DNA of 51,983 bases from Methylotenera sp. (lineage in GTDB: Bacteria > Pseudomonadota > Gammaproteobacteria > Burkholderiales > Methylophilaceae). The stretch is from contig JAHRYP010000019.1 of NCBI GenBank assembly GCA_020622105.1, forward strand, positions 1-51,983, given 5' to 3'. The first letter of the stretch is position 1; every line of letters begins with the position of its first letter. The translations under genes were made by a program, and so were the position numbers. Of the stretch, positions 1 to 51,983 are shown piece by piece. Under the pieces are notes generated by a model. The model saw nothing but the letters and a program-made list of their open reading frames with translations, was not told the DNA's origin and did no database searches.

Positions 1-324
1 AGGCATGCTTATCGATGAAGACGATACCAAATACTCAGTAGCATCAATCCCATTAGCTGGCATAGTAGCTACTGCCAAGCTTGCACACATTGCTGCACAA
101 TGTGATTTACTGACATTCTTATAATTGGATTTATGCTCACCAGATGCAATATCTGTAGCGTTTTTCATATGTTGATGGCAAGGCATATCCGCTGATGAAT
201 ATTCAATGACTTTGGTCGCTTGCATCATGCTATTGCACACAGCCATATTGCTAGCGGCAATCGCTTGCAATGGCATTAACACCAAAAGAAAACATGCAAA
301 AAGTTTTGAAATATACCCAGTCAT
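1..324 (-). CDS. Secreted Cys/His-rich small protein, C-terminus cut by the window edge
   Basis: The reading frame opens at an ATG (complement of 322-324) and stays open to base 1, so 108 codons are visible and the end is missing. The first ~25 residues form a signal peptide (MTGYISKL, then a hydrophobic run ending QAIAA). The mature part is rich in Met, Cys and His (DMPCHQHM, KSHCAAMCASLA), the look of small periplasmic metal-handling proteins associated with copper or cobalt-zinc-cadmium resistance genes. The family was not identified. The copA-type ATPase remnant at about 2.1 kb supports, but does not prove, a link with copper. Confidence 0.55.
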   Translation of the reverse strand, partial: MTGYISKLFACFLLVLMPLQAIAASNMAVCNSMMQATKVIEYSSADMPCHQHMKNATDIASGEHKSNYKNVSKSHCAAMCASLAVATMPANGIDATEYLVSSSSISMP

Positions 325-433
325 GTCATCTAAGATAACTTAAGCATGGCTAAAGTTCAAGTCAGAGTTTTAATGCAAGAACAGGGCAGCCAGTAAATAG
401 ATATATTAGTATTTAAGTAAATATAGAAAGACA

Positions 434-465
434 AAAGGCTTACAGTCGTTAAACTGTAAGCCTTT
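434..465. terminator. Stem-loop, copy A of a duplicated terminator
   Basis: AAAGGCTTACAG (434-445) and CTGTAAGCCTTT (454-465) form a perfect 12-bp stem with an 8-base loop. The surrounding 36 bases (431-466) recur at 1771-1806 with one mismatch. Copy B lies just downstream of a tRNA-Arg 3' end, so this was probably the terminator of that tRNA. Copy A has no tRNA beside it and marks the left edge of the two-gene module at 507-1558. Confidence 0.7.
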
Positions 466-506
466 GCTCACACTTCTTAAGTGAAATCCAAATCATAATT
501 TTTGAA

Positions 507-932
507 TTAATGAGACTTAATTGATTGATCTAGTAAAGCGACTTCATTGTTCAAACGATCAAATAAAGACCAAGCAAAAATCTTGGTTTGTTTGATTTCC
601 TCTAAGTGGTTTTTATTGCTGTCACTAATACTTTTAATATATTCAATAAGAATTTTATGGGCAATATCATTTCTTATCTTAGTCAATTTTTGCAAATCAT
701 CTATTAATACAACATTTGAATTAAGATTTTTAAATTTCTTAACTAACTGTGCAAGAGGATTATTTCGAATATCTTCAACTGAGTAATTAAACGTAAATGG
801 TTTAGCTCTTGATTGAATTAACTTATAGCTGAATTCTATGTATAGCTTTAAAGTTTCTTCAATGAGTTGAAAAGCCGCCATCGTGCTTATGAATGAATCA
901 TTAAATTCCGCTTTATAAGCATTATCTTTCAT
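507..932 (-). CDS. Small helical protein with HEPN-like RX4H motif
   Basis: This encodes 141 residues predicted to be nearly all helical and soluble. Residues 87-92 read RNDIAH, an R-X4-H motif placed as in HEPN-fold proteins (MNT-associated toxins, DUF4145-like families), where it can form an RNase active site. The start codon overlaps the stop of the upstream membrane-protein gene (TAATG), so the two are translationally coupled. The pair is AT-rich and lies between two copies of a terminator repeat, consistent with an accessory toxin-antitoxin or defence module. RNase activity is inference only; many RX4H proteins are inactive, and the exact family was not recognised. Confidence 0.6.
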   Translation of the reverse strand: MKDNAYKAEFNDSFISTMAAFQLIEETLKLYIEFSYKLIQSRAKPFTFNYSVEDIRNNPLAQLVKKFKNLNSNVVLIDDLQKLTKIRNDIAHKILIEYIKSISDSNKNHLEEIKQTKIFAWSLFDRLNNEVALLDQSIKSH

Positions 933-1558
933 TAGCTAGTTAACCAATTTTTAACAAAAAATAAAAGTTTTGGAATTGATTCGAATAACATAACAACTAA
1001 AATCCAACTAATTGTTATGGCTAAAATTAATTGATACAAAAAAATAGATAAAAAATTATTTATAAAGAATTTACCCATACTTAAACTGACAAACTCGCCT
1101 TTCTGTTTGTCATATAAAGCAAACCCCTTTTTTTCCCAATCTTCATATTGTATCCCCATATTTTTTTCAACCCATGCAGCTTTATACCGTTCGTCAGCAA
1201 CAAAGTACTCATTTTTGATGTCGATTTTATTTAATTGAATCCAAATTGTAATAAACACGAAACCTATAAATGTAATCCATACAATTTTCTGTCGATTCAA
1301 TGAGCCTATTTTTCTTTTTTCTGTGAAAGGTTTAAATAAACTTGTAAACAAATTACTTAGATCAAAAGTCCGCCTTATACTCCATTTTCCTAAATACCAA
1401 AAACTCAACACCATCGGTAATGCGATAGATTGAGATATTATTCTCATTTGTTCTCTTTGATTAAAATCAAATCCTATTAGTAAAAATAATAATCCCATGA
1501 ATATTATTGCTAAGCTTGCCCCAATAAATCCGAAGATCAGAAATTTTACAGCTTTCAT
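932..1558 (-). CDS. Hypothetical membrane protein paired with the HEPN-like gene
   Basis: About 208 residues. Hydrophobic helices are visible near the N-terminus (KFLIFGFIGASLAIIFMGLL), in the middle (IVWITFIGFVFITIW) and near the C-terminus (LSIFLYQLILAITISWILVV), so it is an integral membrane protein with three or four spans and a charged loop between. The ATG at 1558 was chosen because a GGAG lies 9 bases upstream; the frame stays open to an in-frame ATG at 1585. It is the first gene of a two-gene unit with the RX4H protein. No family was recognised; it could be the membrane effector or the partner of the HEPN-like protein. Confidence 0.55.
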   Translation of the reverse strand: MKAVKFLIFGFIGASLAIIFMGLLFLLIGFDFNQREQMRIISQSIALPMVLSFWYLGKWSIRRTFDLSNLFTSLFKPFTEKRKIGSLNRQKIVWITFIGFVFITIWIQLNKIDIKNEYFVADERYKAAWVEKNMGIQYEDWEKKGFALYDKQKGEFVSLSMGKFFINNFLSIFLYQLILAITISWILVVMLFESIPKLLFFVKNWLTS

Positions 1559-1773
1559 TTTATCGTTCTCCATGTCCCCGTTCATGTAACACGGGGGGGC
1601 TATTAATACATAACCAAATAATACTATACGTTAGAACTGCTTTTTATTATTTTCTGTGCAAAAAACAATAGGGGTCAGACCACAATCAATAGCAGAATTA
1701 GCCATGAAAATATTTTCATGGTGGTTTGATAGTTCTAAGGTGTGGAAATGCTTTTTTGATGATTGAAAAAACA

Positions 1774-1805
1774 AAAGGCTCACAGTCGTTAAACTGTAAG
1801 CCTTT
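1774..1805. terminator. Stem-loop, copy B of the duplicated terminator
   Basis: AAAGGCTCACAG (1774-1785) pairs with CTGTAAGCCTTT (1794-1805), with one G-T position relative to copy A. It sits 8 bases beyond the CCA end of the tRNA-Arg fragment on the same strand, as expected for a tRNA terminator. Confidence 0.7.
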
Positions 1806-1813
1806 GTCTTGTT

Positions 1814-1858
1814 TGGTGCGCCCGAAGAGATTCGAACTCCTGACCCCTTGGTTCGTAG
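1814..1858 (-). other. 3' portion of tRNA-Arg(ACG), probable attachment-site scar
   Basis: Read on the minus strand, this is the anticodon loop (CTACGAACC), variable region, T-arm with loop TTCGAAT and stem aggag/ctctt, the 3' acceptor strand CGGGCGC, discriminator A and CCA. It matches the 3' half of bacterial tRNA-Arg(ACG). The similarity stops at the anticodon (CTACG...); the D-arm and 5' acceptor strand are absent, so it is not a functional tRNA. Tyrosine recombinases of genomic islands target this part of tRNA genes and leave such a displaced 3' copy at the far end of the element. The original flank would then be to the left and the element to the right. Confidence 0.75.
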
Positions 1859-2049
1859 GGCGGGCCTATAAATTTAATTTTTATATTAATCAATAACTTA
1901 CAGAGTCTGCAATCTTATAATGTAGTAGAATTTAGCGGTATTACCAGCATGTTTTGTGGTATTTTGTGACAAAATCCCTACAGGGAGATTGGCTGCTAAG
2001 CCGGACAAAGCTGCCGTTCAAAATACACTAGATATTGATTAAAATTGTA

Positions 2050-2154
2050 TTACCTCAAGCGTAATGCATTAGTAATCACGGATACAGAACTCAAACTCAT
2101 GGCGAGAGCTGCAATCATCGGTGATAGTAACCATCCAGTCATTGGGTATACCGC
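2050..2154 (-). pseudogene. C-terminal remnant of a copper-type P1B ATPase
   Basis: The last 34 codons before a TAA read [19 protein letters not shown] and then [15 protein letters not shown]. This matches the invariant end of CopA/heavy-metal P-type ATPases, whose final transmembrane helix carries MxxSSxxVxxNxLRLR. An in-frame stop precedes it and no further ATPase sequence was seen upstream, so the rest of the gene is gone. It may be a relic of the ancestral locus disrupted by integration at the neighbouring tRNA. Confidence 0.75.
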
Positions 2155-2464
2155 TCTTTAAAGTATTCCCTAATAATCCCCAAATATTGCTACGAAATAG
2201 AGAGGGAAAAATAGATCAAGGTGTTTTTGAAAATGGCCAATTTTGAATGATCGATTCTCTGGGATAAATATCGTTAATATAGCTTCAAATTATAAAAGTG
2301 ATTTCAGATCAAATCTAAAAATTATAAAATTAAAAGTAAAACTTACCGCATCTTTCTCATGAAAATCAGTCGTTAATTTAAGTTTTATTGACAGCTAAGG
2401 TGACCTGCCCATCCACCAATTAAAAGTTATTAAAATTCACTTTCTGAAAAAACAGCCCCCACGA

Positions 2465-2934
2465 CTATTGGCTTACTTCTTCTATGATCTTAAAGCTGGA
2501 ATGGCAGGCAATACAATTCTTCATCAACTGATCTAATTGGCGGCGGCTATGAACAGGGATTTTTAATTCTGCAGCGTCCACCGCAATCTGATCGAATTTT
2601 TTTCTTGTATCAAAGCCCAGTGTTTTCATGGATAAAGGTATTTTTGCCAGCAATGAGCCAGGAGTATTTGCTTCCGCTGCCATCCCTGCCGATTTAGCGA
2701 GCGTTGCAACAAGATCCATGTCATCATTGGTAATCGCCTCACTGATTTTTTTGTACTGATCAGAAAATTACGCATCTCACTGAGGATAAGGTTGCGCTCA
2801 TCTTTACTTAGCACCACCGCCACGCGCTCATCATCAGAAAGAGCAACACTGCCTTGAACAAATTTATAGGCAACGGCAATTAGAACTATCAGTAGCGTAC
2901 AGATAATAGCCCACAGGATTTTGAAATTCTTCAT
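2465..2934 (-). pseudogene. Membrane-anchored c-type cytochrome, frameshifted
   Basis: The gene starts at 2934 (MKNFKILWAII), with an N-terminal membrane anchor (residues 7-25) and a charged helical segment. The frame is lost near 2758-2766, within EMRNFL. The continuation is one frame over (DQYKKISEAITNDD, then MDLVATLAKSAG...) and ends with a CIACH haem c motif near the C-terminus. Restoring one base in TTTCTGATC joins the two parts into a ~155-residue protein resembling small cytochrome c'/diheme-less helical cytochromes; the exact family is not certain. It lies downstream of moaA at the end of the nar gene block. Either a true one-base deletion or a sequencing error. Confidence 0.7.
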
Positions 2935-2976
2935 GATTTTCCTTTAGCCTGCTTTTAACATTGACGCGGCTAGATA

Positions 2977-3975
2977 TTAGCCGCCAGTGTGCGACATAAA
3001 TCTTATGACTGCTGGTTCAGCCCTTTTTAAGTTGAAATCATGGCCTTTTGGCTTAGCCTGCATACTGCTGACTATAGCCTGCTTTAAGGGCTCATCATCA
3101 TGTGGAAATTGTCTCAACAGAGGTGCTAAATCGACCTTATTTTCCTGACCCAGACATAAATACAGCTCGCCTTTACTACTGATTCGTACCCGATTGCATG
3201 ATTCACAAAAATTATGACTATTTGGTGAAATAAAACCAACCCTTGTATTGGTGTTAGGAACATGCCAATAACGCGCAGGACCACCCGTAGAGTCAACACT
3301 TGCAATTAAATCATAACGCGCGCGCAGTAATTTCAAGGTTTCTTCGTTGCTGACATAGGTCGAGTTGCGGATATGGCTTACCTGTCCGAGTGGCATTTCT
3401 TCAATGAAAGAAATATCAACATCCTGCTCTATTGCAAATGAAACCATCGCTATCGCTTCATCATCATTGATACCACGCATCAACAATGTATTGAGCTTAA
3501 TATTATCAAAACCTGCCTGCTTGGCGGCTGCTATACCACGCAGCACTTTATCAAGATCACCGACACGGGTAATCTGGCGGAAGCGTCTTTCATCCAAACT
3601 ATCTAAACTAATATTGACACGTCGCACCCCGGCTCGCCTTAAGTCATGTGCCATGTGACCCAGCTGCGAGCCATTAGTAGTCAATACCAGTTCATTCAAG
3701 CCGGATAAACAGCCTATTTCATTAAAAAGCCAGAGCGCGTTTTTTCGCACCAGAGGCTCTCCACCAGTAATGCGGACTTTATTTACGCCCAGAGAGACGA
3801 AAGCTTTTACTAAACGCGAACATTCTTCCAAAGATAACACTTCATCTCGCGGCAGAAACTGCATATCTTCAGACATGCAGTATACACAGCGAAAGTCACA
3901 GCGGTCTGTAATCGAAAGGCGGATGTAATCAACCTTGCGGCCATAGCGATCAATCAATACAGGTGAGGGGCTCAT
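2977..3975 (-). CDS. moaA: GTP 3',8-cyclase, molybdenum cofactor biosynthesis protein A
   Basis: MoaA is a radical SAM enzyme that converts GTP to the cyclic intermediate of molybdopterin synthesis. The radical SAM cluster motif CDFRCVYC is near residues 27-34, the SAM-binding GGEP motif follows (RITGGEPLVR), and the C-terminal second cluster motif is visible as NFCESCNRVR with a third Cys in LYLCLGQ. The protein ends with the functionally important Gly-Gly (HTGG). Its length of 332 residues is normal. It is the distal gene of the nar block, about 15 bases after the porin, so cofactor synthesis is co-located with the molybdoenzyme NarG. A separate promoter cannot be excluded. Confidence 0.95.
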   Translation of the reverse strand: MSPSPVLIDRYGRKVDYIRLSITDRCDFRCVYCMSEDMQFLPRDEVLSLEECSRLVKAFVSLGVNKVRITGGEPLVRKNALWLFNEIGCLSGLNELVLTTNGSQLGHMAHDLRRAGVRRVNISLDSLDERRFRQITRVGDLDKVLRGIAAAKQAGFDNIKLNTLLMRGINDDEAIAMVSFAIEQDVDISFIEEMPLGQVSHIRNSTYVSNEETLKLLRARYDLIASVDSTGGPARYWHVPNTNTRVGFISPNSHNFCESCNRVRISSKGELYLCLGQENKVDLAPLLRQFPHDDEPLKQAIVSSMQAKPKGHDFNLKRAEPAVIRFMSHTGG

Positions 3976-3989
3976 ATTTTATGATTACT

Positions 3990-5381
3990 TTAGAAAGTGT
4001 ACATGCCGGTGACCCAGACGACTTCTTTGTTGCCTTTGCGTGCTGCATTAGTTAACCCGCCGTATACATCGGATTCATTGAATTTTGCATATTCAAGTTT
4101 GCCGCTGATTTTGTCAGTAAATGGATACATGACGCTGGCATCAAACTCGGTACCGTATTTGTCGCCAAGTTTGCCAATTGACTGGAATTTTTCATCTGAT
4201 TTAAACACATGGTATTCTGCTTGCAGCTTGGCTTTGCCGATACTGCCGGCAACCGTGACGAATGTATCTTCGATACCCTGGCGCGGTGTTGCCAGAAATT
4301 GGTCTGCCCAGCCCTGAAACAGGTGGTTGGTACCTAAAGGTGTCTGGAATGCATATTTACCGTCATTGCTGGATAGTTTTTCATGGTCGATTCTGACTGA
4401 CCATGTGTTGTACATCGCGCCGCCACCGAGTTTGAAGTAGTGCGCGTCAATCAGATCGCTACCGTCTTTATAGTCGGTCTGTTTTGCATATTCAGCTGTG
4501 TAGAGTGCTTTCCAGGTATCATCAATTTTACGTACGCCATCCAGACGCAGGCCGAATGTTTTTGAGCTGGCATCTGTAGTAGCCGTTTTAACAAGATCCT
4601 GGCTAGCACCCAGACCATTGCCGCCTTGCGCGGCGGTGCTCAGCGCTAGTGGGTTGCCATTGTTCTGACCGAGGTTTGCAACATCCACCAGGTAAGCGTA
4701 GCCCACTAATGATTCGCTTGGTGAGATGCGGTACTTGGCGTTCACAATTTCAATATCGCCCTGACGTAACTCGGTATTGATCTGGCGCACCTGATCAAAG
4801 TGTGCTGCGAATATTTCAGTATCCGGAATACTTTTGTTGAGTACAGATACACCATCAAACACCTGCATATTTTGACGGAAACCGATGTCGCCAATAAAGC
4901 GTACATTGTCCAGATTCACTTGTTGGCGACCGAGGCGAACTTTGGTGTTTTTAATGCCAGTCCAGTCTACAAACAGTTGATTCACATCTGTAAAGCTTGG
5001 GTCAACGATATTGGCGTAGTTAGCTTTTCCAGGTTCGCTCAGGTTCTCGCGTCGGTCGTTAAAATTGTGATTAAACTCGTGCACGTCGGTAAGTTGTGCG
5101 GCAAAGCTGAAGTTTTTATACGGTGCGGTCTGCCAGCCGATCAAGCTGCGTAGCGTGAAGGCGTGTGCGCTATCCAGCTTTTTGCTTGCGTTAGGTGCCG
5201 GTTGAAATGCCTCCTGATCTACAGACTCGTAGCGCAGACGGAAATTAGTCATTGGCTTACCCTGCATAATCGCATCAAGCAGCGTTTCAGGCGCTGCTGT
5301 TAATGCTTCCTCGGCCAAAACCGGTGTAGCCCACATCATAAATAAGGCAGAAAATACAGAAATACTTAATCGACGGTTCAT
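3990..5381 (-). CDS. Outer-membrane porin, alginate-export family type
   Basis: 463 residues from the ATG at 5381, which has AAGGAT 5-10 bases upstream; the frame extends further upstream to 5447 but that part has no ribosome site and overlaps the preceding gene. A signal peptide (MNRRLSISVFSALFMMWATPVLAEE) is followed by a protein of alternating amphipathic strands with the motif NFRLRYESVDQ typical of the alginate_exp barrel family, and it ends in Phe (GMYTF), the outer-membrane insertion signature. In a nar operon the likely role is passage of anions such as nitrate or nitrite, which is inference from context; members of the family transport diverse solutes. Confidence 0.85.
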   Translation of the reverse strand: MNRRLSISVFSALFMMWATPVLAEEALTAAPETLLDAIMQGKPMTNFRLRYESVDQEAFQPAPNASKKLDSAHAFTLRSLIGWQTAPYKNFSFAAQLTDVHEFNHNFNDRRENLSEPGKANYANIVDPSFTDVNQLFVDWTGIKNTKVRLGRQQVNLDNVRFIGDIGFRQNMQVFDGVSVLNKSIPDTEIFAAHFDQVRQINTELRQGDIEIVNAKYRISPSESLVGYAYLVDVANLGQNNGNPLALSTAAQGGNGLGASQDLVKTATTDASSKTFGLRLDGVRKIDDTWKALYTAEYAKQTDYKDGSDLIDAHYFKLGGGAMYNTWSVRIDHEKLSSNDGKYAFQTPLGTNHLFQGWADQFLATPRQGIEDTFVTVAGSIGKAKLQAEYHVFKSDEKFQSIGKLGDKYGTEFDASVMYPFTDKISGKLEYAKFNESDVYGGLTNAARKGNKEVVWVTGMYTF

Positions 5382-5434
5382 TACAATATCCTTAGCCTTA
5401 TCATTAATATGTTTTTTGCTGACCAGCAACTGGC

Positions 5435-6079
5435 TTATGCCTGACATGACACGCCTTCCAAATTATCTACCAGCACTTCAAACACGCCGCTTTGCGGATG
5501 GTACTCATACAGCTCACCGTGAGGCATATCAAAATACCAGCCATGCAGGGCCAGCTTATTTTCATACACACGACTGCTGATCCATGGATAGGACATCAGG
5601 TTTTCGAGAGACACCAAAATTGCAGATTGCTCACAGGCATGTGCCTGCACTTGTACGGGCTTATTCTTAAATTTGTGCAGCACCTGCTGGCGGGCGTCTT
5701 CAGCAATACCTAGCCACTTAGCAATCAGCTCTTCTTCGTTACAGCTTGGCGTTTTATGTTCCATCAAAGCCCGAATTCCGCCGCATTGTGCATGTCCCAT
5801 CACGATAATATGCTCGACTTCCAGGTTATGGACAGCAAATGCAATCGCTGAAGTTGTTGCTGCAAAATAGGTAGCCTGCACATGTGGCGGCACCAGATTT
5901 GCGACATTGCGCACCACAAACATGTCGCCAGGGTCACAGCGTGAATCACAACACGCAATCACCAGTGCTCGCGGTTTCTGGCCTTGCTGAACAAGTTGCT
6001 CAAACAATGCATGCTGCTTGCCCAGATAATTTTGCTGGAAGCGCCGAAAACCACTCAAAAATTTTGAAACATCGCGCAT
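5435..6079 (-). CDS. Beta-class carbonic anhydrase
   Basis: It interconverts CO2 and bicarbonate. The zinc-binding and catalytic motifs of the beta class are present: ACCDSRCDPG (Cys, Asp, Arg) and MGHAQCGGIRALM (His and Cys), with the FVVRNVANLVPP segment between. The ATG at 6079 was chosen; an in-frame TTG lies at 6100 (7 residues longer). It follows narI by 27 bases on the same strand, so it is probably part of the nar transcript. In anaerobic nitrate respiration it might balance bicarbonate or pH; that is inference. Confidence 0.93.
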   Translation of the reverse strand: MRDVSKFLSGFRRFQQNYLGKQHALFEQLVQQGQKPRALVIACCDSRCDPGDMFVVRNVANLVPPHVQATYFAATTSAIAFAVHNLEVEHIIVMGHAQCGGIRALMEHKTPSCNEEELIAKWLGIAEDARQQVLHKFKNKPVQVQAHACEQSAILVSLENLMSYPWISSRVYENKLALHGWYFDMPHGELYEYHPQSGVFEVLVDNLEGVSCQA

Positions 6080-6106
6080 ATCTATCGCTATCTTATGCAA
6101 TGCCGG

Positions 6107-6796
6107 TTAACGGAACCGTTTACTGCGCACAATCTGGTAAGGTCTATTGATATATCCGAAAGGTGCACTCCATACATGCACCATGCGCGTGAACGGAAAC
6201 ACCAGAAATACAGTCATGCCAAAGAACAGGTGCACTTTGAAAATGGTATCTACGCCATTTAACAATGATGGATCAGGGTGCAGATAAATAATGCTTTGAA
6301 CCCATTCTGCCAGCGCTATCATTACGCCCGGATTATTGTGATTAGCATGGCCGATAGATACGGGGATGGTAGATAAGCCGATAATCAAGGTAATCAGCAG
6401 CCATGTCAGTATGAACTTATCTGAACTGCGGCTTGCAGCGGATACGCGAGCGTTCAACATACGTCGCAGCCAGAGTATCGCACCACCTATTAGGCACATT
6501 ACGCCGAATATGGAGCCAGCCCAGATCGCAATCATCTGGTGCGCCATATCTGATACCCCCATTACTTTGAATACACTGTGCGGCGTAAGCAAGCCGACGG
6601 CATGACCGAAGAAAATCGCAATAATACCAACGTGGAACAAATTACTGCCCAGCCGCATATTGGCTTTTGACAGCAACTGGCTGGAATCACTCTTCCAGGT
6701 GTATTGCTCTCGGTCAAAGCGTAACCAGCTGCCGAGTAAAAATACCGTTAGTGCAATATAAGGGTAAATACCGTAAAGAAAATTATGTAAGCTCAT
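6107..6796 (-). CDS. narI: Respiratory nitrate reductase gamma subunit (cytochrome b)
   Basis: NarI anchors NarGH to the inner membrane, oxidises quinol and passes electrons via two b haems to NarH. The 229 residues contain five hydrophobic helices. Haem ligand histidines are visible in LFHVGIIAIFFGHAVG (first pair) and KVHLFFGMTVFLVF ... RMVHVWSAPFGY (second pair). The length agrees with the family. It follows narJ by 11 bases. Confidence 0.97.
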   Translation of the reverse strand: MSLHNFLYGIYPYIALTVFLLGSWLRFDREQYTWKSDSSQLLSKANMRLGSNLFHVGIIAIFFGHAVGLLTPHSVFKVMGVSDMAHQMIAIWAGSIFGVMCLIGGAILWLRRMLNARVSAASRSSDKFILTWLLITLIIGLSTIPVSIGHANHNNPGVMIALAEWVQSIIYLHPDPSLLNGVDTIFKVHLFFGMTVFLVFPFTRMVHVWSAPFGYINRPYQIVRSKRFR

Positions 6797-6807
6797 TTCG
6801 CTCTCCT

Positions 6808-7323
6808 TTATGCAGCCAGCTTGCTAAGCGTTGCCCGATTTTCAATAATCGACAGCAGTGCCGCGTAAGGGCTTTCAACTTTAGTTAGATTCTCGGTCAG
6901 CACGCCTAACACTTTCTTCGCGTCTGCCAGAAACACGGTTGCTTCACTGTCATCAAGCTGCGCCGTGAATTCTAGTATCAGCGGCAGATAATCCGGCAGC
7001 TCATTCGTGACCACCTCGATGCCGTAATCTTTATACAGTTCACCTAAATCAATCAAAGCCGGACCACGATTTTTGTCATCGCCGAACAGATGATGCGTCA
7101 GGTGCAGGCTGTGCTCGGGCACCATATCAAAGGTTTTCACATAGTCAGCCTGCAACTCTGTCAGCGGCATGCTTTGCAGATGATTAATAAAACTCTGCAA
7201 AGCATCGCGTTCGATATTGTCTGCATCCAGCTGCGGAAAAAGCTCGCGCAGCTCAGGCAGGTGATCCATCAACTCCTGATCGGGATACTCCAGCAGCACT
7301 GATAATAATTTGTAGATTTTCAT
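6808..7323 (-). CDS. narJ: Nitrate reductase assembly chaperone
   Basis: NarJ is a cytoplasmic TorD/NarJ-family chaperone that binds apo-NarG and licenses insertion of the molybdenum cofactor and Fe-S clusters. The sequence is helical with the family features YPDQELMDHLPEL at the start and YVKTFDMVPEHSLHLTHHLF in the middle. At 171 residues it is shorter than the ~230-residue enterobacterial protein, lacking part of the C-terminal tail, as in many proteobacteria. It lies between narH and narI with gaps of 11 bases on either side. Confidence 0.95.
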   Translation of the reverse strand: MKIYKLLSVLLEYPDQELMDHLPELRELFPQLDADNIERDALQSFINHLQSMPLTELQADYVKTFDMVPEHSLHLTHHLFGDDKNRGPALIDLGELYKDYGIEVVTNELPDYLPLILEFTAQLDDSEATVFLADAKKVLGVLTENLTKVESPYAALLSIIENRATLSKLAA

Positions 7324-7334
7324 GATGCATTTCC

Positions 7335-8882
7335 TTAGTTTTTATCTCTCAATGGTGCCAGCTCTTTAGGTTCAGCCGTATCTTTGCGACGACGTGGGAA
7401 CAATGTGATTTTGGAAACGCCATGTGAACTGTCATTGCCAAATGTGAAACCGTTTTGTCCCTGGAAGCCATAAGCGTCATCCAGCGACTCTTCGGTATGC
7501 CCGGTAGGAATCACAAAGCGATCTTCATAATTAGCAATCGCCAGATAACGATACATTTCTTTGGCCTGATCTTCGGTGATGCCGGCCGCTTCCAGTGCGC
7601 GCTTATCCGCTTTGCCTTCTACATGCACTGAGCGTTGATAACTGCGCATTGCAATCAAACGGTTCAATGCACTTTCAATCGGTTCAGTTTTACCGGCTGT
7701 CAGCAGATTAGCCAAATACTGTACCGGCAAGCGCATGGTGCCTGCCACCGGAATCGCACCATCCGGGCCCACAGGTAAATTACCCTGATCAATCTGTGAC
7801 TGCACAGGAGATAATGGCGGCACGTACCACACCATCGGCAAGGTGCGGAACTCAGGGTGCATCGGGAATGCGATTTTCCAATCCATCGCCATTTTCCAGA
7901 TTGGAGATTTACGCGCTGCATCCAGCCAGTCTTCGTTGATGCCTTCTTTGCGTGCGGCTGCGATCACTTCAGGATCATTCGGGTCAAGGAATATTTTGCA
8001 TTGCGCTTCGTACAAATCCTGCTCATCTTCCATGCTGGCAAGTTCTTCAATGCGGTCAGCGTCATACAGCATAATGCCGTTGTAACGAATACGGCCAACA
8101 CAGGATTCTGAACATACCGTCGGCATGCCTGATTCCACACGTGGGTAGCAGCCTACGCATTTCTCGGCCTTGCCGGACTCCCAGTTATAGAACACTTTTT
8201 TATACGGACATGAGCTCACACACATGCGCCAGCCGCGGCATTTGTCCTGATCTACCAGCACAATACCGTCTTCTTCGCGTTTGTAGATAGAGCCTGACGG
8301 GCAAGCTGCCACACATGAAGCATTCAGGCAGTGGTTGCAGATACGCGGCAGATACATATGGAAAGTATTTTCAAACTGGCCATACATCTCTTTCTGGATA
8401 TTCTCCAGATTCTTGTCTTTGCTGCGTTTATGGAACTCACCGGCTAGGTCATCTTCCCAGTTCGGACCCCATTTGATTTTCTCCATGCTTTCGCCGGTAA
8501 TCGCCGATATCGGGCGTGCCGTTGGAGTAGCTTCTGACAGCGGTGCATTTTGCAAATGCGCGTAGTTGTAGGTAAACGGCTCGTAGTAGTCGTCTATTTC
8601 CGGCATATCCGGGTTAGCAAAAATGTTAAGCAGCTTGGAAGCGCGGCTGCCGGACTTAAGCTCCAGTTTGCCATCCTTAAGCTCCCAGCCACCGTTCCAT
8701 ATTTCCTGGTTTTCCCACTGTTTTGGGTAGCCGACACCGGGTTTTGATTCAACGTTGTTGAACCATGCATATTCAACACCTTTTCTATTCGTCCACACGT
8801 TCTTACAGGTAACAGAGCAGGTGTGACAGCCGATACATTTGTCCAGATTAAAGACAAAGGCGAATTGGGCGCGTACTTTCAT
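7335..8882 (-). CDS. narH: Respiratory nitrate reductase beta subunit (Fe-S)
   Basis: NarH relays electrons from NarI haems to NarG. The 515-residue length is typical. Four cysteine motifs for four clusters can be read: CIGCHTCSVTCK near the N-terminus, CNHCLNASCVAACPSG, CRGWRMCVSSCPY (Trp in place of one Cys, the [3Fe-4S] signature) and CVGCYPRVESGMPTVCSESC. The gene follows narG by 21 bases and precedes narJ by 11, in the canonical GHJI order. Confidence 0.98.
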   Translation of the reverse strand: MKVRAQFAFVFNLDKCIGCHTCSVTCKNVWTNRKGVEYAWFNNVESKPGVGYPKQWENQEIWNGGWELKDGKLELKSGSRASKLLNIFANPDMPEIDDYYEPFTYNYAHLQNAPLSEATPTARPISAITGESMEKIKWGPNWEDDLAGEFHKRSKDKNLENIQKEMYGQFENTFHMYLPRICNHCLNASCVAACPSGSIYKREEDGIVLVDQDKCRGWRMCVSSCPYKKVFYNWESGKAEKCVGCYPRVESGMPTVCSESCVGRIRYNGIMLYDADRIEELASMEDEQDLYEAQCKIFLDPNDPEVIAAARKEGINEDWLDAARKSPIWKMAMDWKIAFPMHPEFRTLPMVWYVPPLSPVQSQIDQGNLPVGPDGAIPVAGTMRLPVQYLANLLTAGKTEPIESALNRLIAMRSYQRSVHVEGKADKRALEAAGITEDQAKEMYRYLAIANYEDRFVIPTGHTEESLDDAYGFQGQNGFTFGNDSSHGVSKITLFPRRRKDTAEPKELAPLRDKN

Positions 8883-8903
8883 AATAATCTCCTTATGCCT
8901 TAT

Positions 8904-11900
8904 TTATTTGGCACCAATGCCAATGGGGTTGAGTTGCGCTTCACGTTCAGGCGTAAGTGGACGTTCCAGCCAATCAATGTCTTTATCTGCGATCTTATGC
9001 AGAGCTACCATCGTGTCGCGCTGGCAGCCGACCGTGCCGTAATAATTGAAACCGTAAGAAAGCTGTGCATAGCCACCGATCATATTGGTCGGCTTCATGA
9101 TGACGCGCGTTACCGCATTCAAAATGCCACCGCGTTTACCGGTAGTCGGCGAGCCCGGCACGTTCACATTTTTTTCCTGCGCGTGATACATCATGGCCAT
9201 GCCGCGCGGTATGCGCTGCGATACTACGGCTCGCGCCACGGTAGCGCCGTTATGGTTCAAGGCTTCTACCCAGTCGTTATCTTCAATGCCTACAGATTTG
9301 GCATCATCTTCTGAGAGCCAGACATACGGGCCGCCACGGAACAATGTCAGCATACGCAGCGTGTCCTGATAAGAAGAGTGAATGCCCCATTTACTGTGTG
9401 GTGTAATCCAGTTCAGTTCCAGATGCGGCTTAGATGTAACGCTCTTAGGCAACGCATTCAGTTCACCCAGATCCACCATCGGTTTATAGGTACAGAAGCC
9501 TTCACCGAAATCCAGCATCCATTCATGGTCCTGATAAAAATGTGCACGGCCGGTCAGGGTACGGAACGGGATATGCTCATGAATATTGGTATAGCCTGCG
9601 GTGTAAGACACATGCTCGGACTCAATACCGGACCAGGTTGGCGCGGTGATGATCTTACGAGGCTGTGCCTGAATATCCTTGAATGTGAATTTGTCTTCAT
9701 GGCGGCCAGCATACAGATGGTGATGATCAATGCCGGTTTTCTGTGACAAAGAAGTCCATGATTTATGCGCTACTTCACCATTGGTTTCGGGCGCCATACG
9801 CATGACTGAATCACAAACTTCAATATCTTCCGCCAGTGAAGGCATGCCGAAAGAAACACCGGGTTCTGTCACGGTACTGTTATGTTTCTTGAGTTCTTCG
9901 TACTCTCTGTCTGTATTCCAGTCGATGCCCTTGATGTTGTTGCCAAGCTTGGTCATCAGTGGGCCTAGCGCAATAAACTTGCGATAAGTATCACCATAGG
10001 TGCGCTCAACCAGCTTGATGATCGCCATGGTTTTACCCGGAATCGGCTCACAATCGCCTTCTTTCCAGTTTTTCACCTCACCGAAAGGCTGCGCCAGTTC
10101 TGCGGCTGAGTCATGCTGCATCGGCAAAGCCACCACTTCTTTCTTGGTTCCGAGGTGTTTCTCAGCCAATGGTGAGAATGTCTTGGCAATGGTCTTGAAA
10201 ATCTGCCAGTCAGACTTGGATTCCCAGCCTGGTGATACCGCTTCTGACAGCGGATGAATGAACGGATGCATGTCTGTGGTATTAAGATCGTTTTTTTCAT
10301 ACCAGGTTGCAGTTGGCAGAATAATGTCGGAATAAGCGCCAGTAGAGTTGAGGCGGAAATTGATATCCACCATCAGATCCAGTTTGCCGATAGGCGCATC
10401 CTCATGCCATTTCACTTCTTTATTATCACGACCGGCGCCTGACTCCTGCAATACGCCGTTTTGCGCACCTAACAGATGTTTGAGGAAATACTCATGGCCT
10501 TTTGCAGAAGATCCGATCAGATTAGCACGCCATACAAACAGGTTGCGCGGCCAGTTAACCGGATTATCCGGGTCGGCATAAGCCACATCCAGCTCACCGG
10601 ATTTCAATTTATCTGCAACATACTTGGCTACAGCAGCTTCATCGGTAGCGCCACTGTTAATCGCTTCTTCAGCCAGATCGATCGGATTGACATTAAAGTT
10701 TGGCATAGATGGCAACCAACCCATACGAGCCGCTTTTACGTTGTAATCCGCAATTGAATTACCCTTGTTTTTACCTTTACCGGCCGGTGACAGCAGGCTG
10801 TCTGCAGTCAGCGTTTCATAACGCCATTGGTCGGTATGGAAATACCAGTAAGAAGTAGAATTAGCGTGACGGGGCGGACGGTGCCAGTCAGTGGCAAAAG
10901 CTATCGGAGCCCAACCGGCCTGCGGACGCAGCTTTTCCTGGCCCACATAGTGCGCCCAGCCGCCACCGCTCTGGCCCACACAGCCGCACATGTGCAGCAG
11001 GTTCATAATCGCACGGTAGGCTAAATCATTGTGGTACCAGTGGTTAATCGCCGCACCCATAATCACCATAGATTTACCCTTGGTTTTAGAGGCGTTATAA
11101 GCAAACTCACGTCCGGTGCGCTCAATATCGGCCGCTTTCACGCCGGTAACTTTTTCTGCCCAAGCCGGGGTGTAGGCAACATTCGCATCATCATAGCTAG
11201 TTGCAACGTTTTCGCCGCCAAGGCCGCGATCAATGCCATATTGTGCGACCTGCATATCAAATACTGTTGCTACCAGAGCTTCTTCACCGTTCGCGAGTTT
11301 GACCCTGCGTACCGGTACATTGCGATATAACAAGGCACTCTCGCCCTGCGTAAAATGCGGGAAGCCGACAGACACAACATCATCCCTATCATCAATACAG
11401 GTGAGTTCAGCCGCAATATCGTGACTGTCAGCCTGCTCCAGCAGATTCCATTTGCCATCTTCACCCCAGCGGAAACCTATACTACCGTTAGGCGCCACAA
11501 ATGCACATGATTTGCGGTCAAAAACTGTGGTTTTCCAGTCAGGATTGTTGGTTTCACCCAGTGCGCCATCAAAATCAGAAGCGCGCAGAAATCTGTCAGA
11601 AACATAAGCATCATCATGCTTGCGTAGCATCACCTGCATCGGCAAGTCAGTATATTTACGTGCATATTCCTGGAAATATGGATCTTTGCTATTGATGTAG
11701 AACTCTTTCAGCGCTACATGGCCCATGGCCAGAAACGCAGCAGCATCCGTACCCTGTTTGATTGGCATCCACAGATCAGAGAATTTGCAGAACTCGGCAT
11801 AATCCGGAGCCATCGCTACGATTTTTGCACCTTTATAACGAACTTCTGATGCAAAGTGCGCATCCGGCGTACGCGTCATCGGCAAATTGGCACCGGTAAT

Positions 11901-12653
11901 GATGATATAAGTAGAGTTGTACCAGTCTGCCGCCTCAGGCACATCAGTCTGCTCACCCCAGGTTTGTGGGCTAGCAGCAGGTAAATCACAGTACCAATCG
12001 TAAAATGAACCGCAGGCCGCACCGATCAAAGACAGGTAACGCGAACCGGCAGCGTAGGAAATCATTGACATGGCAGGAATGGGTGAAAAACCGAATATGC
12101 GGTCTGGACCCCATTTTTTTATCGTATAAACGTTGGCTGCTGCGATGATTTCATTGACTTCATCCCATGAAGTGCGAACAAAACCACCTAAACCACGCAC
12201 CGCAGTGTACGACTTACGTTTCTGTTCATCAGACTGAATAGCTGCCCATGCTTCCACCGGATCTTTACCGGTTTTGCGCTCGGCGCGATAAAGGTCAATC
12301 AAGCGGCCGCGAATCAAAGGATGTTTTATACGGTGCGGACTATACAGATACCATGAAAATGAAGCACCACGTTGGCAGCCACGCGGTTCATGGTCAGGCA
12401 GATCGTCACGTGTGCGTGGATAATCTGTCTGCTGCATCTCAAATGACACCAGTCCGTTCTTGACAAAAATCTTCCAGGAGCAACCGCCAGTACAATTCAC
12501 GCCATGCGTAGAACGCACGACTTTGTCGTGCTGCCAGCGATGGCGATAAGCATCCTCCCACTGACGGTCTTCATTGGTGACAATACCGTGATCATTGGAA
12601 AAGGTGGCTTTAACCTTATCAAAAAATTTCAGTCTATCCAGAAAGTGACTCAT
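8904..12653 (-). CDS. narG: Respiratory nitrate reductase alpha subunit (Mo-bisMGD)
   Basis: NarG reduces nitrate to nitrite in the cytoplasm. Its 1249 residues match the family length. The N-terminal FS0 cluster site is His50-X3-Cys54-X3-Cys58 with Cys93 in RGCQRGASF, the His-containing variant typical of NarG. The conserved molybdopterin segments follow (WGEQTDVPEAADWYNS, TRTPDAHFASEVRYKGAK, KQGTDAAAF). The N-terminus has no Tat signal, fitting the cytoplasm-facing Nar form. It is the first enzyme gene after narK2 (42-base gap) and is probably expressed from the FNR-boxed promoter upstream of narK1. Confidence 0.98.
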   Translation of the reverse strand: MSHFLDRLKFFDKVKATFSNDHGIVTNEDRQWEDAYRHRWQHDKVVRSTHGVNCTGGCSWKIFVKNGLVSFEMQQTDYPRTRDDLPDHEPRGCQRGASFSWYLYSPHRIKHPLIRGRLIDLYRAERKTGKDPVEAWAAIQSDEQKRKSYTAVRGLGGFVRTSWDEVNEIIAAANVYTIKKWGPDRIFGFSPIPAMSMISYAAGSRYLSLIGAACGSFYDWYCDLPAASPQTWGEQTDVPEAADWYNSTYIIITGANLPMTRTPDAHFASEVRYKGAKIVAMAPDYAEFCKFSDLWMPIKQGTDAAAFLAMGHVALKEFYINSKDPYFQEYARKYTDLPMQVMLRKHDDAYVSDRFLRASDFDGALGETNNPDWKTTVFDRKSCAFVAPNGSIGFRWGEDGKWNLLEQADSHDIAAELTCIDDRDDVVSVGFPHFTQGESALLYRNVPVRRVKLANGEEALVATVFDMQVAQYGIDRGLGGENVATSYDDANVAYTPAWAEKVTGVKAADIERTGREFAYNASKTKGKSMVIMGAAINHWYHNDLAYRAIMNLLHMCGCVGQSGGGWAHYVGQEKLRPQAGWAPIAFATDWHRPPRHANSTSYWYFHTDQWRYETLTADSLLSPAGKGKNKGNSIADYNVKAARMGWLPSMPNFNVNPIDLAEEAINSGATDEAAVAKYVADKLKSGELDVAYADPDNPVNWPRNLFVWRANLIGSSAKGHEYFLKHLLGAQNGVLQESGAGRDNKEVKWHEDAPIGKLDLMVDINFRLNSTGAYSDIILPTATWYEKNDLNTTDMHPFIHPLSEAVSPGWESKSDWQIFKTIAKTFSPLAEKHLGTKKEVVALPMQHDSAAELAQPFGEVKNWKEGDCEPIPGKTMAIIKLVERTYGDTYRKFIALGPLMTKLGNNIKGIDWNTDREYEELKKHNSTVTEPGVSFGMPSLAEDIEVCDSVMRMAPETNGEVAHKSWTSLSQKTGIDHHHLYAGRHEDKFTFKDIQAQPRKIITAPTWSGIESEHVSYTAGYTNIHEHIPFRTLTGRAHFYQDHEWMLDFGEGFCTYKPMVDLGELNALPKSVTSKPHLELNWITPHSKWGIHSSYQDTLRMLTLFRGGPYVWLSEDDAKSVGIEDNDWVEALNHNGATVARAVVSQRIPRGMAMMYHAQEKNVNVPGSPTTGKRGGILNAVTRVIMKPTNMIGGYAQLSYGFNYYGTVGCQRDTMVALHKIADKDIDWLERPLTPEREAQLNPIGIGAK

Positions 12654-12695
12654 AGCAACTTACTCCTTAATAATTCTTAACTTAGTATTCAAGGT

Positions 12696-14306
12696 TTATG
12701 GGTTTTTAATTTCGCTACCTGCACGCAGGTAGAACCACCAGTTCAATATCAGGCACAGGGCATAAAACACGGCAAAGCCATACATCGCCATCTCAGGTGT
12801 GCCTGCCTTGATTTGGCCTTTAATCACTTCCGGCGCAATGAATGAGCCATAAGCAGCAACAGCAGAAGTCCAACCCAGCACCGGGCCGGCCTGTACACGG
12901 TCGAATATCACACCTACTGTTCTAAATGTTGAGCCGTTACCTACACCGGTAGCAGCAAAAAGCACAACGAACACCACTAAAAACTGGGTAAAGAAAATCT
13001 CTGGCGTAGCTGAATGGTATGCCTGCATCATGATGTAACCGGCATATGCAGAGGCCAGCACCATCACAGCAGAAATAATCTGCGTAACAATAGAACCACC
13101 TACCTTGTCTGAAATCCAGCCACCGACCGGGCGAATCAACGCCCCCACAAATGGCCCGATCCAGGCGTAAGTAAGTGCAGAAGGTGCTGCCGGGTTTTTT
13201 ACATGTGACCAAGTCTGGGTGGCGGCATCAAAGATATGCTGCTCACCGAAGATTACGGTGATTGATAGCGGCAGCGCCATTGAAAAGCCGATAAATGAAC
13301 CAAACGTAACCAAATATAATGCTGTCATTGACCAGGTATGTTTGTTTTTGAAAATCGAGAACTGTTTGGCGATGTTTTCTTTCATAGTGCCAAAAGCAGC
13401 CAGTTTCATAATCAGCAAGGTCGATCCGATGATGAGCGGCATGGCTACCCACATATTCAGCAGCCCCAAACCTGTAGGTGCCGGTAAATACAGATACAAG
13501 CCAGCAATCGCAGGCACAAAAGCCAAGGTATACAGCCAGGTAATTTTAATGAATGCCAGCAAAGTGCTTCGAGCATCAGCTGAAATTGGCAGTAGATTAT
13601 TCATGCCCCATAAACACAGTATTGCCAACGGTACTAAAGAGATTACCCAGGCAAAACCGGCATTCTGGATAAAGGTTGGCGTGCCTGCGGGAATCTTGCC
13701 GAAAATCCAGCCGCTGTCTTTCACCAGTACGGTAGCATCACCACCCAATGCACCGAATACGCCGACTGTCATCACCAGCGGAATCAGAATCTGCATGGTA
13801 GTTACACCGAAGTTACCCAAGCCCGCATTAATACCAAGTGCCGTACCTTGTAGGCGTTTAGGAAAAAACGTACTGATGTTACTCATTGAACTGGCAAAGT
13901 TGCCGCCGCCCACACCGGACCACAGCGCCATTAGCTGAAACACCCATAATGGCCATTCAGGATGCTGCAGGGCAATACCAGTACCAATCGCCGGACTCAG
14001 CAACATCGCAGTAGTCAAAAATATCGTATTACGGCCGCCGGCAAGGCGTATAAAGAATGAAGACGGAATGCGCATGGTGGCTCCCGCCAGGCCTGAAATC
14101 GCAGTCAGTGTAAACAGTTCATCTTTACTAAACGGAAAGCCAAGATTGCTCATCTGCACGGTAATAATGCCCCACATGAGCCATACGGCAAAACCGCACA
14201 GCAGTGCCGGCACTGAAATCCATAAATTTCGATAAGCAATACGCTTACCGGTAGATTCCCAGAAACTGTTGTCTTCGACGTTCCATACTTCTATGTTGGT
14301 TGACAT
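12696..14306 (-). CDS. narK: NarK-type nitrate/nitrite transporter, second copy
   Basis: A major-facilitator protein of the nitrate/nitrite porter family. The start at 14306 (MSTNIEVWNVEDN) has GGGG 6-10 bases upstream; the frame continues upstream but would overlap narK1. The 536 residues hold 12 or more hydrophobic helices. The nitrate-signature motif is GLGNFGVTTMQ, and a conserved Arg lies in MRIPSSFFIRLAGGRNT. The longer size than the first copy, with extended loops, fits the NarK2-type exchanger of denitrifiers, thought to swap nitrate for nitrite. It sits 10 bases after narK1. Confidence 0.93.
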   Translation of the reverse strand: MSTNIEVWNVEDNSFWESTGKRIAYRNLWISVPALLCGFAVWLMWGIITVQMSNLGFPFSKDELFTLTAISGLAGATMRIPSSFFIRLAGGRNTIFLTTAMLLSPAIGTGIALQHPEWPLWVFQLMALWSGVGGGNFASSMSNISTFFPKRLQGTALGINAGLGNFGVTTMQILIPLVMTVGVFGALGGDATVLVKDSGWIFGKIPAGTPTFIQNAGFAWVISLVPLAILCLWGMNNLLPISADARSTLLAFIKITWLYTLAFVPAIAGLYLYLPAPTGLGLLNMWVAMPLIIGSTLLIMKLAAFGTMKENIAKQFSIFKNKHTWSMTALYLVTFGSFIGFSMALPLSITVIFGEQHIFDAATQTWSHVKNPAAPSALTYAWIGPFVGALIRPVGGWISDKVGGSIVTQIISAVMVLASAYAGYIMMQAYHSATPEIFFTQFLVVFVVLFAATGVGNGSTFRTVGVIFDRVQAGPVLGWTSAVAAYGSFIAPEVIKGQIKAGTPEMAMYGFAVFYALCLILNWWFYLRAGSEIKNP

Positions 14307-14316
14307 AGTGTTTCCC

Positions 14317-15585
14317 CTAAATTGATGCAGCTTGTTTTGATGCCTGACGTTCATAGTGACGACCGATTTTCACCGGGCGCACTTCTGTCCAGTACATCCA
14401 GATAAGCGATACCCAGACGATGCCGAACATGAGCATAAAGGCTGAAGAACGTACTCCGGTGAAATCCAGCAGTGCGCCGAACATGATAGGCATCAGAAAA
14501 CCGCCCAAGCCGCCGGCAAGGCCTACCACACCAGAAATAACGCCAATGTTGTGCGGATAATCATCTGAAATATATTTAAAGACCGAAGCTTTACCTATCG
14601 CAAAAGCAATGCCCATGGTGAACATGATCACAGTGAACCATGTCGCGTTCAGTCCAATATGGAAAGCTTGCGGACCTTTGACTGTGACGATAGAAATTTC
14701 AGTTTGTGGATAAGACAGGAAAAACAGGCACACCAGAGAAACCCAGAGCACCCACCATGTCACGGTATGTGCGCCGAACTTATCTGAGAAATGACCGCCT
14801 ACCGCACGTAGAACGCCACCTGGGATGCTGAACGCCGCTGCCATCAGCGCAGCTGTTTTAAGATCAAAACCGTACTCACCAATGTAATATTTAGTCATCC
14901 ACAAAGCCAGCGCAACGTAGCCACCGAACACGATTGAATAATATTGGCTGTATTTCCAGACTTTGGGATCTTTCAAAACCACCAGTTGCTCGCGCACAGT
15001 GATGCTCTTGCCTGACTTATGCGCAGGATCTGAAAATGTGAAAAACCAAAATAGAATAGCCGTCACCAGCATCATTACCGCATAAACTTGCGGTACCATG
15101 GCCCAGCCAAAACCTACAACTATGATAGGTGCAACCAGTTTAGTGACCGCTGCACCAGTATTCCCAGCACCAAAAATTCCCATAGCCAAGCCTTGCCTGC
15201 TTTTAGGAAACCAGCGCGCACAATAAGCAATGCCCACCGTGAATGATCCGCCAGCAATGCCGACAAACAAGCCTGTAACTAAAAACTGCCAGTACTCAGT
15301 ACATCTGGAAATAAGGAAAATAGGGAGAACGGTAGAAAGCATCAGAATGAAGAACACGATGCGACCGCCAAACTTGTCTGTCCACATGCCAAGCGGCAGG
15401 CGAATAAGAGATCCAGTCAAGACAGGTGTTGCGATCAGAATACCAAACTGAGTTTCGCTCAAACCGAGCGTTTCTTTAATTGGAATCCCGATGACCGCAA
15501 ACATCATCCAGATCATGAAGCACACGGTAAAAGACAGCGTACTCGCAATGACTACCGACCATGCTTTATATTGTTGCGTCGCCAT
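14317..15585 (-). CDS. narK: NarK-type nitrate transporter, first copy
   Basis: Major-facilitator nitrate/nitrite porter with 12 hydrophobic helices. The nitrate-signature motif reads FGAGNTGAAVTKLV, and SLIRLPLGMWTDKFGGR is the MFS motif with substrate-binding Arg. The ATG at 15585 is preceded by GGAGGAG at a good distance. The 422-residue form resembles NarK1, a nitrate/proton symporter that starts nitrate uptake before nitrite accumulates. It is the first gene of the narK1-narK2-narGHJI transcript and lies downstream of a perfect FNR-type box (15671-15684). Confidence 0.93.
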   Translation of the reverse strand: MATQQYKAWSVVIASTLSFTVCFMIWMMFAVIGIPIKETLGLSETQFGILIATPVLTGSLIRLPLGMWTDKFGGRIVFFILMLSTVLPIFLISRCTEYWQFLVTGLFVGIAGGSFTVGIAYCARWFPKSRQGLAMGIFGAGNTGAAVTKLVAPIIVVGFGWAMVPQVYAVMMLVTAILFWFFTFSDPAHKSGKSITVREQLVVLKDPKVWKYSQYYSIVFGGYVALALWMTKYYIGEYGFDLKTAALMAAAFSIPGGVLRAVGGHFSDKFGAHTVTWWVLWVSLVCLFFLSYPQTEISIVTVKGPQAFHIGLNATWFTVIMFTMGIAFAIGKASVFKYISDDYPHNIGVISGVVGLAGGLGGFLMPIMFGALLDFTGVRSSAFMLMFGIVWVSLIWMYWTEVRPVKIGRHYERQASKQAASI

Positions 15586-15670
15586 CAATCACTCCTCCAC
15601 ATTAATAATTATCATCAGTTTGTGCTGATGTATTACCTGAGTGAGTTTACGGATTGAATGGCAAAATGAT

Positions 15671-15684
15671 TTGATTTACATCAA
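15671..15684. promoter_or_regulatory. FNR/ANR/DNR-type box upstream of narK1
   Basis: TTGATTTACATCAA matches TTGAT-N4-ATCAA perfectly. It is centred about 92 bases upstream of the narK1 ATG, a position that allows class II activation of a promoter with a ~50-base leader. The operon is therefore probably induced under anoxia together with NarL. It points away from narL, whose stop codon is on its other side. Confidence 0.85.
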
Positions 15685-15790
15685 TGTCTTAAATTCCAAA
15701 AGGATTAGAAACGTGAAGCAAAAGAACTAGTTCTTTTGGCTAATGGAAAAGGTTTTGTGGGTGTTATTATCTGTGGCCTGATTTAGAGCT

Positions 15791-16444
15791 TTAATTTACT
15801 AGGCCATGCTCAACTGCATATACCGCAGCCTGCACCCGGCTTGATAAATTGAGCTTACGAAGTATGCTCTGCACATGAATCTTAACTGTAGATTCCGCCA
15901 TATTTAGTGAGCGCGCAATATCTTTATTACTGCCTCCGCGCGCTAACTTGATGATGACTTCACGCTCACGTGGGGAGAACTCTACTGAATCAGAAGTTGC
16001 ATTTAAATTGTTATTTTGCGGTTTACGTATGGCATCAGCTACTCTGACTGCCATCTGTGGTGACATCACAGACTCTCCATTTGCGGCACGCCTTATTGAG
16101 TCTAATAGAAAATCCGTATCTATAGTCTTCAACAAATAACCACAGGCTCCAGCGCGCATAGCATCTATTAGGTCTTCGGCATCTTCAGACACTGTCAGCA
16201 TGACAATTTGTGCTTGTGGCGCTTCTTCCAGCAGTAACGGAATAGCTGCCAAACCACTGGTGCCAGGCATATGCAAATCCAGCAAAACAACATCCGGCTT
16301 GAGGGTTTTAGCGCGCTTCGCGCCATCTAAACCATCACCGGCCTCGCCTACAACTTCAAAACCTTCCTGACGTTCCAGTAATAACCTGATACCGCTGCGA
16401 AACAGCGTATGGTCATCAATAATCAAAACACGAATTACATTCAT
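15791..16444 (-). CDS. narL: Nitrate/nitrite response regulator NarL
   Basis: A two-component response regulator with an N-terminal receiver and a C-terminal LuxR-type helix-turn-helix. The acidic pair (LIIDDHTLF), the phospho-acceptor Asp in DVVLLDLHMPG and the conserved Thr and Lys (MLTVSED, GYLLKTI) are all present. The HTH reads SPREREVIIKLARGGSNKDIARSLNMAESTVKIH. Start at ATG 16444 (MNVIRVLIIDD); a TTG 21 bases upstream would overlap narX. It follows narX by 11 bases. Confidence 0.95.
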   Translation of the reverse strand: MNVIRVLIIDDHTLFRSGIRLLLERQEGFEVVGEAGDGLDGAKRAKTLKPDVVLLDLHMPGTSGLAAIPLLLEEAPQAQIVMLTVSEDAEDLIDAMRAGACGYLLKTIDTDFLLDSIRRAANGESVMSPQMAVRVADAIRKPQNNNLNATSDSVEFSPREREVIIKLARGGSNKDIARSLNMAESTVKIHVQSILRKLNLSSRVQAAVYAVEHGLVN

Positions 16445-16455
16445 AGGGACGATCT

Positions 16456-17898
16456 CTATCCGCAATTTTCCGAAAGTATAAGGCTAATGTGCGTTCCCCT
16501 ATCCTTGCCGGATTCAAAGATTAATTCAGCACCAATTTTCTGCGCACGCTCACGCATAATACCCAAACCAACATGGTTATCTCCGGCATCGACTGTTATG
16601 TCAAAACCTACACCATTATCATATATATCTATCACACACCGGTCTGCACAATTTAATACTATCTTAATCTGACTGGCTTTCGCATGTTTACGCACATTAG
16701 AGAGTGACTCCTGCACAATATGCATAATCTGCAGCACCTGCTCCGGCAATAAATCAGGCGCATTGCCGTGTATGTCGAAACTCGCGTTAATACCGGTTTG
16801 TCCTTGAAACTTTTCCAGCGCGCTACTAATAGCCGTTTGCAGATCAGTGCTATCAATACGGGTACGAAAATGCAGCAGCAGTTCACGCACATCATCATAG
16901 CTTTCCTGCACACCCTCACGAATCTGCGCTAAACCCATTAATGCTTCTGCAATGCGATCCTTCTGCAAATCTTCCTGTAGCATCTGAATCTGGATATTGA
17001 GAAAGGCCAGAGACTGTGCGATGCTATCATGCAGCTCCTGTGCAAAAAGATTACGCTCTTCCGATATTGCCATAGCTTTATCCAGTGCGGCCAGCTCTCG
17101 ATTCTTGGCTTCGATGCTGCGCGTTTTTTCCTCCACTCGCTGCTCAAGTGTGGCATATATATCTCGCAATTCATCCGCCATACGATTAAACCCAACAGCC
17201 AATTCTCCAAATTCATCTTTGCTTGTTACAGGTACTCGTACATCAAAATCAGCTGCTGCCATTCGGCTAATACCATGCCGAAGCTGCCACATGGGGCGTA
17301 CCACCATATGCGAAAAAAGATAGAGCAACGAAACTGTCCCGATCATCGCGAGAATAACTAATGCGATCTGTATATAACGCAATAATGCAGCGGCATGTGC
17401 GTTATTATTCTCAACCATCATAACTAAATCGTTAATTCCAGCTACATATTGCTCTAGCAATGGTCTAAAGCTCTTTAATTCCGCTTGCTGATTAGCTGCA
17501 CCCGAAGTGTTAAGGACCCTTTCTATATGGGTCTTGATGTCGGCTTGCCAAAAATGAATTAAGCGGATCATTTGCGCATTAACATACTGATCCTTGGGTA
17601 AATATAATGGACGTTGAGGATTGCCGTGTGCCAGCTCTTTTAAAGTCATTTCAAACAATGCCATTTCATGCCTGATATCACCTAGCAACTGTACAGAGGG
17701 ATTGTCTACTTGCTGTTGCAGCAGGTATGCAATGCGATATGAGCGCATACGCTCACTGCCAGCATCATTAATTGCCGCCGCGCCACCTTCTAAACGTAAT
17801 GAAACCAGCAAGGTTGTGCCTATTGCAATTAATGCAACAAAAAAATAAACCAGCAGTAACCCAGTGATTTTTTGACGGATTTTTAACTGAGTAATGAT
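16456..17898 (-). CDS. narX: Nitrate/nitrite sensor histidine kinase NarX, with non-ATG start
   Basis: Membrane sensor kinase for nitrate and nitrite. Order: first membrane helix (ITGLLLVYFFVALIAIG), the nitrate-sensing P-box (NDAGSERMRSYR), a periplasmic helical domain, second helix (IALVILAMIGTVSLLYLF), HAMP, a coiled coil, the H-box QELHDSIAQSLAF, and the HATPase (ESLSNVRKHAKAS, DNGVGFD, GLGIMRERA). The first membrane helix has no ATG, GTG or TTG before it: the frame opens at a TGA at 17902-17904 and the first codons are TTT, ATC (17898), ATT (17895). An AAGGAT lies at 17905-17910, placed well for ATC at 17898. The only later standard alternative, TTG at 17811, would remove most of helix 1. 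Either a rare start or a mutated ATG. Confidence 0.9.
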   Translation of the reverse strand: MITQLKIRQKITGLLLVYFFVALIAIGTTLLVSLRLEGGAAAINDAGSERMRSYRIAYLLQQQVDNPSVQLLGDIRHEMALFEMTLKELAHGNPQRPLYLPKDQYVNAQMIRLIHFWQADIKTHIERVLNTSGAANQQAELKSFRPLLEQYVAGINDLVMMVENNNAHAAALLRYIQIALVILAMIGTVSLLYLFSHMVVRPMWQLRHGISRMAAADFDVRVPVTSKDEFGELAVGFNRMADELRDIYATLEQRVEEKTRSIEAKNRELAALDKAMAISEERNLFAQELHDSIAQSLAFLNIQIQMLQEDLQKDRIAEALMGLAQIREGVQESYDDVRELLLHFRTRIDSTDLQTAISSALEKFQGQTGINASFDIHGNAPDLLPEQVLQIMHIVQESLSNVRKHAKASQIKIVLNCADRCVIDIYDNGVGFDITVDAGDNHVGLGIMRERAQKIGAELIFESGKDRGTHISLILSENCG

Positions 17899-18401
17899 AA
17901 ATCAATCCTTATTAGATGGAATTTTCATAAAATTGCGTTACTGAGTACTAGCGTCCGCACTCTCTATTGGACTTAAATCGCTTAAATGAACATATGATAA
18001 TGTCTATTTAAACAAAAACTCTTATCTTTGCAGCATTAATTTTAGGCTTTGCATTAAGCAATCAATCATCTATGTTTGATAATAATGCTCAAACAGTTTC
18101 TATTTTTATGCAAGCTATTTAGTTAAGGCCACATCAATGCACCTTCATTACGTGGCAAGTACTTGCAAATTTAAACATCGTAATGATGTTGATTCAAAAA
18201 TGTGAACTTCACTCAATGTATTTTACGATTTCCCCACCCTCACCTACTGTGCATATCTTTATAAGCTTAGTTCATAAGGACTAAGTCTTAGTTAGTATTG
18301 TCTGGAATATTCAATAAGAGCAATGTGTTTGTTAAGTTTTTTTATGAAAAACTAACTCAATCATTTTTTTATTTTTACTTAATAATTCTTGGAGATAGTA
18401 A
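17899..18401. other. Intergenic region between divergent narX and the cupin gene
   Basis: This AT-rich stretch should hold both promoters. A small palindrome, AACATC-N5-GATGTT, lies near 18174-18190. A weak remnant at 18000-18122 reads MSI, an in-frame TAA, then a signal-peptide-like TKTLIFAALILGFALS; it is too short to call. No FNR-type box with fewer than two mismatches was seen. Confidence 0.45.
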
Positions 18402-18785
18402 ATGAAAATAATTTCGTTTGGAAAGTTTGATGCCCCAAATTCTGCACCTATCACGACTGACTTGGGAGGTTGGGAGCCAGTTGAAGGGAAGCCCACTATG
18501 AAAACTTGGATAGAGCATGCACCTGCTGATGGAAAATTCCTTACAGGTTTCTGGGAAGCAACTCCAGGCACCTATGAAGTTACTTACAACGCGGATGAGA
18601 TGGTACACATGTTCAAGGGTAAAGCTACCCTTACTGATAGTAATGGTGAATCAAAAACTTATGTTGGCGGTGACAGCTTTTTTGTTGAAGCTGGATTTAA
18701 GGGCACTTGGAAAACTTTAGAAACTGTTCAAAAGATTTTTGCAATAAGAATTGGACAGGATGTTGCTACTCCATTTGGAGATTGA
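18402..18785 (+). CDS. Small single-domain cupin protein (DUF861-like)
   Basis: 127 residues with the fold of a small cupin: WEATPGTYEVTYNADEMVHMFKGKATLTDSNGE contains the first cupin motif (G-X-[YF]-X4-Y-X-x-[DE]-E-X-X-x-[MIV]) and GGDSFFVEAGFKGTWKTLE the second. It resembles DUF861 (ureidoglycine aminohydrolase-like) proteins, with Glu-Met-Val-His in place of the full His set. Start at ATG 18402 with GGAG upstream. It precedes dimethylamine dehydrogenase by 97 bases on the same strand, so a role in amine metabolism or sensing is possible but unproven. Confidence 0.8.
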   Translation: MKIISFGKFDAPNSAPITTDLGGWEPVEGKPTMKTWIEHAPADGKFLTGFWEATPGTYEVTYNADEMVHMFKGKATLTDSNGESKTYVGGDSFFVEAGFKGTWKTLETVQKIFAIRIGQDVATPFGD

Positions 18786-18867
18786 GCTACTTCGTAAAAC
18801 AACTCATAGGAGCAAGCTATTGAGTGAGTTAGGCTTCTTTGTACTCCACCTAGTTTCAATAATTTAA

Positions 18868-21093
<2,226 letters not shown>

Positions 21094-21114
21094 ATAGGTT
21101 CTAAATTAACCTTG

Positions 21115-21154
21115 AAAAAGCAACGTGGTGGCGTAAACCCACCGCGTTGCTTTT
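21115..21154. terminator. Bidirectional rho-independent terminator
   Basis: AAAAAGCAACG-TGGTGG, a six-base loop, then CCACCGCGTTGCTTTT form a long stem flanked by an A-run and a T-run. It lies between the convergent dimethylamine dehydrogenase and LuxR-type genes and can serve both. Confidence 0.9.
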
Positions 21155-21482
21155 ATTTGTTTGAAGTTTGTGAATTCAGTGCCCGGTCTAGACCATGCTT
21201 CACTACGAAAACAGCCGCCTGCAACCTACTTGTGAGTCGAAGTTTACGCAGAATACCGTGAATATAAATCTTTATAGTTGATTCAGCCAATCCTAATTCT
21301 TTTGCAATCTCTTTATTACTTAAGCCACGGGCCAGGATAATAAGAACATCACGCTCGCGATCAGTAAGTTTATGCAACCTAAGTGAAAATGGGGAGTTTT
21401 TAGGCATGTTGCGTACGAAATTAAGATAACAGTCTAAACAGCCGGAAGTTGTAGAGGATTGATCTTGAGGTGGTTCCAACAT
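21153..21482 (-). CDS. Receiver-less NarL-like LuxR-type regulator
   Basis: 109 residues. The C-terminal ~65 form a LuxR/NarL helix-turn-helix (LTDRERDVLIILARGLSNKEIAKELGLAESTIKIY), clearly related to the DNA-binding domain of the NarL encoded at 15.8 kb. There is no receiver domain; instead a 35-residue N-terminus carries a Cys pair (SGCLDCYLNF). It cannot be controlled by phosphorylation of a receiver, so it may act constitutively, be redox-sensitive or compete with NarL; all are inference. A perfect FNR-type box lies about 140 bases upstream. Confidence 0.85.
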   Translation of the reverse strand: MLEPPQDQSSTTSGCLDCYLNFVRNMPKNSPFSLRLHKLTDRERDVLIILARGLSNKEIAKELGLAESTIKIYIHGILRKLRLTSRLQAAVFVVKHGLDRALNSQTSNK

Positions 21483-21622
21483 GGCGTTAACTGATTCCTA
21501 TTAGAAGTTTTAAATTAACATTTGAGAGTATATTAACTTAACAAAACAGTTAGATTGAAAGTATGTATCTTCACATACATTAACAGCTGAGCAAAGTATA
21601 TTCATATGCACTGAGTATTTAA

Positions 21623-21636
21623 TTGATATGTATCAA
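21623..21636. promoter_or_regulatory. FNR/ANR/DNR-type box upstream of the LuxR-type gene
   Basis: TTGATATGTATCAA is a perfect match to TTGAT-N4-ATCAA, centred about 147 bases upstream of the LuxR-type start on the minus strand and 630 upstream of the yhcC-like gene. The distance suits the LuxR-type gene better. Confidence 0.75.
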
Positions 21637-21965
21637 TATGCTAAAAATATTGATCTTAATCTAATGTCAGTTGGTCATTTACTTTTTTTTGGCAGATACA
21701 TCTTCCATTAACGATGAAGGTATTGTCTCAATTACATCTGCAATTTATAGCAGATTCATAATTTCAATGTTGCGCGCACTACTCTCTCCACCCCGACATA
21801 TAAGTACTATTAGTGCTCTTTATCTCAGCTCAAGTTTCTCGAGAAAGAACTTTTGATTTCCTTGCTTCACTCAATAGTATTACCCAAAGCAGCAAGAGCA
21901 GAATTTACGCAAAATGACGGTGATTTTTTAGCCTCAGATGAATGCTAAAAATTAAATTTTCATTC

Positions 21966-21979
21966 TTGAGCCAGATCAA
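21966..21979. promoter_or_regulatory. Imperfect FNR-type box upstream of the ubi operon
   Basis: TTGAGCCAGATCAA differs at one position from TTGAT-N4-ATCAA. It lies about 290 bases upstream of the yhcC-like start. Anaerobic ubiquinone genes ubiUV are FNR-activated in E. coli, which makes such a site plausible. Confidence 0.45.
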
Positions 21980-22261
21980 GGTATATCAAGTAAATACATA
22001 CTAAAGTTTTCAAATTGAAAACAGACTAGTCATGTCTTTGACGTTATATACACCAGCATTGATTTACATAATTTCGACATCCACTTCTCTCTATTCTTCG
22101 GATATCAGAGTTATTTAGCTGGTTAAACTAAATGCGCAAGAAAAAATTGGATCTTAAATGAAAGAGTATTTGCAGATTTCTCAAAGAAACAGAATACGCT
22201 GCATTCCAGTCTACGGTACAAGGTACTTAGTCGCAGATATGCTTTTTGCATGGAGTCATGC

Positions 22262-23215
22262 ATGATTCTATCTAACAGAGTAAATACTTATGGCCAGTTT
22301 CTATTAAAACGCTATGGCAAACGTATCCATAAAGTGGCGCTTGATGCAGGTTTTACTTGTCCAAATCGTGATGGTACAAAAGGAACTGGAGGGTGTACGT
22401 TCTGTAATAATGTTTCGTTCAGTCCGGCTACTGGATCTCGTCTTGATGTCCCAGGTCAAATTGCCAAGGCAAGAGCCGCAATAGCTAAACGTACGCGGGC
22501 TCGTCAGTTTATCGCTTATTTTCAGGCATACACTAACACTTATGCAGACATCGCGGAACTTGAAACTCTCTATCGCGAAGCTTTAGCGCAACCAGATGTG
22601 ATTGGAATTTCAGTTGGTACCCGACCAGACTGTGTATCACCAGCGGTACTTGACCTGCTGGAGACTCTACGTGATGAAGGACTGGAAGTATGGCTGGAAC
22701 TTGGGTTGCAATCGGCGTTCGATGATACGCTGGCTAGGGTCAACCGTGGCCATACATTAGCAGAATATCGCGAGACTGCATTGGCAGCGCGTTCCCGAGG
22801 CATTCCGCTATGCACTCATTTGATTATAGGTCTGCCAGGTGAAAATGAACGCCATTATCATTCTACGCTCGATACCGTTCTGGAAATCGGTGTAGATGGA
22901 CTTAAGCTCCATCCCCTGCACGTAGTTAAGCGCACTATATTGGCTTATCAGTGGCGTCGTGGTGGTTATGAGCCGCTTAGTCAAGTTGACTATATACGCA
23001 TCGCCGCGGATCTGATTGAGCGCACACCCCAACACATCATCTTCCACCGTGTGACTGCAACAGCATCGAAAGATATTTTGCTAGCACCTGAATGGTGTTC
23101 ACAGAAATGGAACATATTAAATGGTATTGAGAAAGAGTTGCGCCAACGCGGCACCCGCCAGAGTAGTCGCGCCGGAGTAGATCACATAATAAAGGATATG
23201 CAATATGTCTCTTGA
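22262..23215 (+). CDS. Radical SAM protein of the YhcC family (TIGR01212-like)
   Basis: About 317 residues. The radical SAM cysteines lie in the family-specific pattern FTCPNRDGTKGTGGCTFC near the N-terminus, with NVSFSP following, and the body has VIGISVGTRPDCV and LELGLQSAFDDTL, characteristic of YhcC. The function of the family is not established. The ATG at 22262 has GGAG 6 bases upstream; an ATG at 22250 is in frame. It overlaps the start of ubiU by 11 bases, so it is translationally coupled to the oxygen-independent ubiquinone genes and may supply a modification used there. Confidence 0.9.
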   Translation: MILSNRVNTYGQFLLKRYGKRIHKVALDAGFTCPNRDGTKGTGGCTFCNNVSFSPATGSRLDVPGQIAKARAAIAKRTRARQFIAYFQAYTNTYADIAELETLYREALAQPDVIGISVGTRPDCVSPAVLDLLETLRDEGLEVWLELGLQSAFDDTLARVNRGHTLAEYRETALAARSRGIPLCTHLIIGLPGENERHYHSTLDTVLEIGVDGLKLHPLHVVKRTILAYQWRRGGYEPLSQVDYIRIAADLIERTPQHIIFHRVTATASKDILLAPEWCSQKWNILNGIEKELRQRGTRQSSRAGVDHIIKDMQYVS

Positions 23216-24206
23216 ACTGGTCTGCCCGGCAGGTAATCTGCCAGCACTCAAGGCGGCTGTAGACAACGGGGCCGACTGTGTTTACATGGGTTTCCGTAAC
23301 AGCACCAACGCACGCGCCTTTGCCGGTTTGAATTTCGATAACGAAACCGCCAAACAAGGGATTCGCTACGCCCATGATCGTAGCTGCAAAGTACTACTGG
23401 CACTTAATACGTATCCGCAAACTGCGGAATCTCATATATGGAAGCAGGCGGTGGATGATGCGGCTGAACTAGGCATCGATGCTCTGATTTTGGCTGATCT
23501 TGGCCTGATGCGCTATGCCAGCCGCACTTATCCTGATTTACGGTTGCATCTCTCAGTGCAGGGCTCTGCGACTAATTACGAGGCGATAAATTTCTACTAC
23601 GAGCATTTTGACATTCAACGTGCTGTACTGCCACGCGTGCTATCGCTGGCACAGGTCGAGAACGTCGTAAAAAACACGTCGGTTGAGATTGAGTTGTTCG
23701 GCTTCGGCGGATTATGCGTGATGGTGGAGGGTCGCTGCATACTATCGTCCTATGCCACTGGCGAATCGCCTAACACTGCAGGAGTATGCTCTCCGGCTAA
23801 AGCTGTACGCTGGCAACAAACGCCAAATGGACTGGAATCACGATTGAATGGCGTGTTACTGGATAAATACAGTGCTAACGAGAATGCCGGCTATCCAACC
23901 TTGTGCAAAGGTCGTTTCGAAGTTGAAGATGAAATATATTACGCTTTGGAAGAACCAACCAGCCTCAACACACTAGAATTGATCCCAGACATGTTGCGCA
24001 TTGGAATCAGCGCCATCAAGATTGAAGGTCGTCAGCGCAGCCCCGTCTATGTTGAACAAGTGACGCGTGTATGGCGAGCAGCTATTGATGCAGCGAAACA
24101 AGATGCAGCGCATTATGTAGCTAAAGAGGACTGGATGACACAGCTAGGCAAACTTTCGGAGGGGCAGCAACATACGCTTGGCGCCTATTATCGTCCATGG
24201 AAATAA
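23205..24206 (+). CDS. ubiU: Oxygen-independent ubiquinone hydroxylation protein UbiU
   Basis: A U32-peptidase-family protein that, with UbiV, performs the O2-independent hydroxylations of ubiquinone synthesis using a [4Fe-4S] cluster. The N-terminus MSLELVCPAGNLPALKAAVDNGAD is the family signature. The cluster cysteines are visible in FGGLCVMVEGRCILSSYATGES, then AGVCSPAKAVRW and LCKGRFE. The 333 residues match E. coli YhbU. It forms a heterodimer with UbiV, whose gene follows after 4 bases. Confidence 0.93.
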   Translation: MSLELVCPAGNLPALKAAVDNGADCVYMGFRNSTNARAFAGLNFDNETAKQGIRYAHDRSCKVLLALNTYPQTAESHIWKQAVDDAAELGIDALILADLGLMRYASRTYPDLRLHLSVQGSATNYEAINFYYEHFDIQRAVLPRVLSLAQVENVVKNTSVEIELFGFGGLCVMVEGRCILSSYATGESPNTAGVCSPAKAVRWQQTPNGLESRLNGVLLDKYSANENAGYPTLCKGRFEVEDEIYYALEEPTSLNTLELIPDMLRIGISAIKIEGRQRSPVYVEQVTRVWRAAIDAAKQDAAHYVAKEDWMTQLGKLSEGQQHTLGAYYRPWK

Positions 24207-24210
24207 TATT

Positions 24211-25107
24211 ATGAAAATCTCTTTGGGCCCTATTCTCTATTACTGGACTCGTCAAAGCGTGCTGGATTTCTACGAGCAGGTTGTCAATTGGCCAGCAGAC
24301 ATTGTCTATTTAGGCGAAGTGGTTTGTTCACGTCGCCATGAAATGCGCTTCGGTGACTGGTTAGATGTGGCCAGTAAATTGTCTGCCGCTGGCAAAGAAG
24401 TGGTCTTGTCCACGCAGGCACTGCTAGAGTCCGAATCTGACCTTAAAATGTTACGTCGCCTTACTGGTAGTGGCCAGTTCTGCATAGAAGCCAACGATAT
24501 AGGAGCTGTACGCCTATCCACAGGCAAGCCATTTGTCGTTGGACCCCACATTAACACTTACAACGGTGAGACGCTCGCAATACTTGCAGAGCAGGGAGCA
24601 ACCCGCTGGGTCATGCCAGTAGAATTGTCGCGTTATATGCTGGCTGAGCTACTAGTGAAAAAACCTCAAGGTATGGAAACTGAAGTGTTTGCTTATGGTC
24701 GTTTGCCATTGGCTTTCTCTTCACGTTGTTTTACTGCCCGGCGCCATAATCTGCCTAAAGATGATTGTCATTTTAAGTGTCTGGAGCATCCTTGCGGCAT
24801 GACACTTAAAACACGTGAGGGGCAGTCATTTTTGGCATTAAATGGAACGCAGACTCAATCTGCCAGCATTCATAATTTGATCAGCGAGATCGACGACATG
24901 CGTCAATTGGGTGTCGACGTTGTGCGTATCAGCCCGCAACCGGATCATACTGGTGAAGTAGTCGCAGCATTCAGGGCTGCGATTGATAATATAGTGAGCA
25001 GCAGTGAAGCACAGACTGCGCTTGCATCATTCCTGTTTGATGATCCATGTGATGGATATTGGCATGGACTATCTGGTATTGAACAATCAATTAAGATGCT
25101 GTCATGA
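24211..25107 (+). CDS. ubiV: Oxygen-independent ubiquinone hydroxylation protein UbiV
   Basis: Second U32-family subunit, 298 residues from the ATG at 24211 (MKISLGPILYYW). Conserved cysteines of the [4Fe-4S] site are in YLGEVVCSRRHEMR and in SSRCFTARRHNLPKDDC / FKCLEHPCGM. It overlaps ubiT by 4 bases (ATGA). UbiU-UbiV acts with UbiT to hydroxylate the ring with prephenate as oxygen donor in E. coli. A longer reading to 24178 would overlap ubiU and has no ribosome site. Confidence 0.93.
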   Translation: MKISLGPILYYWTRQSVLDFYEQVVNWPADIVYLGEVVCSRRHEMRFGDWLDVASKLSAAGKEVVLSTQALLESESDLKMLRRLTGSGQFCIEANDIGAVRLSTGKPFVVGPHINTYNGETLAILAEQGATRWVMPVELSRYMLAELLVKKPQGMETEVFAYGRLPLAFSSRCFTARRHNLPKDDCHFKCLEHPCGMTLKTREGQSFLALNGTQTQSASIHNLISEIDDMRQLGVDVVRISPQPDHTGEVVAAFRAAIDNIVSSSEAQTALASFLFDDPCDGYWHGLSGIEQSIKMLS

Positions 25108-25574
25108 GCCCAAAAATCTACACATTTCCACCTCAGCTAGGTAAATTAATTGAACATCTGCCAACATGGCCTTCATCTTTCACCTTTGCCTGTGTGCTTG
25201 ATCTGGCGCTACGTCAAGTTATTCGTCGAGGTGACCTGCAAGCGCTGTATGGAAAACGGATTGCAATACACGTCACAGATGCCGGACTACGTTTGCACTT
25301 CACTGTGCTGAACAGTGGCTTTTCAGCCGCTAAGGGCAATCTGATTCCAGACCTCATAATTAGTGCTAGTGCCTATGATTTTTATCTGCTGGCGATGCGT
25401 AAGGAGGATCCTGACACCCTGTTTTTTAATCGACGACTGCTGGTGGAAGGCGATACAGAACTGGGATTGGTCGCCAAGAATACGCTGGATGCCATTGAGT
25501 ATCCAATACTCAAGCTTAAATGCGTATCCCCATTAGACTTGTTGAAAACGATGAAAAAAAGACTGTGGATATAA
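25104..25574 (+). CDS. ubiT: Ubiquinone biosynthesis accessory protein UbiT (SCP2 domain)
   Basis: 156 residues with an SCP2 lipid-binding fold (ALYGKRIAIHVTDAGLRLHFTV ... PDLIISASAYDFYLLAMRKEDPDTLFFNRRLLVEGDTELGL). The run DPDTLFFNRRLLVEGDTEL is characteristic of UbiT/YhbT. It carries hydrophobic ubiquinone intermediates in the anaerobic pathway, replacing aerobic UbiJ. It overlaps the ubiV stop. The DGC-protein gene starts 52 bases further on. Confidence 0.92.
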   Translation: MSPKIYTFPPQLGKLIEHLPTWPSSFTFACVLDLALRQVIRRGDLQALYGKRIAIHVTDAGLRLHFTVLNSGFSAAKGNLIPDLIISASAYDFYLLAMRKEDPDTLFFNRRLLVEGDTELGLVAKNTLDAIEYPILKLKCVSPLDLLKTMKKRLWI

Positions 25575-25626
25575 TCGCGACCATGCACTTTAGTTTTGAC
25601 CCACTTAGATGAAAGGAGCTATTCGT

Positions 25627-26040
25627 ATGAGCAAAAAAAATGTAAATTTGCCTATAGTATATTCCTGTTCCGGCTGCTCCAGTGTGGCGCAAATGGCAAA
25701 TTATATTGCGTTAGAACTCGACAAACGGGGTTTAGCGGAAATGTCCTGCATTGCGGGAGTAGGTGGAAACGTGCCGCACTTGGTGAAAATTGCACATTCT
25801 GGCCGCCCAATTGTTGCACTTGATGGTTGCCCCCTCGCTTGCACTAAAGCTTGTCTGGCTAAACATGACATAGAACCGGACAGCTACCATCTGCTGAACC
25901 AGTATGGTGTGAAAAAAATCTATCATACGGGCTTCGATTCCGATATGGCGCAAGCTGTACTTGAGCTAGTAATTACAAAAATGGATGAAGAATTGCCTTC
26001 GCTACCCTCTACCCCATGCTCACTAAACCCAAACGACTGA
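25627..26040 (+). CDS. Cys-rich DGC-domain putative zinc-binding protein
   Basis: 137 residues from the ATG at 25627, which has AAGGAG 10 bases upstream; an in-frame ATG at 25609 contains that ribosome site itself. Conserved motifs are IVYSCSGCSSVAQMANYIA, SCIAGVGGN and LDGCPLACTKACL, giving the D-G-C signature of the putative zinc-binding (DGC/DUF1847-like) family. Function is unknown. Its end overlaps ubiX by 25 bases, so it is embedded in the ubiquinone operon. The Cys motifs might hold Zn or an Fe-S cluster and could serve UbiUV; inference only. Confidence 0.85.
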   Translation: MSKKNVNLPIVYSCSGCSSVAQMANYIALELDKRGLAEMSCIAGVGGNVPHLVKIAHSGRPIVALDGCPLACTKACLAKHDIEPDSYHLLNQYGVKKIYHTGFDSDMAQAVLELVITKMDEELPSLPSTPCSLNPND

Positions 26041-26624
26041 TCGTTGCCATTACAGGCGCCTCTGGGGCTACTTATGGCGTACGTCTGCTGCAAGTACTCA
26101 GTAATATGCCGGAGATTGAAACACATCTGGTGGTGTCAGAATCCGGGCTGCTTAATATACAGCACGAGCTTGATATGAGTCTCCCGCAGCTTGAAGCATT
26201 AGTAGAAGTGACGCATCATATCAACAATATAGGTGCATCTATTGCCAGCGGCTCATTCCAGTCTGATGGTATGGTCGTGGCACCGTGCTCGATGAGAACA
26301 TTAGCAGCGGTGGCACACGGCTTATCAGACAACCTGATTACACGGGCTGCTGATGTCATGCTCAAGGAGCGTCGCCAACTGATTTTAATGGTACGTGAAA
26401 CACCCTTCAATCTGGCTCATTTACGCAACATGACCAGTGTCACCGAAATGGGTGGCATTATCTACCCGCCATTGCCATGTTTTTACCATCGACCACAAAC
26501 TATAGCCGATATAATCGACCAAACTGTCAGCCGCGTTATCGACTTGCTAGGTGTGCCGCATAAGCTGGCACCTCGCTGGGAAGGGCTGACTGCAGCCACT
26601 CAGAACAACTTGGCGGGTGGCTGA
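26016..26624 (+). CDS. ubiX: Flavin prenyltransferase UbiX
   Basis: UbiX makes the prenylated FMN cofactor for the UbiD decarboxylase from dimethylallyl phosphate and FMN. The 202 residues show the FMN-binding [16 protein letters not shown] at the start, the [28 protein letters not shown] core and the [18 protein letters not shown] active-site run. It overlaps both neighbours (25 bases with the DGC gene, 8 with ubiD). Confidence 0.96.
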
Positions 26625-28110
26625 TTTGGCTTATCAGGATTTGCGGGATTTCATAGTTCAGCTGGAACAGATGGGTGAACTTAAGCGTATTAAATCACCT
26701 GTCTCTACATATTTAGAGATGACTGAGCTGTGTGACCGCACCCTGCGTGCTGGGGGTCCGGCCCTGTTGTTTGAAAATCCAGCAGGCCACCACATGCCCG
26801 TGCTGGCTAACCTTTTTGGTACTCCGAGACGTGTTGCGCTAGGTATGGGTGCTGCGGATGTAAGCGAGCTACGCAACTATGGTCATGTGTTGGCCATGCT
26901 TAAAGACCCTGAGCCGCCCAACGGATTCAAAGATATGCTAGGTCTGCGCTCGCAGGTCAAATCATTATGGAACATGAGCCCAAAAGTATTACGCTCTGCA
27001 CCGTGTCAGGATATTGTGTGGGAAGGCAATGATGTCGATTTGGCAAGGTTGCCAATTCAACACTGCTGGCCAGGAGATATTGCACCCCTGATTACTTGGG
27101 GGCTGGTGATCACAAAAGGGCCAAATAAAGAGCGTCAGAATCTTGGTGTCTACCGCCAGCAAGTGCTGAAGCGTAATAAAGTGATCATGCGATGGTTAGC
27201 TCAGCGTGGCGGTGCCCTCGATTTTCGTGATCATTGTGAGCGCAATCGAGGCCGTCCCTATCCGGTGGCTGTTGCTTTGGGCGCTGATCCTGCAACCATA
27301 CTTGGAGCAGTTACACCAGTTCCCGATAGCCTTTCTGAATATCAATTTGCTGGCTTACTGCGTGGAAGCCGCACTGAACTGGTCAAGGCTATTGGTAGCG
27401 ACTTGCTTGTTCCTGCTTCAGCCGAAATTGTGCTTGAAGGGCATATCTACCCAGATGAATCACACGCAACTGGTTATGAGCATTCGCTAGAGGGGCCATT
27501 CGGTGACCATACTGGTTATTACAACGAACAAGACTGGTTTCCAGTTTTTACTATTGATCGCATTACTATGCGACATAACCCGATTTACCACTCTACCTAT
27601 ACTGGAAAACCGCCTGACGAGCCTGCCATTTTGGGATTAGCCCTTAATGAATTATTCGTTCCGTTACTACAAAAACAGTTTCCAGAAATCACCGACTTTT
27701 ATCTGCCTCCTGAGGCTTGCAGCTACCGTATGGCGGTGGTGCAGATTAAAAAATCTTACCCCGGTCATGCTAAACCTGTCATGTTTGGCATCTGGAGCTT
27801 TCTACGCCAGTTCACGTACACTAAATTCATAGTAGTAGTGGACGATGATGTGAATATCCGCAACTGGCAGGAGGTGATTTGGGCAATCTCGACTCGTGTT
27901 GACCCTATACGTGACACCTTGTTGGTAAATAACACCCCGATTGACTATCTTGATTTTGCCTCGCCAGTGAGTGGTCTCGGCAGCAAAATGGGTATAGATG
28001 CAACCAATAAATGGCCTGGCGAAACAAGCCGTGAATGGGGCAGCCCAATTACTATGCCCGCCGAAGTGAAAACTAAAGTTGACGAGATCTGGAAATCACT
28101 CGGGTTTTGA
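26617..28110 (+). CDS. ubiD: 4-hydroxy-3-polyprenylbenzoate decarboxylase UbiD
   Basis: UbiD decarboxylates 4-hydroxy-3-polyprenylbenzoate using prenyl-FMN. The 497 residues show the cofactor-binding segments [14 protein letters not shown] and [16 protein letters not shown], and the acidic [14 protein letters not shown] and [13 protein letters not shown] segments. The start is GTG at 26617, overlapping the UbiX stop, with the [15 protein letters not shown] start typical of the family. It ends the oxygen-independent ubiquinone operon. Confidence 0.96.
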
Positions 28111-28210
28111 TCATTCTTAATACATAACATGTATATTTTAAGAATACTTTAAGTTGTTTTAGTAATAATTATCAGTAAATGTAAGTACTATTTAAAAGGA
28201 TAAATTGAAT

Positions 28211-28726
28211 ATGCTGACTGCAGCTTTTTTATGGAGAGGCATTAACTTATTAAGCGCTCTATGTCTGATATTGGTTACCACACCGGCCTATGCGAATGAA
28301 CACCAACACAAACATCAAAGTCAATCAAACGCAGAGCCATCTATGCACGTTTTGAAACCAGGTGAAAAATGGAAAACAGATGAAGTGGTGAAGCTAGGAA
28401 TGAACAATATTCGCCAAGCCATTTCTGCCAGACAAAATGATATTATTAAAGGACGCCTTAGCGCTAATGATTATCATCGAATAGCAATTGTGATAGAAAG
28501 AAATGCTGCTGAGATTGTGAGAAATTGCAAATTGGCTAAAGATGCAGATAGTGCGTTTCATAGGGTTGTCTTGGTCGATTTGCTAGATGGTGTGACGCTA
28601 ATGCGAACATCTAAGAACATTCAAGCGCAACGAGTTGGAGCACTAGGCGTGTTACAGTCTTTACGAAATTACGGTAAGTATTTTCAGCACGAGGGATGGA
28701 ATTTAGATGCTGTTAAATCTGATTAA
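28211..28726 (+). CDS. Secreted helical protein of unknown function
   Basis: About 171 residues from ATG 28211 with AAGGA at 28197-28201. A signal peptide (MLTAAFLWRGINLLSALCLI, ending PAYA) is followed by a His-rich linker (NEHQHKHQ) and a helical domain with the motif LKPGEKWKTDEVVKLGMNNIRQAI and one Cys (RNCKLA). No haem CXXCH motif is present. The family was not identified; proteins of this build occur near respiratory genes. The 3' end overlaps the convergent pyrD-like gene by 14 bases. Confidence 0.7.
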   Translation: MLTAAFLWRGINLLSALCLILVTTPAYANEHQHKHQSQSNAEPSMHVLKPGEKWKTDEVVKLGMNNIRQAISARQNDIIKGRLSANDYHRIAIVIERNAAEIVRNCKLAKDADSAFHRVVLVDLLDGVTLMRTSKNIQAQRVGALGVLQSLRNYGKYFQHEGWNLDAVKSD

Positions 28727-29615
28727 CAACTCCAAAATTTGACAGGTAAGCATTAATTCGCCTTGGCAATAAAGGCCCTGCCTCGACGAGTCCACTATAA
28801 ATCTGCACAAGTGAGACACCAGTTGATAAGCGGTCAACAACATCCTGCGGGGTACGAATTCCTCCCACTGAAATAACTGGCATGCTGTCACGCGTCTTAT
28901 TTAACACGCGTTGCAAATTGGCAAGCACTTCTTTTTTATCATGGATATGCTCATCACCACTCAGAATCAATCCATTAAATGCATAATCACGCACACAGGA
29001 TAATAGATTATTTGTATCTCCACGATTCTGATCAATTTTTACAACAATAGGACAAACCCGACCACTCTCAGCCGCCATCAGCACTTGCTTGTCCTTGGCC
29101 GCTGCCAGTAAGGTCAACAATGTGGCACGAAACTCTGGTTGATGCAGATCGGGTCCGGCTCGTACACCTAAATTAAGAGTTATGTAGTCGGCAAACTCCC
29201 AGAGTTTTTCCATGCATATCATATAATCGTTGACCATCTTTTCAGGCTGGGTTATGCGGTTCATGCTGATGCTCACCCCAAGTGGAATTGAATGTGGTCT
29301 GATATTTTTAGATAAATGGGAAACTACCCTATCGAGTCCCAGGCTACGCTGCTGCTCTGGCAGTGGAATAACAGAACCAATTTCTGCAAAACCAAAACCA
29401 AGCGGTGCTAAGCAGCTAAAGAGCGTGCCATGTTTATCAAATCCAGCTGCCAGCCCAACTGGGCCTGGGAAAGATAATCCCATGACATTTCGCCGCAAGG
29501 TTTGCGGCGTTTCTACTCTAGAAGTGATCGCGGCTAGCCAAATTGAATGTGCTGCCAGTTTGCGAGCATTTGGCATACCCAGTTTAGATGCGGCTGAAAA
29601 TAGACACTTATACAT
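28713..29615 (-). CDS. Divergent PyrD-like protein (class 2 dihydroorotate dehydrogenase fold) in the pqq operon
   Basis: About 300 residues from ATG 29615, next to a TTG at 29636. The N-terminal GPVGLAAGFDKHG, FGFAEIGSVIPLPEQ and the C-terminal PVISVGGIRTPQDVVDRLSTGVSLVQIYSGLV (FMN phosphate site) are those of quinone-linked dihydroorotate dehydrogenase. The substrate and catalytic parts are not: the family's LINRMGFNN run is replaced by GVSISMNR, and NVSSPNTPGLR with the catalytic Ser reads LNLGVRAGPDLH. It is therefore a paralogue, unlikely to make orotate. It follows serC with a small overlap, as the last gene of the pqqADE operon. Confidence 0.8.
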   Translation of the reverse strand: MYKCLFSAASKLGMPNARKLAAHSIWLAAITSRVETPQTLRRNVMGLSFPGPVGLAAGFDKHGTLFSCLAPLGFGFAEIGSVIPLPEQQRSLGLDRVVSHLSKNIRPHSIPLGVSISMNRITQPEKMVNDYMICMEKLWEFADYITLNLGVRAGPDLHQPEFRATLLTLLAAAKDKQVLMAAESGRVCPIVVKIDQNRGDTNNLLSCVRDYAFNGLILSGDEHIHDKKEVLANLQRVLNKTRDSMPVISVGGIRTPQDVVDRLSTGVSLVQIYSGLVEAGPLLPRRINAYLSNFGVVNQI

Positions 29616-30711
29616 GATGCCAATGCATATCTGCAAAATGCTGCATAAAGCTGATGAGTGCTATTACACCAGCGTTTGGCATTGCATTATAGATGCTGGC
29701 GCGAATGCCACCAGCCATGGGATGACCCTTCAGATTCAACAATCCTTCTTCAGCAGCTAAGGACAGAAACGATGGCGTGAGCGCATCATTAGCGAGCGTA
29801 AAGCAAACATTCATACATGATCGGTGGGCTGGTTGCACTGAACATTGATAAAAACCTTTGCTGGAATCAATGACTTGATACAATTGCGCACTTCGCTGCG
29901 CACTGTTATTCGCCATAGCCACGACACCACCCATGTCGGTAATCCAGCGTAGTACCAATCCAGTTAAATAGATAGAAAAGGTCAACGGCGTATTAAGCAT
30001 AGAACCTGCTTCAGCCTGATTCTTATAATTGAATACCGCTGGCGTTGCTGGATGTGCCCGCCCCAGCAGATCATCGCGCACAATGACAATGGTAAGACCA
30101 GCTGGACCGATATTTTTTTGCGCTCCTGCGTAAATTACACCATAGCGCTGCACATCAATCGGCCGGCTGAGAAAGTCAGATGTCATATCTGCAACTAGTG
30201 GCAAATCACCGGTGTCTGGAATGTCAAAGAATTGCACGCCGTTGGCGGTTTCATTGCTTGTAATGTGGCAATAGGCTGCACTTGAGTCGAGGTGCCATGT
30301 TTCGGGCATTCGGTCGAATCTGGTTGCACTACTACTGGCTGCAATATTGACATTACAGTAGCGGCTAGCTTCGAGCATAGTTTTGCATGACCAGTAGCCA
30401 GTTTCCACATAATCAGCTCGCCCTGCCCCACCCAATAGATTTAGTGGTATCAGCGAGAATTGTGCCGACGCACCGCCATGCATAAATAAAATATGATAAT
30501 TGTCTGGAATATTTAGCAGTAATCGAAGATTGTCGCGCACATGATTATGTATTTTCTTGTAAGCGTCACCGGTAAAAGGCGTTTCTAACATGGAAAAACC
30601 ACTGTCGTTCCAGTTCAAAAACTCCTGCTGCGCTTGGGCCAGAACAGTGACTGGCATAACGGCTGGGCCCGCAGAATAATTAAAAAACTCAGGCAAACAG
30701 TGCCGCTCCAT
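29608..30711 (-). CDS. serC: Phosphoserine aminotransferase (SerC family)
   Basis: 367 residues from ATG 30711 (MERHCLPEFFNYSAGPAVMP); the frame continues upstream but covers the upstream gene. Fold-type I PLP aminotransferase: HGGASAQFSLIPLNLL binds the cofactor phosphate, VADMTSDFLSRPID holds the Asp, YGVIYAGAQKNIGPAGL holds the Schiff-base Lys, and it ends GHPMAGGIRASIYNAMPNAGV as usual. It overlaps the PuuD-like gene by 23 bases. Whether it serves serine synthesis or a step tied to the pqq operon is open. Confidence 0.92.
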   Translation of the reverse strand: MERHCLPEFFNYSAGPAVMPVTVLAQAQQEFLNWNDSGFSMLETPFTGDAYKKIHNHVRDNLRLLLNIPDNYHILFMHGGASAQFSLIPLNLLGGAGRADYVETGYWSCKTMLEASRYCNVNIAASSSATRFDRMPETWHLDSSAAYCHITSNETANGVQFFDIPDTGDLPLVADMTSDFLSRPIDVQRYGVIYAGAQKNIGPAGLTIVIVRDDLLGRAHPATPAVFNYKNQAEAGSMLNTPLTFSIYLTGLVLRWITDMGGVVAMANNSAQRSAQLYQVIDSSKGFYQCSVQPAHRSCMNVCFTLANDALTPSFLSLAAEEGLLNLKGHPMAGGIRASIYNAMPNAGVIALISFMQHFADMHWHHV

Positions 30712-31192
30712 GCTGGCTGGCTGCCATGAAAAACAACAATGGGATGGAGAGCATGGTATTGGTACGAGAAGAAAGAAATGTGATGCGAGCACAACGTACA
30801 CGCTCGTCAAGTGGTGCGTAAACGAAACCTAGCACTTTCTTCTGGTTTGGCCATAATATCAGCCATAGGTTAGCCAGCATCAGCGTGCCTATCCAAAAAC
30901 CAATGCCGATAACGGCCAGATAGCCTTTCAACGTTATTGCATCAATCAGCACTCCACGTTGCCACAACATACCAACACCAGCCAACCAAGTTACGATAGC
31001 CGCGTATCTGAAAGTGCCGTGTTCACGTCCGAGCAAAGTCATATAAACAGTGCTTTGCTCGTCGCCCAAATCTTCTTTCCCGGGTGGTCGGAAGTTTGGT
31101 CGCTGAATCACGCTGGCGTAGTTATGCCCAACCCAAATTATGCCGGCAAAAAGATGTATCCAGCGAAGTAAAAAGTCGACAATCTGATCCAT
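30689..31192 (-). CDS. PuuD-like (urate hydroxylase N-terminal domain type) membrane protein
   Basis: 167 residues with four hydrophobic helices. The start MDQIVDFLLRWIHLFAGIIWVGHNY resembles the N-terminal membrane domain of PuuD-type proteins, with histidines in the first helix that could bind haem. There is no C-terminal cytochrome c domain, so full urate hydroxylase activity is unlikely. It starts 6 bases after the 33-residue membrane peptide and overlaps serC. A redox role linked to PQQ or methylotrophy is speculation from context. Confidence 0.75.
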   Translation of the reverse strand: MDQIVDFLLRWIHLFAGIIWVGHNYASVIQRPNFRPPGKEDLGDEQSTVYMTLLGREHGTFRYAAIVTWLAGVGMLWQRGVLIDAITLKGYLAVIGIGFWIGTLMLANLWLILWPNQKKVLGFVYAPLDERVRCARITFLSSRTNTMLSIPLLFFMAASQHGAALFA

Positions 31193-31198
31193 CGTGTA

Positions 31199-31300
31199 TC
31201 AACCTCTCAACACTAGCCAGCGGACGATGAAGAATAGTCCCAGTGTTAGCAACAGACCGAGCACGATCGTACCGGTGGCAGTATTGTAAGGTGTTTTCAT
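31199..31300 (-). CDS. 33-residue single-span membrane peptide coupled to pqqE
   Basis: The ATG (complement 31298-31300) overlaps the pqqE stop TGA as ATGA, and the stop lies 6 bases before the PuuD-like start. The peptide is MKTPYNTATG, a hydrophobic stretch TIVLGLLLTLGLFFIV, and a basic end RWLVLRG. It shows the build of small membrane subunits. The tight coupling on both sides argues that it is translated; no family was recognised and no other evidence is available. Confidence 0.6.
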   Translation of the reverse strand: MKTPYNTATGTIVLGLLLTLGLFFIVRWLVLRG

Positions 31301-32445
31301 TTCTGCGCCATAAACATCGTAGTGACTGCTCCAATTTGCCGCCTGACCAAGGGGCGAGGCTCGTGATGTTTCTGTCGTGTCTTGCTGATTGCCATTTCAA
31401 TCACATGGTGATGTGGTGATTTGGCGCATGCAGGATCGGTATTCGTTGCATCGCCGGTCAGCAGAAATGCCTGGCAGCGACAGCCACCAAAGTCTTTTTC
31501 TTTTTCGTCACAGGTGCGGCAAGGCTCCTTCATCCACTCATCACTACGGAATTTCTTGAACAGTGGTGAGTCATTCCACAACCAGTCCAGACTATGCTCA
31601 CGCACAGTAGGAAATTCCAGCCCTTCGATTACACGAACTTCCTGGCAAGGTAAAGCAGCACCGTCTGGTGCAATGGTGAGATGAATGGTGCCCCAGCCAT
31701 TCATGCATGCCTTAGGCCGTGTTTCGTAATAATCCGGAATAACAAAATAAATGGTCATCTTCTGCCCTGACCGTTGACGCGCAGCATTAACAGCAGCTTC
31801 GGCAAGCTCAATCTGCTCACGGGTCGGCAGCAACTCATCTCGATTGAGCAGCGCCCAGTTGTAATACTGAATATTGGCAAGTTCAAGATAATCTACGCCG
31901 ATGTCCTCAGCTAATGCCAGAATTTTATCCACCTGGTCAATGTTCTGTCTGAATATCGGCACATTGAGTACCATAGGGAAGCCTTCAGCTTTGATCATAC
32001 GCGCTACTTCAACTTTCAGATCATGCGCTCTTGCTCCTACCAGTTCATCGGTTAAGTCACGATTTGCAGATTGCAGACTTAATTGAATCTGCTTGAGACC
32101 TACTTGCTTCAGCGCTTTAAGTCGTTCAGGTGTTAGTCCAACACCGGAAGTAATAAGATTAGTGTAATAGCCCAGGCGCTCCGCCTCTGCCACCAACTCT
32201 TCGATATCATCGCGTAACATGGGCTCGCCACCTGAAAACCCAAGTTGCAGGGCACCGAGTTCGCGCCCCTCACGAAGTACCCGCTTCCATTCCTCGGTAC
32301 TCAACTCTTTCTTGCCATACTGGTCAAAATCTAGTGGATTATTACACCACACACACTTGAGCGGGCAACGGTAGGTAAGTTCTAACACAAGCCACATTGG
32401 CTTGCCTTGCCCGTCCAGACTAACTTCGAATCCATCCTTTGCCAT
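31297..32445 (-). CDS. pqqE: PqqA peptide cyclase (radical SAM)
   Basis: PqqE cross-links Glu16 and Tyr20 of PqqA, the first step of PQQ synthesis, with PqqD as peptide chaperone. The 382 residues have the radical SAM motif CPLKCVWC near 29-36, GFSGGEPML as SAM site, and a C-terminal SPASM region with ALPCQEVR, then CRTCDEKEKDFGGCRC and DPACAKSPHH. Start ATG 32445 overlaps the pqqD end by 26 bases. Confidence 0.97.
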   Translation of the reverse strand: MAKDGFEVSLDGQGKPMWLVLELTYRCPLKCVWCNNPLDFDQYGKKELSTEEWKRVLREGRELGALQLGFSGGEPMLRDDIEELVAEAERLGYYTNLITSGVGLTPERLKALKQVGLKQIQLSLQSANRDLTDELVGARAHDLKVEVARMIKAEGFPMVLNVPIFRQNIDQVDKILALAEDIGVDYLELANIQYYNWALLNRDELLPTREQIELAEAAVNAARQRSGQKMTIYFVIPDYYETRPKACMNGWGTIHLTIAPDGAALPCQEVRVIEGLEFPTVREHSLDWLWNDSPLFKKFRSDEWMKEPCRTCDEKEKDFGGCRCQAFLLTGDATNTDPACAKSPHHHVIEMAISKTRQKHHEPRPLVRRQIGAVTTMFMAQK

Positions 32446-32704
32446 GTGTTATCTCCAAAAATTTGTAAATACTGTTTTCTATATCAGCGTTGTAGACAAA
32501 TAGCGCCTTGAGTTCGGTAGCGATATTAGCGGTCGTAGATTCGCCCGTGCAGCGCTTAAGGATTTCCGCAGCTGTAGTATTTAGCTTGATAACGCCCTCA
32601 GGGTAGAGCAGTACATAGGCATCCTGTGACTTCTCCCAACGCAGTAGATACTTGGAATCCAGTCGCGGGCGGTCTTCTGGCTGAAAATGAAAATGCTCAG
32701 ACAT
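32420..32704 (-). CDS. pqqD: PqqA-binding chaperone PqqD
   Basis: 94 residues of the PqqD/RRE fold: PRLDSKYLLRWEKSQDAYVLLYPEGVIKLNTTAAEILKRC matches the family closely. It binds PqqA and presents it to PqqE. It follows pqqA, from which it is separated by a strong stem-loop. Confidence 0.96.
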   Translation of the reverse strand: MSEHFHFQPEDRPRLDSKYLLRWEKSQDAYVLLYPEGVIKLNTTAAEILKRCTGESTTANIATELKALFVYNADIENSIYKFLEITHGKGWIRS

Positions 32705-32729
32705 ATAAAGACTTTCTTATTTTAATTAT

Positions 32730-32752
32730 GGACGCGGCAAAATGCCGCGTCC
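32730..32752 (-). promoter_or_regulatory. Stem-loop between pqqA and pqqD
   Basis: GGACGCGGCA and TGCCGCGTCC form a perfect 10-bp stem around a 3-base loop. No long T-run follows on the minus strand, so it is more likely a partial terminator or RNA-stabilising hairpin that raises pqqA over pqqDE expression, as known for other pqq operons. Confidence 0.75.
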
Positions 32753-32760
32753 TGTATTAC

Positions 32761-32835
32761 CTAGCGCACGTACACGTAGGCGGTTACTTCAAAGCCAAGA
32801 CGTAGATCACAAAAATCTGGTTCGATCCATTGCAT
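32761..32835 (-). CDS. pqqA: PQQ precursor peptide PqqA
   Basis: A 24-residue peptide starting MQWIEPDFCD, with Glu16 and Tyr20 in FEVTAYVYVR at exactly the spacing (E-X3-Y) that is cross-linked into PQQ. AGGAG lies 7-12 bases before the ATG. It is the first gene of the pqqA-D-E operon. Confidence 0.96.
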   Translation of the reverse strand: MQWIEPDFCDLRLGFEVTAYVYVR

Positions 32836-33306
32836 TTTTATCTCCTAAAACGTTAGTTGAAGTTGGTGCCGCAAGCGATGGAAGAAGCTAAAATTAAAAC
32901 CACCATTGCAATTAGCGTTGCATATGTAATAGTTACAATGCGACACTGAATATACGTTATGGTTAATAAAAGGGATTGCTCAAATTACTGGTCATTGCAT
33001 GCTTAATATGATTAAAAACATGTCATGATTTTCTGTCATTTTCTGTTAATCAGAACAATTTGATTTTGGTCAAGGTGTTTGTACGAGCAATGGTGCTTAG
33101 AACTAGGAATAACTGCTCCAAACACCCATTAAATGCTGCTTTAATGGCTTAGTGACTTTTGAAAATTACTTTTTGGTGCGCAGAGAATGGTTGTTGGATG
33201 GATGATTGTGAATGTAACGTCACCATGCACTGCAACTTGCTTTTTGTGTCATATGGCAAATAATACAGAGGTGATTGCTTTAAAGCTTGAACAAGCATTA
33301 AGACTG
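32836..33306. other. Upstream region of pqqA
   Basis: 470 bases between pqqA and the polytopic membrane protein gene, both on the minus strand. It should hold the pqq promoter. A one-mismatch FNR-type box is at 33060-33073. A 17-codon hydrophobic frame at 32853-32906 was not called. Confidence 0.5.
33060..33073. promoter_or_regulatory. Imperfect FNR/DNR-type box upstream of pqqA
   Basis: TTGATTTTGGTCAA differs at one position from TTGAT-N4-ATCAA. It is about 230 bases upstream of the pqqA ATG, rather far for direct activation unless the leader is long. Confidence 0.4.
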
Positions 33307-34434
33307 TTACTCAGGTATCTTAGTATGCTGTAAAAATAAAGAAAATGTCTGAACAACAAATATACCTGTAGTAAACACTGCTAAATACCAGCCAATTTCA
33401 TAGCCAAATCCAGCCATTACCCCTCCTGTCAATAACAACAATGCTCGTATACCACCTCCAAATCCCAATCGCTTCCTGGCTGCCTGATGCCAGGGCGTTT
33501 GTTGCCCTGGACGCATCCATAATGGCAGCAAATAACTGACAGCACCCGTCACGAGCGGCATTAGAAAGGCGATAATGAAAGTCGCAACCGGGCTAAAGCT
33601 TTGTTGATGATAGGCGTGAGTTAATCCGATAATTAAGGTTATTGAATATCCACACAGGGCTGCTACAAGTAATGGGACAGCGCCATGTACCTTGAATATG
33701 ACATTAGAATAAAGTTTTAGCCATGTCTTTAATATATCGAATAACGGGATAGCCAGCAATATCAGTCCAATCCATGCAAAATTGCGGTGCCATGCGGAAC
33801 CACAGGCCGTGATCACAATTCCGGCGACTACGCATTTCAGATGTTTACGCATGCGTGCAGCTACTTCAGGATCAGAGCGTTGCGTGACTGTGGGCAGCAG
33901 CACTTGCAGTGTGCCGAGTGCTGTGATGCCAATAAATCCCAAGGTGTTGAAGTGGATGTGCAGCATACGCAATGCAGAGCGCTGTTCGGGAATAAAATAA
34001 CCCATGATTATGCAACCAACTGCTATAAATATGCATAACATGGCTGCCAGATACCAATCTAGACAAGGGTGTGGTTTACCAATCGCATTTACTTTTAAGC
34101 GATATGCCCAACTCCCAAGAATTGACACTGCAATAATGATAGTAGTAGCACTGACATAGCGACCAGCTGACAATGCTTGTGGATAAGCAAAATTACTGGT
34201 GACTAAGAAACCTCCGAACAGTGCTATAACAGGTAACAACCTAATAAATTTACCTGGATTTTTACTGCGCGATAACACAGGTAAGAAATGCACCATCGCT
34301 CCTAATATCAAAGGTACGATGCCTATAGCTAAAACAATGTGGTAACTGACAATCGCCGCACCGCTCTTTGACAAAACAAAGGTAGATGCAGCGATAAACG
34401 CCAGTAGAGTAATTGCTACTTGAAATTGCAGCAA
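33307..34434 (-). CDS. Polytopic membrane protein, NnrS/haem-copper-oxidase subunit-like
   Basis: 375 residues with about eleven hydrophobic helices. Histidines recur within or next to helices (IVSYHIVLAIG, LGAMVHFLPV, MLHIHFNTLGFIGITALG, ITLIIGLTHAYH), the look of small oxidase-subunit-I or NnrS relatives that bind haem or copper. The neighbours, a DUF2249 protein 17 bases upstream and nsrR/dnr divergently, indicate a role in nitric oxide metabolism. The exact family was not confirmed. Confidence 0.6.
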   Translation of the reverse strand: MLQFQVAITLLAFIAASTFVLSKSGAAIVSYHIVLAIGIVPLILGAMVHFLPVLSRSKNPGKFIRLLPVIALFGGFLVTSNFAYPQALSAGRYVSATTIIIAVSILGSWAYRLKVNAIGKPHPCLDWYLAAMLCIFIAVGCIIMGYFIPEQRSALRMLHIHFNTLGFIGITALGTLQVLLPTVTQRSDPEVAARMRKHLKCVVAGIVITACGSAWHRNFAWIGLILLAIPLFDILKTWLKLYSNVIFKVHGAVPLLVAALCGYSITLIIGLTHAYHQQSFSPVATFIIAFLMPLVTGAVSYLLPLWMRPGQQTPWHQAARKRLGFGGGIRALLLLTGGVMAGFGYEIGWYLAVFTTGIFVVQTFSLFLQHTKIPE

Positions 34435-34450
34435 AGTTGATTCCTAGAGC

Positions 34451-34708
34451 TTATGTGCGAACGAAATCAATCACAATCGTCCCAGGTTCACGTTGCTTAT
34501 AAACAATACTGACAGTTTCACCATATCGCTGCTCAAGCTGATTCAAAAGCGGCAATGGATCGTGATCATTGACGAAACGCATAATTTCACCGCTATGCAA
34601 CGTGTCTAACGCACCGAAGATAGCTGCATGTCGAAATCGCTTGGCTATGCCGCGCGCATCGAATGGATAAATCTGATCTGGAAGTAGATGAAGATGTGGC
34701 TGTGACAT
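34451..34708 (-). CDS. DUF2249 domain protein
   Basis: 85 residues from ATG 34708 with AAAGGT about 7 bases upstream. The sequence PFDARGIAKRFRHAAIFGALDTLHSGEIMRFVNDHDPLPLLNQLEQRYG is the DUF2249 pattern (TusA-like fold: DxR, GE, HDPxPL). Such proteins often accompany NO-reductase and hemerythrin genes and are NsrR or DNR targets. It is followed closely by the polytopic membrane protein gene. Confidence 0.88.
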   Translation of the reverse strand: MSQPHLHLLPDQIYPFDARGIAKRFRHAAIFGALDTLHSGEIMRFVNDHDPLPLLNQLEQRYGETVSIVYKQREPGTIVIDFVRT

Positions 34709-34893
34709 GTGTTTACCTTTCAAGGAATAAGCGCAACGTCTGCGCAAAAGTTCTAATAATCATGTTCATCATCAATTGAATTCACATAAAAATATTCATC
34801 GCTATGGGTTATCAATCACTCGCAAAATAACCTTTCAATACATCTATTCAATTGAAAAAAGCAGTTAATTGTAAGTTTTAATGGACATTCTAT

Positions 34894-34916
34894 AAGGTGT
34901 ATGTAAAATACATCTT
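34894..34916. promoter_or_regulatory. NsrR-type operator in front of nsrR
   Basis: The half-sites AAGGTGTAT and ATACATCTT, 5 bases apart, form a near-perfect palindrome of the betaproteobacterial NsrR type (AAGATGYAT-N5-ATRCATCTT). It lies 64 bases upstream of nsrR and 186 upstream of the divergent DUF2249 gene, so NsrR probably represses its own gene and perhaps the divergent pair. Confidence 0.8.
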
Positions 34917-34979
34917 TAATTTACCATGATATTTATTCATAAGCAATATTATTAATACATCTTTTAACGGACTGAAATT

Positions 34980-35429
34980 ATGCACCTTACAAATTTCTCT
35001 GATTACTCAATTCGAGTAATGATTTACTTAGGTCTCCAGAAATCTAAGTTGGCAACAATTTCTGATATAGCAAGAGCATATGAAATTTCTGAAAACCACT
35101 TAACCAAGGTAGTGCATCAATTGGCACAGCGCGGATATATAGAAACTGTTCGCGGTAAGGGCGGCGGTTTACGTCTGGTACGAAAACCAGATACGGTGAA
35201 TATTGGTGAAATGATTCGATATTCTGAAGGTAACACAGCGTTGTTACCATGTATGGATAATGAAGAAAGCTGTTGTATACGACCTAATTGCAAATTGATG
35301 GGGATTCTGCGAGAAGCGCAGGTTGCACTATTTACTGTGCTAGATAAGTACACCTTGGCGGATTTACTACAACAGGAAGCGCCGTTGACCCACATCCTTA
35401 TGCAACCAAAGACTTTAAAAGCAGTTTAA
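34980..35429 (+). CDS. nsrR: Rrf2-family nitric oxide-sensing repressor NsrR
   Basis: 149 residues: winged helix with MHLTNFSDYSIRVMIYLGLQ and ISENHLTKVVHQLAQRGYIETVRGKGGGLRL, then the Fe-S region with Cys91, Cys98/99 and Cys104 (LPCMDNEESCCIRPNCKL). These features are those of NsrR, in which NO destroys the cluster and releases target promoters. The operator at 34894-34916 indicates autoregulation. The dnr-like gene follows 126 bases on. Confidence 0.93.
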   Translation: MHLTNFSDYSIRVMIYLGLQKSKLATISDIARAYEISENHLTKVVHQLAQRGYIETVRGKGGGLRLVRKPDTVNIGEMIRYSEGNTALLPCMDNEESCCIRPNCKLMGILREAQVALFTVLDKYTLADLLQQEAPLTHILMQPKTLKAV

Positions 35430-35555
35430 AAATGTATCTAAACTATCAACAGTTAATAACAATTAATTTAGATTTTTGGTTATATTTTATATATCAAATT
35501 CCAGCAAAGATAAATATCAAATCTGGGCTAAAGCAAGCAAAATAAGGATGCTTCA

Positions 35556-36230
35556 ATGACTAAGACACAGATGGCTGAGCGGTTATCAGAGTTTCACTTA
35601 TTCTCTGATCTTTTCCCCACACAAATTGCTTTATTGACAAACAAGACTAAGTTTTTAGATGTTTCGCGTGATGCTATTCTGTTTAATCAGAACAAACAAG
35701 CGCATGGATTCTACTTGCTGCTTAAAGGGCAAGTTAAGCTTGGGGTGGCATCTTTAGATGGATCAGAGAAAGTAATCAGATTAATTCAATCAGGACAAAG
35801 CTTTGGTGAGGAGTCTATATTTTCTGATCATACTTTTTCAATGTATGCATATACAGTGAAAGACTCACAGGCTTTGTTAATTTCCAAGGAAGCAATTCTG
35901 GATATTATAGATACAGATGTAAAACTTGCAGGTCGTATGTTGTCAGTATTCTCTACACGAAATTACCAACTGGTTAAGGATATAAAATCTATTTGCTTGC
36001 AGAATAGCACAAAGCGAATAACAGATTATTTATTACAAATTAGCAGAACCTTCACAGGTTCAGATTGTTTTAGACTGCCCACTAATAAAACAATAATTGC
36101 ATCTATGCTTAACATTACCCCAGAAACTTTTTCACGTGTCATGCAAAAGCTACAAAATGCGGGGCTTATTACAGTTAATGGTAAAGATATTGTAATTAAT
36201 AATGTTTCGGGATTACATGATTTCAAATAA
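35556..36230 (+). CDS. dnr: Crp/Fnr-family regulator, DNR-like
   Basis: 224 residues. It has an N-terminal cyclic-nucleotide-binding-like domain (LLLKGQVKLGVASLDGSEKVIRLIQSGQSFGEES) and a C-terminal helix-turn-helix in which TPETFSRVM carries the E-x2-SR residues that read TTGAT half-sites. The N-terminus lacks the Cys cluster of FNR, so it is of the DNR/NnrR class, which senses NO through haem. It could bind the FNR-type boxes in this window, including that upstream of narK1. Confidence 0.85.
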   Translation: MTKTQMAERLSEFHLFSDLFPTQIALLTNKTKFLDVSRDAILFNQNKQAHGFYLLLKGQVKLGVASLDGSEKVIRLIQSGQSFGEESIFSDHTFSMYAYTVKDSQALLISKEAILDIIDTDVKLAGRMLSVFSTRNYQLVKDIKSICLQNSTKRITDYLLQISRTFTGSDCFRLPTNKTIIASMLNITPETFSRVMQKLQNAGLITVNGKDIVINNVSGLHDFK

Positions 36231-36249
36231 TTCAGGGCAAACAGTAAAT

Positions 36250-36328
36250 TTTTAAGCCTCATAAGAGTTTTCATCATATTAACTATAAAAGAATGCTTGA
36301 TTTTCACCTGATGATATGAGGCTTAAAA
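36250..36328. terminator. Long inverted repeat between dnr and the frameshifted gene
   Basis: TTTTAAGCCTCAT (36250-36262) and ATGAGGCTTAAAA (36316-36328) are perfect complements. Inside, TCATCA (36271-36276) pairs with TGATGA (36309-36314). The A- and T-runs at both ends and the convergent genes suggest a bidirectional terminator with a large loop, though a small structured RNA is possible. Confidence 0.55.
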
Positions 36329-36332
36329 GTGT

Positions 36333-36639
36333 CTACTGCATCTTGGTCGATTCACACAAAGATTTAAACGCGCTTCTAAGACTTGTTGGGGTTATTGAGT
36401 CAGCTGCATAGCTTTTAAGATCTGTATGTAGATATATTTTTTTCCCGAGATATGGATCTTCATAAAAAAATACAACATTGCCAGGATGCGTTTTTTTGCT
36501 TAGCACCTGCCCCCACATGTTTCTCATTAGTACATCCAAAGTTATCATCACGTTTCTGATATGTTTCCCACAAAAAATGCTTAAAGTTATCTTTTGAGAT
36601 TTTGGCTGCAATTTCGCCAATATTGATAGTTTCTGCCAT
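36333..36639 (-). pseudogene. Conserved hypothetical protein, frameshifted at an A7 tract
   Basis: The gene starts at 36639 (MAETINIGEIAAKISKDNF, KHFLWETYQKRDDNF) and shifts at the run of seven A (36491-36497), then continues SKKTHPGNVVFFYEDPYLGKK and IYLHTDLKSYAADSITPTSL to a stop at 36333. Removing one A joins the frames into ~101 residues. The protein family was not recognised with certainty; the well-preserved sequence on both sides of the shift suggests a recent event or an error. It may be only the N-terminus of a longer ancestor. Confidence 0.65.
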
Positions 36640-36695
36640 AAATAACCATAATTTTATTATTAATACTCATTAAGAATCTGTCAGGTTTATATGAA

Positions 36696-36727
36696 TTTGT
36701 CACTTAAGCGCTCGTAAGCGCGACAAA
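36696..36727. terminator. Possible stem-loop downstream of norB
   Basis: TTTGTC (36696-36701) pairs with GACAAA (36722-36727), and inside GCGCT pairs with AGCGC, with a left bulge of about six bases. It lies about 90 bases beyond the norB stop and may end its transcript. Confidence 0.4.
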
Positions 36728-36814
36728 TCAGCCATTCTGACTGGCTAAGTATGGTTAAAAAGCGTTTCGTAAGCTAGTGGCGATTCAATTTTAAGAAAAT
36801 TTCATGCTCAAGTT

Positions 36815-39055
36815 TTATGCTTTATTAAAATAAAGCCCTTTCAAAACTTGCCAGCTCACCGCAAGGGCGCCAACAATAAACACTAAATCTCCAACTGTTC
36901 TAACCCAGCGTAAAGTACTCATAATAGGTTGCTGCATAAAAACCTCACTACGTGCGTACCATAAGCCTTTTGATGCGCTGGCAAAAAATTGGATGATGCC
37001 TATCGGTAAAAGACTGGTAAAAAGCATTAAAACGAGTCCAAAATTTAGCCACCAAAATCCTGTCCTCATCCACTTGTCGCTCAACACAAAATCAGGGCGA
37101 ATGTACCGCAGAATCAGCAATGTAAAACCAAGGGCTAGGAAACCATAAACTCCAAATAAAGCACCATGAGCATGCGTTGCTGTGGTATTAAGACCTTGTA
37201 TATAGTAAAGGGAAATTGGCGGATTAATCATAAATCCAAATACGCCTGCACCAAGCATATTCCAAAAGGCTACTGCTACAAAAAACAAGAGCGGCCATTT
37301 AATCCTTTCCATCCATGTTGCACGCTCTTTAAGCCGCCAATTTTCCCAAGCTTCATAACCCAACACCACGAGTGGCACGACTTCTAGCGCACTAAATGTG
37401 GCACCAATTGCCATTACTGGTGTTGTGGTGCCTGAAAAGTAAAGATGGTGAAAAGTTCCAGGAATTCCGCCCAACATAAATAAAGATGCCGATGCCAATG
37501 CAGCTGATGTTGCCAGTGTGCGTGACACCAGTCCCATGCTACAAAAGATGAAAGCTAGCGCTGTTGTTGCAAAAACTTCAAAGAAGCCTTCAACCCACAA
37601 ATGCACCACCCACCAACGCCAATATTCCATGACTGAAAGATGTGTTCGCTCACCATAAAACAAACCAGCGCCATAAAATAAGCCAATTGCTACAACGGAT
37701 GCAGTTAGCAAGGCTAAAAGATTTTTATCGCCGGGTTTTCTTAACACTGGCGCAATGCAGCGCATCATTAAAATCAGCCATAGAACGATGCCTACAAATT
37801 TACCAATTTGCCATAAGCGACCTAAATCGACATATTCATAACCTTGATGACCGAGCCAGAAATTCCATTGCGGCGGCATAATTTGTGCGATTGCATAAAA
37901 GTTGCCGATAAATGATCCTATCACTACCAATATTAAGGCCCAAAATAATATATCTACACCAATTTTTTGATAATTTGGATCTTTGCCACCATTAATAATT
38001 GGAGCAAGAAACAAACCTGCTGCCAGAAACCCCGTGGCAATCCAAAACAATGCTGCTTGAATGTGCCAAGTCCGCACTAAACTATAAGGTAACCATTTTG
38101 ATGTATTTATACCGTAAAAGCTTTGCCCTTCAATAGTGTAGTGTGCAGTAAATCCACCTAGAAATACTTGAAGGGTGAACAATGCGATCACAACTAAAAG
38201 ATACTTGCCTAAAGATTTTTGCGATGGTGTAAGGCTAAGTGTTGAAATTGGATCTGCAATAGGTGCATTAATATTTTCTTCATCCTGCTTTCGTAAAAAC
38301 GCCCAACCCCATACCAAAGCCCCCACACCGGCAATCAGGACCACAATGCTAATAATTGACCAAACGATATTTTCAGCAGTTGGTTTATTATCAATTAGCG
38401 GTTCATGCGGCCAGTTGTTGGTGTAAGTAGCACCATTTGGGTATCGCTCAGTTGCAGCTGCCCACGCGGTCCAAAAGAAAAACTCCGTTAACCTTAAACG
38501 ACGTTCTTCATCGGTCAAGGTGACTTCTTTCATTGCGTAGTTTTTTCGTGTGTTCGTTAATGACTTATCGCCGCCAAAAAGTTGATTATAGTATTGCGCT
38601 GTTTGCACGATTGCTTTTCCACGCCGCTCACTGACTACTAACGTGTCTTTTTCAAGTGTGTATCCGTTGGTTCTATAATCTTGTTTCAGGGCATACTGTA
38701 TAGCGTTTTTCTCAGTACCGTTCAAGCTGTCATATGACTGTCCATATTGCTCTTGCGCGGCAAGGTTGAGCCATGCAATGAGTTCGCGATGTAGCCAATC
38801 TGCAGTCCAGTCTGGCGCTTGATAAGCCCCATGCCCCCATACTGAACCCAGTTGCATACCACCAACAGATTGCCATGCTGTTTGACCGTCTAAAATGCGT
38901 TCTTTGCTGGTAATTACACTGCCGTTTGCTGTGATCACTTGGGCAGGAATTGGTGGTGCTTTGCGATAAACTTCTACGCCTAAATACCCTAGCAATGAAA
39001 ATGTAATTGCTACGATACTAATAAGTATTATCCAATGCTTGCGATACTGTCCCAT
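36815..39055 (-). CDS. norB: Quinol-dependent nitric oxide reductase (qNOR)
   Basis: A 746-residue single-subunit enzyme reducing 2 NO to N2O with quinol. The N-terminal ~220 residues replace NorC but lack the CXXCH haem motif, the hallmark of qNOR. The oxidase-type core has the ligands in LVRTWHIQAALFW, WVVHLWVEGFFEVF (FeB His with the Glu), PGTFHHLYFSG (His pair) and TATHAHGALFGVYG. About 14 membrane helices. norC is absent, as expected. It may be controlled by NsrR or the DNR-like protein, though no clear operator was seen directly upstream. Confidence 0.97.
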   Translation of the reverse strand: MGQYRKHWIILISIVAITFSLLGYLGVEVYRKAPPIPAQVITANGSVITSKERILDGQTAWQSVGGMQLGSVWGHGAYQAPDWTADWLHRELIAWLNLAAQEQYGQSYDSLNGTEKNAIQYALKQDYRTNGYTLEKDTLVVSERRGKAIVQTAQYYNQLFGGDKSLTNTRKNYAMKEVTLTDEERRLRLTEFFFWTAWAAATERYPNGATYTNNWPHEPLIDNKPTAENIVWSIISIVVLIAGVGALVWGWAFLRKQDEENINAPIADPISTLSLTPSQKSLGKYLLVVIALFTLQVFLGGFTAHYTIEGQSFYGINTSKWLPYSLVRTWHIQAALFWIATGFLAAGLFLAPIINGGKDPNYQKIGVDILFWALILVVIGSFIGNFYAIAQIMPPQWNFWLGHQGYEYVDLGRLWQIGKFVGIVLWLILMMRCIAPVLRKPGDKNLLALLTASVVAIGLFYGAGLFYGERTHLSVMEYWRWWVVHLWVEGFFEVFATTALAFIFCSMGLVSRTLATSAALASASLFMLGGIPGTFHHLYFSGTTTPVMAIGATFSALEVVPLVVLGYEAWENWRLKERATWMERIKWPLLFFVAVAFWNMLGAGVFGFMINPPISLYYIQGLNTTATHAHGALFGVYGFLALGFTLLILRYIRPDFVLSDKWMRTGFWWLNFGLVLMLFTSLLPIGIIQFFASASKGLWYARSEVFMQQPIMSTLRWVRTVGDLVFIVGALAVSWQVLKGLYFNKA

Positions 39056-39077
39056 GTTAACTCTACCTTTAATTGAA

Positions 39078-39254
39078 TTATTTATTAATCAGATGGCTTA
39101 GGCTTTCTGGGCCCAAAACTTCTCTATGTATATTCATGTGGTCAATGCCAAGTTCTAGCAGTGCATATAGTTTATCTTCCATAAAAGATTGCGTCCCACC
39201 GATGTAATAAACTCCGTGTTTTAAATTAGCTCTAAGGTAGTTAGTTAGGCCCAT
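39078..39254 (-). pseudogene. C-terminal fragment of a ferredoxin/flavodoxin reductase-like protein
   Basis: 58 codons from an ATG (39254), preceded by an in-frame stop ~11 codons further upstream, end 23 bases before the norB ATG. The product reads MGLTNYLRANLKHGVYYIGG and TQSFMEDKLYALLELGIDHMN with EVLG(P)E near the end. This resembles the last third of NAD(P)H-binding reductase domains (YxCGPxxmx...LxxxGvxxxxIxxExFG). No N-terminal part was seen, so it is probably a remnant. It forms part of the norB leader region and a short functional protein is not excluded. Confidence 0.5.
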
Positions 39255-39685
39255 GCACCATTTCTTTATCTGGTGTGTTACTTTTTACTACATTCAAATA
39301 AAGCGTAGTTTTTAAATGGTTTAGTTGTATTTTGGTGTTTTATGTGTCGCGCTTGATTTACTGCTTGTTACGTTTATTTATTTACAATATTTTGCAGGAT
39401 GGACTTGTTCATTTTTTTCATAAAACAGGTTCAGTCCATGATTTAAAATTTCTTTCAAATGCCAACGGACACTTAGCATAAAAGATGGCTCAGTTCCGTT
39501 AACCAGTTCTGTTTATTTTGTAGCTTTTTGACTAAGTTACATATTTTCAACCAGTTTTCATTTAGGTCAATTTCAACTTTGTGATTTGCATAGATTGAAT
39601 CTATAAATATTGCAACTTAGATGCAGCATATATAAATGTGACTTTAGTGGCTTGCCACTGACCTGCCCCTAGAAAGCTGTCCAAT
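39255..39685. other. Region between mxaL and the norB leader
   Basis: No gene was seen in about 430 AT-rich bases. It probably holds the norB promoter and the end of the mxa transcript. A 7-bp inverted repeat (ATGGACT 39399-39405 and AGTCCAT 39433-39439) might be a weak terminator. Only imperfect TTGAT half-sites occur. Confidence 0.45.
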
Positions 39686-40642
39686 TTAAGTTAGTAAAGT
39701 CCGTTTAAGAATCATTGGCGCATAAATTAGTAGCAACATCAATATTGCCAATGATAAATACAACCACTTCAATGAATACGATGACACAAAACTAGCAGAA
39801 GGCTTTTGAGTTTGAATAGTAGTATAGAACTCTTGAGTATCTTGGCCTTCTATGTAGCCTCCCTTGATTTCTGCTGATAATTGTTTCAAATACTCAGAAT
39901 CAAGCTGAGAAAGATAACGATCATACTCAGCTTAAGCCACTATTGGATCTGGTTCATCTTTACCACTATCACTATAGGTATTACCTACTGCACCTGCAGA
40001 ATTTTCTTTAGTATCAGAGGACCAATAGCCTATCCACTTATTACTTGAGTTGTATCGTGGCACTGGTACAGGTTGATGCCCACCCACACCAACGAACAGT
40101 AAGTTCTTACCAATTTGCACACCACTTAAATCCAATATGTTAATAGCATTTACCTTAGGCGCCTCGTCGCCATCTGTGAAGAAAAGCATTGTTGCCGGAA
40201 TATTCAAGTAATCAAACATGCTTTCGGCTGACTTTACGCCAAAACTTAGCCGGCTATTACCGCGCCATGCCATTCTCCATTCCAAATGATCAATAGAGTC
40301 AATAATCTCATCGTAATTTGCACAAACCTCAAGTGGCATGAGCAGTAAACCAACATTTTCTGCTGCAAACACACCTAAACTGATATAAGTGCCGCAAGAA
40401 GAGGTTTCAACAACGCGCTTCATAAGATGTTTGGTGTAATCCATGCGACTTATTGTCTTATTGTTTAACTTAATATCCTGTGCATTCATACTTTGTGACA
40501 CATCGGCAATTAGCAGATAATTATGCACGTCCTGCTTAAGCTGTATATGCGGTTTGTAAATTGCAAGCAGTAATAACAAAGTGACTACCATTAGCAACAA
40601 GCTTTCGTAGTTGCTTTTTAATAAGGATATGAATTTATTCAT
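39686..40642 (-). pseudogene. mxaL: MxaL, interrupted by an in-frame TAA
   Basis: MxaL is one of the von Willebrand A-type accessory proteins needed for active, calcium-containing methanol dehydrogenase. The first 236 codons hold an N-terminal membrane helix and a VWA domain with MIDAS residues (LIADVSQSMNAQ, FTDGDE). After PIVA comes TAA (39932-39934), yet the same frame goes on AEYDRYLSQLDSEYLKQLS to a second membrane helix (LKWLYLSLAILMLLLIYAPM) and stops at 39686. The whole, ~318 codons, has the expected length. Translation stopping at the TAA would lose the C-terminal helix. The start overlaps the mxaK stop. Confidence 0.8.
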
Positions 40643-41190
40643 GGTAAGCCTACCGGTATATTACTGAGTTCCACACCAGATTGATCTTTAGGTGCGTTTT
40701 TCATATTGATAGGGGTTACTGAATTTAACAGGCTAAGATTGAATTTTGCCCTTCGATCTTCTGGGTTTAACCGAAGCGACTGTTCAAAAGCAGCTTTTGC
40801 TTGCTGAAAACTGTATTTAGACTCTTCTTTAAGTGACCCATCATCATTCAAGTCTCGGCTCAAGCCAAATAAAAACAAGTTGGTTGCGATGTTGTACTGA
40901 ATACGCCCCTGAAGCACCGCATCAGGATTGCCAGATTTTGACTGTATCTCCAGAACCTGACCATAAGTCTGTACCGCATGCTTATAGTCCTCTTTACTAC
41001 CCTGAAAATAGGCTGCAGAAAATTTGGAATGTAAGGGGTATGCATCATTTTTTAATACCTGCCCGGATTGCAACGTAATGTTGAGACGTTGAAACTTTCG
41101 GTATTGATAAACTTCATAGCCAGTACCAGCTAAGCCAGCTAATAAAAACACTGCCAATGCTCCGTTAATTATATTTATTCGACTTGCCAT
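40639..41190 (-). CDS. mxaK: MxaK, methanol dehydrogenase accessory protein
   Basis: 183 residues: an N-terminal membrane helix (IINGALAVFLLAGLAGTGYEVYQY) and a periplasmic TPR-like helical region (AKAAFEQSLRLNPEDRRAKFNLSLL). Size and position between mxaC and mxaL match MxaK. It overlaps mxaC at its start by 16 bases and mxaL at its end by 4. The molecular role of MxaK is not well defined; mxaK mutants of methylotrophs are affected in calcium insertion. Confidence 0.88.
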   Translation of the reverse strand: MASRINIINGALAVFLLAGLAGTGYEVYQYRKFQRLNITLQSGQVLKNDAYPLHSKFSAAYFQGSKEDYKHAVQTYGQVLEIQSKSGNPDAVLQGRIQYNIATNLFLFGLSRDLNDDGSLKEESKYSFQQAKAAFEQSLRLNPEDRRAKFNLSLLNSVTPINMKNAPKDQSGVELSNIPVGLP

Positions 41191-42161
41191 GAATGTACCC
41201 TCAAATTTTTAGCAACTAAAATCAATAAGCTCAAGAAAAGAGCGATCACAATAAAATCATCTGCATAATCATGCCCAGGTATGGAGATTGAGTATTGAAT
41301 TTTCTTTTTTTCACGTGCATTAATATCCTGTATGGCTGACTGCAAGGCGGCAGGATTGTCAGCCTCATAGGCTTTATATTTAATACGGAGTGACTTGAAG
41401 AACTTATCCAATTCTATAGGTGCAGGTTCCGAACCCTCTGCGAACTGGCTATTAGTTGGTGAGAATATGCTGATGTCATCGGGTTCACGTAATACAATCC
41501 AATACAAGTTGAGCTTTCTGGTCTCCAGCGACTCCTTGATTTTCTGTTTTACGCGCGGGCTAATTTTGCCAGCCCCATCAGAAAGCAGAATAATCGCTCG
41601 CGAGCCTGAGTTTTCGATGGTATCAAACAGGCTCACGGCTTGAGTCAGACCAGAACCAATATTGGTTTGATTCAGCGCAGAACTTGTTGCAGCATTAATA
41701 GCTGCATGAATGGCATCTCGATTGCTAGTGATTTTGACGCCATACAATGCTGAGTTGGTGAAGCCAACCACACCCATCATGTCATCAGGTCTTGAATCAA
41801 TGAACTTTGTGATCAGCCTTCTGGCTGCTGCCGATTTAATCTCTGCAGCTCTTCCACTGCTGGCATCACCAGCAAATGGATGGTCCATACTGACGCTGCG
41901 GTCAATCACCATAACTGTTTGCGCACCTTTACCGGTTTTAGTAATTTTCTGGTCTGGGCCGCGAGGTGATGCCAGTGCAATCACAATAGATGCCAAAAGC
42001 AGCGATGTAATGATCTTCAAAATCAAGTTGGCTGTTTCAGAAAACTTGTCGTGCGGCACAATATCCAGCCAGGAATACATCTGACCCTGACTGCTTTTAA
42101 GCCAAAACGGAATAGCAATAATGGGCAACAGAAGTAAGGCCCATGGATTAAGTAATGTCAT
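41175..42161 (-). CDS. mxaC: MxaC, von Willebrand A-domain protein
   Basis: 328 residues: an N-terminal membrane segment (LLNPWALLLLPIIAIPFWLK), a VWA domain with intact MIDAS (MVIDRSVSMDHPF, SDGAGK) and a C-terminal helix (FIVIALFLSLLILVAK). This is the BatA-like layout of MxaC. The ATG at 42161 overlaps the mxaA stop (TGATG). Confidence 0.9.
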   Translation of the reverse strand: MTLLNPWALLLLPIIAIPFWLKSSQGQMYSWLDIVPHDKFSETANLILKIITSLLLASIVIALASPRGPDQKITKTGKGAQTVMVIDRSVSMDHPFAGDASSGRAAEIKSAAARRLITKFIDSRPDDMMGVVGFTNSALYGVKITSNRDAIHAAINAATSSALNQTNIGSGLTQAVSLFDTIENSGSRAIILLSDGAGKISPRVKQKIKESLETRKLNLYWIVLREPDDISIFSPTNSQFAEGSEPAPIELDKFFKSLRIKYKAYEADNPAALQSAIQDINAREKKKIQYSISIPGHDYADDFIVIALFLSLLILVAKNLRVHSWQVE

Positions 42162-43072
42162 CAAACACCTCTTTCACAATCTCTTAAACTTTTGCTGATG
42201 GAAAGAAGTTTCAGCAGCATCTCGCGATCATCCTGACGATGACGGGAAAAAAGTGATTGATTCGATAAGGTGAAAAATTCGAGTATCTGCTGCTGCAATG
42301 GCATGAATTTTGGGTGTTCGGAGACAAAATCACCAACATCATTAGCGAATAGATTGCTGCCGTAGGTTTTATTAAATGACGAATGCAAGCTGAATAACGC
42401 TTTTTTAAGTCTGTTTATATCAGTCACTTTGCTTCTGCTGATTCGCTTTATTTGTTTATGCGCACGGGCAAAGTTACCTTTACAGAACGGTAACCATTGG
42501 GTATCGGCATTCACATAAATCAAGCCGATTATTGAAAGTATCAGCATTACAGAAAATACCTTTAAACCCAGTGCATGCTGATTGAGATCAATAGTCGGCG
42601 CTTTTACTTGAGGCTGTACGTTAGCCTTTGCATTAACAATGCCAGTCTCAACCAGTGGCGAGAACCAGAAGCGCCATGCAGGCAAAACGAGTTGTTCAGT
42701 GCTGGATATCTTGATAGTTTGTGCAGGCAGTGCCATTACCTTGGATCTTGTGGCGTTGGTAAACACTTGATAGTTCAACTCAAGCTTATATTGATTTTTG
42801 CTACCTTCTTTCAAACGTACAATGCTTGCGGCGATCAATTCCACCTCATCATTGCGCGTACCTTTGGCGGGCAATGCTTTGCTGATCATATTCTGCGGTG
42901 TCGCCGTCTCAAACGTCATGCTTCTTTGCAATACGTCGCCGATTTGAATGCCAGTACTTCGTGCCGGATTGGTAAGGTTAGAAATTGCTATTGCGTTATC
43001 CTCAGCGCAGATTATCGCGCTTTGAAATAGCAATGCGATAAGCAGCAGTAATTTTGGTAGTAAGGTCATCAT
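42161..43072 (-). CDS. mxaA: MxaA, methanol dehydrogenase accessory protein
   Basis: About 303 residues from ATG 43072, just after the mxaS stop; the frame could be read further upstream but would overlap mxaS. Signal peptide/anchor (MMTLLPKLLLLIALLFQSAI ending ICAED), a periplasmic part, a membrane helix (VFSVMLILSIIGLIYV) and a cytoplasmic tail. It is assigned by order (mxaR-S-A-C-K-L) and topology; MxaA is needed for calcium insertion into methanol dehydrogenase. Confidence 0.85.
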   Translation of the reverse strand: MMTLLPKLLLLIALLFQSAIICAEDNAIAISNLTNPARSTGIQIGDVLQRSMTFETATPQNMISKALPAKGTRNDEVELIAASIVRLKEGSKNQYKLELNYQVFTNATRSKVMALPAQTIKISSTEQLVLPAWRFWFSPLVETGIVNAKANVQPQVKAPTIDLNQHALGLKVFSVMLILSIIGLIYVNADTQWLPFCKGNFARAHKQIKRISRSKVTDINRLKKALFSLHSSFNKTYGSNLFANDVGDFVSEHPKFMPLQQQILEFFTLSNQSLFSRHRQDDREMLLKLLSISKSLRDCERGV

Positions 43073-43076
43073 AAGC

Positions 43077-43934
43077 TTATGTATATTGTTCGAAATAATT
43101 AGTAAGAGCTTCAGGGTTAAACTCTCCCTGAAGATATAGCGGCGGATAATCAAACTTTAAAAACAGGCGATCAAGTGCTTCTCGCCTTGTGTTAAATGCT
43201 TCAATAAACTGATCACGTAACGATTTTCTGAAAAACAATGTACGCGCCAAGCCTGTCTCCGGGTCTATCAGATTTCCGAAACCGAACTGCGGAAGGTTCT
43301 TATGCTCGCGGTCATCCCATAACACTATGGGTACTACTTGATGTGCCGACATCGCATTCAAGGTTTTTTCAATCAACTCCAGCGGCATATGAAAGTCTGA
43401 AATCCAAAATACCAAAGAACGATGCTGACTCAAGTACATAGGCACATCTGCAACACCTTCAGAACCAGCGAGTTTGCTTTGGTAATCACTAAGCTGGTCA
43501 ATGACTTCAAGGCTGTTAAATAGATGGTGACTTAAGGGCAATGTGAGGTCTTCAATGACGTGGTTGTTATAAGCAATTAAGCTGAATAAATCACCCATGC
43601 CATGTGCGGAATAAGCGATTGACGCAGCAATATGCATGGCGAGTTCCAGCTTGCGTTGCCTAGATCCAAATTGCATGGAGCTGGAAACGTCGCATATGGC
43701 AAACAAAGGGGTCGTATTGTTTTGGTTAAACGTTTTTACCTGAATTTGTTCATAGGGGTCGCGCAAGGTCTGGCGCAAATCCATACGTCGTGCATCAGGG
43801 TAATCTACCAGTGACACATTCCCCCGATAATCATCCCCTAATCCACGCTGTGTGCCACGATGGTCACCGAAATGCACACTGCTGGATTTCCATGGCGTTG
43901 AATAAGCAAACGGCTTTACGTAATTCGCTATCAT
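43077..43934 (-). CDS. mxaS: MxaS, DUF58/VWA-type protein
   Basis: 285 residues from ATG 43934. DUF58-type: GTQRGLGDDYRGNVSLVDYPDARRMDLRQTLRDPYEQIQVKTF matches the conserved DUF58 core, and FAICDVSSSMQFG is a MIDAS motif. It lies between MoxR-type mxaR and mxaA, the standard order. It probably bridges the AAA ATPase and the periplasmic VWA proteins. Confidence 0.9.
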   Translation of the reverse strand: MIANYVKPFAYSTPWKSSSVHFGDHRGTQRGLGDDYRGNVSLVDYPDARRMDLRQTLRDPYEQIQVKTFNQNNTTPLFAICDVSSSMQFGSRQRKLELAMHIAASIAYSAHGMGDLFSLIAYNNHVIEDLTLPLSHHLFNSLEVIDQLSDYQSKLAGSEGVADVPMYLSQHRSLVFWISDFHMPLELIEKTLNAMSAHQVVPIVLWDDREHKNLPQFGFGNLIDPETGLARTLFFRKSLRDQFIEAFNTRREALDRLFLKFDYPPLYLQGEFNPEALTNYFEQYT

Positions 43935-43936
43935 CA

Positions 43937-44974
43937 CTACACTCTGGCTGGAACGGTTACTTGGCTTAGGATATGCCCACTTAGCTCGCGCGCCAGAGCA
44001 GTTCTGCGGCTCTCATACATCGAGTTAAAGGCCAGTCGATGTGAAATGATTTCATGAAACACGGCATGAATATCTTCAGGATATAAATCTTCTCGCTGCA
44101 TCATCCAGGCGTGTACTCTTGCCGCTTTTAACAGCATAGCCATACCACGCGGACTGGCGCCAGCCTGAATCAGTTTGCTGACATCTACAGTATCCAGCTT
44201 AATCCCATACATTGCAGGGTTCTGTGTGGCATCCCATAGGTCGAGTGCATATTCTTCAATCACATCGCTGGTCTGAATATGATTTTGTAAATTATCAGAA
44301 AAGTCATTCAACTGATCAAAATGCAAAATTTCGCTTTCTACTTGCTGAGTGAGTTTTTCTGCGTGCTGAAAACGTGTATTGAAAATTAATGATTTACGAA
44401 TTTCTCTATCAACAGGGATTTCAATTGGAATCTCCATCATGAAGCGGTCTCGTGCTGCAGATGGAATTTCGAAAGTCTCATTTTTCTCTACTTGATTACG
44501 GTCTGCAAAAACAAGCATGTGCGGTAGACGATATTCTTTTTTGAAAGCAGAGATATGGCGCTCTGCCATCACTCGAAGCATCAATGCATGCACTTGTGGT
44601 CTTGCTCTATTTATTTCATTAAAGAAGAAAACTGACAGGTTTTCACCAGCGTGTAACAACGGACCTTCATCAATTTGAGGGCGACCATCTGAACCAAGGA
44701 AAGTGTGGTAGATAAGGTCATTCGGCATGAGATCGACCGTACCTTCAATACGCTCATACGCTCCGCCTATGCCACGTGTAATCGCTTGCAGTAATGTTGT
44801 TTTACCAACACCGACACCGCCTTCAAGCAAAACATGGCCGCGCGCAAAAATTGCGATGTTCATGAGTTTGATCGCTTTATCTTGACCGACAATGACTTTC
44901 TTAACTTCTGACTCCAGCTTTAGGACTTTGTCGCGCCAGTCAGCAAGCTGATTATCAATCGTTGCAGTTTTCAT
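43937..44974 (-). CDS. mxaR: MxaR, MoxR-family AAA+ ATPase
   Basis: 345 residues from ATG 44974, with GAGG 6-9 bases upstream; the frame is open further to 45052. Walker A LLEGGVGVGKTT, Walker B LSVFFFNEINRA and sensor segment PHMLVFADRNQVEKNETFEIPSAARDRF are in place. MoxR ATPases act as chaperones for metal-cofactor insertion together with VWA proteins. It is the first gene of the mxaRSACKL operon; mxaFJGI, usually just upstream, is missing and a divergent gene starts instead. Confidence 0.93.
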   Translation of the reverse strand: MKTATIDNQLADWRDKVLKLESEVKKVIVGQDKAIKLMNIAIFARGHVLLEGGVGVGKTTLLQAITRGIGGAYERIEGTVDLMPNDLIYHTFLGSDGRPQIDEGPLLHAGENLSVFFFNEINRARPQVHALMLRVMAERHISAFKKEYRLPHMLVFADRNQVEKNETFEIPSAARDRFMMEIPIEIPVDREIRKSLIFNTRFQHAEKLTQQVESEILHFDQLNDFSDNLQNHIQTSDVIEEYALDLWDATQNPAMYGIKLDTVDVSKLIQAGASPRGMAMLLKAARVHAWMMQREDLYPEDIHAVFHEIISHRLAFNSMYESRRTALARELSGHILSQVTVPARV

Positions 44975-45109
44975 AAATTCCTCAGAATAATAAATAGGGT
45001 TATAGTTGCGATTATCAAAACATTCGCTTAGTATGCAGACAGGTCTGTTCATTTTTAGTTTGCTGTATTAGTTTCTAGATTGCAAGTATTTTTTTATGAA
45101 TAATTTGAG

Positions 45110-45849
45110 ATGTTGAAAATCATGGCCTCTGAGTTTCTAAAATCAGATAGTTTTAATATGCAACTCCAGAAAGCTGGAAAATCCCCTGTAGCGAGGTTGA
45201 CTGGCCTCTCTGGAATCTTAAGCAGTTGGAACAAACAACGCGTTGGAAAAGACGTAATCGGAAAAGAGGCAAATCTTTCAATTGAGGATATTCAGATATT
45301 GAAAGATCTGATCGAAGCCGAAACTTCCCGGTTGAAATTAGACATTTCTGAGATTGTTGCCGATCAGATTCTGTTTTTAGTGATCGGAGCTATCAAGCTT
45401 CAAGTACAGAACTGCTCTGAAAAGCCATGGGAACTGGTTAATCAATCCACTAAAAAATTTTTGTCACCGCAAAATGAAACCAAGAAATTGCAGATGTCAT
45501 TATATTTTCTGATGATTACAGCCATTATGGGACTCGCGATTGTTTTATTAAAACCAAGCACAAAAAATGCAGTAATCTACGGAGCAAATCCACAGGCATC
45601 ACAGCAGATGTTTCACTTAATCAATCGGGAAGAAAAACAGTTTCGAATCTTGTTAATGTATACAAAGCTATGAAAAATGGTGACTGCCAGCTGCCTCAGG
45701 CTGCGATGTTGCAACCACAAGAGCGTGAGGCATTTATTTCATTTATAAACGAAGGTAAAGTTGATATCAATATGGCTGAAAGCCTTAAAAACGTACTCAG
45801 TTATGCAAATTGCCTGTATCCGCAAAAATTGATGAATAACCCATTATAG
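45110..45849 (+). pseudogene. Single-span membrane protein of unknown function, frameshifted
   Basis: Starts MLKIMASEFLKSDSFNM, divergent from mxaR. A membrane helix is at about residues 128-146 (LYFLMITAIMGLAIVLL). At TTTCGAATC (45641-45649) the frame shifts by one missing base and goes on NLVNVYKAMKNGDCQLPQAA to a stop at 45849. The restored protein would have ~246 residues. No family was recognised. Confidence 0.6.
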
Positions 45850-45885
45850 AGTTTTGTAAATACAATTAATTTACAAGGAATTGAT

Positions 45886-46442
45886 ATGAAAAATATGCGT
45901 GAAAAGATATTAAACATGGCAATAACATTATTTGAAACTCGCGGTATTCATGCATCTGGCGTTGATATTATTATTGCAGAATCAGGTATAGCAAAAGCAA
46001 CACTATATAAATACTTTCCGAGTAAGAATGAACTGATCATAGAGTACCTAAAAGAAAAATCTAATCGCTTCTATACTTGGATAAATGAAAAACTCGCTGA
46101 TAATAAAAGCCATTCTAAAGATGTGCTATATCTGCTTTGTGATTTATATGAACAATGGATAACTACTCCAGAGTTTAATGGCTTACCATTTCATCTTGGC
46201 TCTGTAGAGTTTCTGATCCAACTCACCCTGTTCATCACTATTCTGTTGTGCTTTCAAATGAACTTCAACAGTATTTATCGAAGCTGGCTGAGATGGCAAG
46301 GATAAAAGATGCTCAAACATTAGGCCAACAACTAACGATTATATTTGAAGGCGGCGCACTAATTGAAAGATTAAGCCCTGGATCAGGAGCTGCAGGACGT
46401 GCAAGAAATGCTGCCATTACATTGATCAAAGTATCAGTCTAG
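45886..46442 (+). pseudogene. TetR-family transcriptional regulator, frameshifted
   Basis: Residues 1-60 form a TetR helix-turn-helix (REKILNMAITLFETRGIHASGVDIII, ESGIAKATLYKYFPSKNELI). The frame is lost after SVEF at TTTCTGATC (46210-46218) and continues in the next frame DPTHPVHHYSVVLSNELQQY to GRARNAAITLIKVSV and the stop at 46442. One added base restores a normal ~186-residue TetR protein. AAGGA precedes the ATG. It may have regulated the divergent or neighbouring efflux genes. Confidence 0.8.
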
Positions 46443-48134
<1,692 letters not shown>

Positions 48135-48167
48135 AAACTTAATTTTGTTATAACTACAGGCTAACTT

Positions 48168-48201
48168 AGAGTAGCTAATCAATTAAACGATTAGCTACTC
48201 T
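48168..48201. terminator. Terminator-like stem-loop after gdhA
   Basis: AGAGTAGCTAATC (48168-48180) and GATTAGCTACTCT (48189-48201) form a perfect 13-bp stem with an 8-base loop. An A-rich rather than a T-rich stretch follows on the plus strand, so termination may be partial. Confidence 0.65.
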
Positions 48202-48231
48202 GAAAACAGCAAACTCTTAATAGTAAAAGGA

Positions 48232-48519
48232 ATGCACAAAATTATGATATCAGCCATCATCTTAATGAATATTGAAAGACACAAAATCAATGAAACTGCT
48301 GAACTATTAAATGACATGCCTGAAATATCAGAGGTTTTTTCTGTCAGCGGCCGATATGATTTGATTGCCATAGTGCGAGTACAGAATATTGATGATCTTT
48401 CAGTACTGGTTACAAATCACTTATTAAAGATAGACAGCATTGAAAAAACAGACACCTTACTAGCATATAAAACCTATTCAAAACATGACTTAGATGCCAT
48501 GTTTTCAATTGGTGAATGA
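48232..48519 (+). CDS. Stand-alone Lrp/AsnC ligand-binding (RAM) domain protein
   Basis: 95 residues forming a single RAM domain: ISAIILMNIERHKINETAELLNDMPEISEVFSVSGRYDLIAIVRVQNIDDL has the beta-alpha-beta ferredoxin-like pattern and the ligand loop V-x-G-x-x-D. There is no DNA-binding domain. Such solo proteins may modulate Lrp family regulators by forming mixed oligomers. ATG at 48232 or 48244; an AAAAGGA lies just before. It follows gdhA, a classic Lrp/AsnC-linked gene, so it may sense amino acids there. Confidence 0.85.
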   Translation: MHKIMISAIILMNIERHKINETAELLNDMPEISEVFSVSGRYDLIAIVRVQNIDDLSVLVTNHLLKIDSIEKTDTLLAYKTYSKHDLDAMFSIGE

Positions 48520-48581
48520 AGCAGAAAATTTATAAAAACTGGATGTCAGCTAGTCTTAAAATTGAATTAATAAAGTAACTT

Positions 48582-48752
48582 ATGAAAAAATATTATACTT
48601 TTTAGCTTAGTTGCAAGCTTTACTTTATATCACCGTCTTATGCTAACGACAAAATTGACCGTGATGCTGAAACAGCAATACCTCGTAGTAAAAACCTTTA
48701 TGGGATTGGAGTTGCGATGATACCTAAAACTGAATCGCTCCTGGTGCTGTAG
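48582..48752 (+). pseudogene. N-terminal fragment of a MipA/OmpV-like outer-membrane protein
   Basis: ATG 48582 begins MKKYYTF with an early in-frame TAG; the next frame carries a signal-like LFSLVASFTL, and the first frame resumes with SPSYANDKIDRDAETAIPRS and KNLYGIGVAMIPKTE, like the start of MipA/OmpV scaffolding proteins. It ends at TAG 48750-48752. Two frame disturbances within 170 bases and no barrel downstream make it a remnant. Confidence 0.45.
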
Positions 48753-48834
48753 ATAATTTTTAGCCTAAAATTATTGACGGCTTTGTTTCGCAAAGATGTC
48801 CAATAAACTAATGGCGTTTCAATTTGCAACTTAG

Positions 48835-49945
48835 TTAGTTTTTATTCATGATTGTCTGAACAGCAGATAAAGCATCGTTCATCTCGTTTTTATAAATAGA
48901 AGTTGAAAAACTTGGACTATCTACAGTTACATGTGAAATCAAACTTTCAGAACCCGACTTTATTTTGCGGAAATCTTAACTCGTACAGATAGGCCTGGCC
49001 TGGTGGATCTTCATAATTCTCGTTTAGACAGGCTGATACGTACCGAACGCTTTACAATATGAATATAGTTACCTGTAGTATTTCCGGCGGAAAAAGGCGA
49101 ACGTGCTACACCGGCAGGCTCAATCCAGAACCTTGCCATGATAAGTCACCATTGCGTACATACCGGCATTGACAGTCACATCTGCCCTGGCTGCACGCGA
49201 TGCATATCCTTTTTTATATTTGCAGTAATCCAGAGCCCGTCAAGGGTATGATATGCATAAGCAGTTGCCCGCTTTCTAGAGACTGGCTAATTTGCACCCG
49301 GCGATTGGCAACATAGCCTGCAACAGGTGATAATTTCTGAACGCCGATATAGAATGTAATTTTCGATGAATTCAGCTGCTTCTGGACTGATGGATGGTCA
49401 AGCACTGTAGATTTGCCAGTAAGTACCAGGGCCTTTTGATGGTTAGCCTTAGCTGCTTCAATATCATTGTCTATAATGGCAATATCTGCTCTAGTATCTG
49501 CTACTTTTTGGGCGGATGCTGCGCCGCCAGATTCAGCTTTTGTGTAACGCAATAAGTTGCCCTCTATTTTCTCGCGCTGAGCATACAGACTTGAGACTGC
49601 AGCCACTGTTTGCCGGACTTGTGCAAACTGGCTGCGTGTGTAACGAATGCTTTCAGCTAGCGCAGCTGAAGATCTGTCTAGGCGTTGCTTTGCTAAATAA
49701 CTCTCTTGCTTAACCAATACCTGATTAGTATTGACATACATCGTGTTGTCCGCATAAATATTAGTCACGATTCCGGGCACTAAAGCATGAACTGGGATAA
49801 TATTACCGGCAACGTAAGCGTCGTCACAGTCAATATTCGAATCCAGAAATAACTGCCAATAAGAGAATCCAGCCAGTAAACTAAGCATTACCAGTACAAA
49901 TAAAATATGAATTCTGCGATATCTGTTTTTAATTTTGGATGTCAT
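48835..49945 (-). pseudogene. EmrA/HlyD-type membrane fusion protein, frameshifted
   Basis: Starts at 49945 with a membrane helix (IHILFVLVMLSLLAGFSYW), then DDAYVAGNIIPVHALVPGIV (lipoyl half), a long coiled coil (49.4-49.7 kb) and GYVANRRVQISQSLESGQL (second half). At 49214 the frame ends, but the neighbouring frame continues DGLWITANIKKGYASRAARA; further shifts lead through EPAG and GNTTGNYIHIVKRSVR to a stop near 48835. At least two frameshifts, so no full-length periplasmic adaptor can be made. Confidence 0.8.
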
Positions 49946-51341
49946 TTCCTGCTTTCTTTAGCTCACCATCTAATGCAGTTGCCATATCGGTAATTGCACA
50001 TAACCAATTTAATCTAGATTGCAGAAAATCTGCATATGCCAGCTTGTTGTTTATTAAAGCTTCTAAGTAAGATGATTTATTACTAATTCCGCTATTAAAT
50101 TCTGCATGAATGGATTCTGCGTAAGTAGCCCGATTTTCAAGAATCAATGATTGGGATTCAAATATGCTTTTAGTGTTTTCGAGATTTTGAAGATTGGTGG
50201 CAACTTCTTTAGCTGCATTCAGAACTGAATTATTGTAAGCAAACACCGCTGCATCATAAGCAGCTGCTGACGCATCAAATCTACTCTTTAACTCATTATG
50301 ATTGAATATAGGTAAACATGCCGACCAGCATGTGGTAGGCTTCAGAATCAAAGTTAGCTAACCTCAGGCTGAACCCCAACAAGCACGTATATTGATGTTG
50401 GGATAAAAATCTTTTTGAGCAACTTTTTCCATATGCGCGGCATAATAGATTTTCCATAATGCGGCTTGAATGTCTGGCCGTCTTGAAATTGAGTCAAGAT
50501 TAATGGTTTCCGGAACAGGCAATTGCTTTGGTATATTTAAACGATTCTGCTGCGGCTCTATTACCTTATCTGGGCCTCTGCCTAAAAGATGCGAAAGTGC
50601 ATATTGCAAAGCACTTTTCCGCTGGTTGATAAGCGATAAGCTTACATTGGATTGATCAAGATATAATCGTATCGGCAGAACTGCAGAGGCTGGTTGCAAT
50701 CCGACTTGCAATGCAACGATGTTTATATTTTCTATTTCTTTTGCTAATTGGATAATCTCTAACTGAGTTCTGACTAGGTCGTCTGCTGTAATCAGAGCAA
50801 AATAGGTCTTAATCACTGATTGCCGAAGTGTAATTAAACTACCTATCAAAAGCGCTTTATGCACTTCAGAGTGGGCAGCTGCACTAGCAATAACTTCCTT
50901 ATCTTTACCGAAAAAGTCAGTGCGGTAATTAATTATTAGAGGATCTGAAACTGCAACAGTATGAGTTTCTCCATTATAAATTCCATGATCACCATTGTCG
51001 GAATAATGCAGACGTGTAATGGATACGGCCGCATCCACTCTGGGTAATTGAGTGGATTTTGACTGCCTTAATTCTGCTTGAGCAATGTCAAGTCTGCTTC
51101 TGGCTTGATAGATGGATTGTCTTGTTGCGCTAATTTTAGCAAGTCTTCCAATTCATTATTTTTAAAATCCTCCACCATTCATTCGTTTTACTTTCATTGT
51201 CACCATTGTTACTGCCCTATTGGGTATCAAATGGACTGGGATTTTCACTTTTAATTTTCTCAGCATTGTTCTTTATTGCAGGCACACATCCTGACATTAA
51301 TATCATCCAAAAAGCTATTAAAGCGTTATAGCGATAGATCA
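49929..51341 (-). pseudogene. NodT/OprM-type outer-membrane efflux lipoprotein, multiply broken
   Basis: A GTG at 51341, overlapping the emrB stop, opens a lipoprotein signal with MILMSGC. Pieces in different frames follow: NNELEDLLKLAQQDNPSI-like near 51.15 kb, then an intact stretch MDAAVSITRLHYSDNGD to KDFYPNINIRACWG (51038-50364), then LANFDSEAYHMLVGM in another frame and LPIFNHNELKSRFDASAAAYD to ELKKAGNDIQN (to 49929). The pieces together match one TolC-like outer-membrane factor. Several frameshifts and stops show decay. It sits between emrB and emrA remnants. Confidence 0.8.
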
Positions 51342-51983
51342 CGGCTCTTCTCCCAAGCTCTCAACGACGCTATCCTGAACCGTAGCTTTATGTAAAATGT
51401 GTTTGGGGTTGGCCCACCAGACCAACAAGCCCAGTAAAATAAAAATGAGTGTTAACGTGTAAAACATGGCATTAAGTGTAAGCAGGCCGCTAACGGAATT
51501 CACTTTCAGGTGAAATACATGTTGTATTTCAGGTTCTGTGAGCCTAATCCATATAAGTGCTGTAGTGCCTCTTTGCTGTTTACCGAAAGTAATGTAATTT
51601 ACACTGCTACGTAATGATCCCATCCTATGTCTGACAGTGTAATTGCGAGGCCGGCTGAAATATTTCTAAAAGTATTTAATATGTCTACCGCATGTAACTG
51701 CTCTTCTACAGGTACGTTGCCTAATGCAATTGTTGTCATCGAAATTAAAAGCAATCCCATTGCTGCACCCTCTAAGAATTGTGGCCATAGCAGGCTTTCC
51801 CAAGGCGCAGGGCGTGCAAAACTGCTCATCCACCAAAAACTGATTGCAAATCCGAAACATGAAATACAGGCAAGCATCCTTGGATCATATCCATGGTGTA
51901 TAAAATACTGAGCCATAATATTTAATGGTTTCGAAAATACAAAAATCGGTAAAAACATTAATCCTGCATGCCAGGCGGACTAA
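51339..51983 (-). pseudogene. EmrB/DHA2-type MFS drug transporter, C-terminal part, frameshifted
   Basis: The window ends inside the gene. The visible part has membrane helices of a 14-span MFS exporter (LACISCFGFAISFWWM, EGAAMGLLLISMTTIAL with a GLL motif, FRNISAGLAI). The frame ends at 51599 (DIGWDHYVAV) and the neighbouring frame continues INYITFGKQQRGTTALIW to a last helix (FYTLTLIFILLGLLVWW) and stop at 51339. It is the first gene of the emrB-nodT-emrA efflux set. Confidence 0.8.

Follow-up and report, generated by a model that had tools for sequence, protein, structure and literature searches.

The gene cluster

The window, i.e. the whole 51,983-nt stretch of Methylotenera DNA analysed here, carries a cluster of seven genes on the minus strand (28713..32835), all with open reading frames and proper stop codons:

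pqqA2, 32761..32835, minus strand: precursor of an alternative type (24 residues upon translation)
pqqD2, 32420..32704, minus strand: peptide chaperone (TIGR03859, 81.6 bits, cut-off 46)
pqqE2, 31297..32445, minus strand: radical SAM/SPASM enzyme of an alternative clade (TIGR02109, 502 bits, cut-off 381)
33-residue single-helix membrane peptide, 31199..31300, minus strand: between pqqE2 and puuD2, with counterparts in complete clusters
puuD2, 30689..31192, minus strand: short four-helix DUF989 membrane protein (PF06181, PuuD-N-like)
serC2, 29608..30711, minus strand: protein with the PLP aminotransferase fold, phosphate site lost
pyrD2, 28713..29615, minus strand: protein with the FMN dihydroorotate dehydrogenase fold, substrate site lost

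The run A-D-E-peptide-PuuD-SerC-PyrD is present as given in the first-pass annotation, and the close packing reported there is confirmed. From pqqD2 onward, neighbours overlap or almost touch, and the ATG of the 33-residue membrane peptide (31199-31300) shares an ATGA overlap with the stop codon of pqqE2. The cluster genes are under purifying selection, with dN/dS values between the window and locus L082 of 0.03-0.13 (six genes) and between the window and locus L048 of 0.05-0.19 (five genes); the values for the peptide are 0.09 and 0.38, respectively.

PqqA2 carries the motif GFEVTAYVYVR, in which the E and Y of GFEVTAY are present. GFEVTAYV recurs in full-length PqqA from alpha, beta and gamma clusters, while the canonical PqqA of the same genome has GFEVTMYVMNK. 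PqqE2 has a radical SAM motif (CxxxCxxC, here CPLKCVWC) and a SPASM domain. PqqD2 is under the cut-off of NF002535 (85.8 bits, cut-off 101).

A second set beside canonical pqq genes

In this genome, contig C18 encodes canonical pqqABCDE, and an ordinary serC and an ordinary pyrD also lie on contigs other than that of the window. The cluster in the window is therefore a second, paralogous pqq set. The pqqB and pqqC genes had been reported as absent, which is correct for the window, where neither was found, but must be rejected for the genome. Both are present on C18, as one of the two options in the first-pass annotation had foreseen.

The roles of PqqA, PqqD and PqqE are presumably the same as in canonical pqqABCDE, PqqE2 and PqqD2 being above the TIGR02109 and TIGR03859 cut-offs. 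The cluster operon differs in that pqqB and pqqC are missing (a Sedimenticola hybrid excepted, see below) and that the peptide, PuuD2, SerC2 and PyrD2 come after PqqE2 instead. In addition, PqqE2 is part of a separate clade. In a tree of 16 alternative and 17 canonical rows, alternative PqqE forms one clade as opposed to canonical PqqE (support 100/99).

The proteins encoded in the tail

SerC2 exceeds the NCBIfam cut-offs of NF003764 and TIGR01364. Lys195, His325 and Arg332 are retained in all 17 copies examined; we take Lys195 to be the PLP-binding lysine and Arg332 to be the alpha-carboxylate arginine. His41, Arg42 and Arg326, in turn, are lost in 17 of 17 copies. The phosphate-binding residues of phosphoserine aminotransferase are His41, Arg42 and Arg328 in one account of this enzyme (PMC12011608), and SerC2 lacks their equivalents.

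PyrD2 is above the Pfam DHO_dh cut-off but under all NCBIfam pyrD cut-offs listed. The Lys219 equivalent, which is presumably the FMN-binding lysine, is retained in 17/17 copies. A serine is described as the catalytic base of class II dihydroorotate dehydrogenase (PMC8520639); it is replaced by Val in the window and is lost in 16 of the 17 copies examined, being still there only in PyrD2 from Methylovirgula. The labels "serC" and "pyrD" thus stand as statements of family resemblance but not beyond, the defining residues being lost in both proteins.

PuuD2 (167 aa) has four main helices and is devoid of a CxxCH motif. Its AlphaFold2 model has a pLDDT of 82.7. It shares the DUF989 membrane core with PuuD urate oxidase, which has an 8-helix DUF989 domain and a C-terminal CxxCH cytochrome c. 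PuuD2 has neither of these, consisting of a 4-helix core alone with the cytochrome c domain missing. Positions 23 and 58 are His in all 16 cluster PuuD2 rows and Leu in all 28 other short DUF989 rows, which sets PuuD2 apart in a comparison that covers short rows rather than full-length PuuD.

Conservation and links to PQQ

Clusters were found in alpha-, beta- and gammaproteobacteria, two of them on plasmids. Of the 20 clusters, 16 have the full order A-D-E-peptide-PuuD-SerC-PyrD; among the other four, three are broken by contig ends and one (a Methylovirgula plasmid) is without a detectable peptide. Peptide counterparts occur in the 16 complete clusters; those of gamma and alpha members diverge strongly, and several were identified by eye. 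The kept gene order is more than chance. The first-pass annotation had proposed to check this order in relatives, and the tail indeed stays linked to pqq genes across three classes of Proteobacteria.

A metagenome-assembled genome of Sedimenticola thiotaurini (MAG BK-3) has a hybrid operon, pqqB-pqqC-pqqA2-D2-E2-peptide-puuD-serC-pyrD, which is known from this one MAG. That genome has a single PqqE match (E 1e-50), so that one cross-linked PqqA would serve both pqqBC and the tail. Because a single pqqADE serves both, we infer that pqqBC and the tail probably act on the same intermediate. In another genome (G225), the cluster is flanked by pqqBCDE with an aldehyde-dehydrogenase-like gene (named by eye) and by a PQQ-dependent alcohol dehydrogenase. 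Each of the 18 carrier genomes gives a match to quinoprotein alcohol dehydrogenase, which is above the cut-off in 15.

A natural replacement, i.e. a cluster in a genome devoid of pqqC, was searched in 18 genomes and in two plasmid records, the latter being without a chromosome. There is no clean case among the 18 carrier genomes, because 17 of them encode PqqC. The exception is Methylophaga sp. OBS4 (G600), which says nothing on replacement because it has no PqqE match at E 1e-50 and its cluster is broken at a contig end.

Anaerobic context

Several features near the cluster relate to anaerobic life:

ubiU, ubiV and ubiT, 23205..25574, plus strand: matches to NF047963, NF047965 and NF047962, all above the cut-off
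FNR/DNR-like box TTGATTTTGGTCAA, 33060..33073, no strand assigned: 5' of pqqA2
NO/denitrification-type neighbours, 33307..39055, no strand assigned: NnrS-like, DUF2249, Rrf2-like and Crp/Fnr-like regulators, NorB-like (by eye)

The ubiUVT genes, attributed to oxygen-independent ubiquinone hydroxylation, are associated neighbours that lie outside of the cluster. UbiD/UbiX-like genes are also adjacent to it. The DUF2249 neighbour has a profile match, while the names NnrS-like, Rrf2-like, Crp/Fnr-like and NorB-like are our presumptive assignments. Profile searches gave no family match for 33307-34434, and an NCBIfam search gave none for 36815-39052.

Within Methylophilaceae, UbiV is encoded in 10/10 cluster carriers versus 3/177 other genomes. 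For narG, which is also present in the window, the numbers are 10/10 carriers (the source genome among them) versus 23/177 others. When only narG-positive Methylophilaceae are considered, UbiV is found in 10/10 carriers versus 2/23 others. Since most carriers of this family have UbiV in physical linkage with the cluster, these statistics partly reflect co-transfer and kinship; two clusters (G016 and G149) are near-identical. UbiUV is found in one of six gamma loci, several of which end at contig ends.

We take TTGATTTTGGTCAA to be an FNR/DNR box based on its likeness to that motif. Such a box is found at a fixed distance in eight of the nine beta-type loci scanned (seven of eight aligned), in one of five gamma loci and in one of three further loci. 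When the 600-base upstream stretch was shuffled, at least one box-like site occurred in 1-10% of trials per locus.

Proposed function and alternatives

The reactions of PqqB and PqqC are considered O2-dependent (PMC12423496, section 2.9; this is also stated in PMC11102522). Judging from gene content and context, the locus is quite likely a second PQQ operon that serves nitrate respiration under anoxia, with a tail that would finish PQQ without oxygen. The other option in the first-pass annotation, a different pathway after the cross-link, thus seems to hold as well, with the tail looking like an oxygen-independent finish, and the two options seem to hold together.

By family membership, PqqE2 and PqqD2 would cross-link Glu and Tyr of PqqA2 in an oxygen-independent radical SAM step. 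Following proteolysis, the route would then bypass PqqB and PqqC, which use oxygen. PuuD cytochrome c urate oxidase oxidizes a heterocycle, and its electrons are suggested to reach cytochrome c in the description available (PMC4562309). By analogy, PuuD2 and the 33-residue peptide may form a membrane-bound oxidase/hydroxylase that is linked to the respiratory chain and places oxygen from water onto the ring. PyrD2, an FMN enzyme, may oxidize the N-CH(COOH)-CH2 ring towards an aromatic pyridine, a chemistry near dihydroorotate oxidation. SerC2, a PLP enzyme that would no longer depend on a phosphate substrate, might act on the amino acid part during ring closure, which is the least certain role. 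These assignments of individual steps to the tail enzymes are guesses. PQQ itself is the most likely product, and methanol or alcohol dehydrogenases would use it.

Counted in favor of oxygen-free PQQ completion are the paralogous set, the hybrid operon, the G225 setting, the quinoprotein dehydrogenases in carriers, the association with UbiV and narG, the FNR/DNR-like box, the active-site changes in SerC2 and PyrD2 with retained PLP and FMN residues, the two histidines of PuuD2, the alternative PqqE clade and the O2 need of PqqB/PqqC chemistry. Counted against it are PqqC in 17/18 carriers, a hybrid seen in a single MAG, linkage and kinship in the UbiV statistics, sparse UbiUV and boxes in gamma loci, box-like sites in shuffled DNA and the Methylovirgula cluster (catalytic serine kept, no visible peptide).

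The separate PqqE lineage (100/99), the distinct conserved sequence of PqqA2 around its E-x3-Y core and the retention of canonical PqqC in 17 of 18 carriers would also fit a redox cofactor made from PqqA that resembles PQQ without being PQQ and has its own enzyme partner. We consider this unlikely, because one ADE set is common to pqqBC and the tail in the Sedimenticola hybrid, and the G225 cluster adjoins pqqBCDE and a PQQ dehydrogenase gene. It is very unlikely that the extra pqqADE genes just boost PQQ precursor supply under denitrification next to a co-regulated tail for an unrelated anaerobic metabolite. The mixed functions of the anaerobic neighbors (ubiUVT, UbiD/UbiX-like, NO-type) show that such islands gather unrelated genes, but in all three proteobacterial classes, and also on plasmids, the tail follows pqqE directly and in constant order with variable flanks. 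That SerC2 and PyrD2 are anaerobic isoforms for ordinary serine and pyrimidine biosynthesis, as their scores above NF003764, TIGR01364 and Pfam DHO_dh might suggest, is hardly credible and is rejected due to the active-site losses, the PyrD2 score under every listed pyrD cut-off and the normal serC and pyrD elsewhere in the genome.

With respect to oxygen-free PQQ completion, we lean towards a route that runs all the way to PQQ once PqqA has been cross-linked. PqqB and PqqC, which both consume oxygen, would be replaced in it by a minimal DUF989 membrane enzyme that has a one-helix subunit, by PLP-dependent SerC2 and by FMN-dependent PyrD2, the latter two being re-purposed housekeeping enzymes. 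The route would have spread as a unit, plasmids included, and in at least one lineage it would be fused with pqqBC in a single operon, such that PQQ can be finished with or without oxygen.

Relation to known systems and significance

The cluster had been considered a candidate for an undescribed system. However, pqqAED-puuD-serC-pyrD clusters from several denitrifiers were already reported in a 2025 Hyphomicrobium paper (PMC12423496, section 2.9), which puts forward, as speculation, that they complete PQQ in the absence of oxygen. In Hyphomicrobium denitrificans (Hden_0548-0553), a second pqqA/D/E set with puuD-N-like, serC and pyrD genes occurs beside canonical pqqABCDE in a denitrifier, near genes for anaerobic ubiquinone synthesis and NO reduction (PMC12423496). 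The window has the same arrangement, with pqqA/D/E followed by puuD-N-like, serC and pyrD, canonical pqqABCDE besides and narG in the host; this likeness to Hden_0548-0553 and its named relatives is by published description, not by sequence. Section 2.9 of that paper makes no mention of the 33-residue peptide, the active-site losses, the FNR-like box, a hybrid pqqBC operon or Methylophilaceae. New relative to it are the Methylotenera member, the peptide, the active-site changes, the hybrid operon and the UbiV link. No experimental test of oxygen-free PQQ finishing by such clusters was found in the literature.

UbiU and UbiV, encoded close to the cluster, replace O2-dependent hydroxylases in anoxic quinone synthesis. 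They belong to other protein families than the tail proteins, and their substrates are ubiquinone precursors, not PqqA.

PQQ is held to need oxygen, and quinoprotein methanol oxidation under strict anoxia is therefore a standing puzzle. Anoxic methanol oxidation has been explained by carried-over or external PQQ or by other dehydrogenases, among the views given in PMC11102522. The question can be tested directly, given the conserved unit, the hybrid found in Sedimenticola and Methylotenera mobilis 13. If true, the proposal would imply new chemistry, both for ring closure and for aromatic hydroxylation based on water, and would provide a means of anaerobic PQQ production. If the cluster finishes PQQ without oxygen, it would help to account for methanol-driven denitrification.

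A second pqq gene set

The cluster and two neighbouring genes are arranged as follows.

28713-32835, minus strand: pqqA, pqqD, pqqE, a 33-residue peptide, a PuuD-N-like membrane protein, a SerC-like and a PyrD-like protein, in this order
32761-32835, minus strand: pqqA2, open reading frame
28205-28726: 173-aa protein whose N-terminus resembles a signal sequence; convergent with pyrD2
33307-34434: 375-aa membrane protein, NnrS-like by eye, immediately upstream of the cluster

The reading frames of all seven cluster genes are open, and neighbours touch or nearly do so from pqqD onward. The ATGA overlap of the peptide gene with pqqE and the compact run through the pyrD-like gene, as described in the first-pass annotation, were confirmed on the minus strand. 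In profile searches, the cluster PqqE passes TIGR02109 and the cluster PqqD passes TIGR03859. The cluster genes are under purifying selection. The absence of pqqB and pqqC, which had also been claimed, does not extend to the genome, a 2.5-Mb assembly of 53 contigs with 96% completeness. Canonical PqqA, PqqB, PqqC, PqqD and PqqE are found on another contig, C18, together with canonical serC, and canonical pyrD is on contig C48. The set in the window is therefore a paralogous second set. The 173-aa protein also adjoins the cluster in three other genomes (G016, G149 and G154). Neither this protein nor the 375-aa membrane protein has a Pfam or NCBIfam match.

Tail enzymes

Upon alignment with canonical SerC, all 17 SerC2 copies examined have replaced His41 (by Phe), Arg42 (by Thr, Ser or Gly) and Arg326 (by Pro, Ser, Val, Ala or Gly), and all retain the PLP lysine, His325 and Arg332. 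PMC12011608 gives His41, Arg42, His327 and Arg328 as phosphate ligands of phosphoserine aminotransferase; we equate positions 325/326 with 327/328 of that numbering. The catalytic serine of class II PyrD enzymes (for its role, see PMC8520639) is missing in 16 of 17 PyrD2 copies, the Methylovirgula copy retaining a serine. The FMN lysine is present in all 17. Judged by these residues, the tail enzymes are re-purposed PLP- and FMN-type proteins with altered substrate sites.

Positions 23 and 58 of PuuD2 are His in all 16 cluster rows and Leu in all 28 rows from other short proteins of the PuuD membrane-domain family (DUF989). In the AlphaFold2 model (pLDDT 82.7), which has four helices, His23 falls in the final third of the first helix, and the second helix has His58 at its start. 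Both would point towards the loop that is expected in the cytosol from the PuuD topology given in PMC4562309.

Distribution and prior description

Some PuuD2 match exists in 117 of 187 Methylophilaceae genomes. Nine genomes with at least 68% identity were called carriers, as was G159, which has a partial match at 84%, giving 10 carriers. Matches in non-carriers (37-59% identity, the top values being short pieces) are as distant as other short DUF989 proteins. Further clusters were sought by scanning genome contigs, searching plasmids and drawing genomes across the phylum.

L096: cluster in a MAG, gammaproteobacterial by title
L109, L119, L121, L122, L124, L135: clusters that are likewise gammaproteobacterial by title
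G225: cluster in the same GTDB class but a different order
L145, 10328-15589: cluster on an Acidibrevibacterium plasmid (Alphaproteobacteria; 45.8 kb, mobilizable) that also has toxin-antitoxin genes
L146: cluster on Methylovirgula plasmid pHY1 (Alphaproteobacteria)
L146, 6980-9829: cbpA/cbpB, by annotation a second peptide system of the radical-SAM type, with a Crp/Fnr regulator; both upstream of the pqq cluster

In total, 20 clusters were seen, 10 of them in Methylophilaceae; G016 and G149 are near-identical, so that these counts are genomes and not independent events. In the even phylum draw, 2 of 398 genomes, one being the source genome, have a clear cluster PuuD2 (at least 250 bits, versus at most 132 for the rest). 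The gene order first noticed in the window recurs in relatives: 16 of the 20 clusters have all seven genes in one order, three are cut by contig ends, and one lacks a visible peptide. In a PqqE tree, a branch with support 100/99 separates 16 alternative rows from 17 canonical rows, the latter including the canonical copies of several genomes that also supply an alternative row.

The system can no longer be called undescribed. PMC12423496 (section 2.9) reports this cluster from Hyphomicrobium, Halomonas sulfidovorans, Stutzerimonas stutzeri, Methylophaga nitratireducenticrescens and Azoarcus sp. DN11; its authors speculate that it carries out oxygen-free PQQ synthesis. No published test of this idea was found in titles and abstract openings, a coverage mostly outside subscription journals.

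Anoxic neighbourhood and putative regulation

The window holds narG, UbiD and, above cut-off in profile searches, ubiU, ubiV and ubiT; narHJI-like, UbiX-like and NO-type genes were recognized by eye. Among the 187 family genomes, UbiV occurs in 10/10 carriers versus 3/177 others (Fisher 2.5e-14) and narG in 10/10 versus 23/177 (8e-9), kinship and physical linkage being ignored. Within the 33 narG-positive genomes, UbiV is in 10/10 carriers versus 2/23 others (7e-7, likewise ignoring kinship and linkage). The placement of ubiUVT relative to the cluster varies among carriers. Divergent UbiU (48-49% identity) and UbiV (36%) adjoin the cluster in G161 and G159 (L085 and L088), and the ubiquinone genes may thus be acquired or replaced separately from it. 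A small Cys-rich protein (25609-26040, about 140 aa, DGC-like by eye) lies between ubiT and ubiX. Relatives are near the cluster or ubiUVT in seven of nine family loci scanned; none was seen in L084 and L088, both cut loci.

We take TTGAT-N4-RTCAA to be an FNR/DNR-like motif. Among nine beta-type loci scanned, eight carry a box that matches at least 9 of its 10 letters, at 223-242 bp upstream of pqqA2; when upstream regions were shuffled, 1-10% of the trials for each locus contained a box-like site. In an alignment, 7 of 8 beta-type loci have the box at this place, with conserved half-sites and a variable spacer; in the eighth, G168, it is degenerate. One of five gamma loci has a box. Of three further loci scanned, the Acidibrevibacterium plasmid has one, and none was found at the G225 or Methylovirgula cluster. 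TTGATNNNNRTCAA occurs at four distinct window sites (1457, 15671, 21623 and 33060), with 7 matches over both strands versus 0.61 expected from shuffles. These four sites suggest an FNR/DNR-type regulon spanning the island.

Proposed mechanism and product

The cluster encodes a cross-linking module, a membrane protein, and two enzymes, one of PLP type and one of FMN type, whose substrate sites are altered. The allotment of steps to the tail enzymes is the weakest part of our proposal. PuuD2 and the peptide would substitute for the O2-dependent PqqB hydroxylations, drawing on water and the respiratory chain. PyrD2 would oxidize the carboxylated ring, as its ancestor did with dihydroorotate, and SerC2 may act on the amino-acid part at ring closure.

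In Sedimenticola thiotaurini MAG BK-3, the genes form a single operon, pqqB-pqqC-pqqA2-pqqD2-pqqE2-peptide-puuD2-serC2-pyrD2; the next gene encodes an M48-like protease (by eye). An M48 metalloprotease gene also follows the Acidibrevibacterium cluster, and its product might release the cross-linked dipeptide. One PqqE was found in BK-3, versus two in 15 of 18 carriers searched; the other exceptions are G159 (one, cluster cut) and G600 (none). Thus, PqqBC and the tail seem to draw on one cross-linked precursor, and this gene arrangement argues for a single product of the two. In G225, the cluster is flanked by pqqBCDE with an aldehyde-dehydrogenase-like gene on one side and a quinoprotein alcohol dehydrogenase on the other. 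Matches to the latter family occur in all 18 carrier genomes (15 above cut-off). PqqC is present in 17 of 18; the tail is thus usually found alongside the aerobic route.
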